The position numbers were made by a program, and so were the translations under genes. From Perlucidibaca aquatica (GTDB taxonomy: Bacteria; Pseudomonadota; Gammaproteobacteria; Pseudomonadales; Moraxellaceae), in contig NZ_LZDB01000001.1 of the NCBI RefSeq assembly GCF_001676655.1, positions 620,001 to 684,000 on the forward strand: DNA of 64,000 nt, read 5' to 3'. How positions within the stretch are numbered: the stretch's first letter is position 1; each line of letters opens with the position of its first letter. Of the stretch, positions 1 through 64,000 are shown one piece after another. The notes under the pieces were generated by a model. The model saw only the letters and a list, made by a program, of their open reading frames with translations. It was not told where the DNA came from and did no database searches.

Positions 1-1
1 G

Positions 2-442
2 CGTTCGCAGGAGTCCGATAAAATCAGTGCGCTCGATGCCGGTGCCGAGGACTACCTTACCAAGCCGTTTAGTGTGGCGGAGCTGTTAGCGCGCTTGCGC
101 GTGGCGCAGCGCCGACGCCTAGAGTCGATACCGGTTGCCCAACAATACGCAGTGGGTGCATTGCGTGTGGACTTGGAGAAGCATCAGGTTTGGCTGGCTG
201 AGGAGGCGTTGAAGCTAACGCCAAAGGAGTTTCAGTTGCTGGCCATCTTGGCGCAGTCTCGGGGACGCGTGGTCACCCATGCCCAGTTACTGCAGGCTAT
301 TTGGGGGCGTCACCACAGTGATGACACGCATTATTTACGGATTTATTTGCGACAGTTGCGGCAGAAGATAGAGCCGAACCCGAGTGAGCCTAGGTATTTG
401 CTCACCGAGCCCGGCGTTGGCTATCGACTCGCGGACGCTTAG
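2..442 (+). CDS. kdpE: KdpE-like response regulator, C-terminal part (gene cut by window start)
   Basis: This is the 3' part of an OmpR/PhoB-class response regulator; the reading frame is open from base 2. The end of the receiver domain is visible, with the motif DAGAEDYLTKPF that contains the conserved switch lysine, followed by a complete winged-helix DNA-binding domain ending in GVGYRLADA. The wording around the receiver end and HYLRIYLRQLRQK near the C-terminus resembles E. coli KdpE, which works with the sensor KdpD to control the Kdp potassium pump. KdpD and kdpFABC would lie upstream, outside the window. The stop codon overlaps that of the convergent surA by 2 bases, with no room for a terminator between them. 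The KdpE assignment is by recalled similarity; another OmpR-family regulator is possible. Confidence 0.8.
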   Translation, partial: RSQESDKISALDAGAEDYLTKPFSVAELLARLRVAQRRRLESIPVAQQYAVGALRVDLEKHQVWLAEEALKLTPKEFQLLAILAQSRGRVVTHAQLLQAIWGRHHSDDTHYLRIYLRQLRQKIEPNPSEPRYLLTEPGVGYRLADA

Positions 443-1842
443 CGCGCGCCGCGATAGTCCACGTAAGCCTCGGAGCGCAGTTCGCGCAGCCAGGCTCCCA
501 GCTCTTCGTCATAGGCTCGAGCAAAGAGAATTTGGCGAGCGCGGTCTTTCAAAATGCTGTCGCGCATATCCTGCTTGCGCTCGCCTTCCACGCGCAGAAT
601 GTGCCAGCCAAAGCTGCTTAAAAACGGCTGACTAATCTGGCCCATGGGCGTTTTGCCAATCATGCGGTCAAATTCAGGAACCATATCGCCGGGTGATACC
701 CAGCCTAAATCGCCACCCTTTACCGCGGAGCCTGGATCTTGCGACTGCAAGCGTGCCAGCTCAGCGAAGTCGGCTCCCTTGGTCAGTTGGCGATAGATGC
801 CATCCATGACTTGGCGAACATCGTCGCTGGACTGCAAGTCATTAGGGCGCATCAGGATGTGCCGAACCTGGCGTTGGGCCACGACCGTGGTGGGTGCGGG
901 CGGGGGCGGCGGCAGTACCGACTCGGGCGCTTTAAGCTCACGGCGATCGAGCAGCCAAAGCAGGTGCCAGCCGCGCGGCGAACGAACCAAGCTAGGCTCC
1001 GTTCCGGCAATGCGTTGCTTAATGGGGTCAATAAGCAGCGTGGGCATGTCTTCAATCGCACGCCAGCCCAAAGGCTCAATGGCGGCGTCGCTGGTTTTGC
1101 CTTTCAGGCTATCAATGGCTTCTTCAGGTGTTACCCCCGTGCGTTGTACGGCTAGCAGACGCTCCGCCAGGGCAGTGAGCTCTAGCTGCTTACGCGGGGA
1201 TGCGTCTTCTTCCATGGGCACGAGAATTTGTGTCACCAGAAATTGTTGGACGGCGGGTTTCACCTCAGGCGCTACGGGCTTTGCTGCGGGCTTAAGTTGT
1301 TCATCCAGCTGACGATTGAGCTCGGAGCCGGCAGGTGTGGACATAAACTGGGCGATGTCGGCATCGCTGATACGAATACGCTCACCCATGCGACGTTGAC
1401 GCAGGCGTTCAATGACTTGCTCACGCTCTACTGCGGCGCGAACGCCAGCGAAACTGGTTCCGGGCGTGGAGTCGAGTTGGCTACGGAACTTATCTAGGGT
1501 CATGCCGTTTTGGCGCGCCATGCCATTGAGTGTGGCAATCACGGCGGTGTCGTCAGCACGAATGCCATTGCGCTCAGCCAACTGCATTTGCAGTGTCTCA
1601 AGAATGAGCTGCTCACGCGCTTGTTGACGCAAGGTTTTATCGTCGGGAACTGCGGTTTTGCGCTGCTGAGCTTGAAAGCTGAGGTCCGCAACACGCGTGT
1701 CGATATCGGAATTCAGGATGACACCATCATTCACAATAATCGCGATTTGATCTAAGGGTTTGGCGGCAGCCCAGAGGTTGCTCGAGAGGCCCGAAATCAA
1801 TAGGGTCGAAGTAAATATGAGTTTTGTTAGCGGGCGCCACAT
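439..1842 (-). CDS. surA: SurA periplasmic chaperone and peptidyl-prolyl isomerase
   Basis: The 467-residue product has an N-terminal signal peptide ending near residue 26, a SurA N-terminal chaperone domain, and two parvulin-type domains at roughly 200-300 and 325-430, separated by a proline-rich linker (VLPPPPPAP). The second parvulin domain carries the typical GGDLGWVSPGDMVPEFD block. SurA escorts unfolded outer-membrane proteins, LptD among them, through the periplasm. The start codon overlaps the lptD stop by one base (TAATG on the minus strand), so translation is probably coupled to lptD. In many relatives pdxA and rsmA follow surA; here the gene instead runs into the convergent kdpE. 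Family length and domain order fit well. Confidence 0.95.
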   Translation of the reverse strand: MWRPLTKLIFTSTLLISGLSSNLWAAAKPLDQIAIIVNDGVILNSDIDTRVADLSFQAQQRKTAVPDDKTLRQQAREQLILETLQMQLAERNGIRADDTAVIATLNGMARQNGMTLDKFRSQLDSTPGTSFAGVRAAVEREQVIERLRQRRMGERIRISDADIAQFMSTPAGSELNRQLDEQLKPAAKPVAPEVKPAVQQFLVTQILVPMEEDASPRKQLELTALAERLLAVQRTGVTPEEAIDSLKGKTSDAAIEPLGWRAIEDMPTLLIDPIKQRIAGTEPSLVRSPRGWHLLWLLDRRELKAPESVLPPPPPAPTTVVAQRQVRHILMRPNDLQSSDDVRQVMDGIYRQLTKGADFAELARLQSQDPGSAVKGGDLGWVSPGDMVPEFDRMIGKTPMGQISQPFLSSFGWHILRVEGERKQDMRDSILKDRARQILFARAYDEELGAWLRELRSEAYVDYRGAR

Positions 1843-4460
1843 TAGAAGCTGTCCTCAGTTTTTGCGAGTTGTGAGTAACCAATTACGTTGCGTTCGAGCA
1901 GGGCATCTACGCGACTGCCAATACCAGCAAGACCTTTCAGCGTCACTTCAATAAAGAATGTGCTGGAGTTACGGTCAGTATTGGCTTGTGCGGTTGTGTC
2001 GGTCACGGCGATATAGCTGCGCCTAAACACGCGCACCTGCCAGCAACACGACTCGTAAGAGACACCGAATAATGCTTCCTGAGACTCCTTAGCCAGCAGG
2101 TCGTATTGCCAAAGGCCAATGACTTTCCAGTTCACCCCAAATGGTTGAACGAAGGAGAGTTGGGTTTGGCTGACTTGCTTCTGGCCGATGGTGGGGTCGT
2201 CGCGGCGGAAGCGATAACCTGCGTTATACACGCGCCCGGCATTTAACGGTAAATAGCTCGCGCCTACGCTGTATTGCGTGAGTTTGCTGTCGTCTGGGTT
2301 GAGCAGGAAGTCTGCGTAGACGCTGGTTTCCTCATTGGCCCGCAGGGTGATGTTGCCGGCAAAATCCGAGCTGCTGGAAATGCCGGGCTGGCCGACGCCG
2401 GAGCTGCAGGCAATTGAGCTTGAGCCTGTGCAGCTAATAGGCAGGGTGACTAAGCGATCCCGAAAATAGTAGATCTGGCCCAAGGAGGCTTGTAGGTGTT
2501 CAAAACCGGTATCGTCGAGATGACGGGTGGTGACGCCGAGTGAAAGCTGGTGTGCGTCATCGATACGGTCGTTGCCAGAGAAGCGCGTGTCGCGAAACAG
2601 TTGGTCATAACTAAACGTGCGGGTTGCCGTATCGAACACAGGCAGTGACGATTGGTTTCGATACGGCGAGTACAAATACAATGCCCGCGGTTCGAGCGTG
2701 ACACTGCTCCCGTTGTCGCTAAAGCGTTCAAAAAACAGACCAGAGTCTAGACTGATCGTGGGCAAGGTGAAGCTCGGTGAGTCGGCTTTGCCGGCCGTGC
2801 CACTACCCGTAAGCGCATATTGCAAGTGCGACACACGCACGCCAGGACGCACAAATCCCCAAGGCTGGTTGAAGTCGTAGCGTAATTGCGGATCCAAGCG
2901 TAAGCGCACGCCATTCACTTCATCGGCACTGCCGTCATTAATGCTGCGTTGGAAATTAGTAATCTCCGCACGCAGTTGATGCTGCCAGCCCGGCATTAGC
3001 GACGGATCTGTGGTGAGCAATATCTGAGGCAAGCGGGTATAGGGCTTGTCACCATCCGCGAGCGTGGGATCCAGCGTTTGGAAGCCTTGAGCGCGCGCTA
3101 GAAGATGCCAATTGCCTTGGTCGTAACGAACGTCACCGACACGCTCTTGGTAGGTTTGGTTGGCAATTTCTAAGCCGCTACCCAAGTCTGTGAGATAAAA
3201 CGGATCGCTCACATAGTTCAGGTCCGTGCGGGCGCTCCAGCCACTGTCCCACTGCACATCATGACGGTAACGGCCGGATTTACGGTCTTCGCCAGTTTGT
3301 TTGTCATTGGCTAAGACGGCACCACTGATTTCGCCACGGCCCAGGCTCTCGGTGAGGTAGCGGAACTCGCCCTTCATGAGCAGACCCCGCTGCGTGTAGA
3401 GCGTGGGGGTAAGGGTGGCGTCGTAGTTGGGGGCCAAGTTTAAGTAAATCGGCTGGGCATAAACAAAGCCGCCATTGGTTGACGTACCAAAGTGCGGTGG
3501 CAACAGGCCGGTTTGGCGTCTGTCGTCAATCGGGAAGCGAAAGTAAGGCGTGTACAGCACCGGCACATCATTAATGCGTAGCTTGGCATCGTAGACCTTG
3601 CCCACGCCCGTATTCGGATCGAGCACGATGTTGCTGGCGAGAAACGACCAGCTGCGTTGGCCTGGCGCACAGGTGGTGTACATGCCCTGATCGATACGCA
3701 TGGAGCCATCGCTAAAGCGACGAATACGCTCGGCGCGGCCATGCGCATGCATGCTGCTGGAAACAAATTCGCTGGACAGCAATTGCCCGGCAGAGGTGTT
3801 GACGTTCACAACACCTTGGTCGCCGGTGAGGAGCAGGCCGGGCTCAGCTAAGCGAATATTGCCATCGAAGCGTGCGTAGTCACGATCTTGGGTGAGGTAG
3901 CCACTGTCGGCCTCGACCAAGCGTCCAGATTGTTGCAGACGGACTTGGCCTTCCAGCACCGCTTCGCCATTGTCACGATAGGTCAGGCTATCCGCCATGG
4001 CCTTTACGTCGGATTCGTTGAGCTTGCCGGCAACCACGGACGGGCCAATGGGCGTAACCCATGCACCTTCGCAGGTGGCATCCATCGGCGGCCGATCAAT
4101 GGCGGGTAGCTGCGCGATCTCTGCGCGCGTCAGCCAGCCTAGGCGTTCACCGGCGGAGTCAATATTGGGCAGGCCTGCCTGGGGCTTGGGCGTTAGACTG
4201 GGTTCAACGCTGGGTGCTGTTGCTGGTGCAACTGCTGCATTGCGAGCCATCGGCGCTGGGCTTGGCTGTGCGACGGGGGTCGGCTCCGATGATTCTTGCG
4301 CAGCATAAACTGGCAATCCGGCTATGCTGTCTTGGCCATAGCCAGGTGCTTGAGCGGCTGCCCACAGCGGCGCAGCAGACAGCGCTAAAATAGCAGCCGA
4401 TAGCGGGCGTAGCTGCAAGCGCAGCAAACACGTATTTTTAGCACGACGGCAATCAGTCAT
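1842..4460 (-). CDS. lptD: LptD, LPS-assembly outer membrane protein
   Basis: This 872-residue protein inserts lipopolysaccharide into the outer leaflet of the outer membrane, together with the lipoprotein LptE. An N-terminal signal sequence precedes an OstA/LptA-like jellyroll (about residues 150-215, around VLEGQVRLQQSGRLVEAD) and a long C-terminal beta-barrel. An adjacent cysteine pair (SCCWQ) near residue 795 and further cysteines in the periplasmic part (DATCEG, TTCAPG) match the disulfide arrangement needed for LptD function in E. coli. Its client chaperone surA follows with a one-base overlap. It is divergent from amgK across a 77-base gap. The region between signal peptide and jellyroll is rich in Pro and Ala, which is common in pseudomonad LptD. 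Confidence 0.95.
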   Translation of the reverse strand: MTDCRRAKNTCLLRLQLRPLSAAILALSAAPLWAAAQAPGYGQDSIAGLPVYAAQESSEPTPVAQPSPAPMARNAAVAPATAPSVEPSLTPKPQAGLPNIDSAGERLGWLTRAEIAQLPAIDRPPMDATCEGAWVTPIGPSVVAGKLNESDVKAMADSLTYRDNGEAVLEGQVRLQQSGRLVEADSGYLTQDRDYARFDGNIRLAEPGLLLTGDQGVVNVNTSAGQLLSSEFVSSSMHAHGRAERIRRFSDGSMRIDQGMYTTCAPGQRSWSFLASNIVLDPNTGVGKVYDAKLRINDVPVLYTPYFRFPIDDRRQTGLLPPHFGTSTNGGFVYAQPIYLNLAPNYDATLTPTLYTQRGLLMKGEFRYLTESLGRGEISGAVLANDKQTGEDRKSGRYRHDVQWDSGWSARTDLNYVSDPFYLTDLGSGLEIANQTYQERVGDVRYDQGNWHLLARAQGFQTLDPTLADGDKPYTRLPQILLTTDPSLMPGWQHQLRAEITNFQRSINDGSADEVNGVRLRLDPQLRYDFNQPWGFVRPGVRVSHLQYALTGSGTAGKADSPSFTLPTISLDSGLFFERFSDNGSSVTLEPRALYLYSPYRNQSSLPVFDTATRTFSYDQLFRDTRFSGNDRIDDAHQLSLGVTTRHLDDTGFEHLQASLGQIYYFRDRLVTLPISCTGSSSIACSSGVGQPGISSSSDFAGNITLRANEETSVYADFLLNPDDSKLTQYSVGASYLPLNAGRVYNAGYRFRRDDPTIGQKQVSQTQLSFVQPFGVNWKVIGLWQYDLLAKESQEALFGVSYESCCWQVRVFRRSYIAVTDTTAQANTDRNSSTFFIEVTLKGLAGIGSRVDALLERNVIGYSQLAKTEDSF

Positions 4461-4471
4461 GGCAGGAGTCG

Positions 4472-4500
4472 TTGGGTCATGTCAGGATTTGCCGGATAAT
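4472..4500 (+). promoter_or_regulatory. putative sigma-70 promoter for amgK-murU
   Basis: In the 77-base lptD/amgK gap there is TTGGGT (4472-4477), a 17-base spacer, and GATAAT (4495-4500), 37 bases before the amgK ATG. Both hexamers are near consensus and the spacing is ideal. This is a pattern match only; no transcript evidence is available here. Confidence 0.5.
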
Positions 4501-4537
4501 AGAGTCATTGCCCCTTTTCAGCTAGGAAAATCCCAAG

Positions 4538-5593
4538 ATGGCCTTAGATGCCCGCGCCCAACGCCTTCAAGAATGGACGCAGACCTGGCTTAGTCGCCAA
4601 CCCCATGGGTCACCCGCCGTGGGTGATCTGCAGGTGGTGTCCGGTGATGCCAGCTTTCGACGTTACTTTCGTCAGCCCCTGAGTCAGGGCTCACTGATCG
4701 CGGTGGATGCTCCACCCGAGAAAGAGAATTGCGGCCCCTTTGTGGCATTAGCCAAGGCGCTGCACGGCCATGGCCTGTGCGTGCCCGAGGTGCTTGCATG
4801 GTCGTCTAGCGAAGGCTTTATGTTGCTCACGGACTTGGGCGACACCCTGCTGCGTAGTGAACTCGCCGACGACACCGTGAATACGCTTTACGGCGCAGCC
4901 ATGACCGCGCTGGTGCAAATGCAATCTTGCCCGGCCACGCCAGAGTATTTTTTGCCGAGCTACGATCGTGAGCGTTTGCTCACGGAAATGCGGCTGCTAA
5001 GCGAGTGGTTTATTCCTCAATTTCTTGGGTTGCAATTGAGCGAAGAGCAAGCAGAGACACTGGAGCAGCAGTTTGCCCTGATTGCCGAACGTGTCTCGCA
5101 ACAGCCCTCGGTGTTCGTGCATCGCGATTACCATTCGCGCAATCTCATGCTGACGCCGCAAGGTGAGCTCGGCATTATCGATTTCCAAGACGCAGTACGC
5201 GGGCCGATAACGTACGACTTGGCCTCCTTGCTTCGCGATGCCTATGTGCAGTGGCCGGCCACCGATGTGGCACGTTGGGTTCAACAGTTCCGCGAAGAGC
5301 TACTAGCCAATGATGCGCTGAATGCCTCGGTCTCTGCGGACACGTTCCAAACCTGGTTTGACTGGATGGCCGCTCAGCGACATCTAAAAGTCGTGGGCAT
5401 TTTTGCGCGATTAAGCTTGCGCGATGGTAAGCATGGCTACTTAGCAGACACCCCATTGGTGTATCGCTACTTGCTAGACGAAATCGCTGATTACGACGAA
5501 TTGCAGCCACTGCATCAGTTATTAATTGCGATGCTGCCAACGTATGTGGCGCGTTATCCGGAGGCAAATCAGCAACTCGGAGGCTATTTGTGA
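4538..5593 (+). CDS. amgK: AmgK, N-acetylmuramate/N-acetylglucosamine anomeric kinase
   Basis: This is a 351-residue aminoglycoside-phosphotransferase-fold kinase. The catalytic loop VHRDYHSRN (His195-Asn202, with catalytic Asp197) and the metal-binding IIDFQDA (Asp215) are intact. In Pseudomonas, AmgK phosphorylates the anomeric hydroxyl of MurNAc so that recovered cell-wall sugar can bypass de novo UDP-MurNAc synthesis and its fosfomycin-sensitive step. The assignment to AmgK rather than another phosphotransferase rests on the partner gene murU, which overlaps the stop by 4 bases (GTGA), and on the lptD-divergent location that Pseudomonas shares. An AGGA ribosome-binding site precedes the ATG. 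Confidence 0.9.
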   Translation: MALDARAQRLQEWTQTWLSRQPHGSPAVGDLQVVSGDASFRRYFRQPLSQGSLIAVDAPPEKENCGPFVALAKALHGHGLCVPEVLAWSSSEGFMLLTDLGDTLLRSELADDTVNTLYGAAMTALVQMQSCPATPEYFLPSYDRERLLTEMRLLSEWFIPQFLGLQLSEEQAETLEQQFALIAERVSQQPSVFVHRDYHSRNLMLTPQGELGIIDFQDAVRGPITYDLASLLRDAYVQWPATDVARWVQQFREELLANDALNASVSADTFQTWFDWMAAQRHLKVVGIFARLSLRDGKHGYLADTPLVYRYLLDEIADYDELQPLHQLLIAMLPTYVARYPEANQQLGGYL

Positions 5594-6309
5594 GGGCGAT
5601 GATTTTAGCGGCCGGCTTGGGCACACGCATGCGGCCGCTCACCGATAACACGCCCAAGCCCCTGCTTGTGGTGGGCGGCAAGCCCCTCATTGTTTGGCAT
5701 ATTGAGGCATTGCGCGCGGCGAGCATCACCGACATTGTCATCAACACCGCGTGGCTGGGTCACAAACTGGAAGCCGCATTAGGAGATGGTCGCCGCTACG
5801 GGGTGAACATCCACTGGTCGCATGAGCCTGACGGTCAGCCTTTGGAGACCGCCGGCGGCATTGTGCAGGCGCTGCCCAAGCTGGGGCATGAGCCCTTTGT
5901 CTTGGTCAATGGCGATATTTGGTTGCGCAAACATCTCACGCCGCTGCGCGCTGCACTGACCCCGGGTCGCCAGGCGCATTTGATACTGGTTGATAATCCG
6001 GCACATCATCCGCAGGGTGACTTTTTGATGGCGTGCGGAGAGGCGGAGCCCGTTGCCGGTGAGCGCTATGCGCTATCTTCGCGTGATGCGGCGTCGGGAA
6101 AGCGTCTGACCTATGCCGGACTCGCGGTATATTGTCCCAGTTTGTTTCAGGGCTTGCCGCGAGGTGTGAGGCCATTGGCGCCCTTGCTGCATGAAGCCAT
6201 TGCGGATGGCTTGGTGAGCGGTGAGTACTTTCCGGGCCCTTGGGTGGATGTGGGCACCCCGGAGCGTCTGCGTAGCCTGGATGCTGCTATTCGGGATGGG
6301 TCGATTTAA
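5590..6309 (+). CDS. murU: MurU, N-acetylmuramate-1-phosphate uridylyltransferase
   Basis: The 239-residue nucleotidyltransferase starts with the signature AMILAAGLGTRMRPLT and the downstream TPKPLL, typical of sugar-1-phosphate nucleotidyltransferases. A metal-binding LVNGDIW lies near residue 106. In the recycling pathway it converts MurNAc-1-phosphate, made by AmgK, to UDP-MurNAc. The GTG start overlaps the amgK stop by 4 bases, so the pair is probably translationally coupled. The short length, without a C-terminal left-handed helix domain, is typical of MurU and separates it from GlmU-type enzymes. Confidence 0.9.
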   Translation: MRAMILAAGLGTRMRPLTDNTPKPLLVVGGKPLIVWHIEALRAASITDIVINTAWLGHKLEAALGDGRRYGVNIHWSHEPDGQPLETAGGIVQALPKLGHEPFVLVNGDIWLRKHLTPLRAALTPGRQAHLILVDNPAHHPQGDFLMACGEAEPVAGERYALSSRDAASGKRLTYAGLAVYCPSLFQGLPRGVRPLAPLLHEAIADGLVSGEYFPGPWVDVGTPERLRSLDAAIRDGSI

Positions 6310-6327
6310 TCTTTTTTTGAGGTCTTT

Positions 6328-7056
6328 ATGGCATTAGTTGCCGCTGCAAACCCGGCGCTTCAGCAGCCCGATTTTTTGATCGCTCCCTCCATTTTGTCTG
6401 CCAATTTCGCGTGTTTAGGTGCAGAAGTGGATGCGGTGTTGGCCGCCGGTGCCGATGTGGTGCATTTTGATGTGATGGACAACCACTACGTGCCCAATTT
6501 GACCATAGGCCCCATGGTCTGCAAGGCGCTACGCAAGCATGGTGTGACAGCGCCGATTGATGCGCATTTAATGGTGCGTCCGGTGGACCGCCTGATCGGT
6601 GACTTTATTGAGGCCGGCGCGAGCATTATTACCTTCCATCCTGAGGCGTCGGATCACATCGATCGTTCGCTGCAAATGATTCGCGATGGCGGCGCGCAGT
6701 GTGGCCTCGTATTCAATCCCGGCACGCCACTGCACTATCTCGACTACGTCATGGATAAAGTCGATGTGATTTTGCTGATGAGCGTGAACCCCGGTTTTGG
6801 CGGCCAGAAATTCATTCCGGGTACGTTGCAGAAATTGCGCGATGTGCGTGAGCGTATCCGAGCCAGTGGCCGGGCCATCCGCCTAGAAATTGATGGCGGA
6901 GTGGGTGTGCAAAATATTCGTGAAATTGCCGAGGCGGGCGCCGATATGTTTGTGGCTGGCTCTGCGATTTTTAATGCCCCGGATTATGCGGATGTGATTG
7001 CCAAGATGCGTGCCGAACTGGCGCTCGTCGCCACCCGTACGGCAGCGCGCTCATGA
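6328..7056 (+). CDS. rpe: Ribulose-phosphate 3-epimerase
   Basis: A 242-residue TIM-barrel enzyme of the pentose phosphate pathway that interconverts ribulose-5-phosphate and xylulose-5-phosphate. All family signatures are present in order: [23 protein letters not shown] (metal-binding His and catalytic Asp), [18 protein letters not shown] (phosphate-binding loop) and EIDGGV (second catalytic Asp). A GAGG ribosome-binding site sits 8 bases before the ATG. It overlaps gph by 4 bases (ATGA), the usual rpe-gph arrangement. About 15 N-terminal residues precede the barrel, slightly more than in E. coli. Confidence 0.97.
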
Positions 7057-7751
7057 GCACACTGAAGCCCCTGGCCGACTGGTTCGGTGAGCTGCCCCAA
7101 GTCATTTTAATGGACCTCGATGGCACGCTCGTCGATAGCGCTGCCGACATTGCGCTGTCTTTGAATCGGGCGCTGGCGGATCTCGGTCTGGGCTCGGTCT
7201 CCGAGGCGCAAGTCCGAGACTGGGTGGGGCGAGGTGCTGCACGTCTAATCGAAGTAGCGCTCCAGCACGTGGTGCCACATCACGCGCAAGACCCCCAAAA
7301 GCACGCCGTAGAGGCGCGACTGTTGGCGGCTTTTATGGCGCGCTATCAAGATGCTGTCTGTGAAGCCAGCACAGTGTATCCGGGCGTGGCAGAGTTTGTT
7401 GCGGCGGCGCGGGGCGCAGGTATTCGCCTCGCCTGCGTGACTAATAAGCCCTATCGTCCGGCGGTGGCATTGCTGGAGGCGTTGAATTTGCTGGATGCCT
7501 TCGAGCTCGTTATAGGCGGCGATACCCTCGTGCATAAGAAGCCTCACCCGGAGCCGTTGCTGCATTGCCTGCGCCATTTTCAGGTCTCAGCAGCCCAAGC
7601 GCTCATGGTGGGCGACTCCCGCAACGACGTGGATGCCGCAAGAGCTGCAGGTATCAAGTCCCTGGCGCTGCCCTATGGCTACAATCACGGTGAGCCGATT
7701 GAAGCCTGTGCGCCGGATCGTTTGGTTGCGTCCTTGGCCGAGTTAATTTAA
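7053..7751 (+). CDS. gph: Phosphoglycolate phosphatase (HAD family)
   Basis: A 232-residue HAD-superfamily hydrolase with motif [14 protein letters not shown] (nucleophile and acid/base Asp near residues 21-23), motif II in CVTNKPY, a lysine in HKKPHPEP, and motif IV in [13 protein letters not shown] helical cap domain lies between motifs I and II. It hydrolyses 2-phosphoglycolate, a by-product of DNA repair. The ATGA overlap with rpe and the position before trpE match Pseudomonas gene order. Other HAD phosphatases look similar, so the substrate rests partly on context. Confidence 0.92.
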
Positions 7752-7782
7752 CTTCCTCACATTAATTCTGAAGGCTACAGCC

Positions 7783-7830
7783 ATGTGTGACGTGCTTCTC
7801 AAGCTTGGCAGCATCGGTTGGCGATGGTGA
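7783..7830 (+). CDS. trpL: Putative trp leader peptide (15 aa, ends Trp-Arg-Trp)
   Basis: In the 125-base gph-trpE gap an AAGG ribosome-binding site (7771-7774) is followed 8 bases later by an ATG. The frame encodes MCDVLLKLGSIGWRW and stops at TGA (7828-7830). Two Trp codons in the last three sense codons, just before a Trp-biosynthetic gene, is the hallmark of an attenuation leader. Bases of the WRW region (GGCGATG, 7820-7826) can pair with CATCCGCC (7833-7840) with one bulge, so ribosome stalling at Trp would alter a local hairpin. No clear GC-rich terminator with a U-run follows, so control may act on translation or through a structure I cannot resolve by eye. Confidence 0.7.
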   Translation: MCDVLLKLGSIGWRW

Positions 7831-7882
7831 CGCATCCGCCATTGCCTGTTGTGCTGTCCTGATTTTGTTTGAGTGAGTGCTC

Positions 7883-9376
7883 ATGAACGCTGAAAAATTC
7901 GCCGCGCTGGCCGCGCAAGGCTACAACCGCATTCCGGTAGTCCGGGAAATCCTCGCGGATCTCGACACCCCGCTGTCTTGCTATTTAAAGGTCGCTGACC
8001 AGCCCTATACCTATTTGTTCGAGTCCGTCCACGGCGGCGAGCAATGGGGGCGTTATTCCATGATTGGCCTGCCGGCGCGCATTTTGCTGCAGGTGCGCGG
8101 CTATGACGTGACGGTTCAGGTGGATGGTGTGGTCACCGAGTCGCTGACCGTGATCGATCCGCTGGCCTTCGTGGAGACCTTTCAGCAGCGCTACCGAGTG
8201 CCTGAGCTCAGTGACTTGCCGCGCTTCACGGGCGGTCTGGTCGGCTATTTCGGCTATGACACGGTGCGCTATGTTGAGAAACGGCTGGCCGGTGTGGTCA
8301 AGCCCGACCCCATTGGCACACCAGACATTTTCTTCATGGTCTCCGACGAGGTTATGGTCTTTGACAAGGTTAAGGGCTCTCTGTTTCTGGTGGTACATGC
8401 CGACCCGTCACAGTCGGATGCGCTGCTTCGTGCCGAACAGCGTTTGAATGAATTGGTGACGATGATTCGTGCCCCGCGCGGGCAAACTTCGATTGATGCT
8501 TTCGTGCCCGGCCAGGTCACGCGTGAGCAAGACTTTGTGTCCAGCTTCGGTGAGCAGAACTTCAAGGCGGCAGTCAATCGAATTAAGGATTACGTGCTCG
8601 CTGGCGACATCATGCAGGTGGTGCCATCGCAGCGATTAAGCGCTGCTTTCGTCCAGCCGCCATTGACCTTGTACCGCGCCTTGCGTCACCTGAATCCGTC
8701 GCCGTATTTGTATTTTCTGCACTGCGGCGACTTTCACATTGTTGGCTCCAGCCCGGAAATTCTCGCGCGCTCGGAGAACGGCCAGGTCTCGGTGCGTCCG
8801 ATTGCCGGCACGCGCAAGCGCGGCAGCACGCCGGAGCGGGACCGTGAGCTGGAGGCCGAACTGCTCGCCGATCCCAAGGAAATTGCCGAGCATCTGATGC
8901 TCATCGACTTGGGCCGCAACGATGTGGGTCGTGTTGCCGAGATCGGCCAGGTGCGTGTCACCGAGAAGATGGCCGTGGAGCGCTATTCACATGTCATGCA
9001 TATCGTGTCCAATGTTGAAGCTACGCTGAAGCCGGGCGTGACCGCGCTGGATGTGCTGAAGGCAACGCTGCCGGCCGGCACGCTGTCTGGCGCGCCGAAA
9101 GTGCGCGCCATGGAAATCATCGACGAGCTGGAGCCGGTGAAGCGCGGCATCTACGGTGGCGCGGTCGGCTATCTGGCGTGGAACGGCAACATGGATACCG
9201 CGATTGCCATCCGCACCGCCATCCTCAAAGATGGCCAGATGCATGTGCAAGCCGGCGCGGGTGTTGTTGCCGACTCCATTCCTGAACTGGAATGGATGGA
9301 AACCCAAAACAAGGCGCGGGCGCTGATGAAAGCGGCCGAGCTGGCCTCGACCAATCTGGTCAAGGCGGAGGACTGA
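7883..9376 (+). CDS. trpE: Anthranilate synthase component I
   Basis: This 497-residue chorismate-utilising enzyme makes anthranilate from chorismate and the ammonia supplied by TrpG, the first committed step of Trp synthesis. Signatures visible in the C-terminal domain include [49 protein letters not shown] and [20 protein letters not shown]. The N-terminal part holds [16 protein letters not shown], the region that binds feedback-inhibiting Trp. A GTG six bases upstream could also serve as start; ATG 7883 gives the usual MNAEKF beginning. Its leader peptide lies directly upstream. A toxin-antitoxin pair begins 3 bases after the stop and separates it from trpG. Confidence 0.96.
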
Positions 9377-9379
9377 ACC

Positions 9380-9670
9380 ATGAATCGTGAGCAAGCCATT
9401 ACGCTGCTGCGCTCTGCCAAGCCCGTGCTCGCCAGCCAGTTTGGTGTAACACGCTTGGCCTTGTTTGGCTCTGTTGTGCGCGATCAGGCTAGCTCGGATA
9501 GCGATATTGATGTCCTGATTGCATTCGCCGGCGCGGCCAATGCCAAGTCTTATTTTGGTGTTCAGTTTTATCTCGAAGACCTATTGGGTGGGCCTGTTGA
9601 TCTGGTCACGGAAAAAGCATTGAGAGCGGAGCTGAAGCCGTTTATCGAGCGAGACCTGATTGATGTCTGA
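9380..9670 (+). CDS. mntA: MntA-type antitoxin (minimal nucleotidyltransferase)
   Basis: A 96-residue minimal nucleotidyltransferase. The catalytic signature GS-X10-DXD is complete in LFGSVVRDQASSDSDIDVLI. In type VII HepT/MntA systems this protein neutralises its HEPN toxin by adding AMP groups to a tyrosine of the toxin. The gene begins 3 bases after the trpE stop and its end overlaps the HEPN gene by 8 bases, the common antitoxin-first order for this family. Location within the trp operon is unusual. Function is assigned from family knowledge and the partner gene; activity in this host is not shown. Confidence 0.85.
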   Translation: MNREQAITLLRSAKPVLASQFGVTRLALFGSVVRDQASSDSDIDVLIAFAGAANAKSYFGVQFYLEDLLGGPVDLVTEKALRAELKPFIERDLIDV

Positions 9671-10013
9671 GCGTATCTGGACATTTTATGTCGATGACAT
9701 GATCGCCTTCGCTGAAAAGGTCTTGAATTACACCGAAGGCTTTGATCAGGCGCGCTTTGTCGAGAGTGGTCTGACCTATGATGCAACGCTGCGTAATCTG
9801 GAGTTGATCGGTGAGGCGGCAACGCATGTGCCGGCCGAGGTGCGAGCTGCACATGGCGAAATTCCGTGGCGACTGATTATCGCTACGCGTAACCGTTTGA
9901 TACACGGCTACCTCGGTGTTGATAACGATACGCTGTGGAGCATAGTTGTGGATGAAGTGCCAGCTTTACTGGCTGATCTGATGCAATTGCGTACGCAATA
10001 CCGCACGCTTTAA
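9663..10013 (+). CDS. hepT: HepT-type HEPN toxin (DUF86 family)
   Basis: A 116-residue all-helical HEPN-family RNase candidate. The active-site motif R-X4-H-X-Y is present as RNRLIHGY near residues 80-87; the tyrosine is the residue that MntA adenylylates in studied systems. The ATG at 9663 overlaps the mntA end by 8 bases; a TTG at 9660 is an in-frame alternative. The stop lies 12 bases before trpG, so transcripts from the trpE promoter must cross this gene unless an internal promoter feeds trpGDC. Members of this family cut RNA (tRNA 3' ends in a studied case); the target here is unknown. Confidence 0.85.
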   Translation: MSERIWTFYVDDMIAFAEKVLNYTEGFDQARFVESGLTYDATLRNLELIGEAATHVPAEVRAAHGEIPWRLIIATRNRLIHGYLGVDNDTLWSIVVDEVPALLADLMQLRTQYRTL

Positions 10014-10025
10014 ACGAGAAAAATC

Positions 10026-10610
10026 ATGCTGCTCATGATCGACAACTATGACTCCTTTACCTACAACCTCGTGCAGTATTTTGGCGAGCTGGGTGAAGAG
10101 GTGGTGGTGTATCGCAATGATGAAATCACGCTCGACCAAATCGCGGCGCTGAAGCCCGATCGTCTGGTGATTTCACCCGGTCCCTGCACGCCGACCGAGG
10201 CCGGTATTTCCATCCCGGCCATCGCACGGTTTGCTGGCGAAATTCCGCTGCTCGGCGTTTGCTTGGGGCACCAAAGTATTGGTCAGCACTACGGTGGTGA
10301 TGTGGTGCGCGCACGGCAGGTCATGCATGGCAAAACCTCGCCGATCTTCCACAAGGACACGGGTGTTTTTGCCGGCCTCAACAACCCGCTCACCGCCACA
10401 CGCTATCACTCGTTGGTGGTGAAGAAAGAAACCTTGCCGGCTTGTTTAGAAATGACCGCGTGGACGCAAACCGAAGACGGTGCTGTCGATGAGATCATGG
10501 GTCTGCGCCACAAGACGCTGGCCGTGGAAGGCGTGCAGTTTCATCCGGAATCCATCCTCACCGAGCAGGGTCATGCTCTGCTGAAAAACTTTCTGACACA
10601 GACGCGCTGA
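10026..10610 (+). CDS. trpG: Anthranilate synthase component II (glutamine amidotransferase)
   Basis: A 194-residue class I glutamine amidotransferase that supplies ammonia to TrpE. The catalytic triad is visible: Cys79 in [11 protein letters not shown], and His173 and Glu175 in [13 protein letters not shown]. The N-terminus [18 protein letters not shown] is typical of TrpG/PabA. It is followed closely by trpD and trpC, so it is most likely the Trp-specific subunit, though in many bacteria one protein also serves PabB. The ribosome-binding site is weak (CGAGAA), which suggests coupling to the upstream toxin gene or reduced expression. Confidence 0.95.
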
Positions 10611-10621
10611 GTTTCGAACGC

Positions 10622-11671
10622 ATGGATATCAAGCAGGCGCTGGCCCGCGTAGTCGAGCGCATCGACCTCAATACCGCCGAAATGCAGGATGTGATGAAAG
10701 CCATCATGAGTGGGCAGTGCAGTGATGCACAGATTGCCGCACTGTTGGTGGCGCTACGCATGAAGGGCGAGTCTATCGATGAAATCGAGGGCGCGGCGCG
10801 GGTCATGCGCGACTTAGCAACGCCGGTCCACATCAGCCAAACGCAGTATCTGGTCGATATTGTGGGAACCGGCGGCGATGGGGCCAATTTATTCAATGTT
10901 TCCACGGCGGCGGCAATGGTCGTTGCGGCGGCCGGTGGTCGCGTGGCGAAGCACGGCAACCGCGCCGTGTCGTCGAAGAGCGGCAGTGCCGACCTGCTGG
11001 AAGCTGCTGGGATTAATCTCGCGATTAGCGCGGAAGAGGTCGCACGTTGCATCGACACCGTGGGCGTCGGTTTCCTCTTTGCCGTGAATCATCACGGCGC
11101 CATGAAGCATGCCATTGGTGCGCGACGCGAGATCGGCTTACGCACCCTGTTTAACATGTTGGGTCCGTTGACCAATCCGGCGTTTGTGCAGCGTCAGGTG
11201 GTCGGTGTCTTCAATCCGGCACTCTGCCGCCCCATGGCCGAAGTACTGGGCCGCCTGGGCAGCGTTCATGCCCTGGTCGTGCATGCGGCCGACGGCCTCG
11301 ATGAGGTATCGCTCGCCACGCGTACGCATGTGGCGGAATGGAAGAATGGTGCCGTGCAGGAATACAGCGTGGTGCCGGAAGATTTAGGTGTTGCCAGCCA
11401 GAGCCTTGTTGGGCTCATGGTGGGCGATTCGGCGGAATCGCTGGCACTCATTCTCGATGCGCTTGGTAAGCAAACCGGCGAGCAAAGCCGCAAGGCGGCA
11501 GACATCATTGCGCTCAATGCAGGCGCTGCAATTTATGTTGCTGGCCTGACGTCGAGTTGGAAGCTGGGCGTAGCCCTCGCCGAGGATGTCATTAGCACGG
11601 GGCAGGCGCTGGAAAAACTCAATGACCTGCGCTTGTTTACTCGCGCCTTATCGCCTCAAAGCCCGACGTGA
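10622..11671 (+). CDS. trpD: Anthranilate phosphoribosyltransferase
   Basis: A 349-residue type III phosphoribosyltransferase joining anthranilate to PRPP in the second Trp-specific step. The PRPP-binding [18 protein letters not shown] loop (about residues 80-97), [19 protein letters not shown] and NMLGPLTNP are all present. The gene starts 11 bases after trpG and its stop is 10 bases before trpC, consistent with one trpGDC transcript. Length matches the family. Confidence 0.97.
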
Positions 11672-11681
11672 GCCCAGCCGC

Positions 11682-12470
11682 ATGAGCACTATTCTCGACA
11701 AGATCATGGCGCGTAAGCGCGAAGAAATCGCAGTACGTCGCAAGCGTCATTCCCTGAGGGATCAAGAGGCGTTTGCTCGCGAGGCCGATCCTGTGCGTGG
11801 CTTTACCCGGGCCTTGCAAACGGCTATCGCGTCCGGCCGCCCTGGCGTCATTGCGGAAATTAAAAAAGCCTCACCGTCCAAGGGAGTGATTCGTGCGGAT
11901 TTCCAGCCCGCAGCCATCGCTGAGTCCTACCAGAAAGGTGGTGCTAGCTGCCTTTCAGTGCTCACCGATGTCGACTTCTTTCAAGGCAGTGATGACTACC
12001 TCAAGCAGGCGCGTGCTGCTTGCGGTCTGCCGGTGATTCGCAAGGACTTTCTCTGCGACCCGTATCAGGTTATTGAGGCGCGGGCGCTGGGTGCGGACTG
12101 TGTGCTGCTCATCGTGGCGGCTTTATCAGATGCGCAATTACAAGAGCTCAACGCCTGCGCCTTGGAGCAAGGGTTAGATGTACTCATTGAGGTCCATGAT
12201 CGCACCGAGCTGTTGCGCTCGTTGCCGCTGAACAGCCCGCTGGTGGGTATCAACAATCGCAATCTGCACACCTTCGAGGTCAGCCTGCAGGCCACGCTGG
12301 ACCTGCTTAGCGACATCCCACGAGACCGCACGGTGATTACCGAAAGTGGCATCTTCACCCGCGATGATGTGGCGTTGATGCGAGATAACGCAGTGCACGG
12401 CTTCCTCGTGGGTGAGGCCTTCATGCGCGCACCAGAGCCGGGCGAAAAGCTGGCGGAATTATTTTTCTGA
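11682..12470 (+). CDS. trpC: Indole-3-glycerol phosphate synthase
   Basis: A 262-residue TIM-barrel enzyme that closes the indole ring in Trp synthesis. Family signatures [11 protein letters not shown] (catalytic Lys), [43 protein letters not shown] and ESGIFTRDD occur in order. The start chosen, ATG 11682, gives [16 protein letters not shown], the standard N-terminus; the longer open frame upstream lies inside trpD. There is no fused TrpF domain. Unlike Pseudomonas, where vfr follows, the next gene here is an OsmC-like protein. Confidence 0.97.
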
Positions 12471-12476
12471 AATCAT

Positions 12477-12499
12477 AGTGACTATGTAAAGTAGTTACT
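12477..12499 (+). other. Imperfect inverted repeat between trpC and the OsmC-like gene
   Basis: AGTGACTA (12477-12484) and TAGTTACT (12492-12499) pair in 7 of 8 positions around a 7-base loop. It lies just after trpC, 20 bases before the GTG of the next gene. It is AT-rich and has no U-run, so a regulator site is more plausible than a terminator. The function is unknown. Confidence 0.3.
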
Positions 12500-12519
12500 C
12501 TTGAGGCGAGGTTCTTATT

Positions 12520-12939
12520 GTGGAAGCACGTATCACGTGGAATGGCGAAGTGAGCTTCAAGGCAAAGTCCGGCTCCGGTCACGAAGTTATTATGGACGGC
12601 CCGCCCGATCTCGGTGGGCGTAATCTTGGCGCACGCCCCATGGAAATGATGCTGATGGGCATGGGTGGCTGCACCAGTTTTGATGTCATGACCATTTTGA
12701 AAAAATCACGCCAGCAAGTCACCCACTGCGAAGCGGTTCTGCAGGCTGAGCGTGCGGATGCCGTGCCAGCCGTGTTCACGAAAATTCATGTGCACTTTGT
12801 GGTGACCGGAACGGATCTGAAGGAAGCGCAGGTGAAGCGTGCCGTGGAGTTGTCGGCCGAGAAATACTGCTCGGCCTCCATCATGTTGCAGGCCGCTGGC
12901 GTGGAAATTACGCACAGCTACGAAATGGTTGCTGCTTAA
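12520..12939 (+). CDS. OsmC/Ohr-family protein (YhfA-like)
   Basis: A 139-residue OsmC-fold protein. The two cysteines typical of this family are present: Cys51 in MGGCTSFDV and Cys117 in KYCSASIMLQ. OsmC/Ohr proteins reduce organic hydroperoxides with these thiols; the YhfA subgroup, usually found near crp/vfr, has no firm function. In Pseudomonas vfr lies between trpC and this gene; here it is absent. The GTG start is preceded by a GAGG box about 15 bases away, a loose spacing. The stop is 10 bases from that of the convergent coq7, with no terminator between. Confidence 0.85.
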   Translation: MEARITWNGEVSFKAKSGSGHEVIMDGPPDLGGRNLGARPMEMMLMGMGGCTSFDVMTILKKSRQQVTHCEAVLQAERADAVPAVFTKIHVHFVVTGTDLKEAQVKRAVELSAEKYCSASIMLQAAGVEITHSYEMVAA

Positions 12940-12949
12940 ACCTCGCCGA

Positions 12950-13588
12950 CTAAACGTAGTAAGTCGTTCCCGTCATCACCGTCGACATCGCCTGCATGGC
13001 TTTTTGAATGGGCTCGGGCAAGGTGGCTGCCCCGGCTTTCAAGGCCATGTCGCGATGCGCGGCCTCATCTTCATGCATCTGCGCGAGTACGGCGCGCGTG
13101 CGCAGGTCGTTTAGCGGCAAACGCGTGAGATGCCCTTGCAAATGCTCGCAAACCTGACGCTCAGTTTCAGCCACGAAGCCCAAGCTCCATTTGTCGCCAG
13201 CCAGGCCAGCCAAGGCGCCAATACTGAACGACGCGGCATAAAAAACGGGGTTTAGCACGCTGGGCGATGCCCCGAGCTCATTGAGGCGTTGCTGGCACCA
13301 GGCGAGGTGGTCGACTTCTTCCTGCGCCGCGTGCTCCATTTCTTGGCGCACCGTGGGTAGGCGAGCCGTGAGGGCTTGGCCGTGATAGAGCGCTTGCGCG
13401 CAGACTTCGCCGGTATGGTTGATGCGCATGAAACCGCTGATTTGGCGCTGTTCCTCTGCGCTTAATCCCGCTTCGGGTAAATGTTCCGCCGGCGAGGCTC
13501 GGCTGGCGGACACGGCGTCGTGAGCGAGCGTGCGCAGCACCTTGTCGGCTTCGCCAATCAGTCGATCAAAAAACGTGTAACGACGCAT
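12950..13588 (-). CDS. coq7: Coq7-type demethoxyubiquinone hydroxylase
   Basis: A 212-residue di-iron carboxylate hydroxylase of ubiquinone biosynthesis. The iron ligands can be seen in two halves: NHTGEVCAQALYHGQ with EEVDHLAWC, and ETERQVCEHL with MHEDEAAHRDMA. The ATG at 13588 gives MRRYTFFDRLIGEAD, the usual N-terminus; the open frame extends 36 codons further but runs back into the HIT gene. It replaces UbiF in pseudomonads. The HIT gene lies just upstream on the same strand, as in Pseudomonas, while speD is missing from the neighbourhood. Confidence 0.95.
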   Translation of the reverse strand: MRRYTFFDRLIGEADKVLRTLAHDAVSASRASPAEHLPEAGLSAEEQRQISGFMRINHTGEVCAQALYHGQALTARLPTVRQEMEHAAQEEVDHLAWCQQRLNELGASPSVLNPVFYAASFSIGALAGLAGDKWSLGFVAETERQVCEHLQGHLTRLPLNDLRTRAVLAQMHEDEAAHRDMALKAGAATLPEPIQKAMQAMSTVMTGTTYYV

Positions 13589-13611
13589 GAGCTTAGATCT
13601 CTTGTTTGGGT

Positions 13612-13956
13612 TTAGCCCGGAGGCCAGCTGAGTCGGCGACCGGCTAATAGATGCAAATGAATGTGATACACACTTTGTCCGCCATCCTGATTGCAATTCA
13701 TCACCACTCGGTAGCCTTCTTCAGCGAAGCCATACTCTTTTGCCAGCGCAGTGGCTGTGGTCATGAGCTCGCCAAGCAGCGCCGCCTCGCTCGCCGGTAC
13801 ATCATTGAGCGTCGTGAAATGCTGTTTCGGGATGATCAGCAAGTGCGTGGGTGCGGCCGGGAATAAATCGTGAAAGGCCACCACGCGCTCGTTCTCAAAC
13901 ACGATGCGGGCATTCACTTCATGATTAGCGATTTTGCAAAAAATACAATCGGTCAT
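13612..13956 (-). CDS. hinT: HIT-family nucleotide hydrolase (HinT-like)
   Basis: A 114-residue histidine-triad protein. The triad HIHLHLLAGR lies near residues 97-106, and the N-terminal CIFCKIANHEV and APTHLLIIPK segments match the HinT branch. Such enzymes hydrolyse adenosine phosphoramidates and acyl- or aminoacyl-adenylates. The stop is 23 bases before the coq7 start, so the two are probably one transcript. The upstream 345 bases hold the glnA control region on the other strand. Confidence 0.9.
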   Translation of the reverse strand: MTDCIFCKIANHEVNARIVFENERVVAFHDLFPAAPTHLLIIPKQHFTTLNDVPASEAALLGELMTTATALAKEYGFAEEGYRVVMNCNQDGGQSVYHIHLHLLAGRRLSWPPG

Positions 13957-14077
13957 ACCGTTAGGCTCGTTAAACGCAGAGGGAAGTTTTCGCTGCCTAG
14001 ACTAAGGGGTCTGCAGTGTAGACTCAATCAATGCTATGCTTCTGCGCCGGTTAAGCTGTGTGCAAAGCGAGCAATTT

Positions 14078-14092
14078 GCACCAAATTAGGGC
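14078..14092 (+). promoter_or_regulatory. NtrC-like site 1 upstream of glnA
   Basis: GCAC-N7-GGGC matches the NtrC consensus GCAC-N7-GTGC at 7 of 8 positions. Its centre is about 115 bases before the expected glnA start point, the normal range for an enhancer. The left half is also part of the GTGCAAA/TTTGCAC inverted repeat. Confidence 0.5.
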
Positions 14093-14138
14093 GCATACAG
14101 ATTAATTGCACTTTTTTAGTGACGATTGAGCTGCTTAT

Positions 14139-14153
14139 GCACCGAGATGGCGC
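14139..14153 (+). promoter_or_regulatory. NtrC-like site 2 upstream of glnA
   Basis: GCAC-N7-GCGC matches the NtrC consensus at 7 of 8 positions. Its centre is 61 bases from that of site 1, near six helical turns, and about 50 bases before the expected transcription start. Two same-face sites upstream of a sigma-54 promoter fit nitrogen control of glnA. Confidence 0.5.
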
Positions 14154-14173
14154 AACTGTGGGTGCTGGTTTCG

Positions 14174-14188
14174 TGGCACGCTATTTGC
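14174..14188 (+). promoter_or_regulatory. Sigma-54 promoter of glnA
   Basis: TGGCACG-ctat-TTGC is a full match to the -24/-12 consensus of RpoN (sigma-54) promoters, with the invariant GG and GC dinucleotides 10 bases apart. Transcription would begin near 14200, about 100 bases before the glnA ATG. This makes glnA nitrogen-regulated through NtrB-NtrC, as in enteric bacteria. Confidence 0.85.
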
Positions 14189-14302
14189 TAAAACCGTCCA
14201 GTGATGCTGGCACGTCCTCCCGTTCTAACCAACGGGCCGCGGCCTGAGTGTCCCGACGAATTCAATTCAAAGTCTGTGCAATGCTCTGTGGAGGAGCTAA
14301 AC

Positions 14303-15712
14303 ATGTCGAACAAAGTGCTGAAACTGATCAAGGAAAACGAAGCCAAGTGGGTCGATTTCCGTTTTACCGATACCAAGGGTAAGGAACAGCACGTTTCCTA
14401 CCCATCCCACACCATTGACGAAGAAACCTTCGTTAACGGCAAAATGTTTGACGGTTCGTCGATCACGGGCTGGAAGGGCATTGAAGCGTCCGACATGATT
14501 TTGCTGCCAGACCCAGAAACCGCTTTCATGGACCCCTTCTTTGAAGAGTCCACGGTTGTTGTGACCTGCGACGTTATCGAGCCGTCCACCATGGAAGGTT
14601 ACGAGCGTGACCCACGCTCCATCGCCAAGCGCGCTGAAGCCTACCTGAAGTCCACCGGTATCGGTGACACCGCTTTCTTCGGCCCAGAGCCTGAGTTCTT
14701 CGTATTTGACGAAGTAAAGTGGGACATCAGCATGGCGGGTTCGTCGCACAAGATGATCGCTGAAGAAGCCGCTTGGTCGACCAACAATGACTACGAAGGT
14801 GGCAACACCGGTCACCGTCCACGCGTGAAGGGTGGTTATTTCCCCGTACCGCCAATTGACTCCGCTCAGGATCTGCGCGCTGCCATGTGCACCGCCATTG
14901 AAGCCATGATGGGCGTTGGCAAAGTTGAAGTTCAGCACCACGAAGTGGCTTCCTGCCAGTCCGAAATCGGTGTGACATTCAACACGCTGGTACGTAAGGC
15001 TGACGAAGTTCAGGTGCTGAAGTACGCTGTTCACAACGTCGCTCACGCGTTCGGCAAGACCGCGACATTCATGCCTAAGCCCATCGTTGGTGACAACGGT
15101 TCCGGTATGCACGTTCACATGTCCATCGCTAAAGATGGCAAGAACCTGTTTGCTGGCGACGAATACGCCGGCCTGTCGGAAATGGCGCTGTTCTTCATTG
15201 GCGGTGTGATCAAGCACGCTCGCGCGCTGAACGCCATCACCAACCCAGCGACCAACTCCTACAAGCGTCTGGTTCCACACTACGAAGCGCCAATCATGCT
15301 GGCCTACTCGGCTCGCAACCGTTCGGCATCGATTCGTATTCCATACGTCGCCAGCCCGAAGGGTCGTCGTATCGAAGCCCGTTTCCCGGATCCAGCAGCT
15401 AACCCATACCTGTGCTTCGCTGCCTTGTTGATGGCTGGCCTCGACGGCATCCAGAACAAGATCCACCCAGGCGCCGCAGCCGACAAGAACCTGTACGACC
15501 TGCCGCCGGAAGAAGAAGCTAAGATCCCAACCGTGGCTCACAACCTGGAAATGGCTCTGGACGCCCTCAAGGCCGACCACGAGTTCCTGACCAAGGGTGG
15601 CGTGTTCACCAAAGAAATGCTGGATGCCTACATCGAGCTGAAGACCGAAGAAGCACGTCGCGTTAGCACCTTCGTATCGCCGATCGAATTCGATCTGTAC
15701 TACAGCGTGTAA
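14303..15712 (+). CDS. glnA: Glutamine synthetase type I
   Basis: A 469-residue GSI-beta enzyme condensing ammonia and glutamate with ATP. Visible signatures are [11 protein letters not shown], the metal-binding [31 protein letters not shown] and the adenylylation loop with Tyr398 in [10 protein letters not shown]. That tyrosine makes the enzyme a substrate of GlnE, encoded just downstream. ATG 14303 follows a strong GAGGAG ribosome-binding site; the open frame continues upstream but without such a site. Codon choice is strikingly biased towards a few codons, as in highly expressed genes. Confidence 0.98.
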
Positions 15713-15766
15713 AAGCGTCGGTGTAATCGCTTGCACATGGCAGCCTGAAAGGGCTGTTGCGTGAAT

Positions 15767-15803
15767 AAAAGGCCTGCTCGCAAGAGCGGGCCTTTTGTTT
15801 TTT
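15767..15803 (+). terminator. Rho-independent terminator after glnA
   Basis: AAAAGGCC-T-GCTC and GAGC-G-GGCCTTTT form a 13-pair stem with a GCAA tetraloop and one T-G wobble, followed by GTTTTTT. It ends 28 bases before the glnE start, so glnE needs its own promoter or read-through. Confidence 0.92.
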
Positions 15804-15831
15804 AAGGCTGAGCTGGCATGATCAAGGCCTT

Positions 15832-18543
15832 ATGTTGAGGCCGTTTATGTCTAGTCCAATCGCTCATCTAACGCACTGCTCCCCCTGGCTACAGGAACGC
15901 TTACAGCGAGGGTTGAGTTGCGCACCCGACCGTCCTGCCGATGAATCGTGGTTGCAGCGCGTGCAGCGAGCCGTGGCGCATTTGCCCCGATCTGAAGCGC
16001 GACCGCTCACGGAGCTGGCGCGGGGGGTAGATCCGGCCTGGCAAGCCGCCTTGCGCCAGCTGCGCACGCAAGAGCAGATGCGTTTTATCTCCCGCGACTT
16101 AAACCGGCTTTGCTCTCTGCCGGAATTAACCCGGGAACTGTCTGAGTTTGCCGATGCCGTGCTTGAAGTTGCGTTAGCGCAAGCTCATGCCGATGTTGCG
16201 CTATTACATGGCGAGCCTATCGGCGAAAGCTCGGGTCAGCCTCAGCAAATGATCATCATTGGCATGGGTAAGCTCGGCGCGCATGAGCTGAATTTGTCTT
16301 CCGATATTGATCTCATGTTCACCTATGCCGAAGAAGGTGAAACGCAGGGTCGCCGGTCGATCAGTAATCGCGAGTTTTTCATTAAAGTCGGGCAACGCAT
16401 TATTCAATTGCTCGACCCCATCACGGCCGATGGTTTTGTTTTTCGCGTGGACATGCGCTTGCGACCGTGGGGTGATGGCTCAGCGTTAGCCATGAGTGTG
16501 GATGCCATGGAAACTTACTACGAGCGCCATGGCCGCGAGTGGGAGCGTTATGCGCTAATTAAGGCGCGTATCTGTGCCGGTGATCGCGTCGCTGGCGAGC
16601 AGTTAATGCGAGCGCTGCGTCCTTTTGTGTTTCGCCGCTACATTGACTTCGGCGTGTTTGAGTCCTTGCGCGAAATGAAGGCCATGATTGAGCGCGAGGT
16701 GCGCCGCTTGGATCGGGAAGACAACATCAAGCTGGGTCGGGGCGGTATTCGCGAAGTCGAGTTTATTGCGCAGGCCTTTCAGCTTATTCGCGGCGGCGTG
16801 GATACGGCATTGCAAGAGCGTGAGCTACTCAAAGTGTTGCCGATGCTAGGCGAACGCGGGTTGCTGCCCGCGAGTGCCGTGCAAGCGTTAGTTCACGCGT
16901 ATTATTTTTTACGCGACAGTGAGCATCGTATTCAGGCCTTGCATGACCAGCAAACACAAATGCTGCCTGTGGATGCCGCGGATCGCCAGCGACTTGCCGA
17001 GGCTATGGGCTTTGCTGATTGGACGGCCTATCGCGTGGCGCTTGCGAACGAGCGCGAGGTCGTGCATCGACATTTCCGCGATGTGATTGATGCCCGCGAG
17101 CCAGAGCCTGAGCAAGCGGCGCTTGCGCCAGAACAATGGCCACCCGCTATCCAAGCCTTGCTCGACAGTCGTGCGCTGGCCCAGCTCAGCGTGACTGGGC
17201 GCGAGCGCCTTGAGCGCCTATTGCCAACGCTGGTGCGCGAGTGCGCGGCCCATGACAATGGCGAGCAAGCCTTGGCGCGTATCCTGCCCCTGATTGAAGC
17301 CACGCTGAAGCGCTCGGCTTATTTGGTGTTACTGAGCGAAAACCCGGAAGCGCTGAAGCGCTTAATTGACCTGTGCGCGGCCAGTCCGTGGATGGCTCAG
17401 TTGCTGGCGCGTTACCCGGCGCTCTTAGATGAGCTGCTCAATGCCGCCACGCTGTTCGCGCCACCCTCGCGCAGTGAGTTATCGGCGGACTTACGGGCGC
17501 AGTTGGCGCGAGTGCCAGAGGATGATCTGGAGCGGCAAATGGACATCCTGCGCCTGTTCCAGAAAGGCCAACTGCTCCGCGTTGCGGCTTCGGACCTTAA
17601 AGGCACTTTAGCGCTGATGAAAATTAGCGATTCGCTGACGTGGATTGCTGAGGCCGTTTTACAGGAAGTCTTACTCCTGAGCTGGCGGCAGTTGGTGGCC
17701 CGACATGGCACGCCGTTGGACCGCGAAGGCCGGCCCTGCGATCCCGGCTTTATCATTGTTGGCTACGGCAAGCTCGGTGGCCTGGAGCTGGGGTATGGCT
17801 CTGATCTCGACCTTGTGTTTATTCACGATGCCGATGCCCAGCGCGACACGGTGGGTGGCGTTAAGCCCCTAGACGGCGCGAGTTTCTTTGCGCGCCTCGG
17901 CCAAAAAATCATTCATCTGCTCACCACCAGCATGGGCAGCGGCCTGCTTTATGAAGTGGACATGCGACTCAGGCCGTCGGGCGCATCGGGCCTGTTGGTG
18001 ACTTCATTGGATGGCTTCGCGCAGTATCAGCGTGAGCAGGCTTGGACGTGGGAGCATCAGGCTCTGGTGCGTGCACGTGTCGTTGTTGGCGATCCTGCGC
18101 TGGCGGTGCGGTTTGATGAGGTACGTGCCTCGGTGCTCTCACAAGCACGCAGTGACACGATGCTGCGCCAAGAAGTCCGCGAGATGCGGCAAAAAATGCG
18201 CGATCACTTGGCACCGAAAGACCCGGCAGAAATTGATCTCAAGCACAGCCCCGGCGGCCTTGTAGACATCGAGTTTCTCGTGCAATACCTCACGCTGGCG
18301 CACGCCCATGCCCATCCTGAACTAACTCAGTGGCCGGATAATGTACGTCTGCTCGATACCTTGGCGCAGGCGGGATTGATGCCTTTAGCTGATGCAGAGG
18401 CGCTGAAAGCGGCGTATCTGGCGCTGCGCCGTGCCGGACATGCGCGAGCTTTAGCGGGCGCCGACAAGGGCTTGCAAGCCGATGAGTTATTGACAGAGCG
18501 CACGCTGGTGCAGCGGCTGTGGTCCGACATTATGGAGCGTTGA
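15832..18543 (+). CDS. glnE: Bifunctional glutamine synthetase adenylyltransferase/adenylyl-removing enzyme
   Basis: A 903-residue regulator of glutamine synthetase. Two nucleotidyltransferase domains are evident: the N-terminal adenylyl-removing domain with GMGKLGAHELNLSSDIDLMF (residues 144-163; Asp158 and Asp160), and the C-terminal adenylylating domain with GYGKLGGLELGYGSDLDLVF (about 643-662). GlnB-type signal proteins switch between the two. Its substrate glnA is directly upstream but separated by a terminator. ATG 15832 is used; ATG 15847 is a close alternative. The length is slightly under that of E. coli GlnE (946). Confidence 0.97.
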   Translation: MLRPFMSSPIAHLTHCSPWLQERLQRGLSCAPDRPADESWLQRVQRAVAHLPRSEARPLTELARGVDPAWQAALRQLRTQEQMRFISRDLNRLCSLPELTRELSEFADAVLEVALAQAHADVALLHGEPIGESSGQPQQMIIIGMGKLGAHELNLSSDIDLMFTYAEEGETQGRRSISNREFFIKVGQRIIQLLDPITADGFVFRVDMRLRPWGDGSALAMSVDAMETYYERHGREWERYALIKARICAGDRVAGEQLMRALRPFVFRRYIDFGVFESLREMKAMIEREVRRLDREDNIKLGRGGIREVEFIAQAFQLIRGGVDTALQERELLKVLPMLGERGLLPASAVQALVHAYYFLRDSEHRIQALHDQQTQMLPVDAADRQRLAEAMGFADWTAYRVALANEREVVHRHFRDVIDAREPEPEQAALAPEQWPPAIQALLDSRALAQLSVTGRERLERLLPTLVRECAAHDNGEQALARILPLIEATLKRSAYLVLLSENPEALKRLIDLCAASPWMAQLLARYPALLDELLNAATLFAPPSRSELSADLRAQLARVPEDDLERQMDILRLFQKGQLLRVAASDLKGTLALMKISDSLTWIAEAVLQEVLLLSWRQLVARHGTPLDREGRPCDPGFIIVGYGKLGGLELGYGSDLDLVFIHDADAQRDTVGGVKPLDGASFFARLGQKIIHLLTTSMGSGLLYEVDMRLRPSGASGLLVTSLDGFAQYQREQAWTWEHQALVRARVVVGDPALAVRFDEVRASVLSQARSDTMLRQEVREMRQKMRDHLAPKDPAEIDLKHSPGGLVDIEFLVQYLTLAHAHAHPELTQWPDNVRLLDTLAQAGLMPLADAEALKAAYLALRRAGHARALAGADKGLQADELLTERTLVQRLWSDIMER

Positions 18544-18544
18544 T

Positions 18545-19450
18545 TTGAGGATTTTGATAACGGGCAGCACGGGTCAGGTCGGCTATGAGCTTCAGCGTCA
18601 GCTTGCTGACATGGGCGTTTTAACCGCAGTCGATCGCCAGCAATGCAACTTGGCAGATCCCGACAGCATTCGCGCCTGCGTTGAGCGTGTGCAGCCCGAC
18701 TGGATCATTAATGCCGGTGCCTGGACAGCCGTAGACAAAGCGGAAACTGAGCGTGATGCCGCTTTTGCCGTCAACGCCGAAGCGCCACGTCTGCTCGCCG
18801 AGTTAGCGGCAGCGCGTGGCGCCCGATTGGTGCATTACTCCACGGACTACGTCTTTGCCGGCGATAAGCATGGGCGCTATCGCGAAGATGATCCGGTTCA
18901 ACCGCTCAATGTCTATGGCGCTAGCAAACTCGCGGGCGAGCAGGCGATTGCGGCAGTGATGGCGACGAGCCATTTGCAGGCTTGGACCTTCCGCACGACC
19001 TGGGTGTTTGGTGTGCACGGCAATAATTTTTTGAAGACCATGCTGAAGTTGGCGCAAACACGCGACAGTCTGTCCGTGGTGAATGACCAGTTTGGCGCTC
19101 CGACAAGCGCAGCCCTCATTGCCGCGGTCACCGCCCAGCTGATTCAGCAGGTTATTGCCGGGAAGCTGGTGGAGCCCGGCCTGTATCATCTGGCGGCAGC
19201 TGGCGAGACGCACTGGCAGGCGTATGCCCAGCGCGTTATTGCCCAAGCACAAAAAAAAGGCTTGAGCACCCACATTGCCCCCGAGCAGGTGCAAGGCATT
19301 CCGGCTGTTCAATACCCTACGCCAGCTGCGCGGCCGGCTAATTCACGGCTGGATTGTCAGCGCCTAGAGTCTACGCTGGGCATGAAATTGCCGGATTGGA
19401 CCATAGGCGTAGATGCCGTAGTGGCGGATGTGGTGCGTACAGGGTTTTGA
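18545..19450 (+). CDS. rmlD: dTDP-4-dehydrorhamnose reductase
   Basis: A 301-residue short-chain dehydrogenase completing dTDP-L-rhamnose synthesis. The Rossmann start MRILITGSTGQVGYELQRQL, the YSTDYVFAG strand and the catalytic YGASK (Tyr-X3-Lys) are intact. It begins with TTG one base after the glnE stop, with GGAG 8 bases upstream, so it may be co-transcribed with glnE. The other three rhamnose genes (rmlB, rmlA, rmlC) lie some 15 kb away on the opposite strand, an unusual split. A toxin-antitoxin module follows. Confidence 0.93.
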   Translation: MRILITGSTGQVGYELQRQLADMGVLTAVDRQQCNLADPDSIRACVERVQPDWIINAGAWTAVDKAETERDAAFAVNAEAPRLLAELAAARGARLVHYSTDYVFAGDKHGRYREDDPVQPLNVYGASKLAGEQAIAAVMATSHLQAWTFRTTWVFGVHGNNFLKTMLKLAQTRDSLSVVNDQFGAPTSAALIAAVTAQLIQQVIAGKLVEPGLYHLAAAGETHWQAYAQRVIAQAQKKGLSTHIAPEQVQGIPAVQYPTPAARPANSRLDCQRLESTLGMKLPDWTIGVDAVVADVVRTGF

Positions 19451-19460
19451 CGCTGCAATG

Positions 19461-19499
19461 TTGTTTCGGGCGGCTTTTATAGGTACTATTTTCAGTATC
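19461..19499 (+). promoter_or_regulatory. Putative promoter and operator of the Phd/PIN toxin-antitoxin module
   Basis: TTGTTT (19461-19466) and TACTAT (19484-19489) are spaced by 17 bases. The -10 lies within an inverted repeat, GGTACT (19482-19487) and AGTATC (19494-19499), 5 of 6 pairs. An operator across the -10 would fit autorepression by the antitoxin. Pattern match only. Confidence 0.45.
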
Positions 19500-19513
19500 A
19501 AAAGGAGTCGACC

Positions 19514-19786
19514 ATGAATATCGTCAGTGCACAAGATATCAAGCGGCGTGGCATGGTGGTTATTGAGGAGGCCTTGCTGCAGGGGCCGGTGCGTATTCTC
19601 AAGTACAACCGGCCGGCGGCGGTGGTGCTTTCGGAAGAGGACTATCAGCACTTGCTGCAGGGCCAGCAGACGTACTCGCACTCGGTGCAGGAGTGGTTGG
19701 CTGCCTATACGCCCACGGGTGGCCGCAGCCGTGCCGACATTGATCGTGAACTGGCGCAAGAACGCGCCGACTGGCCTGATGCGTGA
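19514..19786 (+). CDS. Phd/YefM-family antitoxin
   Basis: A 90-residue Phd/YefM-type antitoxin. The N-terminal DNA-binding fold has the typical start (IVSAQDIKRRGMVVIEEAL, then VRILKYNRPAAVVLSEEDYQHLL), and the C-terminal acidic tail (RSRADIDRELAQERADWPDA) would wrap the toxin. An AAAGGAG ribosome-binding site precedes the ATG. The stop overlaps the toxin GTG by 4 bases. Pairing of a Phd-type antitoxin with a PIN toxin is known but less common than the AbrB-type VapB. Confidence 0.85.
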   Translation: MNIVSAQDIKRRGMVVIEEALLQGPVRILKYNRPAAVVLSEEDYQHLLQGQQTYSHSVQEWLAAYTPTGGRSRADIDRELAQERADWPDA

Positions 19787-20193
19787 ATGTTTTTCTCGAT
19801 GCCAATGCGCTGATTTATCTCTTCGAAGGTGATTCCACGCTCTCGACCTCGGTGCAGCAGGTGATCTCCCGCTGCTTACAACCCAGCCATGCCGCGCTAA
19901 TGATCAGTGCATTGACGTTGCTGGAGTGTCGCGTGCGGCCAATGCGGCATCAACAGCACGCGTTGTTGCAGCAGTACGATGCGTTTTTTGCCAGCACCAA
20001 TCTGCGGATTGCCGAGCTCAGCCCGGCCGTGATGCAAATTGCTACGGTTCTTCGCGCTCATCATGGCCTGAAAACGCCTGATGCCTTGCAAGCGGCGAGC
20101 TGTTTGGCGCAACCAGATCAGCATGTGTTCATTACGGCGGATGCCGGCTTCCAGCGTGTACCCGGGCTGCAAATCGAATGGCTGCTACTGTAA
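19783..20193 (+). CDS. PIN-domain toxin (VapC-like RNase)
   Basis: A 136-residue PIN-domain protein. The conserved acidic residues are visible in order: Asp in VFLDANALIYLFEGD, Glu in LTLLECRVRP, Asp in LKTPDALQAASCL, and Asp in VFITADAGFQRVPG. VapC-type toxins cut tRNA or rRNA when released by the antitoxin. It starts with GTG, overlapping the antitoxin stop by 4 bases. The pair sits between rmlD and ilvE; in Pseudomonas glnE and ilvE are neighbours, so both rmlD and this module look inserted. Confidence 0.85.
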   Translation: MNVFLDANALIYLFEGDSTLSTSVQQVISRCLQPSHAALMISALTLLECRVRPMRHQQHALLQQYDAFFASTNLRIAELSPAVMQIATVLRAHHGLKTPDALQAASCLAQPDQHVFITADAGFQRVPGLQIEWLLL

Positions 20194-20298
20194 TCGCCCA
20201 GTATCCGAAAGCCCCTGCTTTGTGGTGCAATACACAACCTGAATTTTCATGACGTGCTGGCCAGCGGCTGGCGCACAAGCCCTGTGGAGTGATTCAAG

Positions 20299-21222
20299 AT
20301 GTCGATGTCTGATCGTGATGGCGTGATCTGGTATGACGGCAAGCTGGTGCCGTGGCGCGAAGCCAAGACCCATGTGCTGACCCACACGCTGCACTACGGC
20401 ATGGGTGTCTTCGAAGGCGTGCGTGCCTACGCGACTGAGCAAGGCCCATCGATTTTCCGCCTGAAGGAACACACGAATCGTCTGTTCAATTCGGCGCATA
20501 TCATGAACATGGCGATGCCGTATAGCCAAGACGAAATCAATGAAGCCCATCGCATGGTGGTGCGTGAGAACAAGCTGCCGCACGCCTACTTGCGTCCGAT
20601 GGCGTTCTACGGCTCCGAAGGCATGGGTCTGCGTGCCAGTAACCTCAAGGTGCATGTGATTGTGGCCGCCTGGGAGTGGGGCGCCTACATGGGCAAAGAG
20701 GCGCTGGAGCTGGGCATTAAAGTGCGCACATCCAGCTATACGCGTCATCACGTGAATATCTCGATGACCCGTGCCAAGGCCAACGGCAACTACATCAACT
20801 CCATGCTGGCCTTGCAGGAAGCCATCTCCGGTGGTGCTGAAGAAGCCCTGATGCTGGATCCGGAAGGCTATGTGTCTGAAGGCTCGGGCGAGAACGTGTT
20901 CATCGTGAAAGATGGCGTGATTTTTACCCCGGATGTGACTTCCTGCCTCGACGGCATCACCCGCAAAACGGTGATTCAGATTGCCGAAGAGCACGGCTAC
21001 ACGGTCAAGGAAAAGCGCATCACGCGTGATGAAGTTTATATCGCCGATGAAGCGTTCTTTACCGGCACCGCCGCGGAAGTCACGCCGATTCGTGAGCTTG
21101 ACGGTCGCGTTATTGGCGCTGGCCGTCGTGGCCCGATCACCACCGTATTGCAGAAGGCTTACTTCGAGACGGTGACGGGCGTGCGCAAGGAGCACAGCGA
21201 CTGGCTGACGCCCGTGGCATAA
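20299..21222 (+). CDS. ilvE: Branched-chain amino acid aminotransferase
   Basis: A 307-residue fold-type IV PLP enzyme that performs the last step of Ile, Leu and Val synthesis. The PLP lysine is Lys160 in MTRAKANGNYINS; HYGMGVFEGVRAY, EGSGENVFIVKDGV and FFTGTAAEVTPIREL are family signatures. A TGTGGAG box precedes the ATG. Position next to glnE and an LPS core cluster matches the Pseudomonas glnE-ilvE-waaF region. A second in-frame ATG two codons later is possible as start. Confidence 0.97.
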   Translation: MSMSDRDGVIWYDGKLVPWREAKTHVLTHTLHYGMGVFEGVRAYATEQGPSIFRLKEHTNRLFNSAHIMNMAMPYSQDEINEAHRMVVRENKLPHAYLRPMAFYGSEGMGLRASNLKVHVIVAAWEWGAYMGKEALELGIKVRTSSYTRHHVNISMTRAKANGNYINSMLALQEAISGGAEEALMLDPEGYVSEGSGENVFIVKDGVIFTPDVTSCLDGITRKTVIQIAEEHGYTVKEKRITRDEVYIADEAFFTGTAAEVTPIRELDGRVIGAGRRGPITTVLQKAYFETVTGVRKEHSDWLTPVA

Positions 21223-21237
21223 CGCAAATGGTAAAAA

Positions 21238-21256
21238 GAGGGGCATAACGCCCCTC
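21238..21256 (+). terminator. Hairpin after ilvE, possible weak terminator
   Basis: GAGGGGC and GCCCCTC form a perfect 7-pair stem with an ATAAC loop, 15 bases after the ilvE stop. It is followed by ATCACTTT, a poor U-run, so partial termination or mRNA end protection is more likely than full stop. Confidence 0.5.
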
Positions 21257-21279
21257 ATCACTTTAAGGCGCCAGCTCGC

Positions 21280-22203
21280 ATGCAAGATGCCCCTATTCAG
21301 CCTCTCGTCGTTTGGCGTCTCATGGATGGTAAGCCCGGCCACGAGAGTCAAACGCTGGGTCTGGTCAATGCCCTGAAACGGCTCGCCGCTGAACAGGGAT
21401 TTGCTGAGCCGCGTTGCATCGATATGCCCCTGGGTGACTATCCCTACACCCTTTGGGATTGGCTGTTTAAGCGCTTTCGCCCCGGTTTCTTACAGCCCCG
21501 CCCGGACTTCATCATCGGCGCAGGGCATCGCACCCATTGGCCCATGTTGTGCGCTCGGCGCAGCGTTGGCGGTAAGGCCATCGCGCTGATGTCGCCGACC
21601 TTGCCCTCTTGGTGCTTCGATTGGGTGGTCGCGCCTGCCCACGACGGCCTCACGGGTCGTAACGTCATTGTCACTCAAGGCGTCCTTAACGCCATGCAGC
21701 CAGCCGCCGTTAAACGCCCCGGTTACACCGTGGTGATGGTTGGGGGGGTGAGTAAGCATTTTCTCTGGGATGACACACAGGTGCTGGCGCAGTTAGAGCA
21801 AATCATGGCGCGACACCCCCAAGTACGCCTGACCGACTCGCGCCGCACACCCGCCGCACTGCGCACCACCTTGGCCGCGCGCTGGCCAGTCGAGTATCAG
21901 CCATGGGAACAATGCCCGCCGGGCTGGCTCGCCAGTGAGTTGGCCATCGCTGAGAATGCGTGGGTCACCGAAGACAGTGTGTCGATGATTTACGAGGCGC
22001 TGACGGCGGGGTGTGCGGTAGGGCTGGTGGGGCTGCAGCGACCCGAAGGTAAGCCGGGGAGGTTGGTGCGGGGTGTGGAGGGGTTGCTGAAAAATGGGTT
22101 GCTTTGTAAGCACCCAGGAGCGCTCGTTTCTCAAACCATTAACCGAACCGTTTTGGCAGAGGCACGTCGAGTAGCTTATGTCATATGGGGTACTCGCACA
22201 TGA
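21280..22203 (+). CDS. ELM1-family (DUF1022) protein, putative glycosyltransferase, copy 1
   Basis: A 307-residue protein of the Mito_fiss_Elm1 family (formerly DUF1022). It opens with WRLMDGKPGHESQTLGLVNAL, a motif typical of the family; the GAGHRTHWPML and MVGGVSKHFLWDD segments and the late TEDSVSMIYEALTAGCAVGL look like the two halves of a GT-B glycosyltransferase fold. No signal peptide or membrane segment is visible. Bacterial members often sit in LPS or capsule clusters but most have no proven reaction. It heads the cluster after ilvE, where Pseudomonas has waaF, so transfer of a core sugar is a reasonable guess, not a demonstrated role. Confidence 0.7.
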   Translation: MQDAPIQPLVVWRLMDGKPGHESQTLGLVNALKRLAAEQGFAEPRCIDMPLGDYPYTLWDWLFKRFRPGFLQPRPDFIIGAGHRTHWPMLCARRSVGGKAIALMSPTLPSWCFDWVVAPAHDGLTGRNVIVTQGVLNAMQPAAVKRPGYTVVMVGGVSKHFLWDDTQVLAQLEQIMARHPQVRLTDSRRTPAALRTTLAARWPVEYQPWEQCPPGWLASELAIAENAWVTEDSVSMIYEALTAGCAVGLVGLQRPEGKPGRLVRGVEGLLKNGLLCKHPGALVSQTINRTVLAEARRVAYVIWGTRT

Positions 22204-23030
22204 CGGGAATGATGCTGGGCGGAATGATACTTGGTGCAATTCTGCTGTGGTTTTCCCACCGTTATGCGTGGTGGCGACCTGTCGTGAATTGGCAGCGTCC
22301 GCGCATCCTGATGTACCACATGGTGCAACCGCATCGTGCGGGTGCGAAATTCAATGGCCTGCGCGTCACGCCAGAGCGCTTCGAGGCGCAGGTTCGCTGG
22401 CTGCGTGAGCAGGGCTTCAGCTTCTACACCATGAGCGAGCTGTGGGCACAATGGGATCGCTTGCCCGAGCGCGCTGTTGCCATCACCTTTGATGATGGCT
22501 ATGCCGACAATCTTCACTATGCCTTGCCGATCCTTGAGCGTTATAACGCCAAGGCCACCATTTATGTCGTGGTTGATCGCCATGATCGTGACTGGTCGAC
22601 CTACAAGAAAGCACATCACAATTCCGGTGAGTTGGCGCGCGAAACCAAGCTCAGTGACGAAGAGATTCGACAGCTGGTTGCCAGTGGTCGCGTTGAAATC
22701 GGCTCGCATACCTTGACGCATTGCAACCTGCGCACCACACCTGAAGGCGCCAAACGCCATGAGTTACTGGCATCGCGCGAGCAGCTGGAGGCTCTGACGG
22801 GCAAGCCTGTCCGCAGCTTTGCCTACCCCTTTGGCATTTACAGTGCAGATGATGTTCGCTTGGCACGCGAAACTGGCTACGAAACGGCTGTGACCACGAT
22901 CGAAGGCATTGATGAGCTCATGCCTCGCCCGGAGCCGCTGGATCTAAAACGGGTCAAGGTCAGTGGAAAAGATAACCAGCTGGCATTCGTCATGAAAATG
23001 CGCGGAGGTCGGCGTGGCTGGAGCAAATAA
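22200..23030 (+). CDS. Membrane-anchored polysaccharide deacetylase (NodB family)
   Basis: A 276-residue protein with an N-terminal membrane anchor (MLGGMILGAILLWF) followed by a NodB-type carbohydrate esterase domain. Motif 1 is AITFDDGYADN (catalytic base and metal-binding Asp) and motif 2 is SHTLTHCNL (two metal-binding His). ATG 22200 overlaps the previous stop as ATGA; ATG 22185 is a longer option. It would remove acetyl or formyl groups from an N-acylated sugar at the membrane, as ArnD or NaxD do for lipid-linked sugars. Location between two ELM1-family genes suggests a role on the LPS core or its lipid-linked precursor; the substrate is unknown. Confidence 0.85.
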   Translation: MTGMMLGGMILGAILLWFSHRYAWWRPVVNWQRPRILMYHMVQPHRAGAKFNGLRVTPERFEAQVRWLREQGFSFYTMSELWAQWDRLPERAVAITFDDGYADNLHYALPILERYNAKATIYVVVDRHDRDWSTYKKAHHNSGELARETKLSDEEIRQLVASGRVEIGSHTLTHCNLRTTPEGAKRHELLASREQLEALTGKPVRSFAYPFGIYSADDVRLARETGYETAVTTIEGIDELMPRPEPLDLKRVKVSGKDNQLAFVMKMRGGRRGWSK

Positions 23031-24021
23031 GCTGAAGCTGTGGCTACTCACGGATGGCGCTCCTGGCCATTGGAGTCAGAGCCAAGGTATCGCGGATGCG
23101 CTTGCACAAGCGTATGAGGTCGAGATACTGCGTGTCATGCTCAAGGTCCGCAGCTCACTTTGGAAGCGTCTGGGGCGGCTTTGCTTGCCGTGGATACGCA
23201 ATCCTGCATTCTGGCTGGCCCGGGTTTACGACCTGAAGCTGCCGGTCGGCCAGCCGGACTTGATCATTTCATCCGGTGCCAACACTTTGCTGGCCAATGC
23301 CTTGCTGGCACGCCAGCGGCAAGCTCCCAATACATACAGCGGTACGCTCAAGGGCTATGACGCCAGTGCTTATCGCGTCATCTTTACGGTGGTCGGTCTG
23401 GGCGTGCCGAATAATTGTGTGCTGCCTTTGCCGCCTGTTCCTGCCGACATTTTCAATGTGCCAGCGTTGACGACGGGTGCCGAGCCCTTGGTGGCGGTGC
23501 TTGTTGGCGGCGACGGTGCTGGCTATGAGTTTCGGGAAGCGGACTGGCAAGCCATGGCGGCCTGGCTAAATGCGCTTGCAGCCGAGCGTGGTGCCCGATT
23601 GCTGCTGACCACATCACGACGTACGGGTGTCGACGCCGAGCGTTTGCTCAAAGCGGCTTTGCCGGCTGACGTATTGGCGCAAGCTGTCTGGTGGTCAGAG
23701 GCGCCGCAGCCGGTTGTGCGTGACTTCTTGAGCCGAGCGTCGTGCGTCGTCGTGACCGAGGAGAGTCTGACCATGGTGGCTGAAAGCATTTATGCTCGCC
23801 GCCAGGTATATACATTGATGCCGCGAAGCGCGGCTCCCAATGACAATGATGGCCGGGCATTGGCAGCTTATGCCGAGGCCGGGCTGATTCAGCGTATTCC
23901 TTTGGAGCAGCCAATTCAGGCCATTCCGGGCGGCCCCGAGTTAGCCAGTGGGTTTCCGGATGTCCCACAGTTGATTCGGTCGGCTCTTGAGTCCTATTTA
24001 GCCGGGAAGCAGGTGTCATGA
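23014..24021 (+). CDS. ELM1-family (DUF1022) protein, putative glycosyltransferase, copy 2
   Basis: A 335-residue second member of the ELM1 family. The start LWLLTDGAPGHWSQSQGIADAL parallels the opening of copy 1, and the second half shows VLVGGDGAGYEF, LLLTTSRRTG and VTEESLTMVAESIYARRQVY, equivalent to the corresponding blocks of copy 1. It starts with GTG, overlapping the deacetylase end by 17 bases, with GGAGG 6 bases upstream. The two copies differ widely, so they probably use different substrates. As with copy 1, the link to core glycan assembly is inferred from context. Confidence 0.7.
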   Translation: MAGANKLKLWLLTDGAPGHWSQSQGIADALAQAYEVEILRVMLKVRSSLWKRLGRLCLPWIRNPAFWLARVYDLKLPVGQPDLIISSGANTLLANALLARQRQAPNTYSGTLKGYDASAYRVIFTVVGLGVPNNCVLPLPPVPADIFNVPALTTGAEPLVAVLVGGDGAGYEFREADWQAMAAWLNALAAERGARLLLTTSRRTGVDAERLLKAALPADVLAQAVWWSEAPQPVVRDFLSRASCVVVTEESLTMVAESIYARRQVYTLMPRSAAPNDNDGRALAAYAEAGLIQRIPLEQPIQAIPGGPELASGFPDVPQLIRSALESYLAGKQVS

Positions 24022-25103
24022 AGAGCGTCTTGATTTGGGGGCGTTACGGCAATTACGGTCCGGACTATCCGCGTAATCGGGTTATCGAGAGTGTGCTGCG
24101 TGAACTGGGCCATGACGTCTCGCGCTTTCTGCCTCGGTTCTCGTTTCTGGCCGACTGGGAATATGCCTGGCGTGGCGGCAAAAAGCCTGACCTGATCTGG
24201 GTGCCCTGTTTTCGTCAGCGTGACTTGCCTGCGGCCAGTCGCTATGCGCGGCGGCACCAGATTCCATTGGTGTTCGATCCGCTCATCAGCTCGTATGACA
24301 AGCAGGTGCACGAGCGTCACAAGTTCGCCCCCGAGAGTGCCAAGGCCCGCCGCTTGCTGGCGTGGGAAAGTGGGTTGTTTCAACGAGCCGATTGGCTCAT
24401 TGCCGATACAGCCGGTCATGCAGACTATTTTGCCGATGAGCTCGGTGTAGCCCGCGAGCGTCTGGTCGTTATTCCGGTGGGCGCCGAAGAGGCTGTTTTT
24501 GCGCCGCAGCCTTGGCCTGCCAAGCCGCCTGGCTCACCACTGGAGCTGACATTCTTTGGTACGTTTATCGGGCTGCAGGGGGTGGATGTTCTGGCGGAGG
24601 CCATCCGCACTTATGAAGGCCCACCGGTGCGTTGGCGCCTGATTGGGGAAGGGCCGATGCGAGAGGCCTGCCAAACACTGCTGGCAGATTTGTGCATTGA
24701 TGGCGCTGGTCCGGGAGTTATCTTTGAGCCTTGGGGGCCGTTGCTGGAGCTGCCGGGTCGACTCGCCAGCAGTGATGCCATTCTGGGTATCTTTGGCTCC
24801 ACCGAGAAGGCGCGGCGGGTTATTCCGAACAAGGTTTACCAGGGCTTGGCGATTGGCCGCCCTGTCATCACCGCCAGTACGCCAGCGTATCCGGATAGTT
24901 TGCGGGCAGATGAGGATCAGGGCTTGTTCTGGGCCTTGCCGGGTGATCCGGCCAGTATTCATTTGGCTGTGGAGCATCTTTTTGCTCGGCGGCACATGTT
25001 GCAAGCATTGGGTGATGCGGCGAATATGAATTATAGGCAATACTTTTCCAATAAGGTTATTCGACAAAAACTGGCTAATTTGCTGGCCGGAATAGAGGTC
25101 TGA
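24018..25103 (+). CDS. Glycosyltransferase, GT4-like
   Basis: A 361-residue GT-B glycosyltransferase. The N-terminal half opens with VLIWGRYGNYGPDYPRN; the C-terminal nucleotide-binding half contains LTFFGTFIGLQGVDVLAEAI and PNKVYQGLAIGRPVITAST, with the Glu-rich GIFGSTEKARRVIPNK region typical of GT4. ATG 24018 overlaps the preceding stop as ATGA. No membrane segment is seen, so it acts on the cytoplasmic side. It is the last gene of the GC-rich part of the cluster; the three that follow are AT-rich. The sugar it transfers is unknown. Confidence 0.82.
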   Translation: MKSVLIWGRYGNYGPDYPRNRVIESVLRELGHDVSRFLPRFSFLADWEYAWRGGKKPDLIWVPCFRQRDLPAASRYARRHQIPLVFDPLISSYDKQVHERHKFAPESAKARRLLAWESGLFQRADWLIADTAGHADYFADELGVARERLVVIPVGAEEAVFAPQPWPAKPPGSPLELTFFGTFIGLQGVDVLAEAIRTYEGPPVRWRLIGEGPMREACQTLLADLCIDGAGPGVIFEPWGPLLELPGRLASSDAILGIFGSTEKARRVIPNKVYQGLAIGRPVITASTPAYPDSLRADEDQGLFWALPGDPASIHLAVEHLFARRHMLQALGDAANMNYRQYFSNKVIRQKLANLLAGIEV

Positions 25104-25107
25104 ATTA

Positions 25108-25890
25108 ATGAAGAAAATTTCGGTCATCATTCCAAACTATAATTATGGCCGCTATTTGGCGGAGACCATTGAGTCTGTATTGGCTCAAACATATCCGGCA
25201 GTTGAAGTTATATTTATTGACGATGGCTCTACGGATGAAAGCATTGAGGTAGCAATGCGCTATCCCATCACGGTGCTATCGCAAAGAAATCAAGGCGTTT
25301 CTACGGCGCGCAATAATGCTGCAGCAAAGGCATCAGGCGATTACTTGCTTTTCTTGGATTCAGATGATCTTTTATACCCTGATAGTCTTGCTGTAATGCT
25401 GGAAGCGCTCGATGCGGCAGGATCGAGCGTGGCTTATTGCTACGGCCAATTGCAATATTTCGGTGAAAAAAATGACATTTTTACATCGGCTAAGTTTGAC
25501 CCGTCTGAGCTCTCAAAGTTCAATTATATTCAAACCAGTGCTTTAATTAAGCGAGATATATTCAATAGTGTTGGTGGTTTCGATCGTGGATTTGATTTGA
25601 GAGAGGACTGGGAGTTGTTCATCCGGATTTGGCATCATGGGTATGCGGGCATCCATCTTCCAAGGCCTGTAATCAAGTATCGAAAGCATCGGCCAAAGCA
25701 GACGGTTCGAGCAATGAGTAAGGTAAGAAAAAGATTGTCAGATGTGAAACTGGTGCGTTTGTATCCATTATTTTTCTGGCGAAAAATAATTATGAGTCCT
25801 CTTAGGCTTATTTATTATAATGCTCGTTATTTCAAGCTCGGGATGATCGGGCTTCATGGCGGAACTGTGCCCGTGAGTATTTTGAAGTAA
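25108..25890 (+). CDS. Glycosyltransferase family 2
   Basis: A 260-residue GT-A enzyme. It starts with SVIIPNYNYGRYLAETIESV, followed by VIFIDDGSTDES and the metal-binding LFLDSDD (DXD motif near residue 86), all standard for GT2. FDLREDWELFIRIWHHGY supplies the usual catalytic acidic residues. From this gene on the base composition becomes AT-rich and codon use shifts, a sign of separate acquisition. The C-terminal 60 residues are basic and hydrophobic, possibly membrane-associating. The substrate is unknown. Confidence 0.88.
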   Translation: MKKISVIIPNYNYGRYLAETIESVLAQTYPAVEVIFIDDGSTDESIEVAMRYPITVLSQRNQGVSTARNNAAAKASGDYLLFLDSDDLLYPDSLAVMLEALDAAGSSVAYCYGQLQYFGEKNDIFTSAKFDPSELSKFNYIQTSALIKRDIFNSVGGFDRGFDLREDWELFIRIWHHGYAGIHLPRPVIKYRKHRPKQTVRAMSKVRKRLSDVKLVRLYPLFFWRKIIMSPLRLIYYNARYFKLGMIGLHGGTVPVSILK

Positions 25891-25894
25891 TTTT

Positions 25895-26662
25895 ATGAAT
25901 AACAAATGGCCAATATTAATTATCAGCTTGCCTGATGCCTTGGATCGTCAGCAAGTGATGCGCGCCCAGCTTAATGAGCTTGGTTTAAGTGGAATTTTTG
26001 TACCTGCTATTCGTGGTTCAGAAATTTCTGATGCTGAACGAGCGGTACTTTATAATGACTTCCGTGTAAGGTCTCATTCAGGTCGCTCCATGACAGCAGG
26101 CGAGCTGGGTTGCGCTCTGAGTCATTTGAAATGTTATGATTATATCATTTCGAGCAATGCAGACTGGGCTGTTGTATTGGAAGATGACTCCGTTTTGCCT
26201 GTGAATTTTGTAGATGTAATTAATGGTTTGATCGAGCGTGAAGGCTTGATTAGGGCGGACTTAGTCCTATTGGGAAGGATTCGTAAATTCATTAAGAGTC
26301 CAGTTGTTAGTATTGACGAAAGAATCAGTGTTGTAATTCCTGTGAGGGCATGGAATGCAAATGCTTACTTGATTAATCGTAAGGCCGCACTGATGGTCGG
26401 TAGGGCTAATAATCCGGTTGTATATAGTGCGGATGATTGGATTTCTATTGGCAGGGCGTCTGATATTGTGATTAGAGGTCTTGATAACTTCCTTTGCGAT
26501 CAACAAGTATCTGTTCTAAAATCCTCTCTCGAACGGGATAGAAAATATGCTCGAATGAAGAGAAGAAGTGGGCGGGATGCTCTACTGTATTTATTTTATC
26601 GTTTGATTCGTCGTATCAGGGAGATATTTGTTGCTCGTGGACGGCCACTAGGTAGGCATTGA
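25895..26662 (+). CDS. Glycosyltransferase family 25 (LPS-type)
   Basis: A 255-residue GT25 protein. Typical features are the start PILIISLPDALDRQQVMRAQ, SMTAGELGCALSHLKCYDYI and the metal-binding VVLEDDSVLP. Enzymes of this family add galactose or glucose to the LPS of Haemophilus, Neisseria and others. The C-terminus is very rich in Arg and Lys, suggesting contact with the inner membrane. It lies 4 bases after the GT2 gene and shares its AT-rich composition. Donor and acceptor are unknown. Confidence 0.85.
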   Translation: MNNKWPILIISLPDALDRQQVMRAQLNELGLSGIFVPAIRGSEISDAERAVLYNDFRVRSHSGRSMTAGELGCALSHLKCYDYIISSNADWAVVLEDDSVLPVNFVDVINGLIEREGLIRADLVLLGRIRKFIKSPVVSIDERISVVIPVRAWNANAYLINRKAALMVGRANNPVVYSADDWISIGRASDIVIRGLDNFLCDQQVSVLKSSLERDRKYARMKRRSGRDALLYLFYRLIRRIREIFVARGRPLGRH

Positions 26663-26690
26663 TATTTTAGGGCAATAAAATAAAATTTGT

Positions 26691-27893
26691 ATGGAAAAAT
26701 TAAAATATATATCATATATGGATAATAGTGGCTATTCGGTTGCCGCACGTGCATATATAGCTGCGCTTAGTGATGCGGGTTTCAGTGTGACCTGGGAGTC
26801 AATTTCTGGCCATAATCCTAAAAAAGATGTGGTCCCTGAAAATCTGAGAGAATTTTATTACAAAAATATTGATTATGATTACGTGCTGATTCACGCGATG
26901 CCATCACACTTCCCAAGATTTGTTAATTCCGAACGACAGGTGGGCAAGAAAATTATTGGGTATACAGTATGGGAGCATGACTTTTTACCAGAGACTTGGG
27001 TTAAAGAAATAAATCTTTTGGATGCTGTGATAGTTCCTTGCTCCTGGAATAAGGAGTGTTTTATAAATTCGGGAATTTCTGTCCCTGTTTTTGTTGTCCC
27101 GCATTTGTCGCAATTTTACGGCGATAAAGGTTATGAAGAGCTAATAAAAAACAAAGATGCGAGCGGCCTAAGTTCGCTTGAGGCGTCAGTCTGCTCGAAA
27201 GCATTGGTCCCGTATAAAACAAATGGCGCTGTTATTTTTTATCATATAGGGTTTTGGAGTGAGCGTAAGTCTCCGTCTGCAGTTGTTAAGGCGTATTTGA
27301 ATGAATTTAAGAGCGGCGATAATGTATTGTTGGTTATTAAGACTTCGAAGAAAGACCTAACGTGGCGAGGGAGAAGTTGGAGGAATTTTTATAGGAAAAA
27401 ATCTCTTAATACGAAGGTGTCCTTTCAACGAATACTTAGGTCATACGATGATCCTGCGAGGATTTTATTTATAGATCGTGAAGATTTAAGTAACAAAGAT
27501 TTGCTCGCAATTCACCTCTATTCAGATTGCTTTGTTTCTCTTGCGAGAACTGAGGGGTGGGGGATGGGCGCATTCGATGCTACTTTAATTTCTAATTCAG
27601 TGATAATGCCTGGCTATGGTGGGCAAATGGACTTTCTTGATTCCAAAAGGTCGCTAATTGTTAATTATCGTCTTGTGCCTGTTAATGAGCCGGTGTGGAG
27701 TGATAACTATGATGATAGACATCAATGGGCGGAGCCAGATATTAAGCATGCTCAGCTCTTGATGAGAAGCTATCTCGAGAATAAAAATCATTACGACAAT
27801 AAAGCAATAGAGCTATCAATTATTAATAAAAAGAAGTTTTCCGTTAGCTCCGTGGTAGATGGATTCAGGAAGGCATTTGCAGCGTGCTCGTAA
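26691..27893 (+). CDS. Glycosyltransferase, GT4/GT1-like
   Basis: A 400-residue protein, the most AT-rich gene in the window. The N-terminus reads YISYMDNSGYSVAARAYIAALSDAG; the C-terminal half holds FYHIGFWSERKSP, LFIDREDL and CFVSLARTEGWGMGAFDA, the last being the Glu-containing donor-binding block of GT-B enzymes. The ribosome-binding site is poor. Immediately downstream come about 150 bases without a gene and then an IS remnant, so the cluster seems to have been cut short here. The sugar transferred cannot be told from sequence. Confidence 0.75.
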   Translation: MEKLKYISYMDNSGYSVAARAYIAALSDAGFSVTWESISGHNPKKDVVPENLREFYYKNIDYDYVLIHAMPSHFPRFVNSERQVGKKIIGYTVWEHDFLPETWVKEINLLDAVIVPCSWNKECFINSGISVPVFVVPHLSQFYGDKGYEELIKNKDASGLSSLEASVCSKALVPYKTNGAVIFYHIGFWSERKSPSAVVKAYLNEFKSGDNVLLVIKTSKKDLTWRGRSWRNFYRKKSLNTKVSFQRILRSYDDPARILFIDREDLSNKDLLAIHLYSDCFVSLARTEGWGMGAFDATLISNSVIMPGYGGQMDFLDSKRSLIVNYRLVPVNEPVWSDNYDDRHQWAEPDIKHAQLLMRSYLENKNHYDNKAIELSIINKKKFSVSSVVDGFRKAFAACS

Positions 27894-28044
27894 GGCACGC
27901 CTGCAATGGGTTTGCGGCGGCGTCTATAGAGTTCAGCCTGTCTTTTGGATGGCGTGTGCACAGCCATTGAGTCGTTGCCCTGCGTATAAAAGAGCAATGC
28001 CTACACCTAGTTCCATGCCCCCTAGATTGCTGATCAGCTTTGTG
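27894..28044. other. Non-coding stretch before the IS; possible gene remnant on the minus strand
   Basis: No intact gene is seen. On the minus strand a short open stretch reads TKLISNLGGMELGVGIALLY and continues AGQRLNGCAHAI before a stop. It is hydrophobic and could be the tail of a lost membrane protein. Too little remains for a family call. Confidence 0.25.
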
Positions 28045-28113
28045 GGTAATCCCCCCAGAAATTAATGGTGATCAGAAGTAGAATTTTCTCCAGACGATTT
28101 GAGCAAGTTCTAC

Positions 28114-28380
28114 ATGAAGATATCCCGATACAGTGACAGCCAGATCATGGCGATCCTGAAGCAAGCCGAAGCCGGTACGCCGGTGCCTGACCTGTGCCGC
28201 GAACACGGCATGAGCGTGGCGTCGTTTTACAAGTGGCGCGCCAAGTTCGGCGGCATGGATGCGTCCATGATGTCTCGGCTCAAGGAGCTCAAAGACGAGA
28301 ACCGTCGGCTAAAAAAAATGTACGCCGAGGTTCAGCTACAAGCTGATGTGCTCAAGGAAGCCATGGCAAAAAAGTGGTAA
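28114..28380 (+). CDS. IS3-family transposase OrfA
   Basis: The 88-residue protein contains a helix-turn-helix (SDSQIMAILKQAEAGTPVPD, then REHGMSVASFYKWRAKFGG) and a C-terminal leucine-zipper region rich in Lys and Glu (LKELKDENRRLKKMYAEVQL), as in OrfA of IS3-family elements. ATG 28114 gives MKISRYSDSQI; a TTG 15 bases upstream is possible. OrfA is intact and could still bind IS ends, but its partner OrfB is destroyed. Confidence 0.88.
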   Translation: MKISRYSDSQIMAILKQAEAGTPVPDLCREHGMSVASFYKWRAKFGGMDASMMSRLKELKDENRRLKKMYAEVQLQADVLKEAMAKKW

Positions 28381-28936
28381 GGCCGTCTCGCCGACGTGAG
28401 ATGGCTCAGCAGGCTGTGGCGACACAGGCTATGAGCATCCGGTTGGCGTGCGCCACGTTCAGCATCAGCGAGACCTGCTACCGCTATCAACCCAAGCTGT
28501 CCTCAGAGAATGCCGAGATCGCCGACTGGCTGATCCGGCTGACGCACAACTAAAAGGTCTGGGTATGGAGGTGGACTTCTCATTGCCGGCTGAGCGGGTG
28601 ATCCGTTCGCTAAATCAGGTCATCGAATGGCGAGGTCAGCCGAAGACGATTCGCTGCGACAACGGACCGGAGCTGATCAGTGGCAAACTGATGGCTTGGG
28701 CGGCAGAGCGAGGCATTGAGATCGCGCATATCAAACCAGAAAATCCGCAGCAAAATGCCTATGTCGAGCGTTATAACCGGACCGTTCGGTATGAATGGCT
28801 AGGCCAATATTTGTTCGGCAGCTTAACAGAAATGCAGGCTCATGGCACACGATGGCTGTGGACATATAACAACGAGCGCCCGAATATGGGCTTGGGTGGC
28901 ATCACCCCGAAACAGAAGTTGGCCATGTTGGCCTAG
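28374..28936 (+). pseudogene. IS3-family transposase OrfB, internally deleted and frameshifted
   Basis: The 5' part (VRPSRRREMAQQ, then ACATFSISETCYRYQPK and IADWLIRLTHN) ends at an in-frame TAA at about 28552. The 3' part resumes in another frame as GLGMEVDFSLPAERVIRSL and includes IRCDNGPELISG and ENPQQNAYVERYNRTVRYEW, which hold the second Asp and the Glu of the DDE triad. About 90 residues that should lie between, including the WSMDFM block with the first catalytic Asp, are missing. The enzyme cannot be functional. Confidence 0.85.
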
Positions 28937-28974
28937 GTTCTACTTCTGGCCCCGTTAAAAATGGGGGGATTACC

Positions 28975-29329
28975 TGGCCACCTTACAAAGTCAGCATCAT
29001 TAATTATTTCTGGTATTATTTTTAAAAAATATCTTAAGAAAGTTAGTTGGTTGCTTTGGGCTGAGTTGCCGCTTGAGTGTGGCTTGGCTGTTAGCGCTAT
29101 TTTAATTTTACTAGCTAGCGATGAAACTATTTCTGAGCGCCAAGCATAAAATGCTGCGTTATGGCTGGCTTCTAATGAATATTTATGGGCAATTATTTAG
29201 CTGTCAGCGCTAGCGGATTGGAAGAAAGGCTGCTGCTATCAAGATTCTCGCCGAATGGCTACAACATTGGCTGACTCAATTCCCCTGTTTCCAGTAAGCT
29301 CTCACTGATTGAAAACAGGGAGTCACTAC
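28975..29329. other. 355-base AT-rich gap after the IS; hydrophobic ORF remnant and RBS hairpin
   Basis: A plus-strand frame open to 29149 carries hydrophobic segments (SASLIISGIIFKK and LAVSAILILLASDE), probably the tail of a membrane protein whose start has been lost. From 29150 to 29280 I see nothing recognisable. At the end, CCCTGTTT (29283-29290) pairs with AAACAGGG (29313-29320), with an inner CAGT/ACTG pair; this hairpin covers part of the GGGAG ribosome-binding site (29318-29322) of the next gene. Confidence 0.4.
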
Positions 29330-30637
29330 ATGCTGAATCACGCTGCCTTGTCGGGCAAGACCGTCGCCATCATTGGCCTTGGCTATGTCGGTCTTCCGTT
29401 GGCCTTGGCCTTTGGCCGCGTCATGCCCACCATCGGCTTCGATATCAGCGAGGCCAAGCTCAAGGCCTATCGGGATGGCTATGACCCCACCGGCGAGATG
29501 GAGCCTTCAGCATTCCAGGCGTCCACACAGCTCGCGGTTACATCGCAAGCCGCTGAACTTGCCGCCGCTGACTACTTAATCATTGCCGTGCCCACCCCCA
29601 TCGACAATGCCAAGCAGCCTGACCTGACGCCTGTCATCCGCGCCACAGAAACTATTGCGCCGCATCTTAAGCCCGGTGCCATTGTGATTTACGAATCTAC
29701 GGTGTACCCCGGCGTTACCGATGATGTTTGCGCGCCTATCCTGGAGCGCTTGTCTGGCAAGCGTCGAGGCGTGGATTTCAAGCTGGGCTATTCCCCCGAG
29801 CGTATCAATCCGGGCGACAAAACCCATCGCCTGGAAACCATCATCAAGATTGTGGCTGCTGAAGATGCCGAGTCACTGGATCGTGTTGCCGCACTTTATG
29901 AGGCCGTGGTTGAGCCCGGTGTTTATCGCGCTTCGTCGATCCGTGTCGCGGAAGCGGCCAAGGTCATCGAAAACACTCAGCGTGATGTGAATATTGCGCT
30001 GGTCAATGAGCTGGCGGTGATCTTCAATCTCATGGGCATTGATACGCTGGAGGTGCTTGAGGCGGCAGGCACCAAGTGGAACTTCCTGCCATTCCGCCCC
30101 GGTCTGGTTGGCGGCCATTGCATTGGGGTTGACCCGTACTACCTCACGCACAAGACCCAAACGCTGGGCTATAACCCGGAGGTCATTCTGGCTGGCCGCC
30201 GTATTAACGACCGCATGGGTTCGTATCTGGCGCAGCAAACCGTGCGTGAAATGCTCAAGGCTGATCGCCTGCGCGCTGGCGCTACCGTGTTGGTGATGGG
30301 CCTGACCTTCAAGGAAAACTGTGCCGATATTCGCAACAGCAAAGTCATCGATATTGTGCATGAGCTGCAAGAGCATGGTCTCAAGGTAGTGATCTGGGAC
30401 CCGGTCGCAGATGCGCATGAAGCGCATGAAGAGTACGGCGTAACGATGGTGGCCGACTGGCACGCCGTGCCGAGAGTTGATGCGGTTGTGGTGGCCGTTG
30501 CTCATGCTCGCATCAAGGCACTGGCACCAGCGGAGCTTGTGGCCGCGTTTGGTGTGGGTACGCCAGTGATTGACATCAAGTCTGTGTTTGACCGAGGAGC
30601 GTTTGCTGCGGCCGGGCTGCCGCTATGGCGTTTGTAG
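29330..30637 (+). CDS. UDP-N-acetylhexosamine 6-dehydrogenase (TviB/WbpO type)
   Basis: A 435-residue UDP-sugar dehydrogenase. The NAD-binding VAIIGLGYVGLPLALAFG is near the N-terminus, ESTVYPGVTDD and YSPERINPGD follow, and the catalytic Cys264 lies in LVGGHCIGVDPYYL. The C-terminal NAD/UDP domain shows MGLTFKENCADIRNSK. The ERINPGD motif and length point to the group that oxidises UDP-GlcNAc or UDP-GalNAc to the uronic acid (TviB, WbpO) rather than UDP-glucose. No epimerase partner (TviC/WbpP) is in the window. GC content returns to the chromosomal level here. The start is ATG 29330 with GGGAG upstream. It converges on the next gene with only one base between. Confidence 0.9.
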   Translation: MLNHAALSGKTVAIIGLGYVGLPLALAFGRVMPTIGFDISEAKLKAYRDGYDPTGEMEPSAFQASTQLAVTSQAAELAAADYLIIAVPTPIDNAKQPDLTPVIRATETIAPHLKPGAIVIYESTVYPGVTDDVCAPILERLSGKRRGVDFKLGYSPERINPGDKTHRLETIIKIVAAEDAESLDRVAALYEAVVEPGVYRASSIRVAEAAKVIENTQRDVNIALVNELAVIFNLMGIDTLEVLEAAGTKWNFLPFRPGLVGGHCIGVDPYYLTHKTQTLGYNPEVILAGRRINDRMGSYLAQQTVREMLKADRLRAGATVLVMGLTFKENCADIRNSKVIDIVHELQEHGLKVVIWDPVADAHEAHEEYGVTMVADWHAVPRVDAVVVAVAHARIKALAPAELVAAFGVGTPVIDIKSVFDRGAFAAAGLPLWRL

Positions 30638-30638
30638 T

Positions 30639-31391
30639 TCAGGTGTTGCCATGCTGTTGGTCTGCCAGGAGGAGATACGAAATATTTAGTGTGGATATTT
30701 CGCTGTACTTGAGCACAAACTGATCGCCAGAAATTGCATAAAAGCGGTCGGCTGCTGTCGCGCTTACAGAAGTTCTGTCTTGATTCAAGAGTCTTCGTGC
30801 CGCTTGAGTCAAGACCAAGCGATTAAGCCTCCCATCGTCGGCCAGCTCAAAACCCGCTAACAAACCTTGATACAGGTAGGCATGGCCCTCGATTCCAACA
30901 GTTGCGGCAACGAAGGTGCCATCTACCGGGGATGTATGGTCTGCACCGGTTAACAGGTAAAACCAAGGCGCATCCCCTCTCACAAAAGCAGATAATTTGT
31001 GGCCTGGCCGTTCAAAATCATAATGAGTGACGATTAACAGCCAGATCGTGGCGGCTAGCCAAGCGCCAAACCAGGTCAATCCAAAGTAGTTCAATACAAG
31101 GGACGGATTTGTATTCCAGGCGACTTGCCAATGCTGCTGTTGAGTGCTCATGTTTTCTGGCTGAACGAGCAATAGGTAAATATCGCCGAGTCTGACTTCG
31201 TAACCATTCAGACGTGCTGTGCCATAGGCAATGCTATTGATGATTGCGGAATAAAGCAGTGCCACCAATGATGTACGGCCGAATGGTGTGGACTCAGTGG
31301 CGCGAATTTCGCGACGCTGATTGAACTCGCGAAAAATAAAGCCTGGTGCCGCGAAAAGAAAAATCAATAATGCTGGAAATGCGATGTCCAT
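30639..31391 (-). CDS. Unknown membrane protein (possibly DUF6338-like)
   Basis: A 250-residue protein with three hydrophobic segments: residues about 3-20 (AFPALLIFLFAAPGFIF), 40-57 (SLVALLYSAIINSIAYG) and 105-123 (FGLTWFGAWLAATIWLLIV). The C-terminal half is soluble, with a GDAPWFYLLTG block and a later VATVGIEGHAYLYQG-like stretch. I do not recognise it firmly; the layout resembles the DUF6338 family. ATG 31391 is chosen because GGAG lies 8 bases upstream. It is the last gene of the minus-strand rml operon and follows a small unknown protein. No function is proposed. Confidence 0.6.
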   Translation of the reverse strand: MDIAFPALLIFLFAAPGFIFREFNQRREIRATESTPFGRTSLVALLYSAIINSIAYGTARLNGYEVRLGDIYLLLVQPENMSTQQQHWQVAWNTNPSLVLNYFGLTWFGAWLAATIWLLIVTHYDFERPGHKLSAFVRGDAPWFYLLTGADHTSPVDGTFVAATVGIEGHAYLYQGLLAGFELADDGRLNRLVLTQAARRLLNQDRTSVSATAADRFYAISGDQFVLKYSEISTLNISYLLLADQQHGNT

Positions 31392-31436
31392 ATCCGGTCT
31401 CCGCTCAATGCATCCTTGCATGAGCTTGGGGCAGAT

Positions 31437-31613
31437 TTAGCGTACTGAGACTAACTGAGGGCGATAGCGGCGTGTTTCATTGTTTACCGTGAACTCGATG
31501 GTTGCCTCTGAGGTGACGCCCACTCGCGCGGTTTGCAGAATTTCACGTAACTTGCCCGCAGCTGCAGGGTCCTGCAGTAGCTGTTGTAGTTTGTGACTCA
31601 TGACCTTTTTCAT
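31437..31613 (-). CDS. Small unknown protein (58 aa)
   Basis: This 58-residue protein begins MKKVMSHKLQQLLQDPAAAG and ends in RRYRPQLVSVR. The first half looks helical and amphipathic; the second half alternates in a beta-like pattern (ATIEFTVNNETRRY). ATG 31613 follows GAGG by 6 bases, better than a TTG ten codons earlier. It lies between a GT4 gene and an unknown membrane protein on the same strand, 45 bases from the latter, so the two may form a unit. No family is recognised. Confidence 0.55.
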   Translation of the reverse strand: MKKVMSHKLQQLLQDPAAAGKLREILQTARVGVTSEATIEFTVNNETRRYRPQLVSVR

Positions 31614-31670
31614 GTCGAACCTCTGCTTTCTATTCACCTTCAATTTAGTACAGGGAGTGAATTTTTGCTA

Positions 31671-32789
31671 CTAAGCGTGGCGAGACATGCCGGTATAGAC
31701 CCATAGCGTCTCTGCGCACATGTCCGTGAGCCTGAAATGCTCAACGGGCTTATTGCGCGGGCCGGCGTTTAGTGCGTTGACGACCGCCTGCTCCAGGGCA
31801 GCGTTGTTGTTAGTCGTAACGGCCCCTTCGGGCTGGCAGGCTCGTAGAATCTCCCCCACGCCACCTTGGTCCCATGCCACGACAGGGATTCCCAGGCTGA
31901 GTGCTTCCAGCACGGTACGGCCAAAGGTTTCGGGCTGCGTGGAGAGTGACAGCACGAGCTGGCATTGGCTGAATACATCACGGATATCACTGCGCAGGCC
32001 GGTGAAAGTGATGTTATCAGCGAGCCCCATGTCTGCCACACGCGCTTTCAGCTCAGCCAGATAGGCGCGTTTTTCCTCTTCAACACCCCCCACGATTAGG
32101 CCGTGGACCGGCAGTCCTTGGGCTCGCAATGCCGACACGAGCGTGAGGAATGTCTCGTGCCCTTTTAGCCGTGTGATGCGGCCGGGGAGTGCCAGCACCT
32201 GTTGCCCGGCCAATTGTGGGTAATCTTGTTGCCATTGTGCGAGCCAGGTCGCTGAGGGTTGGTACTGGAATGGAAATTCGGCGGGATCGACACCCCGGTA
32301 AATGAGCTTGATACGTGCGGGGTCGCAGGCGGGATAGTGTGTCAGCACATAGTCACGCACGGTTTCCGATACCGCGATAACTACCTCTCCCTTAGTCATG
32401 ATGGCGCTGTAAGGGCTGACCGAATACATGCCATGTACGGTGGTCACAAATCGTGGTCGCGTAGCCGGGTTCATTCGCCTCAGAGCCAACCAAGCTATCC
32501 AGGCGGGAATGCGAGAGCGCGCATGCACAATATCCGGCTTCAGCTCCTCGAGTAGCCTGCGGAATGGTCGGATCTGGAAGAGGCTGGCAAGGGACTTGCG
32601 GTGAACGGGCATTGTGATGTGCTCACTGCCTTCGCGCTCGAGTTGCTCAACTAATCGGCCACCATTGGATACCACAATGGAGCGATGCCCTGCTGCGACT
32701 AGCGCACGGGCTATCTCGAGAGTGCCACGCTCGACCCCGCCACTATGAAGCGCGGGCAGTGTTTGCAGAACAGTGAGCTTTTTTGTCAA
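31671..32789 (-). CDS. Glycosyltransferase family 4
   Basis: A 372-residue GT-B enzyme of GT4. It starts with LTVLQTLPALHSGGVERGTLEIA, a hallmark of the family, contains PDIVHARSRIPAWIAWL, and its C-terminal half has LALPGRITRLKGHETFLTLV and LSTQPETFGRTVLEALSLGIPVV, the donor-binding block with the E-X7-E motif. It follows rmlC by 6 bases and is probably in the same transcript, so it may be a rhamnosyl- or O-antigen-sugar transferase; the sugar is inferred from context only. No membrane segment. Confidence 0.88.
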   Translation of the reverse strand: MTKKLTVLQTLPALHSGGVERGTLEIARALVAAGHRSIVVSNGGRLVEQLEREGSEHITMPVHRKSLASLFQIRPFRRLLEELKPDIVHARSRIPAWIAWLALRRMNPATRPRFVTTVHGMYSVSPYSAIMTKGEVVIAVSETVRDYVLTHYPACDPARIKLIYRGVDPAEFPFQYQPSATWLAQWQQDYPQLAGQQVLALPGRITRLKGHETFLTLVSALRAQGLPVHGLIVGGVEEEKRAYLAELKARVADMGLADNITFTGLRSDIRDVFSQCQLVLSLSTQPETFGRTVLEALSLGIPVVAWDQGGVGEILRACQPEGAVTTNNNAALEQAVVNALNAGPRNKPVEHFRLTDMCAETLWVYTGMSRHA

Positions 32790-32795
32790 TTCATT

Positions 32796-33341
32796 TCAAT
32801 CCAGTTCGCTCAGCAACTTTCCCTGACGATCTTTATCGGTGAGCAAAATCTCACTGGAAATCTCGTGCAGCGGCCACTGAATGTTCAGGGCAGGGTCATT
32901 CCACAGCAACGTCCCCTCCGACGCCGGGTGATAGTAGTCTGTGGTTTTGTAGAGAAAATCCGCCGACTCGCTCAGCACCAGAAAGCCATGCGCTAGGCCT
33001 GGTGGTATCCAAAGCTGGCGCTGGTTTTCACCACTTAGCTCCACGCCCACATGCTGGCCATAGGTGGGGGATTTAGGGCGGATATCCACGGCTACATCAA
33101 ACACGCGGCCTTGCGGCACGCGCACCAGTTTGCCCTGAGGCTGGGTGCGCTGAAAGTGTAGGCCTCGCAAAACGCCCTGGCGCGAGCGAGAGTGGTTGTC
33201 TTGCACGAAGGTGACGTCATGGCCAACGGCCTCGTTGAACTTCTGCGCGTTCCAGCTTTCCAGAAAATAGCCGCGTGCATCGCCAAAGACTCTTGGCTCC
33301 AGAATCAGCACATCAGCAATGGCGGTTCGAATCACATTCAT
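32796..33341 (-). CDS. rmlC: dTDP-4-dehydrorhamnose 3,5-epimerase
   Basis: A 181-residue cupin-fold epimerase, third enzyme of dTDP-L-rhamnose synthesis. The characteristic FVQDNHSRSRQGVLRGLHFQ contains the catalytic His region, and FLYKTTDYYHPASEGTLLWN the later Tyr and substrate-binding residues. RmlA lies 6 bases upstream. Length and N-terminus (ADVLILEPRVFGDARGYFLE) match the family. Confidence 0.96.
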   Translation of the reverse strand: MNVIRTAIADVLILEPRVFGDARGYFLESWNAQKFNEAVGHDVTFVQDNHSRSRQGVLRGLHFQRTQPQGKLVRVPQGRVFDVAVDIRPKSPTYGQHVGVELSGENQRQLWIPPGLAHGFLVLSESADFLYKTTDYYHPASEGTLLWNDPALNIQWPLHEISSEILLTDKDRQGKLLSELD

Positions 33342-33347
33342 CGGGGC

Positions 33348-34217
33348 TCAGCCTTCGTTGGCGACTTGCAGCAGGTACTGACCGTAGGCCGTTTTCTTCA
33401 GAGACTCAGCCTCGGTCAGCAGGCGCTCTTTGCTCAGCCAGCCGTTGCGATAACCGATTTCTTCGAGGCAGGCGACCTTCAAGCCTTGACGCTTCTCGAT
33501 GGTCTGCACGAACGAGCCCGCCTCCATGAGCGAGTCATGTGTACCGGTATCGAGCCAGGCAAAGCCACGGCCTAACAGCTCAACCTGCAAATCACCGCGT
33601 TGAAGATAGGCGTTGTTCACATCCGTGATTTCCAGCTCCCCGCGTTCAGAGGGCTTTACGGCTCGCGCAATGTCCACGATGTCGCGGTCGTAAAAATACA
33701 GGCCAGTCACAGCGTAATTTGACTTCGGCTTTGTCGGTTTTTCTTCAATGGAGATGGCTCTACCCGTGTTGTCGAACTCGACGACGCCAAAGCGCTCGGG
33801 GTCGGAAACGTGGTAACCAAATACGGTAGCGCCGGTTTCGCGCTCAGCGGCTGCCTTGAGCTGTGTGCCGAAGGACTGGCCGTAGAAAATATTGTCACCA
33901 AGTACTAAGCAGACGCGGTCGTTGCCAATGAAGTCGGCGCCGATGATGAAGGCCTGAGCGAGTCCGTCCGGGCTGGGCTGAATGGCATAGCTTAATGAAA
34001 TGCCAAAGCTGCTGCCGTCGCCGAGCAGACGCTGATAGCCGGGCAGATCGTCGGGGGTGGAAATGATCAGCACTTCGCGGATGCCGGCGAGCATGAGCAC
34101 CGACAGCGGGTAATAGATCATGGGCTTGTCGTAGATCGGCAGTAGCTGCTTCGACAGACCGCGAGTAATGGGGTGCAGACGCGTGCCGGAACCGCCGGCG
34201 AGAATGATGCCTTTCAT
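33348..34217 (-). CDS. rmlA: Glucose-1-phosphate thymidylyltransferase
   Basis: A 289-residue nucleotidyltransferase that makes dTDP-glucose, the first step to dTDP-rhamnose. It begins [20 protein letters not shown] with [16 protein letters not shown] following, plus VLGDNIFYG (metal-binding Asp) and [23 protein letters not shown] 34217 is preceded by AGGA at good spacing; the open frame extends 19 codons further without a better site. RmlB, the next enzyme, lies 1.5 kb upstream, beyond two toxin-antitoxin modules. Confidence 0.96.
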
Positions 34218-34261
34218 GTCAGGTCCTGTTGTTTTTTGAGTCATGTTGCGTGCTGGTGAGA

Positions 34262-34660
34262 TTACAGTGCCCACTCTTCCACGGCCAGACCAGGCACTCG
34301 CAGAAATTCGCGGGCGTTATTCGTGATGAGTACGCTGTCTTCCGCTAGGCAATGCGCTGCAATCAGCATATCCATGCTGCCAATGGGCTTGCCAGTAGAC
34401 TCGAGAACTGCGCGTATATGGGCATAGTGATGAGCCGCATCAGAGGGCCATGGGCGCACATTAAAGCCGGCCAGCCAGGCCTCTACCGCAGCCGAAAAGC
34501 GGGGCGATGCCAATTTGGCAGCACCAAAACGCAGCTCAGCAGCAACTATGGACGATAGCCAGAGTTGTTCGCGATCCAGGCCTTGAAAGCGCTCGATCAT
34601 GGCTGCTGGATGGCGGCGTAGGATGTAACTGCAAATGTTGGTATCCAGAGAGCGCTGCAT
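34262..34660 (-). CDS. vapC: VapC-type PIN-domain toxin
   Basis: A 132-residue PIN-domain RNase. Acidic residues appear in order in [38 protein letters not shown] and [15 protein letters not shown]; the Asn in the last block replaces the fourth Asp, which is common in this VapC group (as in Salmonella and Shigella VapC, which cut initiator tRNA). Six bases separate it from vapB. It lies 44 bases before rmlA. Confidence 0.9.
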
Positions 34661-34666
34661 CCTGCT

Positions 34667-34918
34667 TTAGCTCCAGTCTCGTGCCTGCGGTGGTTCATCA
34701 TTACGGTCGTGCAGGAAGTCCTCTGGCAACGGCTCTGTGCTGGCGTAAAAGCTAGCAAGCCATTGCCCCATATCTTGGAGGGCTGTGTTTTGCGGCTGTA
34801 GCCATAGCGCGTTGCCAATCTGCTCGATCCGTACTTCTTGTGCTTGCAAGCGGAGTTTGGCTGGCAGCCGAATGGCTTGGCTGCGCCCACTCATGAACAG
34901 TTTTGCGGTGGTTGTCAT
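34667..34918 (-). CDS. vapB: VapB-type antitoxin
   Basis: An 83-residue antitoxin with an N-terminal AbrB/SpoVT swapped-hairpin domain (TAKLFMSGRSQAIRLPAKLR) and a C-terminal toxin-binding tail with conserved aromatic and acidic residues (WLASFYASTEPLPEDFL). It directly precedes vapC. The upstream gap holds an inverted repeat that may be its operator. Confidence 0.9.
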   Translation of the reverse strand: MTTTAKLFMSGRSQAIRLPAKLRLQAQEVRIEQIGNALWLQPQNTALQDMGQWLASFYASTEPLPEDFLHDRNDEPPQARDWS

Positions 34919-34937
34919 GGAGTTTGCTCGCTGGATT

Positions 34938-34960
34938 GTATTATGACAGTGCCATATTAC
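34938..34960 (-). promoter_or_regulatory. Putative vapBC operator
   Basis: GTATTAT (34938-34944) and ATATTAC (34954-34960) pair in 6 of 7 positions around 9 bases, 20 bases upstream of the vapB ATG. The site includes AT-rich stretches that could serve as -10 elements. A position overlapping the promoter would fit VapBC autorepression. Pattern match only. Confidence 0.4.
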
Positions 34961-34991
34961 AGCATGTTTTATGAATAGCTACAGTCAACAT

Positions 34992-35330
34992 TCAAGCGAC
35001 CGTGTTTCGTGCGATGCCTAGATGTAGCTGCACCGCTTCTTCAACGGCCGCAAGGTCTTCGCGACTGAGTGCACCCATGAGGCTGTCCAGTTTGGATTTG
35101 TCAGCAGCCATGATTTGGTCGGCCATGGCTTTTGCGGCTTTACCGGTGACGGTAATGAGCGCTTCGCTGGGGTAGAGGCGATCAACATTGCTGGTAATTG
35201 GCACGACTACGACGCGGTTTAAATGCTTGTTGGCGGCACTGTTGCTGAGGATGATGCCCGGCCTTCGTTTGCGAACTTCGCTACCCACGGCGGGATCAAA
35301 TTGTACCCACCAAACCTCACCACGCTTCAT
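34992..35330 (-). CDS. MazF/PemK-family mRNA interferase toxin
   Basis: A 112-residue MazF-fold protein: MKRGEVWWVQFDPAVGSEVR, KRRPGIILSN, VVVVPITSN and ALSREDLAAVEEAVQLHLG are family blocks, with the catalytic Arg in KRRP and Thr in PITS. Such toxins cut mRNA at short sequences. ATG 35330 lies within the end of the antitoxin gene (14-base overlap). The partner is a Phd/YefM-type protein rather than a MazE-type one, a mixed pairing. The following vapBC module begins 73 bases away. Confidence 0.88.
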   Translation of the reverse strand: MKRGEVWWVQFDPAVGSEVRKRRPGIILSNSAANKHLNRVVVVPITSNVDRLYPSEALITVTGKAAKAMADQIMAADKSKLDSLMGALSREDLAAVEEAVQLHLGIARNTVA

Positions 35331-35595
35331 CGGCGGCATCCTTGCTGAGTCCGTTGATCCATGCGCTCGCTTCCTGCTCCCGCACTTCATCGGCTCCCAT
35401 GGCGGCATAGCCTGCTTCCAGGCTGGGCCAGTGCTGCTGCTCATGGCGCTTCAGTCGTTGATATTCCGCCACTGAAATAAGCATGACGGCTGGACGACCC
35501 GAGCGCTCAATGAGCACGGGCTCGACGAGTGCGGCTTCAATATAGGTGCCGAGACGATTTTTCGCTTCACTGGCGCTGATGCTGTGCATGCTCAT
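35317..35595 (-). CDS. Phd/YefM-family antitoxin
   Basis: A 92-residue antitoxin. The N-terminal HSISASEAKNRLGTYIEAAL and VLIERSGRPAVMLISVAEYQ are the Phd/YefM DNA-binding fold; the C-terminal acidic tail (GADEVREQEASAWINGLSKD) would bind the toxin. ATG 35595 is used because upstream codons run into the 3' end of rmlB. It overlaps the MazF-like gene by 14 bases, strong evidence that they form one module. It lies 74 bases after the rmlB stop, with its own probable operator. Confidence 0.85.
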   Translation of the reverse strand: MSMHSISASEAKNRLGTYIEAALVEPVLIERSGRPAVMLISVAEYQRLKRHEQQHWPSLEAGYAAMGADEVREQEASAWINGLSKDAADEAW

Positions 35596-35604
35596 GATAG
35601 GTAA

Positions 35605-35612
35605 TTGGCCAA
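35605..35612 (-). promoter_or_regulatory. Putative operator core upstream of the YefM-like antitoxin
   Basis: TTGGCCAA is a perfect 8-base palindrome, 10 bases upstream of the antitoxin ATG. A second GGCCAATT occurs at 35663-35670, at the rmlB stop. Two related sites in the leader suggest antitoxin binding, but short palindromes also occur by chance. Confidence 0.3.
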
Positions 35613-35669
35613 AATAGCTAAATCGCCTGATCGTATCGTAAGCTGTTGGGCCGAGGCAATAAGGCCAAT

Positions 35670-36731
35670 TTAGGCTCCTATCCGTTCCAATTGATAAGCC
35701 CCACTCAATACGCGCTGCCACCAAGCCTCGTTATTCAAATACCACTGCACCGTCTTGCGCAGACCGCTATCGAAGGTCTCTTGAGGGCGCCAACCCAATT
35801 CGCGTTCGATCTTTGAGGCATCAATGGCGTAACGTGCGTCATGACCGGGGCGATCTTTTACGAAGGTGATGAGGTCGGAGTAATTGGAAACGCCGGCCGG
35901 CTTTTTGTCCGCCGCCAGTTCTTCCAGCAGCGCACACAGCGTTTGCACCACATGCAGGTTCTTCTGCTCATTGTGGCCGCCAATATTGTATGTCTCGCCG
36001 ATAGCACCCTGCGTAGCTACCAGTACCAGCGCCCGCGCATGGTCTTCCACATAGAGCCAATCACGCACCTGCTGGCCATTGCCGTAGACCGGCAGCGGCT
36101 TGCCGCTCAGCGCATTCAAAATCATGTGGGGAATAAGCTTTTCCGGGAAATGGTATGGCCCGTAGTTGTTCGAACAATTAGTGATGAGTGTGGGCAAGCC
36201 ATAAGTGCGTTGCCAGGCTCGTACCAGATGATCGCTGGCGGCCTTGCTGGCGGAGTAGGGCGAGCTGGGCGCGTAGGGCGTGGTCTCGACGAATAGGTCA
36301 TCGGTGCCATGTAAGTCGCCGTAGACTTCATCGGTGCTGATGTGGTGGAAGCGAAATGCTGCTTTGCGTGCCTCGGGCAGTTGCGTCCAGTAACTCCGTG
36401 CCGCCTCCAGCAAGGTGTAGGTGCCGTGAATATTGGTCTGAATAAAGTCGCCGGGACCATCAATCGAGCGATCCACGTGTGACTCCGCTGCGAGATGCAT
36501 GACGACATCCGGCGTGTGTTCGGCAAAGACGCGATCGAGCCCGGCGCGGTCACAAATATTCACCTGAGCAAAGGCATAGCGCGGGTGGTTCACCACGCCT
36601 GCCAGCGAATCAAGATTGCCGGCATAGGTCAGGCAGTCCACGTTGATCACGTGATGCTCGGTATGCTGAATGAGTTCGCGAACCACGGCAGAGCCAATAA
36701 AGCCGGCGCCGCCGGTCACTAGAATGTTCAT
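35670..36731 (-). CDS. rmlB: dTDP-glucose 4,6-dehydratase
   Basis: A 353-residue extended short-chain dehydrogenase. [19 protein letters not shown] binds [14 protein letters not shown] holds the catalytic Thr-Asp-Glu, and [17 protein letters not shown] the Tyr-X3-Lys. It makes dTDP-4-keto-6-deoxyglucose, the second intermediate of rhamnose synthesis. It starts 3 bases after the lpxL stop, so lipid A acylation and rhamnose supply share a transcript. Two toxin-antitoxin modules separate it from rmlA. Confidence 0.97.
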
Positions 36732-36734
36732 AAA

Positions 36735-37685
36735 TTAGCGTTTCCGTTTTTTCTTAATGTAAGGCGAAGCCTCACCGGCTGGCCGACTCTTGAATCGCCG
36801 ATGAAACCACATGTACTGCGTGGGCGCTCGGCGGATCAGCGACTCGAGCACCGTATTCAGGCGCGTGGCATCAACGCTGTCATCGCCACTGGGGTAGTTT
36901 TCCAGTGGCGGCGTGAAGGTCATGGTGTAGGTTTGGTTGTCTGCATTGCGCATGAAGTGCACAAAAATAACCGGTGAATGGTTCACGCGCGCCATGCGCG
37001 AAGTGGCGATCAGGGTGGCGGCGGGGTGGCCAAAGAAGGGCGCCATCACGCCTTGTTTTAAGCCAAAGTCTTGATCCACCGAGGTCCAAACGACTTCGCC
37101 TGCTTTCAAACATTTAAACAGGGTGCGCATGTCGGCGTGATCAATCTGGCCAGCGTAGGTTTTGCTGCGGCAACGGCGAATAAAGAAGTCGAGTACGGGG
37201 TTATTTTGTGGGCGATAGACCGTGTGCAGAGGGAAAAACAGCGAGGCCGCCGTGCCGTTGAGGTCTAGGCCGCTGTAGTGCGCCCCCAAAATGATGACCC
37301 CCCGCCCTTGCGCCTGAGCGTCGAGCACATGCTGCAAGCCCTCTACGGCAATGCGGCGGCGATGGTGCTCGGTGGGCTTCATCCACGCTGCAGCGGTTTC
37401 GAAAACGCCGATGCCACCCTGACGGAAGACATCGCGCACCATGGCTTCGCGCTCCGCCTCACTCAGTGCCGGGAAGCAAAGCTTCAGATTAATACGGGTG
37501 TCGTTAACCCGCATGGGCACTAAATGATATGCCAGCCAGCCCAAGCCTTTACCGAGGCGATACTGCAGCCCCCAAGGCAGCCAGCCCATGACGTAGGCAA
37601 AAGCCACCAGCAGCCAGGTCAGCCAGTAGCGAGGGTGCAGCCAGGCGGATTGAAAGCCGTCGTTAACGCGGGTGATGCGAGACAT
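36735..37685 (-). CDS. lpxL: Lipid A biosynthesis lauroyl-type acyltransferase
   Basis: A 316-residue LpxL/HtrB-family acyltransferase with a hydrophobic N-terminal anchor (WLTWLLVAFAYVMGWLPWG). The catalytic H-X4-D is HYSGLD near residue 136; VWTSVDQDFG, MAPFFGHPAATL and APTQYMWFHRRFKSRP are typical. It adds a secondary acyl chain to Kdo-lipid A at the inner membrane. It is divergent from waaA, which makes its substrate, and co-directional with rmlB. LpxM or LpxP cannot be fully excluded, but no paralogue is in the window. The C-terminus is a run of Lys and Arg. Confidence 0.92.
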   Translation of the reverse strand: MSRITRVNDGFQSAWLHPRYWLTWLLVAFAYVMGWLPWGLQYRLGKGLGWLAYHLVPMRVNDTRINLKLCFPALSEAEREAMVRDVFRQGGIGVFETAAAWMKPTEHHRRRIAVEGLQHVLDAQAQGRGVIILGAHYSGLDLNGTAASLFFPLHTVYRPQNNPVLDFFIRRCRSKTYAGQIDHADMRTLFKCLKAGEVVWTSVDQDFGLKQGVMAPFFGHPAATLIATSRMARVNHSPVIFVHFMRNADNQTYTMTFTPPLENYPSGDDSVDATRLNTVLESLIRRAPTQYMWFHRRFKSRPAGEASPYIKKKRKR

Positions 37686-37771
37686 GAGGGTCCTTGGTCG
37701 GGTGCCTGTAACGGTGGCAAGTGTAAGCGGCTACAATGCTGGCCTCCAGTCTTTCTGTCCGGGAGCGCTCT

Positions 37772-39049
37772 GTGCCGCGCTGGCTTTACACATTGATTTT
37801 GCGCTTCGTGTTTCCGCTGATTTGGCTAAGGCTGTGGCTGCGCGGACGCCAATCGCCCCAGTACCGTCTTCGCTGGCGCGAGCGCATGGGCTATACGCTG
37901 CAGGCTAGGCCTGTCCGTCAGCCGCTTTGGATTCATGCGGTGTCGGTGGGCGAGACCTTGGCGGCGCAACCGCTGATTGCGGCAATTCGTCAGCTTGACC
38001 CCGATCTGCCTCTGCTCATCACCTCCATGACCCCAACGGGCTCCGAGCGCGTACGCGCTATTTGGGGCGATGCCGTCAGCCATGTTTACGCCCCTTACGA
38101 TTACCCCGGTGCCGTCGCGCGCTTTCTGCGGCATTGGCAGCCCTGCGCTTTGGTGGTGATGGAAACGGAGTTGTGGCCGAACACGCTGGCTGCGGCAAAA
38201 GCTCAGCGTCTGCCAGTGCTGTTGGCCAATGCGCGTTTGTCTGAGCGCTCGGCGCGCGGCTATCGCAAGGCGGGAGCGCTGACGCGTGAGCTGCTCACGG
38301 CCATCTCCGTTGTTGCTGCGCAAGATGCCGCGACTGCTGAACGCTTTCGGGCGCTGGGCATGCCTGACGAGCGTGTGGTGGTGACGGGCAGTTTGAAATT
38401 TGATTTATCCATCACGCCGGCTCAGGTTGCGTTAGCGCAGACGTGGCGAGCACAGCCCGGATTGCAGGATCGGCCCATTTGGGTGGCAGCGAGTACACAT
38501 GCGGGTGAGGATGCCCTGATGCTGGCGGCTCATGCCCAGCTGCGCCAGCAATTGCCCACGACTTTACTGATTTTGGTGCCGCGTCATCCCGAGCGTTTTG
38601 ATGCAGTGGCTCAGCAAATACAGGCGGCTGGCCAGTGCAGTGCGCGGCGCAGCCGAGATGAGCCCATTTTGCCTAACACGTCCGTTTGGCTGGGTGACAG
38701 CATGGGCGAGTTGCTCAGCTATTTGGCGCTCACTCAGGCGGCCTTTGTGGGCGGTTCATTGGTGCCTACCGGCGGGCATAATGTCTTGGAGCCCCTCGCG
38801 TTGGGTGTGCCCGTATTGACCGGGCCGCATGACTTTAACTTCGCGACCATCAACGCCGAGCTGCGTGCCGTTGGGGCATTACAGACCGTGCATGACGCCA
38901 CTGAGTTGGCTAACGCATTGGCGCGACTGCTGACAAATGCGGATGCGCGGCAGGAGCAGATATCGGCCGGACAAGCCGTCTTGGACGCAAATCGGGGTGC
39001 AGTATCACGGCAGATGGCGGTGTTGACGCCGCTGTTATTACGCCCATGA
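37772..39049 (+). CDS. waaA: Kdo transferase
   Basis: A 425-residue GT30 enzyme that adds 3-deoxy-D-manno-octulosonate residues to lipid A precursor. The N-terminal anchor LYTLILRFVFPLIWLRLWLR, then IHAVSVGETLAAQPLI (catalytic Glu), TSMTPTGSERV, VVMETELWPN and VVTGSLKFD are all present. GTG 37772 is preferred to ATG 37736: GGGAG lies 6-7 bases upstream and the resulting length matches E. coli WaaA. It overlaps rsmE by 4 bases. It is divergent from lpxL. Confidence 0.95.
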   Translation: MPRWLYTLILRFVFPLIWLRLWLRGRQSPQYRLRWRERMGYTLQARPVRQPLWIHAVSVGETLAAQPLIAAIRQLDPDLPLLITSMTPTGSERVRAIWGDAVSHVYAPYDYPGAVARFLRHWQPCALVVMETELWPNTLAAAKAQRLPVLLANARLSERSARGYRKAGALTRELLTAISVVAAQDAATAERFRALGMPDERVVVTGSLKFDLSITPAQVALAQTWRAQPGLQDRPIWVAASTHAGEDALMLAAHAQLRQQLPTTLLILVPRHPERFDAVAQQIQAAGQCSARRSRDEPILPNTSVWLGDSMGELLSYLALTQAAFVGGSLVPTGGHNVLEPLALGVPVLTGPHDFNFATINAELRAVGALQTVHDATELANALARLLTNADARQEQISAGQAVLDANRGAVSRQMAVLTPLLLRP

Positions 39050-39762
39050 ATCTCATTCTTTTAGCGCCCGATGATTTTGTTTCAGACCACGAAGTAGTGC
39101 TGACGGGGCGCCGCTTGGCGCATGTTTTGTCGGTGCATCAAGCCACGGTGGGTGAGTCTTTGCGCGTGGGCGAGCTAAACGGTTTGATGGGCTCCGGTGA
39201 GATCACAGAGCTAAGCACGGAGCGGTTGTGCATGCGTGTGGTGCTCAGTGAGTCTCCTCCGCCTAAGCAGCCTGTTATTTTGGTGCTGGCCTTGCCGCGA
39301 CCGAAAATGCTTAAGCGTATTCTGCAAATGGTCACTACCCTCGGCGTAGAGCATGTCGTGCTCATCAACAGCTATCGGGTGGAGAAAAGTTATTGGCAAA
39401 GCCCGTGGTTAAGCGAGGCCGCCATTCATGAGCAACTCCTGCTGGGCTTGGAGCAGGCGCGCGATACGGTCTTGCCTAAAATAACGCTGGCAAAGCGTTT
39501 AAAGCCGTTTGTGGAAGATGACTTGCCTGACTTGTTGTTGGGGCGCGAAGGCTGGTTGGCGCATCCGGTAGATGCCAGTGAGTGCCCGACGCATGTGGGC
39601 CGGCCGCAACTGGTGGCTATCGGCCCAGAAGGCGGCTTTATTCCTTATGAGGTCGCTCTGCTGCAGGCTGCGGGATTAAAGCCTGTGTCGCTGGGCGCGC
39701 GAATCTTACGCGTTGAGACTGCGGTTGCGGTCGCGCTGGGCAAACTGCTCCCGCTCATCTGA
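39046..39762 (+). CDS. rsmE: 16S rRNA m3U1498 methyltransferase
   Basis: A 238-residue SPOUT-class methyltransferase. LALPRPKMLKRILQMVTTLGV is the start of the SPOUT domain, and LVAIGPEGGFIPYEVALLQAAG and SLGARILRVETAVAVAL form the trefoil knot that binds S-adenosylmethionine. The N-terminal PUA-like domain contains HVLSVHQATVGESLRV. The ATGA overlap with waaA suggests coupling. The stop is 7 bases from that of convergent tolC. Confidence 0.95.
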   Translation: MNLILLAPDDFVSDHEVVLTGRRLAHVLSVHQATVGESLRVGELNGLMGSGEITELSTERLCMRVVLSESPPPKQPVILVLALPRPKMLKRILQMVTTLGVEHVVLINSYRVEKSYWQSPWLSEAAIHEQLLLGLEQARDTVLPKITLAKRLKPFVEDDLPDLLLGREGWLAHPVDASECPTHVGRPQLVAIGPEGGFIPYEVALLQAAGLKPVSLGARILRVETAVAVALGKLLPLI

Positions 39763-39769
39763 AGACCCG

Positions 39770-41125
39770 TTAAGGCATGAGCCAGCTATTAACCTTGGCC
39801 ACATTCGCCTCGCTTAACATGCCCGCAGCGGCTTGCAGGCGCAGGCTGTTGATGACGTAGTCGTAGCGTGCATTCGCGTAGTCGCGTTTGGCGAGGTACA
39901 AATTGGTTTCAGCCAGTAACAAGTCCACAATGTTGCGTGTGCCCACATCGTAACCCGCCTTGGTGGCGGTGTAGGCCTGTTGTGCAGAGGCCTGTGCACG
40001 TTGCCTGGCTTGCAGGCGCGCGCTATCCACTTTAAGCGTGAGATAGCTGGTTCGAGCAGCCGTCACAATCTGGTGCTCGCGGGCTAAGGCAGACTGTTTG
40101 CTGGCCTCAGCATTATCCGTGGCTTGTTGAACTAAGGCGCGGGTTCGCCCGCTGGCAAAAAGCTCCCACTGCGCTTCAATACCGACCACATCAGTTTCGC
40201 CTGCATTAAAAGAAATGGACTGATTTGCCCCGCTCACATCGGTATTTTCTCGAACGCTGTGACTGGCAAACAGCGCCACTTGCGGGAGATAACCGCCACG
40301 CTGTGCTTGACGCGCGGCGAGGGCGGCTTGGCTTTGCAGGCGGGCTGCTACTAACCCAGGATTACGCTCCCGCGCCAGTTTAGCCCAAGCTTCAGCGTCA
40401 TCCGGGACGGGTGCATCCAACGGGAGGTCTTCGCGCAGGCGGGCAAGCTTGCCGATGTCCCGGCCGACCGCTGCGTTGAGCTTCTCGCGCGAGTTGCTCA
40501 GGCCAATCTCGGCGGTGAGGCGTTGTGCTGTCGCGCTATCGCGCTGGGCTTCAGCTTCCATCACATCCGCCCGGGCAATCAGGCCGACTTTGAAGCGGGC
40601 CTCGGCTTGGTCGCGTTGGCGATTCAGGGCGGCTTCCTGAGCGATTGCCAAGGTTAGGTTGTCATCAGCACGCAGCACATCAAAGTACGCCTCAGAAACC
40701 GCCATGAACAGATTCTGTGTTTTATCGAGGGCGTCACTTTGCGCTTGAGAAAGTTGCAGCTTGGCGGCGCTGAATTGATGCCAGCTGCTCCAGTCAAACA
40801 GGGGTTGCGACAGCTTCACGCTCCATTGTGTGCTGCGGTAGTCCGTGCGGGTGGGGATGGTGCCACCCATGGGGTTTGGTGCATCTTGCTTGAGTGTTGT
40901 GTCACCAAGGCTGCCGTTGGCGGCAAGATGGGGCAGTAAGCTGGCGCGAGCGATGATAGGGCCTTGTTCCGCTGCTCGTGCGCTGGCGCGAATGGCGGCT
41001 AAGTTCGGATCATTTTGATCCGCTAGGCGCAGGGTCGCGAGGAGGTCCAGTGTGTCTGCTTGCACAGAAGGAGCGGAAAGCAGGCTCAGGGCAAGAGCTG
41101 TGGTGGCAAGGTGGCGCAAACGCAT
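39770..41125 (-). CDS. tolC: TolC-family outer membrane channel protein
   Basis: A 451-residue outer-membrane efflux protein with a signal peptide cleaved after about residue 23 (APSVQA). The two TolC repeats are visible as alternating helical and strand stretches, including YRSTQWSVKLSQPLFDWSSW and the later DVVGIEAQWELFASGRTRAL. TolC forms the exit duct for multidrug pumps and type I secretion. The nudF-parE neighbourhood is that of the housekeeping TolC in E. coli and Pseudomonas. No inner-membrane pump genes are nearby. Confidence 0.92.
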   Translation of the reverse strand: MRLRHLATTALALSLLSAPSVQADTLDLLATLRLADQNDPNLAAIRASARAAEQGPIIARASLLPHLAANGSLGDTTLKQDAPNPMGGTIPTRTDYRSTQWSVKLSQPLFDWSSWHQFSAAKLQLSQAQSDALDKTQNLFMAVSEAYFDVLRADDNLTLAIAQEAALNRQRDQAEARFKVGLIARADVMEAEAQRDSATAQRLTAEIGLSNSREKLNAAVGRDIGKLARLREDLPLDAPVPDDAEAWAKLARERNPGLVAARLQSQAALAARQAQRGGYLPQVALFASHSVRENTDVSGANQSISFNAGETDVVGIEAQWELFASGRTRALVQQATDNAEASKQSALAREHQIVTAARTSYLTLKVDSARLQARQRAQASAQQAYTATKAGYDVGTRNIVDLLLAETNLYLAKRDYANARYDYVINSLRLQAAAGMLSEANVAKVNSWLMP

Positions 41126-41130
41126 GCGAG

Positions 41131-41144
41131 ATACTCGTGAGTAT
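41131..41144. other. Palindrome just upstream of tolC
   Basis: ATACTC-gt-GAGTAT is a perfect 6-base inverted repeat with a 2-base centre, starting 5 bases upstream of the tolC ATG. It overlaps the place of the tolC ribosome-binding site, so it could be a repressor site or an mRNA structure. No match to a known regulator is claimed. Confidence 0.35.
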
Positions 41145-41222
41145 GTTGAAGGCTGTGAGCCTAAGCTGAGGCATCGTTAACTGCAAGCGATGGCCTTGTT
41201 CGCCATTTGTCAGTCTGCTTGA

Positions 41223-43217
<1,995 letters not shown>

Positions 43218-43219
43218 GC

Positions 43220-43821
43220 ATGAGCAGCAATGAGCTGGGCCGAAATGATGTCGTGATTAACCGTCGGGAAACCCTATTTCAGGGTTTCTACCGCGTCGAC
43301 AAATTTTGGCTACAGCATCGGCATTTTGACGGCAGCATGGGGCGCGAAATCACGCGCGAAATGTTTGTGCGTCCACCGGCCGTTGGCGTGCTCATCTATG
43401 ACGTAAAAACCGACGATGTGCTGCTGATAGAGCAGTTTCGAGTAGGCGCTATCGACGATCAGCATCCTTGGCAATATGAAGTGGTTGCAGGTCTAGTCGA
43501 GCCAGGTGAGGCGCTCGAAGCGGTGGCTCGCCGAGAGACGTTAGAAGAGGCCGGTGTGGTCATTACAGATCTCGAGAAAGTCTTTGAGTTTATGCCCAGT
43601 GCGGGCGGCTCAGATGAGCGCTTTACCTTATTCGTGGCTCCAGCCGATTTGTCTCGCGCCGGTGGCGTTCATGGCCTTGCCGAAGAGGGCGAGAATATTC
43701 GTGTCATCGTGCTGGGTCTGAAGCAGGCTTTACAGCTTGTCAGCAGTGGTCGGATCAATAACGCGCCGTGCATGTTGGCGTTGCAATGGTTGGCTTTGAA
43801 TAAGGTGCATATCGTGTCGAA

Positions 43822-43834
<13 letters not shown>
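43220..43834 (+). CDS. nudF: ADP-ribose pyrophosphatase (Nudix)
   Basis: A 204-residue Nudix hydrolase that splits ADP-ribose and related nucleotide sugars. The Nudix box is complete: GLVEPGEALEAVARRETLEE with AGV following. ATG 43220 starts 2 bases after the thiC stop; a GTG two codons earlier overlaps thiC. The order nudF-yqiB-parE matches E. coli and Pseudomonas, but cpdA and yqiA, found between them there, are missing here. Confidence 0.93.
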
Positions 43835-46280
<2,446 letters not shown>

Positions 46281-46282
46281 GC

Positions 46283-48526
46283 GTGACCGATGAACTGATG
46301 TTATCCACCCCAGCAGACGGCACCGAGCTCGTCCCGCTGCGAACCTACACCGAACAGGCGTACCTGAATTACTCGATGTATGTGATCAAGGATCGCGCCC
46401 TGCCGCACATCGGTGACGGCCTGAAACCGGTGCAGCGTCGCATCGTCTACGCCATGAGTGAGCTCGGCCTGAAAAATTCGGCCAAGCACAAGAAATCGGC
46501 CCGAACCGTCGGTGATGTACTCGGCAAGTACCACCCGCATGGCGACTCGGCCTGCTACGAAGCCATGGTGCTGATGGCGCAGCCGTTCAGCTACCGCTAC
46601 CCGCTGGTCGATGGTCAGGGCAACTGGGGTTCGCCGGACGATCCCAAGTCCTTCGCGGCCATGCGTTATACCGAGGCGCGTCTCTCGCCCTATGCCGACA
46701 CGCTGCTGGCCGAACTAGAACAGGGCACCGTGGATTGGCAGCCAAACTTTGACGGCACGCTGGATGAGCCTTGCGTGCTGCCTGCTCGTCTGCCGAATTT
46801 ATTGCTCAATGGCACCACCGGCATCGCCGTCGGCATGGCCACGGACATCCCCGCGCATAACCTGCGCGAGATTGCCAACGCTACCATCGCGTTGCTTAAC
46901 GACCCCGGCATTTCGTTAGATGAGCTCTGCGAGTTTGTGCCCGGCCCCGACCTCGCCACTGCCGCCGAAATCATTACGCCGCGTCATGAATTGATTCAGA
47001 TGTATGCCACCGGCAAGGGTGGCTTCCGCATGCGTGCGGTCTATGAAATTGAGGATGGCGATATTGTGGTGACGGCACTGCCGCATCAGGTATCGGGCGC
47101 GAAAATTCTGACCCAGATTGCCGACCAGATGCAGGCCAAGAAACTTCCGTGGGTGGCTGACCTGCGCGATGAGTCCGACCATGAAAACCCGACTCGCCTC
47201 GTCATTGTGCCGCGCTCTAACCGCATCGATGTTGAGCAGCTCATGGGGCATTTATTTGCCACCACCGATTTGGAATGCAGCTATCGCGTCAACATGAATG
47301 TGATCGCGCTCGATGGCCGCCCGCGCGTCATGGGCCTGCGCGAGATGCTCGGCGAATGGCTGGAATTCCGCACGCTGACCGTGCGCCGGCGTTTGCAGCA
47401 TCGTCTCGATAAGGTCAACGCGCGCCTGCACATCCTTGATGGCTTGTTGATTGCCTTCCTCAACATCGACGAAGTCATTCGCATTATTCGTTACGAGGAT
47501 GAGCCCAAGTCTGAGCTCATGCTGCGTTTCGGGCTCAGCGACATTCAGGCGGAAGCGATCCTTGAGCTTAAGCTGCGCCATCTCGCCAAATTGGAAGAGA
47601 TGCGCATTCGCGGCGAGCAAGATGAGCTGGCGAAAGAGCGTGAGCAATTAGAGAAAGTGCTGGGCTCGAACGCGCTGCTGAAAAAGCTGCTGGTTAAAGA
47701 GATTCAGGCCGATGCGGCCAAGTACGGCGATGCACGTCGTTCGCCGCTGGTGGTGCGCAAAGACGCCGCTCCGCTCAGTGATACCGACATCACGCCCGCC
47801 GAGCCGGTCACTGTGGTGCTGTCTGAAAAGGGTTGGGTGCGCGCCGCTAAAGGTCATGATGTGGACGCGGCTGGCCTGAGCTATAAGGCGGGTGATGCCT
47901 ATTTGGCCAAGGCCGAAGGCAAGAGCAATCAGCTCGTCCATTTCTTAGATACCACGGGGCGTAGTTATTCGCTGGCGGCCAACACACTGCCTTCTGCTCG
48001 CGGCCAAGGCGAGCCACTCACCACCAAATTGAGCCCGCCCAGCGGCGCGCAGTTTATGGCGGTGGTGATGGGCGATGCGGCACGTCTGCTCCTGCTGACC
48101 AGCAATGCCGGCTACGGTTTTATCGCGCAGCTGGGAGACTTAGAGGCCGGCAATAAGAACGGTAAGGCACTGCTGAATGTGCCGGATGGCGCCACCGTGT
48201 TGTCGCCCACACTCATCGCCGATGCAGAGAATGACCAGCTGGCTGTGCTCAGCAATACGGGTCGGCTATTGTTATTCCCCGTGAAAGATCTGCCGCGCTT
48301 GGCAAAAGGTAAGGGCAATAAGCTCATGTCTTTGCTGGCTAGCGAAGAGGAAGTCGTGGTTCAGGTATTGCCCATTCGCAGTGGTGATAAATTAACCGTT
48401 CATGCCGGCGGCCGGCACATGACCTTAACGCAAAAAGACCTCGAGCATTACCAAGGTGAGCGTGGTCGCCGTGGCCAAAAACTGCCGCGTGGGTTCCAAA
48501 AAGTAGACGGCTTGAGTGTGAGTTAA
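46283..48526 (+). CDS. parC: DNA topoisomerase IV subunit A
   Basis: A 747-residue topoisomerase subunit that cuts and rejoins DNA to unlink daughter chromosomes. The catalytic Tyr129 is in [11 protein letters not shown]. The quinolone-resistance region reads [15 protein letters not shown], with Ser and Glu at the positions of E. coli Ser80 and Glu84, so it is of wild type. GTG 46283 is chosen because GGAGG (46271-46275) is 7 bases away; a TTG two codons earlier is too close. The C-terminal beta-propeller is shorter than in GyrA and lacks a clear GyrA box. Confidence 0.95.
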
Positions 48527-48541
48527 AGGGAGATGAATTCG

Positions 48542-49765
48542 GTGCGTGAAATTTTACTCGTCTCCATTGCGGGGCCAGATCGTCCGGGCATCAGTGCCGT
48601 GCTAACGCAGGCCTTATCGGCGCATCAGGTCAACATTCTGGATGTCAGCCAAGCGGTGATTCATGATCAATTAACCCTAGGGCTAGTGATTGAAACGGGC
48701 GGGGAGAATGACTCGGCGCTGCTGATGCGGGCCGTGCTTTTTGAGGCGCATGCCTTAGGCCTGCAAGCCCGATTCACGCCGATTAGTGCCGACAGTTATC
48801 ACCATTGGGTCGCGGGGCATGGTAAGGCGCGCTATATCCTGACGCTGCTCGCCCGCAAAATTACCGCCGAACATCTGGCAGCACTTACCAAGCTCATCGC
48901 CGATCAAGGCTTGAATATTGATGGCTTGCAGCGCCTATCAGGCCGTGTGTCGCTAGAGGATGAGCAGACCGATGCCCGCGGCAAAGCCTGCGTTGAATTC
49001 TCAGTGCGTGGTGAGCCGCGCAATGTCGATGCCATGCGCAGTGAGTTCCTGCGCTTAGCAGGCGAGCTCGGTGTGGATATTGCCTTCCAAAAAGACAACG
49101 CCTTCCGCCGTAATCGTCGCCTAGTCTGTTTTGATATGGACTCCACACTCATTGAGCATGAGGTCATTGATGAACTGGCCAAGGCGGCCGGCGTGGGTGA
49201 GCAAGTGGCAGAAATTACCGAACGTGCGATGCAGGGCGAGCTCGACTTTATCCAAAGTTTTGAGGCGCGGGTGGCGTTGCTGAAGGGTTTGGATGCCTCG
49301 GTTTTGGAGTCTATTGCGCAGTCACTCAAACTCACCGAAGGGGCGGAGCACCTCATGCGGACCCTGAAAGCGCTGGGGTATAAAACTGCGATTCTTTCTG
49401 GCGGCTTCACCTATTTCGGCGAGTATTTGCAACGCAAATTAGGCATTGATTATGTTTATGCTAATGCCCTGGAAATCGAGGACGGTAAGGTTACTGGACG
49501 TGTCGTAGGGCGCGTGGTGGATGGCCAGCGTAAGGCAGAATTGTTGCGGGAAATCGCCGCCAGTGAGGGCGTGAACCTAGAGCAGGTTATTGCCGTGGGT
49601 GATGGTGCCAACGACCTGCCCATGTTGTCGATTGCCGGCCTTGGCATCGCTTTCCGTGCGAAGCCGCTGGTGAAAGCCAATGCCAAACAAGCCATCAGCA
49701 CCTTAGGGCTGGATGGCATTTTGTACCTGCTCGGTGTGCGCGATCGCGACGTGGAGCTAGCTTAA
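48542..49765 (+). CDS. serB: Phosphoserine phosphatase with N-terminal ACT domains
   Basis: A 407-residue enzyme for the last step of serine synthesis. The N-terminal half contains two ACT-like domains (SIAGPDRPGISAVLTQALSA, later ILTLLARKITAEHLAAL); the C-terminal HAD domain has FDMDSTLIEHEVIDELA (nucleophile Asp), ILSGGFTYFGEYL and AVGDGANDLPML. GTG 48542 fits the GGGAG box 9 bases upstream and gives the usual MREILL start; ATG 48533 abuts the box. It follows parC closely. SerA, the first enzyme of the pathway, is 9 kb away in the same window. Confidence 0.95.
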   Translation: MREILLVSIAGPDRPGISAVLTQALSAHQVNILDVSQAVIHDQLTLGLVIETGGENDSALLMRAVLFEAHALGLQARFTPISADSYHHWVAGHGKARYILTLLARKITAEHLAALTKLIADQGLNIDGLQRLSGRVSLEDEQTDARGKACVEFSVRGEPRNVDAMRSEFLRLAGELGVDIAFQKDNAFRRNRRLVCFDMDSTLIEHEVIDELAKAAGVGEQVAEITERAMQGELDFIQSFEARVALLKGLDASVLESIAQSLKLTEGAEHLMRTLKALGYKTAILSGGFTYFGEYLQRKLGIDYVYANALEIEDGKVTGRVVGRVVDGQRKAELLREIAASEGVNLEQVIAVGDGANDLPMLSIAGLGIAFRAKPLVKANAKQAISTLGLDGILYLLGVRDRDVELA

Positions 49766-50644
49766 GGTCTGCTGACACATCGCCATAAAGTCAGTCAGGC
49801 TGCGAGTCGCATATTTGTTACGATGCCGCAGCATAAATAGCGAGCGTTTTAGGTTCAGGAAGGGCGTGGGCAGTACCACCAGCGTGCCTGCCGATAGCCC
49901 TTCTTTCAGCGTTAATCGTGACGCGCAGGCAATGCCAATACCGGCCTCTACTGCACCCCGAATGGCCTCAGTATGACTGAGCTCTAAACGCACCTTCAGC
50001 GTGGGTAGTTTTCCCGCAACCGCATTATCAAACACCTCTCGCGTGCCTGAGCCGGCCTCACGCAAAATCCACTGTGCGTCGTTAAAGTCAGCAGCATGCA
50101 GTGATGGCTTACGAGCCAACGGGTGTTTTGCACTGGCAAAAATGACTAGCTCATCCTCCAGCCACGGCAGCACTTCGATGTCCGGTTCATGGCAAAAACC
50201 CTCAATAAAGCCCACATCGCAGCTGAATTGACGTACAGACTCAATGACATGACGGGTATTGCCGACCTCAAGAGCGATTTCCGACTCTGGGTAGGCTTGC
50301 AGGTAGTTGCCGATGCATTGGGGCATCAGGTAATTACCGATAGTCAGGCTGGCACCGATGCGCAAACGACCCTGACCCGGACGATTGCCCGAGGCGATAT
50401 CTTCAATTTCCTGCGCGCGCGCGACCGTTTCCTGGGCCAATGGCAGCAGGCGATGACCGAGGTCATTGAGCTGTAACCGACGCCCCAGACGATCAAACAC
50501 TTTGGCATTCAGTTGCGCTTCTAGATCCGCCAGCGCCATGCTGGTCGCGCTCTGTGTCAGGTTCAGCCATTTTGCCGCTTGGGTCACGCTGCCCTCGCGG
50601 GCCACGGCAGAGAAAACGTCGAGCTGTCTGAGGGTGATGCGCAT
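49757..50644 (-). CDS. LysR-family regulator, YeiE-like
   Basis: A 295-residue LysR-type regulator. The helix-turn-helix lies in LRQLDVFSAVAREGSVTQAA and LNLTQSATSMALADLEAQL; the ligand-binding domain has RIGASLTIGNYLMPQCIG, FIEGFCHEP, WILREAGSGTRE and SHTEAIRGAVEAGIGIACAS. These blocks resemble E. coli YeiE, reported to respond to sulfite, and CysB/CbbR-type relatives. The stop overlaps that of convergent serB by 9 bases. No divergent target gene sits at its start, so its regulon cannot be guessed from here. Confidence 0.88.
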   Translation of the reverse strand: MRITLRQLDVFSAVAREGSVTQAAKWLNLTQSATSMALADLEAQLNAKVFDRLGRRLQLNDLGHRLLPLAQETVARAQEIEDIASGNRPGQGRLRIGASLTIGNYLMPQCIGNYLQAYPESEIALEVGNTRHVIESVRQFSCDVGFIEGFCHEPDIEVLPWLEDELVIFASAKHPLARKPSLHAADFNDAQWILREAGSGTREVFDNAVAGKLPTLKVRLELSHTEAIRGAVEAGIGIACASRLTLKEGLSAGTLVVLPTPFLNLKRSLFMLRHRNKYATRSLTDFMAMCQQTLS

Positions 50645-50701
50645 GCGGGGACTCGGTCATCGTGAAAGTTTGACTGGAGTTTACGCTGACCTAGCCATAA
50701 A

Positions 50702-50730
50702 AAAACCCGCGAAACGAGTTCGCGGGTTTT
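50702..50730 (-). terminator. Rho-independent terminator of the 50752-52170 lipoprotein gene
   Basis: AAAACCCGCGAA and TTCGCGGGTTTT form a perfect 12-pair stem with a 5-base loop. On the minus strand it is followed by a run of T residues, 22 bases after the lipoprotein stop. It also reads as a hairpin on the other strand but with a weaker U-run. Confidence 0.9.
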
Positions 50731-50751
50731 GGGTGTTACCGGAGCAGTCGG

Positions 50752-52170
50752 TTAGATGGGGAGGCCACCTGTGATACCGCCCAACAAGCCACCGAGCAGA
50801 CCACCGAGTACGGGGCCAACAACAGGGATTTGGTTGAGTGCGTCTAGGCCTGGAACTGCGCCGCCGCCGGTGCCTGTACCAGCGCCGCCACTGAGGATGC
50901 CATTTAAGGTGTCAATTACCGGCGCTAACGCAGCATCATCTGCAGCAACTAGGGCGTCGACGAGGTCATTAAGCTGGCCAAGTGCTTCACCGCTGGAGGT
51001 GACTTCATTGAGGACGCCTGTCAGTGGTGCGAGCGCGCCTGCATTAGGATCAACCAGCATATTCACCAAGTCTTGAACTGGTGTGAGCGGCGTGTTGCCC
51101 AGCAAGTTATCAACAGTGTCTTGCACGCCGGAGATAACGCCATCGCTGGTGCCACCACCGGTGCCGCCACCTGCCGAAGGGATTAAGCCAGCCAGCGGAT
51201 TGCTACCACCGCCCGCGCTCAGACCGCCTGCCAAACCCTGCAGCGCTGCAGCAATTTCGGCGGGGTCTTGGTTGGTGAGCAGGCCAACCAGAACGCCGTT
51301 AAGCGCAGTGATGACCGGTGCAAGAGCAGCATCGTCAGCAGCAATTAAGCCATTAACCAGTTCAGACAGCGGGCCAAGTGGGCCACCCGATACGTTGGTG
51401 AGGTCTTCCAGAGCGGCTGTTAAGGGCTCCAGAGCGCCAGACTGTGGATCCAGCAGCGTATCTACCAGTTCAGATACTGCCACTAGTGGGGTGTCATTCG
51501 TGACGTCACCCAAGATGCCTTGAACTTGAGTGATCAAACCGATGTTGCCAGTGCCACCACCCGTACCACCACCTGTGCCAGGCAATGCGCCAGCGCCGCC
51601 GAGTGCACCCAGCAGGGCTGTTAACGGATTGGCGTCGCCGCCCAGTGTCAACAGGGCATCGAGCGGGGTGCCTGTTGGGCCTGTGCTGCCGCCGCCTTCA
51701 CCACCACCGAGACCCGCTAAAGCCTCTGCAATCGCTGCGGGATCAGCCCCTGCATTGAGCAGAACCAGAATCGAGTTTAGGCCTTGGATAACCGGTGTCA
51801 GAGCGCCGTCTTCATTGGCACCAACTAGGGTAACGAGGAGATCATTTACTGGGCCAAGTTGACCAGTTGGGCCAATCAGTTCTTCAAGAGCGCTTGTTAG
51901 TTCGCCCAGTGTTCCGTTAGTGCCAATCAGGTTGTTCAGTACGTCGCTGAGTGGGCCAGCAGGAGTGTCTTCTAGCAGATCGCAAAGCGCGCCCTGAGTT
52001 GTTGTGATAGCACCAGAAGGCTGAAGGTTTTGGCAAACATTCGAAGAAGTGTTTGTGTCGGTGTTGGTGTTGGTGTTGCTGCCAGTGGAGTTGCCATCGG
52101 CATTACAAGCAGCGAGACCAGCGGCCAAGGCTAGGTAAGCAGCCAATCGAGTCAGTTTAACGTTGTGCAT
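50752..52170 (-). CDS. Repeat-containing Gly/Leu-rich lipoprotein A
   Basis: A 472-residue predicted lipoprotein. A signal peptide ends in the lipobox LAAC (Cys22); Asn at +2 predicts outer-membrane sorting. After a Thr/Asn-rich tether (residues 28-44) come three tandem copies of a module, at about 69-156, 227-316 and 360-428. Each runs TPL-X-PV-X2-LV, GAL-X-PLT, GPL-X2-L-X-ELV, then DDAALAPVI and LNGVLVGLL, separated by Gly/Thr-rich linkers. The C-terminus is VVGPVLGGLLGGLLGG and then ITGGLPI, a hydrophobic Gly zipper. Similar proteins are sometimes labelled collagen-like, but there is no Gly-X-Y array. A second, related lipoprotein lies upstream. Function unknown. Confidence 0.8.
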   Translation of the reverse strand: MHNVKLTRLAAYLALAAGLAACNADGNSTGSNTNTNTDTNTSSNVCQNLQPSGAITTTQGALCDLLEDTPAGPLSDVLNNLIGTNGTLGELTSALEELIGPTGQLGPVNDLLVTLVGANEDGALTPVIQGLNSILVLLNAGADPAAIAEALAGLGGGEGGGSTGPTGTPLDALLTLGGDANPLTALLGALGGAGALPGTGGGTGGGTGNIGLITQVQGILGDVTNDTPLVAVSELVDTLLDPQSGALEPLTAALEDLTNVSGGPLGPLSELVNGLIAADDAALAPVITALNGVLVGLLTNQDPAEIAAALQGLAGGLSAGGGSNPLAGLIPSAGGGTGGGTSDGVISGVQDTVDNLLGNTPLTPVQDLVNMLVDPNAGALAPLTGVLNEVTSSGEALGQLNDLVDALVAADDAALAPVIDTLNGILSGGAGTGTGGGAVPGLDALNQIPVVGPVLGGLLGGLLGGITGGLPI

Positions 52171-52483
52171 AAAAACCTCTGTGACCCGTTGGGGGCCCGC
52201 TTATCAATGAAAAAGTGATGTCTACTAAAATCAGCAAACCTTTACAAAGCGCATCCTAGGCGGCGACCAGGTGTTACACAGTCTGCAAACTGTCTTGCTT
52301 TTGTAACTGACTGTTAAGTCGTTGCTGATTCATGAGGCATTTAAGGGCGCGAATCATAGAGAGGGCGATGCTTTTTGTCATCGCTTTGTTTCAGATAAAA
52401 AACAACCCCAGCTAGGTTTCCCTGGCTGGGGTTGTTTTTACAGGCTGAGATACAGGACGTATCAGCGCTCACAGGCGCGGAGA
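52171..52483. other. 313-base gap between the two lipoprotein genes
   Basis: No gene is seen. The half near lipoprotein A should hold its promoter, which I cannot place with confidence; an inverted repeat ACAGT-ctgcaa-ACTGT lies at 52277-52292. A GAGG ribosome-binding site precedes the lipoprotein A ATG. The other half holds the terminator of lipoprotein B, so the two genes are separate transcripts. Confidence 0.5.
52397..52439 (-). terminator. Rho-independent terminator of the 52484-53953 lipoprotein gene
   Basis: AACAACCCCAGC pairs with GCTGGGGTTGTT, extended by TAGG/CCTGG with a mismatch, giving a long stem with a short loop. The minus strand continues with a run of T residues. It lies 45 bases after the stop of lipoprotein B. 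Confidence 0.88.
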
Positions 52484-53953
52484 TTAGCCTCCAAGAAGGC
52501 CGCCTAGGCTGCCCAAAATACCTCCCACAATAGGAAGGCTGCCCAATAACCCGGTGCTGCCGCCCGTGCTCGTGGTGGTAGGCAGTGTGGTGATGGTGGT
52601 GAGCAGTGTGGTGACCACATTGTTGTTTGTGCCGGCAGCTGATGTGATGGCACTGGTTAAGTTCGAAATGACCGTTGTGGATGGCACACCGCCTCCCATG
52701 CTCACATCCAATGCTGAGGTCAGCGATGTTACGAGTGAGGTTAGGGCATTTGTGTTGGTGCTGCTGCCATTGCAGTCGCCGAACAGGGCGAGTGAGCAAG
52801 ACAGCGGTGCCAGTGCGGTAAGTACCGGGGTCAGTACAGAATTGTCCACTTGTGTTAGCAGCGTCGTGTTGAGCGTATTGGTCAACGTGTCGATGCCATT
52901 GTTGAGCTGCGTATTGCCACTGTTTACGGCGCTAATAAACTGAGCATTACCAGAGGCTGCCGCCAGCGTGCCAAGGAGGCCGGTAGGTGCAGTCAACAAG
53001 TTGCTGACATTGGTGAGGGTGTTATTCAGTGTGTTGCCCACGCTCACACCCGTACCGCTTTCCAGTGTGTTTAGCGTGACACCAAGGTCTGCTAATACGC
53101 TACCCAGTGTTTGCACCACTTCCCCTGCCAGTGGGATTTGTCCGCTGCCTGGAAGGTTGTTGTAGCCGTCTACGATGGCATCACCCACGGTTGCAAGGCC
53201 TAAGCCTAGGCTATCCACTAGCTGGCCATTCAGTGGCACAGGGGATGCGCCACCTGGGGTGCCGAGCGCAGTCAGTAGTGGGGCCAGTAATGCGTCTAAA
53301 GGCGTACCGGTTGGGCCGCCGGCTGGTGTGCCGGGTGCGCCAGCCGTGCCAAGCCCGGCCAATGGTGTGCCGGCAAATGGGTTATTACCCCCGGAAAACA
53401 GAGCAATCAGGTTTTGCAGTTGTTGCGCTGGGTCACTACCGGTGCAGACGCTGCCACGTTGACCTGCAAGGGTGGCTAGCGCGCAGGGCAGCGTTTGGGC
53501 CAGGCTTGCTACGGACGGTGGCAGTGCGCTGAGACCTTCTTGGATTTGACCCGCTGCGATGCTGAAACCTGCAGGGGTTGGATTGGCCAGAATGGTTTGT
53601 ACGCCATCCAGTAGGCCAGACACCGTAGCGTCAGGGCCGGTCAACAAATTGTTAACTACCGGGTTGAGTGCAATCAGAAAGCCACCAATGTCGAGGGGGC
53701 TGCCTGCTGGTGTATTTTGTTGAACCGTGGTGCCCAGATTCACCAACACACCCGAAAGTTGGTTGCGCGTGTCGGACAAAATTAGGCTGCTGCTGCCACC
53801 CGTACCGCCACCCGTACCGCCTGTGCCGCCACCAGTCCCACCTGTTCCTCCGGTTCCAGTTCCGCTCGAGCTGCCGCCATCGGCGCCGCAGCCTGCAAGG
53901 CTTAGGGCAATCATTAGACCGGCTGCCAAGCCAGTGAGTTTGAGTTTATTCAT
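52484..53953 (-). CDS. Gly/Leu-rich lipoprotein B, related to lipoprotein A
   Basis: A 489-residue predicted lipoprotein with the lipobox LAGC (Cys22) and Gly at +2, so outer-membrane sorting is expected. A Gly/Thr tether (residues 31-53) precedes a long, low-complexity region rich in Leu, Thr, Asn and Gly. Four cysteines lie after the lipobox (CALATL, VCTGSD, SCSLAL, DCNGSS), which could form disulfides. The PTGTPLDALL block and the C-terminal LPIVGGILGSLGGLLGG also occur in similar form in lipoprotein A. The three-fold module of A is not clear here. The RBS is GAGGA. Function unknown. Confidence 0.78.
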   Translation of the reverse strand: MNKLKLTGLAAGLMIALSLAGCGADGGSSSGTGTGGTGGTGGGTGGTGGGTGGSSSLILSDTRNQLSGVLVNLGTTVQQNTPAGSPLDIGGFLIALNPVVNNLLTGPDATVSGLLDGVQTILANPTPAGFSIAAGQIQEGLSALPPSVASLAQTLPCALATLAGQRGSVCTGSDPAQQLQNLIALFSGGNNPFAGTPLAGLGTAGAPGTPAGGPTGTPLDALLAPLLTALGTPGGASPVPLNGQLVDSLGLGLATVGDAIVDGYNNLPGSGQIPLAGEVVQTLGSVLADLGVTLNTLESGTGVSVGNTLNNTLTNVSNLLTAPTGLLGTLAAASGNAQFISAVNSGNTQLNNGIDTLTNTLNTTLLTQVDNSVLTPVLTALAPLSCSLALFGDCNGSSTNTNALTSLVTSLTSALDVSMGGGVPSTTVISNLTSAITSAAGTNNNVVTTLLTTITTLPTTTSTGGSTGLLGSLPIVGGILGSLGGLLGG

Positions 53954-54123
53954 CGTATTTTCCTCATGGCAAAATGCCGGTTGCTGACGCAGTGCGAAAG
54001 AGCAACTGCTGACATTTGCAACCGTAGCAAGTGCTTAGAGGGTGGCGTACAGAGGTTTAGTTGTAGCTTGGTTGCACGATATGAAGGGCGTAAAGCGGGT
54101 GTTTAGGCGAGGTTGTGGAGTGT

Positions 54124-54155
54124 CTGCGCTGCGTAACCTTGTGTACGCAGCGCAG
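54124..54155 (-). terminator. Strong hairpin after psd
   Basis: CTGCGCTGCGTA and TACGCAGCGCAG form a perfect 12-pair stem with an 8-base loop, 27 bases after the psd stop. No U-run follows on the minus strand, so it may protect the mRNA end or act with Rho. The remaining bases between lipoprotein B and psd show no gene. Confidence 0.5.
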
Positions 54156-54181
54156 AAAGGGGCTGTGGAGACGGCGGCGTG

Positions 54182-55036
54182 TTAGCAGGCGCTGCCGAGT
54201 CGTTCGCCCATGCGCGTCGGTGTGCCAGCGGCATAGCGCTCATCCCAGCCCATCACATCGGGTCCGAACAGCACAATTGCAGTGGAGCCGAGGCGGAAGC
54301 GGCCCATTTCAGCACCTCGATTCAGCGTGATTTGCTGCCCTTCTGGAAACTCGCGTACGCGGACTTCATTGCCGATGGGCTCTACGCCGCCCCAAACGGT
54401 CTCGATGCTGGCAACGATCATGGCACCAACTAATACAACCACCATCGGACCCAGGGTTGTGTCGAAGTGAGCTACGAGGCGCTCATTGCGGGCAAATAGA
54501 TTGGGCACATTTTCGGCCGTGCGTGTGTTCACGGAAAACAGCTCGCCCGGTACATAGACGGACTTGGTCAGGCGTCCTGCGAGTGGCATATGCACCCGAT
54601 GGTAATCGCGCGGGGATAAATACACCGTGGCAAATTGGCCGCCAATATAAGCTGCCGCATCGGTATCGCTGGCGAGTAAGTCACTCAGTGAGTAGCTGTG
54701 ACCCTTGGCTTGGAAAATCTGATCTTGCGTGATGGGGCCGAGCTGAGAAACAGCACCGTCCGCTGGGCACAATATGCTGTCTGGGCGACTATCCAATGGA
54801 CGCGCGTTGGGTTTGAGTGCGCGCGTAAAGAAGGCGTTGAAGTTTTCATAGGCCGACAAGTTGGGCTCGGCGGCCTCGCTCATGTCTACTTGGTAGCGTG
54901 CGGCAAAGCGTGTGATGAAGGTGTCTTTGATCCAGGGCGTGCGGCTATCTGCCAAGCTACCCACGAGTCGTGACAGGCCATGTTGAGGAATCAGGTATTG
55001 CGGCAGTGTCAGTAGGCGGTCGCGCAGCAGAGCCAT
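54182..55036 (-). CDS. psd: Phosphatidylserine decarboxylase proenzyme
   Basis: A 284-residue inner-membrane enzyme that makes phosphatidylethanolamine. The autocleavage motif LGST is present (Ser251, which becomes the pyruvoyl group). Also conserved are FNAFFTRALKPNARPLD, CPADGAVSQLG and the catalytic-histidine region SPRDYHRVHMPLAG. ATG 55036 gives MALLRDRLLTLPQYLIP, the usual start; the open frame is 20 codons longer. The serB-psd neighbourhood is shared with Pseudomonas. Confidence 0.96.
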   Translation of the reverse strand: MALLRDRLLTLPQYLIPQHGLSRLVGSLADSRTPWIKDTFITRFAARYQVDMSEAAEPNLSAYENFNAFFTRALKPNARPLDSRPDSILCPADGAVSQLGPITQDQIFQAKGHSYSLSDLLASDTDAAAYIGGQFATVYLSPRDYHRVHMPLAGRLTKSVYVPGELFSVNTRTAENVPNLFARNERLVAHFDTTLGPMVVVLVGAMIVASIETVWGGVEPIGNEVRVREFPEGQQITLNRGAEMGRFRLGSTAIVLFGPDVMGWDERYAAGTPTRMGERLGSAC

Positions 55037-55118
55037 GGTGATGTTTTCCTTGTGCAAAAAAGTGTGCCGACCTTCGGGTACGTCCGGTGCAGGCATTAAA
55101 GCGGCGATGGTAATGCAG

Positions 55119-55143
55119 CCGAGGCTGGACTACCAAGCCTCGG
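55119..55143 (-). terminator. Hairpin after the molybdopterin oxidoreductase gene
   Basis: CCGAGGCT and AGCCTCGG form a perfect 8-pair stem with a 9-base loop, 20 bases after the stop of the upstream gene on the minus strand. There is no clear U-run, so it is a weak terminator candidate. Confidence 0.4.
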
Positions 55144-55162
55144 CGTAAGGAACTTCGAGGCC

Positions 55163-57475
55163 TTAAGCGGCCTTTTGCGCACGCACCCAGAAGCCATTGA
55201 GTACGGCCACCCCATTAACACCATCCACCGCTTGATCATCGGTAAGGTCGTTGAGGCTGGCGCCGGCATGCTTTTCAGCCACCGACAAGTGTGTGCCGAC
55301 CCGGTCGTGGCCCCAGCCATGCGGCACACTGGCAACGCCGGGCATGATGCTGTCGCTAATCTGCACGGGTAGGCAGATTTCACCCACCCGGCTGCGCAGC
55401 GTTAACAAGTCACCTTCACCAATGGCCAGTGCTGCTGCATCGTGCGGATGCAGCAGCACGGTGCAGCGGTCTTTGCCTTTCACTAAGCGGTGCGCGTTGT
55501 GCATCCACGAATTATTGCTGCGCACATGGCGTCGGCCAATCACCAGCAGCGCGTGACCGGGGCCTGCAAGCTGCTCGGCTGGGGCCGTTGTCAAGGCGCC
55601 TTGCAGCGCCTCGATAAAGTCCTGAGGGCTCAGCTGAATGCGTTGGCTATCGGTGAAAAGTCGTTGTGGGAAGGCGCGTTGAAGTGCGCCTAAGTCCTTG
55701 CCATGCGGATGCTGCTTTAGTGTGCGAATACTCAGGCCTTGAGCCGCGCCACTGAGCGGCCCGAAACCGGCCAGAGCCTTGCCCAAGTGTTTGCGTTGCG
55801 CGACTTGCTTTTGCAGCCACGTTTTCACTTGGCCAAAGAGCGGGGCAGTTAAGCCATTGTCACTGAGTAGGCTGCTGGCACGTTGCAGCCAAGCGGCCTG
55901 CTGACCATAGGGGCCGACACGCAGCAGAATATCCAGAACACCCTCTAGGCCAAGGCGCTGCACCAGCTTTTGGGAGGCGCGTGCCTGCCAGCGCTCACTG
56001 CCGGGCTCGGTGCTCATGCGTAAGGTCAGTTCGAGCAGAATTTCCCAATCATGGCGGGCATCTTCAGACTTTGTGAGCAGGGGCGGTGAGTACTTGGCGA
56101 CATTTCGTACGGCCAGGGTGTTGAAAATGACATCGTAGTAGGGGCGCTCTAGTGGCCCGGTCGGCGGCAAAATGAAATGGGCGTGACGCGTCGTTTCATT
56201 AATGTAGTAGTCGACCGCGACATAGCAATCCAGCGTGGCCAGTGCCTCATCGAGCTGGCGGCCATTGGGCGTGGACAACACCGGATTGCCCGCATGGGTG
56301 ATGAGGCCACGGATCTGACCCTTGCCTGGCGTCAAAATTTCTTCAGCAAAGGCGGCCACGGGCAGCTCACCGCCAAACTCCGGCAAGGCGCGCACACGGG
56401 ACTTAAAGCGCCCGAATGAACCTTGTAAGCCTTGGCTGGTCGCGCTAAGGGCAACGAGGTCGATGGCGGGGCGTGTGAACATCATGCCGCCTTCGTGATC
56501 TAGGTTGCCGGTAACGATATTCAGGACAGTAACCAGCCACGTGGTGAGCTGGCCATGCTGCTGCATGGACGTGCCGCAACGCGAATAGGCGCAGGCATGG
56601 TTGCTGGCTGCAAATTCGCGGGTCAGGCGGCGAATGGTATCGGCACTAATGCCCGTGAACTCTGCAGCCTGTTCAGGGCTGAAATCAGCCACCGCCTGTT
56701 TGATGGCATCAAGACCATCAATCATTTCGCTGAGGTGGCGCGGGCGTGCCAAGCGTTCAGCGAAAAGCACCTGCAGCATGGCGGCAATCAGGTAAAGGTC
56801 GCTGCCAGGACGAATGAAGACATGCTCATCGGCTTTATCGGCAGTCTCGGTACGGCGCGGATCGATGACGGTGACGCGCCCGCCACGCTGGCGAATAGCT
56901 TTAATACGGCCCATCGGGTCGCCAGCGGACATCAGGCTGCCGTTGGATGCGCCGGGGTTGGCGCCGATGATGAGCAGGTGCTCGCAGCGATCCAGATCCG
57001 GAATAGTAAAAAGCGCCTGATTGCCGAATAGCTTGTAGCTGGTGAGCATATGCGGCAGCTGATCGACGCTGGTGGCGCTGAAGCGATTTCGTCCGGCAAA
57101 GGCACGGATCAGGTTGGGCAGAAAAAGAATCGCGCCCGCGCTGTGTGCCGTTGGGTTGCCGGCATAAACCGCCAGACTGTGTTTGCCATGTTCGCTGCGA
57201 ATGGCCTTAAATCGGTGCTCGATTTCCTCATAGGCATTCTCCCAGCTCACCGGCATCCACTCTGAGCCGACGCGCTTCATGGGCTGGCGCAGACGATCCG
57301 GATCACTTTGCAAATCCTGCAGCGCCACCGCTTTCGGGCAGATATTGCCTCGGCTGAGCGGGTCGTCCGGATCGCCTTTGATGGACAGGATTTGGCCGCC
57401 TTCGTGCTCAATAATGATGCCGCACATGGCTTCGCAGAGGTGGCAAGTACGGAAGTGCTGCTGGGTGTTGGCCAT
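55163..57475 (-). CDS. Molybdopterin-dependent oxidoreductase (formate dehydrogenase/nitrate reductase superfamily)
   Basis: A 770-residue protein of the DMSO-reductase superfamily. An N-terminal 4Fe-4S site is formed by Cys11, Cys14, Cys18 and Cys46 (CHLCEAMC, then NICPK with the electron-transfer Lys). Molybdopterin-binding blocks include LLIIGANPGASNGSLMS, VIDPRRTET and AYSRCGTSMQQHG; the C-terminal cofactor domain has SVPHGWGHDR and LTDDQAVDGVNG. At the place where formate dehydrogenases carry the Mo-binding Cys or Sec, this protein reads SATSVDQLPHML, with no Cys. No signal peptide or Tat motif is seen, so it is cytoplasmic. Substrate unknown. It follows the Sfp-type gene by 32 bases. 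Confidence 0.85.
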   Translation of the reverse strand: MANTQQHFRTCHLCEAMCGIIIEHEGGQILSIKGDPDDPLSRGNICPKAVALQDLQSDPDRLRQPMKRVGSEWMPVSWENAYEEIEHRFKAIRSEHGKHSLAVYAGNPTAHSAGAILFLPNLIRAFAGRNRFSATSVDQLPHMLTSYKLFGNQALFTIPDLDRCEHLLIIGANPGASNGSLMSAGDPMGRIKAIRQRGGRVTVIDPRRTETADKADEHVFIRPGSDLYLIAAMLQVLFAERLARPRHLSEMIDGLDAIKQAVADFSPEQAAEFTGISADTIRRLTREFAASNHACAYSRCGTSMQQHGQLTTWLVTVLNIVTGNLDHEGGMMFTRPAIDLVALSATSQGLQGSFGRFKSRVRALPEFGGELPVAAFAEEILTPGKGQIRGLITHAGNPVLSTPNGRQLDEALATLDCYVAVDYYINETTRHAHFILPPTGPLERPYYDVIFNTLAVRNVAKYSPPLLTKSEDARHDWEILLELTLRMSTEPGSERWQARASQKLVQRLGLEGVLDILLRVGPYGQQAAWLQRASSLLSDNGLTAPLFGQVKTWLQKQVAQRKHLGKALAGFGPLSGAAQGLSIRTLKQHPHGKDLGALQRAFPQRLFTDSQRIQLSPQDFIEALQGALTTAPAEQLAGPGHALLVIGRRHVRSNNSWMHNAHRLVKGKDRCTVLLHPHDAAALAIGEGDLLTLRSRVGEICLPVQISDSIMPGVASVPHGWGHDRVGTHLSVAEKHAGASLNDLTDDQAVDGVNGVAVLNGFWVRAQKAA

Positions 57476-57507
57476 TGAGGGCTCCGGCCGAAAATGCTCG
57501 GCTCTTG

Positions 57508-58101
57508 TTATGGGGCGGCGCGGGACGGCCAGCTGACACTGACCACGGCATCGGGTAAGCGGAAGCTGTGTAGCTGCCAAGCGCCTAGGAGTGGATGCTG
57601 CACGGCATCGTCACAGGTGTCCAGTGTGTTGAGTTGCAAACGTAGGCCCAGGCCGTGCGCTTTCAGAACGGCTTCTTTGCGCGTCCAAATCTGCAGCCAG
57701 GTGGCGGTGCTTTCGTATACTTCGGCGGCACGCCAGGCCATCTGTTCAGTTGGGTGAAAATAGCGCTCGGCAAGTGCGGCAAAGCTCGGCCGACGACCAA
57801 GATCTTCAATGTCAACGCCCACAGGTTCGTGACCCGTTCGCCAGCTAAACGCGAACCAGTGTTGGCTGTGCGAAACGTTAAATTGTAGGGCGCAGTTGGC
57901 GATATAGGGTTTGCCAGCCGGCGTGCGTAACACCTCCGGCGTGTACCCGAGTAACTCGGTCAGCCAGTCCAAAAGCAGGGTGGGCGAGTCGGGCGCGGTA
58001 TCGCATTTTTGCAGCAGCCAGACCTGCACATCCGTGGCGGGAACGCTATAAAGCAAACGGCCGCTGCTTCCGGTAGGGAAAGCAGCGGCCGTGGTCAGCA
58101 C
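57508..58101 (-). CDS. Sfp-type 4'-phosphopantetheinyl transferase
   Basis: A 197-residue (or 182-residue) transferase that moves phosphopantetheine from CoA to a carrier protein. The signatures are FNVSHSQHWFAFSW, GVDIEDLGRR (metal-binding Asp), and WTRKEAVLKAHGLGL (Trp-X-X-Lys-Glu). The GTG start at 58101 has no ribosome-binding site and its first 15 codons coincide with a strong serA terminator hairpin, so TTG 58056 may be the true start. No polyketide or non-ribosomal peptide genes are in the window, so it may serve as the general or fatty-acid carrier transferase. Confidence 0.88.
   Translation of the reverse strand: MLTTAAAFPTGSSGRLLYSVPATDVQVWLLQKCDTAPDSPTLLLDWLTELLGYTPEVLRTPAGKPYIANCALQFNVSHSQHWFAFSWRTGHEPVGVDIEDLGRRPSFAALAERYFHPTEQMAWRAAEVYESTATWLQIWTRKEAVLKAHGLGLRLQLNTLDTCDDAVQHPLLGAWQLHSFRLPDAVVSVSWPSRAAP
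58058..58091 (-). terminator. Probable serA terminator, overlapping the sfp-type gene start
   Basis: CGGCCGCTGCTT and AAGCAGCGGCCG form a perfect 12-pair stem with a 10-base loop, 23 bases after the serA stop. On the minus strand it is followed by TTTGCTTTATA. If active, it limits read-through into the downstream transferase and oxidoreductase genes. Confidence 0.65.
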
Positions 58102-58113
58102 GCGGGTGACAGC

Positions 58114-59343
58114 TTAGAACAGTACGCGGGTGCGGATGGTGCCATTCACTTGCTGCAACTTAGCCAGTGCAAGCTCGGAGTACTCGGCATCGACATCCAT
58201 GACGAGATAGCCAATGGAGTCGTTGGTCATCAGCGATTGCGCGCTAATGTTGATGCCGTTTTCGGCAAACACCAGGTTGATTGCCGACAGCACACCGGGG
58301 ATGTTGTTGTGAATGTGCAGCAGACGGTGCTTGCCCGGCGATTGAGGAACAGCCACTTCCGGGAAGTTAACGGAGGTGATGGTGGCGCCGCTGTCGGAGT
58401 AGCGAGCGAACTTCTCGGCTACTTCGAGACCGATGTTGGCCTGTGCTTCCAGCGTCGAGCCGCCGATGTGAGGCGTCAGGATGACGTTGTCAAGACCGCG
58501 CAGCGCCGACAAGAATTCTTCGTCATTGGCCTTAGGCTCTTTCGGGAATACGTCGATGGCGGCGCCATTGAGGTGCTTCGATTTGATGGCATCGGCCAGC
58601 GCTTCGATATCGACCACGGTGCCACGCGCCGCGTTGATAAAGATCGCGCCCTTTTTCATCTTGGCGAATTCGGCAGCGGCCATCATGTCCTTGGTGGAGG
58701 GCAGTTCCGGCACGTGCAGAGTGACCACATCGGCGGTGGCCAGCAATTCGTCCATGGTGCCGACTTGACGCGCATTGCCCAGCGGCAGTTTGGTCACTAC
58801 ATCGTAGTAAATCACTTGCATGCCCAGCGACTCGGCCAGAACAGACAGCTGCGAACCAATCGAGCCATAGCCGACGATGCCCAGCACCTTGCCACGGGCT
58901 TCGTAGGAGCCTTCGGCCGACTTCGACCAGCCACCGCGGTGCACGAGGAAGTTTTTCTCAGGAATGCCGCGCAGCAACAGGATCAGCTCGCCCAGCACCA
59001 GCTCGGCAACCGAGCGGGTATTTGAATAGGGGGCGTTGAATACCGGAATGCCGCGCTTCATGGCAGCCTTCAAATCCACTTGGTTGGTGCCGATGCAGAA
59101 GCAGCCGACCGCAATCAGTTTATTGGCCGCGGCAAAGACTTTTTCCGTGAGCTGGGTGCGCGAGCGAATGCCAACGAAGTGAGCGTCTTTGATTTTTTCG
59201 ATCAGGGCGTCTTCGTCGAGGGCACCACGCAGGTACTCAATATTGGTGTAGCCATTGTTGCTGAGCACGTCGAGAGCGTTCTTGTGAACGCCTTCCAGCA
59301 GCAGGAAACGGATTTTGGCTTTGTCGAGGGAGAGCTGGCTCAT
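58114..59343 (-). CDS. serA: D-3-phosphoglycerate dehydrogenase
   Basis: A 409-residue NAD-dependent enzyme for the first step of serine synthesis. NAD-binding GIVGYGSIGSQLSVLAESLG, NAARGTVVDIEAL, IDVFPKEPKAND and LTPHIGGSTLEAQ (catalytic His) are present, and a C-terminal ACT domain (GVLSAINLVFAENGINISAQ) allows serine feedback. ATG 59343 gives MSQLSLDKAKIRFLLLEG, close to E. coli SerA. It is divergent from a D-2-hydroxyglutarate dehydrogenase gene 99 bases away; SerA makes D-2-hydroxyglutarate as a by-product while regenerating NAD, which that neighbour can consume. Confidence 0.97.
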   Translation of the reverse strand: MSQLSLDKAKIRFLLLEGVHKNALDVLSNNGYTNIEYLRGALDEDALIEKIKDAHFVGIRSRTQLTEKVFAAANKLIAVGCFCIGTNQVDLKAAMKRGIPVFNAPYSNTRSVAELVLGELILLLRGIPEKNFLVHRGGWSKSAEGSYEARGKVLGIVGYGSIGSQLSVLAESLGMQVIYYDVVTKLPLGNARQVGTMDELLATADVVTLHVPELPSTKDMMAAAEFAKMKKGAIFINAARGTVVDIEALADAIKSKHLNGAAIDVFPKEPKANDEEFLSALRGLDNVILTPHIGGSTLEAQANIGLEVAEKFARYSDSGATITSVNFPEVAVPQSPGKHRLLHIHNNIPGVLSAINLVFAENGINISAQSLMTNDSIGYLVMDVDAEYSELALAKLQQVNGTIRTRVLF

Positions 59344-59442
59344 GGCGCAAGGACTCGTGTCATCAAAAAGGAAGTCGCGAATGTTAGCACACACTGTCCA
59401 CCTGTTAGAATGCGCACATTCTTCTGTTCTCGAGAGATTGCC

Positions 59443-60840
59443 ATGAGCCTCGCGCCTGAAACGCTGTCCCGCTTGCAAGCCATCGTCGGTGAAAATCGTG
59501 TTCGCACGGATGCTGACAGTCTGAAGACCTGGGGCTGCGACTGGACCAAGATGTACACGCCCGCGCCCACGGCGATTGTCTTTCCGACGACGACCGAGCA
59601 GGTGCAGGCGGTGGTGCTGCTGGCTAATGAAGTCGGCTTCGCGATTGTGCCTTCAGGTGGCCGTACCGGGTTGTCGGCAGGCGCGGTGGCTGCTCACGGC
59701 GAGGTCGTCATCAGCTTTGACTACATGAACAAAGTGCTGGAGTTCATTCCAGAGGACCGCGCGGTGCGCATCCAGCCGGGTGTGGTCACCGAGCAGCTGC
59801 AGAATTTCGCGGAAGAACAGGGCCTGTATTACCCCGTTGATTTCGCTTCGGCGGGTTCGTCGCAACTCGGCGGCAACATCGGCACTAATGCGGGCGGTAT
59901 CAAGGTCATTAAGTACGGCATGACGCGTAACTGGGTGCTTGGCCTCAAGGTCGTCACCGGTAAGGGCGACATGCTTGAACTCAATAAAGACATGATTAAG
60001 AACGCCACCGGCTACGATCTGCGTCATCTCTTTATTGGTGCAGAGGGGACGCTGGGTTTGGTCGTGGAAGCGACCATGAAGCTCGATCGCGCGCCGCGCA
60101 ATCTGCAGGTCATGGTGCTGGGCACGCCAGATTTTCCAAGTGTGATGAATGTACTCAAGGCCTTCCAAGCGCGATTAGACCTGACGGCTTTCGAATTCTT
60201 CTCGGAACTCTCGGTGCAGTTAGTGACGGCGCATCAGGGCATTCCGCGTCCGTTTGATACCGCCACACCGTTCTATGCGCTGCTGGAGTTCGAGGCGCTG
60301 TCTGAGGATATGGCCGATGAAGCCATGGCTATTTTCGAGCAATGCGTGGCAGAAGGCTGGGTAGTGGATGGCGTGCTTGGCCAGTCCGAAACTCAGGCAA
60401 AAAACCTGTGGCGTTTACGCGAAGACATTTCCGAGACTATTGCTCAGTACACGCCATACAAGAACGACATCTCGGTGTTGATTCAGCGTGTGCCGGCCTT
60501 TATTGCCGATATTGATGCCATTGTGGCCGCGCAATATCCGGACTTCCGCGTAGTTTGGTTCGGGCATATTGGTGACGGCAACCTGCACTTGAATATCCTC
60601 AAGCCCGCTGATCTGGCAAAGGAAGACTTCTTTGCCAAGTGCAAGAGCGTGAACACGCAGGTGTTTGAGACGGTGCAGCGCTACAACGGGTCGATTTCCG
60701 CCGAGCATGGTGTGGGGATGACCAAGAAGCCTTATCTCACCTATACGCGCTCGCCTGTTGAGGTTGAATATCTCAAGGCCATCAAGCAGGTGTTTGATCC
60801 GAACAATGTGATGAATCCGGGCAAGATTTTCGATTTGTGA
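59443..60840 (+). CDS. FAD-linked D-2-hydroxyglutarate dehydrogenase (GlcD/DLD family)
   Basis: A 465-residue FAD-binding oxidase. The PCMH-type FAD domain shows VPSGGRTGLSAGAVAAHGE, LGGNIGTNAGGIKVIKYGMT and GYDLRHLFIGAEGTLG; the C-terminal domain has WFGHIGDGNLHLNIL (metal-binding His), SAEHGVGMTKK and MNPGKIFDL. Lactate and glycolate dehydrogenases look alike, but the neighbour serA favours D-2-hydroxyglutarate, as described for a Pseudomonas pair. ATG 59443 gives MSLAPETLSRLQAIVG; the long upstream extension of the frame lies in serA on the other strand and is not used. Confidence 0.88.
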   Translation: MSLAPETLSRLQAIVGENRVRTDADSLKTWGCDWTKMYTPAPTAIVFPTTTEQVQAVVLLANEVGFAIVPSGGRTGLSAGAVAAHGEVVISFDYMNKVLEFIPEDRAVRIQPGVVTEQLQNFAEEQGLYYPVDFASAGSSQLGGNIGTNAGGIKVIKYGMTRNWVLGLKVVTGKGDMLELNKDMIKNATGYDLRHLFIGAEGTLGLVVEATMKLDRAPRNLQVMVLGTPDFPSVMNVLKAFQARLDLTAFEFFSELSVQLVTAHQGIPRPFDTATPFYALLEFEALSEDMADEAMAIFEQCVAEGWVVDGVLGQSETQAKNLWRLREDISETIAQYTPYKNDISVLIQRVPAFIADIDAIVAAQYPDFRVVWFGHIGDGNLHLNILKPADLAKEDFFAKCKSVNTQVFETVQRYNGSISAEHGVGMTKKPYLTYTRSPVEVEYLKAIKQVFDPNNVMNPGKIFDL

Positions 60841-60965
60841 GGTTCGCTGGCGTAGTGGAGTGACACTGTTCGGGATCGCCGCAAGTACGGTCCAGCCGGC
60901 GCGCTACATCGCGCCGTCGTTCGTGCAGTCCGGAGCGTTGCTCCGGCAAACCCTGCACTCACCCA

Positions 60966-61004
60966 TGTAGGCTCTCACGCGCCATCCATGGCGCGTGACG
61001 TCCC
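60966..61004 (+). repeat. REP-like element, copy 1
   Basis: A 39-base element starting TGTAGGCTCTC and ending ACGTCCC. Its core folds as CACGCGCCAT-CC-ATGGCGCGTG, a perfect 10-pair hairpin. It is repeated in inverted orientation at 61147-61185 with 34 of 39 positions identical. Confidence 0.8.
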
Positions 61005-61123
61005 GTACAGTGTCGCTCCGCTGCGCCAACAGCGCTCCCGTTCTGAATCTCGCGCTGGGTTCGTGCAGTGGTTCGAATTTATCGTGGTGTGGCATTCATG
61101 CGCAGCTTCGTTTGAGCTCGCGT

Positions 61124-61230
61124 GGCGGGGTGGGATTTCCCGTGATGGGACGTTGTGCGCCATGGATGGCGCACGAGAGCCTACAAGGATGTATTCACGG
61201 CGGTCCTAACAGGGGAAATCCCACCCCGCC
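61124..61230. repeat. 107-base composite inverted-repeat (MITE-like) element
   Basis: Its ends are perfect 18-base inverted repeats: GGCGGGGTGGGATTTCCC at 61124-61141 and its exact complement at 61213-61230. Inside lies REP-like copy 2. The layout, terminal repeats around a small non-coding core, resembles a miniature inverted-repeat element, but a large transcribed hairpin with regulatory function is also possible. The FAH-family gene starts 25 bases after it. Confidence 0.65.
61147..61185 (-). repeat. REP-like element, copy 2 (inverted)
   Basis: This is the inverted partner of the element at 60966-61004. Read on the minus strand, it folds as GTGCGCCAT-CC-ATGGCGCAC, a perfect 9-pair hairpin. 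Two of the five differences from copy 1 on one arm are matched by complementary changes on the other, so the stem is conserved. Confidence 0.8.
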
Positions 61231-61255
61231 AAAGCCCGTCAAAAAGGAACTGAGA

Positions 61256-61918
61256 ATGACCTACCAACACCAATGGCAAGATGGAACACCAGTGAGCTGG
61301 CCCGTCGGCAAGGTGGTCTGCGTTGGCCGTAATTACGCCGCGCATGCTCGCGAACTCGGTAATGCCGTGCCGGATGCGCCGATCCTGTTTTTGAAGCCCG
61401 CGACGGCGCTGGTGCCGCTAGGTCCGGATTTCGCGATTCCGAGCGGACGCGGCAGTTGCCATCACGAGACCGAGATCTCACTGTTGATTGGCTCGGCGCT
61501 GACGGGGCAAGTCAGTGAAGCAGAGGCACGGGCGGCAATTGCCGGCATCACGCTGGGCTTGGATCTGACGCTGCGCGATGTGCAGAACCAGCTCAAGCAG
61601 CAGGGGCATCCGTGGGAAGTTGCTAAGGCTTTTGATGGCGCGGCACCGATGGGGACGTTTTCGCCGTTGTCAGCAGCGACGGATCTCGCGGATCTGAGTT
61701 TTACGCTTTTCGTCAATGGCGAAGCGCGTCAGCAAGGGCATAGCGCTGACATGATCACGGCCATCGTTCCTCTGCTGCAGTTCATCGCAACTATTTTTAC
61801 GCTGCAACCCGGTGACGTGGTGATGACGGGCACACCGGAGGGCGTGGCGGCGCTTAACGCGGGCGATGCGTTGGTTCTGACCTTGGGCGAGCGATCTTGG
61901 ATGACGCGCGTACGCTAA
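61256..61918 (+). CDS. Fumarylacetoacetate hydrolase-family protein
   Basis: A 220-residue single-domain FAH-family enzyme. Typical blocks are VVCVGRNYAAHARELGN, the metal-binding HHETEISLLIG (Glu-X-Glu), GLDLTLRDVQNQLKQQG, FDGAAPMGTF and VMTGTPEGVAAL. Members hydrolyse acylpyruvates or decarboxylate oxaloacetate; the specific substrate is not evident. ATG 61256 follows AAGGA. A much longer open frame exists upstream but runs through the palindromic repeats and is not coding. In Pseudomonas a similar gene also follows the serA/D-2-hydroxyglutarate dehydrogenase pair (recalled, not checked). Confidence 0.88.
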   Translation: MTYQHQWQDGTPVSWPVGKVVCVGRNYAAHARELGNAVPDAPILFLKPATALVPLGPDFAIPSGRGSCHHETEISLLIGSALTGQVSEAEARAAIAGITLGLDLTLRDVQNQLKQQGHPWEVAKAFDGAAPMGTFSPLSAATDLADLSFTLFVNGEARQQGHSADMITAIVPLLQFIATIFTLQPGDVVMTGTPEGVAALNAGDALVLTLGERSWMTRVR

Positions 61919-61922
61919 ATAT

Positions 61923-62591
61923 TTACTTATTAGGGCGCAGCGCGTACCAGCGAAGCAGCATGTAGCTCACGCCCGTCAGCCCGGTTAGCCCGGCGGGGAT
62001 GAGCAGCGTGTTGTAGCCGATTTCCTGAAAGCTGACTGCGCCAGCAAGACCGCCGCAGAAGAAAGCTGAGATGACCACCAAGCACAACATCAGCCGCCGC
62101 GGCTCCACCGCAACGCCACGCAACGCTTGACCAAGAAAAATACCGAGGTCGGTAAACATACCAGACAGATGCGTGGTGCGTATGACCGCTTTGCTATAGG
62201 TCGTGGCCATGCCGTTCTGCAAGCCGCAGGCCGCCGCTGCGAGCCAAAGGCCGGCCATGTGATGACGCTGCAGTAGTGCGGTTGCCAGTACCAGAATCAG
62301 CGACTCCAGTATCAGCACGGCACCATAGCGCCTGCCCAGTCGCAGCACCTTGTCCTGGATGATCAGGCCGCTGATCAGCGATCCAAAAAAGAAAGCGAGC
62401 AGGATGGCGCCGAGCAATAGCATTTGATGCGCATCGTGTTCGATGACTGCGATGGCAAACAGGCTGGTCGTGCCAGTAAGGTGCGTGACGGCCTGCTGCG
62501 AAATGCTGAGAAAGCCGACGACATTGATCATGCCGGCGATAAACGCCAGCAGCCAAGTGCCGACCCAGATCCAGCGCGGTAGCGTTGTCAC
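61923..62591 (-). CDS. YoaK/DUF1275-family membrane protein
   Basis: A 222-residue inner-membrane protein with about six hydrophobic segments, beginning WIWVGTWLLAFIAGMINVVG. VTHLTGTTSLFAIAVIEHD, LAAAACGLQNGMATTYSKAV and TTHLSGMFTDLGIFLGQ are the family's repeated conserved blocks. DUF1275 proteins are of unknown function, perhaps transporters. It converges on the FAH-family gene with 4 bases between, and overlaps the end of hslR (upstream) by 4 bases. Confidence 0.85.
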   Translation of the reverse strand: MTTLPRWIWVGTWLLAFIAGMINVVGFLSISQQAVTHLTGTTSLFAIAVIEHDAHQMLLLGAILLAFFFGSLISGLIIQDKVLRLGRRYGAVLILESLILVLATALLQRHHMAGLWLAAAACGLQNGMATTYSKAVIRTTHLSGMFTDLGIFLGQALRGVAVEPRRLMLCLVVISAFFCGGLAGAVSFQEIGYNTLLIPAGLTGLTGVSYMLLRWYALRPNK

Positions 62592-62992
62592 CCGCCGCTG
62601 CCGACATCGCGCTGGAAGCGATGAATTTGCCGACGCTCTTTCTTGTTTGGACGATGGTCCGGATGCGCCAAGTTCATGGCTTGGCGCTGGGCGGTTTGCT
62701 CGGCGCGCTCGGCTAAGCTCTCCGGGGTTTCAGCGTAGAGCAACTGTGCCGCGGCGGCCGGGCCGCGCACATCGCTGATCGCGAGCACATCCACGGTCTT
62801 GTAATCAAAGCCTTGCCGAATCCGCAGCTGCATGCCCACGGCAACCTCGCGACTGACCTTGATGCGCTGTCCCTGGCAGTGCACATGCCCACTTTCGATG
62901 GCGGCCTTGGCCAGCGAGCGCGTCTTGAAGAAGCGCGCCGCCCACAGCCATTTGTCGATGCGGGTACGCGCATGAGAGGCATTGTCACTCAT
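62588..62992 (-). CDS. hslR: Hsp15-type S4-domain RNA-binding protein
   Basis: A 134-residue protein with an N-terminal S4 RNA-binding domain (RIDKWLWAARFFKTRSLAKA, then SGHVHCQGQRIKVS) and a basic C-terminal tail (HPDHRPNKKERRQIHRFQRD). Hsp15 binds stalled 50S subunits that carry nascent chains after heat stress. It follows yrfG with a 4-base overlap, the same order as in E. coli, where hslO comes next; hslO is not seen here. Confidence 0.93.
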   Translation of the reverse strand: MSDNASHARTRIDKWLWAARFFKTRSLAKAAIESGHVHCQGQRIKVSREVAVGMQLRIRQGFDYKTVDVLAISDVRGPAAAAQLLYAETPESLAERAEQTAQRQAMNLAHPDHRPNKKERRQIHRFQRDVGSGG

Positions 62993-63675
62993 GGCAGTGG
63001 GGCTCCCGGTGAGTGGAGTAAGGGCGGCTGGCCCAGCTCAATAAACTGATCAATTGCAGCGTGACGCAAGTGGGTGCGGGAGGGCTTTTGGCTGTCCGGC
63101 GTGGATACGCAAATCACTTGGCCTATTCCGAAGCGCACGGCGCTATCGAGCACGGATTCACTGTCATCCACAAACAGGGCACGGGCGGGATCGAAGGCAT
63201 GCGCAGCATGAAGGGCCTGCCAGAAACGCTGATCCTCCTTCGGCGCGCCGTAGTCATGCGAGCTAACCACCACATCAAAAAAGTGGCCGAAGGCAATTTC
63301 GGCGAGTTTGATTTCAAGGCTGGCGCGGTGTGCATTCGTGGCTAACCACAGTGAGCGACCACTGGCCTTTACGGCGGCAAGAAAGCTGAAGGCATCGGCG
63401 CGTTCGCGGATCAAATGCTTGAGGTCTGGTTTGAGTGCGGCCACATCAAAGCCGACTTTTTCACTCCAAAAGTCGGTGCAGTACCAATTGAGCGAGCCTT
63501 GATGCGCGGCGAATTGCGCGAGCAGCTCGCTTAAGCCTTGCTCTCGAGGCAGGCCGCATTTATCTGCATACACTTCGGGCAAATACTGCATCCAAAAGCG
63601 GTTATCAAAATGCAAATCGAGCACCGTGCCGTCCATGTCGAGGATGACCGTATCAATGCGGGACCAATCTATCAT
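62989..63675 (-). CDS. yrfG: GMP/IMP nucleotidase (HAD family, YrfG-like)
   Basis: A 228-residue HAD hydrolase with DTVILDMDGTVLDLHFDNRF (nucleophile Asp), LWLATNAHRASLEIK (motif II), KEDQRFW (Lys) and ALFVDDSESVLDSA (motif IV). E. coli YrfG dephosphorylates GMP and IMP. ATG 63675 gives MIDWSRIDTV, in agreement with the family; the open frame runs further upstream into cysQ on the other strand. It is linked with hslR as in E. coli and divergent from cysQ. Confidence 0.9.
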   Translation of the reverse strand: MIDWSRIDTVILDMDGTVLDLHFDNRFWMQYLPEVYADKCGLPREQGLSELLAQFAAHQGSLNWYCTDFWSEKVGFDVAALKPDLKHLIRERADAFSFLAAVKASGRSLWLATNAHRASLEIKLAEIAFGHFFDVVVSSHDYGAPKEDQRFWQALHAAHAFDPARALFVDDSESVLDSAVRFGIGQVICVSTPDSQKPSRTHLRHAAIDQFIELGQPPLLHSPGAPLP

Positions 63676-63751
63676 TCGCGCTATCCTGTAAACCTTAAGC
63701 ACAGTATGCCAAAGCCTATGCGCGCTGCGGCAGGACAAATGAGGCTCATCC

Positions 63752-64000
63752 ATGACAAATCTTGAACTGCCATCTATTGATCGCACGTTGTTGGCGGCGG
63801 TATTGCAGGTGGCCGAAGCCGCAGGTGGAGACATCATGGCGATTTATGCGGACAGCAGCCGATGGGGCACGGTCACTAAAGCAGATGACTCGCCGTTAAC
63901 CGCAGCGGATTTAGCTGCACATCAGCGCATCGTCGACGCGCTCGCTCAGTTAGCAGGGCCCTGGGCACAGTTGCCGGTGTTGTCTGAGGAGTCATCGGCG
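63752..64000 (+). CDS. cysQ: 3'(2'),5'-bisphosphate nucleotidase, N-terminal part (cut by window end)
   Basis: The first 83 residues of an inositol-monophosphatase-family enzyme. VLQVAEAAGGDIMAIYADSS, TKADDSPLTAADLAAHQRIV and LPVLSEESSA match CysQ, where the Glu-Glu of SEES binds metal. It removes the 3'-phosphate from PAP formed in sulfate assimilation. ATG 63752 follows GAGG by 7 bases. The rest lies beyond the window. Divergent yrfG-cysQ linkage suits Pseudomonas-like genomes. Confidence 0.92.
   Translation, partial: MTNLELPSIDRTLLAAVLQVAEAAGGDIMAIYADSSRWGTVTKADDSPLTAADLAAHQRIVDALAQLAGPWAQLPVLSEESSA

Follow-up and report, generated by a model that had tools for sequence, protein, structure and literature searches.

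Two predicted lipoproteins, an uncatalogued repeat module and a variable psd-lysR slot in Perlucidibaca aquatica

Two lipoprotein genes between psd and lysR

The window analysed in this study is a stretch of 64,000 nucleotides from contig NZ_LZDB01000001.1 of Perlucidibaca aquatica. It contains two neighbouring lipoprotein genes on the minus strand, here referred to as A (472 aa) and B (489 aa), which agrees with the preliminary description of this DNA. The features of the locus are as follows.

54182..55096, minus: psd (phosphatidylserine decarboxylase), left border of the variable slot
52484..53953, minus: gene B, 489-aa lipoprotein with a mature domain unlike that of A
53891..53953, minus: B signal peptide, residues 1-21, lipobox LAGC
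53786..53890, minus: B Gly/Thr tether (read from the sequence)
53276..53317, minus: B GPTGTPLDALLAPL motif
52487..52546, minus: B Gly-rich tail
52394..52446, minus: terminator 3' of B
52104..52332, minus: A upstream region and signal-peptide block, 80-96% identical to genome G006, after which identity collapses
50752..52170, minus: gene A, 472-aa lipoprotein with three predicted helical-repeat modules
52108..52170, minus: A signal peptide, residues 1-21, lipobox LAAC
52039..52107, minus: A predicted lipid-anchor Cys22 and Asn/Thr/Ser/Gly tether (from sequence)
51715..51993, minus: A module 1, the most divergent copy
51649..51681, minus: GPTGTPLDALL motif in A, also present in B
51226..51546, minus: A module 2
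50881..51141, minus: A module 3
50773..50838, minus: A Gly-rich tail helix IPVVGPVLGGLLGGLLGG
50692..50745, minus: terminator 3' of A
49757..50644, minus: lysR, right border of the variable slot

Both proteins start with a signal peptide and a lipobox (...AAGLAAC-NADG in A, ...LSLAGC-GADG in B) and are predicted to be lipidated at Cys22 (AAGLAAC22 and LSLAGC22); the lipobox and the tether are kept in A, B, and every relative in the genus. The low-complexity tethers reported earlier were found in both proteins as runs of Gly, Thr, Asn, and Ser after the lipobox, and each gene indeed has its own strong terminator, i.e., a strong hairpin followed by a U run (-18.4 kcal/mol, z -2.7 for A; -29.6 kcal/mol, z -6.4 for B). 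The description of the two as a pair of repeat lipoproteins does not hold, however, as B lacks the module of A. Homology of the A and B centres was rejected, since profile comparison aligns the tail region alone. Common to the two are the type of signal peptide, the GPTGTPLDALL motif, and the tail, so that at this locus similar signal peptides precede two unlike mature domains. A third lipoprotein of this genome, paralog C (356 aa; G000:C1:469153-470223, L004 5154-6224, plus strand), contains the A-type module twice and shares the Gly-rich tail. A thiG-like gene adjoins it on the other strand, and the mature part of C contains 17 Lys and zero Arg, unlike that of A.

The mature part of A is devoid of Lys, Arg, Phe, Trp, and Tyr, that of B has few of these residues, and both are acidic, whereas Lys and Arg together account for 6.6-15.6% in the other ORFs of the window, the reference set for composition and cost. 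With per-residue values from a standard table, the biosynthetic cost amounts to 18.0 (A) and 18.6 (B) ATP equivalents per residue versus 23.1 +/- 1.1 for the reference set. Extracellular proteins tend toward cheaper residues (PMC7005277), and the low cost of A and B supports, short of proof, an external and abundant protein. As a separate observation made by eye and from ORF starts only, positions 23000-38000 of the window hold a run of glycosyltransferase-, sugar-nucleotide-, and polysaccharide-type genes, i.e., a surface glycan cluster.

The repeat module of A and its carriers

The three module copies described earlier for A were borne out, with a module length of about 90-105 residues and pairwise local-alignment z values of 13, 15, and 23 against shuffles. 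The signature words quoted for them are complete in modules 2 and 3 only: module 1 reads TPAGPL, GTLGELT, EDGALTPVI, and LNSIL, and module 2 has TPLVAV where TPL-X-PV was given. The module is predicted to be all-helical, with five or six short helices per copy in the same pattern in two structure predictions that used different alignments; the predictions are of low confidence (mean pLDDT 62 for A and 59 for a barrel-bearing relative described below). A periodicity of 35 residues within the module (z 5.6) and weak summed matches to the profiles of designed armadillo repeats and HEAT_PBS make an alpha-solenoid fold plausible. The module differs from armadillo/HEAT proteins in that no single stretch is significant, and model confidence is too low for a fold assignment; the best structure-search hit (Z 3.5) is meaningless at a pTM of 0.28. 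No model for the module is present in Pfam or NCBIfam, and no literature was found that joins armadillo repeats with bacterial surface adhesin lipoproteins.

Among 58 genomes, B-type proteins were found in this genus only. The A module occurs in the genus, in another member of the family (G028), in another family (G249), and in G639, Zavarzinia aquatilis, and G805. It is rare: at E 1e-6, the order sample yielded 3 positive genomes out of 390, the class sample 2 out of 369, and the phylum sample 4 out of 398, each count including the genome of the window itself and each sample being thin. No plasmid-borne relatives were found at E 1e-3, and the nearest named record is a Moraxellaceae metagenome-assembled genome (L042, the locus of G003).

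These carriers present one homologous domain on three anchoring routes, namely, I) a lipid, as in A; II) a predicted barrel; and III) type I secretion (T1SS). For route III, the G028 protein combines the module with Ig-like Big_13 and Big_6 domains (PF19077, PF17936) and a C-terminal T1SS_VCA0849 secretion target (TIGR03661, E 2e-10), the combination by which a T1SS adhesin is recognized. This links A to the giant Bap/RTX-type adhesins, from which A and B differ in being short, lipid-anchored, and without Ig-like domains or a T1SS signal. For route II, the module in Zavarzinia and G805 follows an N-terminal predicted 12-strand barrel (mean pLDDT 59, strands 65-80), a region that resembles outer-membrane proteins in structure comparison (best Z 13.8). 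The predicted order of barrel and repeat modules resembles that of inverse autotransporters (type Ve, e.g., intimin and invasin), and the Foldseek matches include intimin and invasin beta-domains, weakly (E 2e-3 to 4e-3); A and B themselves have no barrel, and the Zavarzinia and G805 relatives have no match to any inverse-autotransporter model of Pfam or NCBIfam. In Zavarzinia and for one G805 copy, the barrel-module gene immediately precedes rcpC/cpaB, a secretin, and a cpaF-type ATPase; this Flp/Tad pilus neighbourhood also includes a tadB-like gene, as tested in Zavarzinia.

Taken as a whole, carriers that are barrel proteins or a type I-secreted adhesin argue for surface display of the module. 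The T1SS route points outside the cell; the barrel route requires an intimin-like barrel for this, since a complete even-strand barrel normally places the C-terminal domain on the periplasmic side, as in OmpA. The intimin match (E ~2e-3) is weak and counts against the barrel part of the argument.

Several carriers have further repeats. The 1125-aa barrel-plus-module protein of G805 (L065 4584-7958) contains several consecutive, near-identical 29-residue units (NPLADVPVLGDLVGxLTDLGAGGLPTGGD). In G249:C3 (L029/L032), two adjacent module lipoproteins carry GGDLLGGDLLGGVLG repeat runs, one of them with a collagen-like GNDGAN tether, and a gene for an AraC-type regulator, judged by eye, adjoins them. 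The 1371-aa protein of G639 (L068 4815-8927), which has no match in Pfam or NCBIfam, combines an extended PTDPTN repeat with numerous GLLGGLLG units and carries a single A module close to its C-terminus.

Variation of the psd-lysR slot

In four other genera (G007, G008, G009, and G010) the slot is empty, with psd and lysR about 110-370 bp apart. Within the genus its contents vary: B plus A in the window, B plus B2 in G006, A in G003, B2 in G001, and a two-module A in G005. The comparison with G006 is the most informative, as the flanking genes share 95.7-97.9% nucleotide identity (dS 0.07-0.18), whereas the two B genes share 73% (dS ~2.1, saturated; dN 0.11). The simplest reading is that B is an imported allele, diverged yet under purifying selection. 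Between A and the gene at its place in G006, homology is absent after the signal-peptide block and 97% identity resumes from lysR; the first residues of A and of this B-type replacement protein are identical at 25 of 26 positions, and their mature parts are of different types. As judged from these alignments, the difference is a swap of the mature domain, with the upstream region and signal peptide conserved. The swap is clear in this one genome pair, where G006 is a draft that is 84% complete but has the whole slot on one contig. Variability of this kind is the pattern that would be expected of outward-facing proteins.

The arrangement recalls cassette-switched lipoproteins such as Borrelia VlsE, i.e., surface-type lipoproteins with a conserved N-terminal expression part and an exchanged mature part. 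In contrast to VlsE, no silent cassette archive was found in the genome, in which searches returned only A, B, and one distant, module-bearing paralog (C), and antigenic variation from cassettes within the genome was therefore rejected. A more tentative idea, which we regard as possible but not as the likeliest outcome, is that psd and lysR enclose a natural expression site where the upstream region plus signal peptide on one side and lysR on the other would serve as homology arms for horizontal mature-domain swaps between strains, and that the module is a new surface domain mounted on lipid, barrel, or T1SS anchors.

Possible location and role of A and B

Considering the above, the favoured reading, to which a probability of roughly 0.55 is assigned, is that A and B are abundant lipoproteins anchored in the outer membrane, whose acidic mature parts would be displayed on the surface, would mediate contact (most likely self-association or adhesion), and are exchanged in the psd-lysR slot. 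The earlier suggestion of a surface location or self-assembly fits the adhesin and barrel carriers, the low residue cost, and the variable locus; its second element, a protein that bridges or threads the outer membrane, is unsupported.

A different location is conceivable, although unlikely, in which A and B are envelope-structure lipoproteins on the inner leaflet of the outer membrane, facing the periplasm and without a surface part. A lipobox without Asp at +2 leads to Lol sorting to the outer membrane, on the periplasmic side by default, and this fits A and B; lipoproteins without a known surface-export signal may be retained in the periplasm, which counts against surface display, and a C-terminal domain that follows an even-strand barrel is likewise periplasmic by default. 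However, the module is extracellular in the type I-secreted adhesin, and import of alleles together with domain swapping between close relatives would be unusual for periplasmic structural proteins. It is rather improbable that A and B are interface-active lipoproteins (surfactant, emulsifier, or hydrophobic-substrate-binding) whose amphipathic acidic helices coat oil or hydrophobic surfaces: the regular short helices, the very high Leu, Gly, and Ala content, the acidity, and a mature A without aromatic or basic residues would suit such a role, which by itself leaves the slot variability unexplained.

The bridging proposal, which pairs an N-terminal lipid with a C-terminal Gly-zipper transmembrane helix, was built on the similar Gly-rich C-termini of A (LNQIPVVGPVLGGLLGGLLGG) and B (GSLPIVGGILGSLGGLLGG). 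Their similarity was confirmed. Conservation among homologues, the lack of which the preliminary description named as a refutation, is partial: the motif IPVxGxxLxGLLGGL ends A, C, and some B-type proteins, whereas some other B-type relatives end in LAGTPLAPVGGLLAVLGL. The most hydrophobic 19-mer of A starts at residue 281, within a module, the hydropathy of the tail is no higher than that of a module helix, and in the alphaproteobacterial relatives (G805 and Zavarzinia) the motif occurs many times internally with an Asp in it. A transmembrane role of the tail is unlikely on these grounds, and the tail is probably a further packing helix. Although hydrophobic Gly-rich tails are kept in A, C, and several B-type proteins, threading of the outer membrane, where alpha-helical spans are rare, is thus very improbable.

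Under the favoured reading of surface-displayed contact proteins, the lipid would hold the N-terminus of A and B at the outer membrane, the Gly/Thr/Asn tether would act as a flexible spacer, and the contact surface would be formed by the helical modules in A and by the B domain in B. Alleles are imported, and whole domains are exchanged behind the conserved upstream region and signal peptide; such variation of the mature parts is what one would expect if phages, predators, or partner recognition exerted selection.

A parallel in layout is found in the Burkholderia collagen-like lipoproteins (Bcc-CLP; PF15984, Collagen_mid), surface-associated lipoproteins with low-complexity repeats. One of these, BCAL1524, occurs in outer-membrane vesicles and promotes autoaggregation, and its gene adjoins a Flp pilus operon (PMC10303873, PMC10224339), a position comparable to that of the Zavarzinia relatives of A. 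A and B differ from it in lacking a Gly-X-Y collagen stretch; their tethers, judged by eye, are Gly/Thr/Asn/Ser runs. The PF15984 profile had no match in A, B, six B-type members, the own genome, or 57 relatives, while a positive control matched (L079, 7e-44), and profile comparison with one PF15984 lipoprotein, i.e., a single member and not the family profile, revealed no homology. One scan found no PF15984 members in another family of the class. Membership in this family was therefore rejected, and by analogy of layout A and B may work like BCAL1524 while not belonging to its family.

Three things are new here: the uncatalogued module, the three anchors that carry it, and the variable psd-lysR slot. 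Neither of the two general protein-family libraries searched has a model for this repeat domain, which occurs on three kinds of anchor and in two classes of Proteobacteria; it may explain part of the Gly/Leu-rich lipoproteins that are annotated as hypothetical or collagen-like. The slot is a compact locus whose surface-type lipoproteins are replaced between near-identical flanks, and such a locus would permit a direct test of the selective agent, be it phage, predator, or partner cell.
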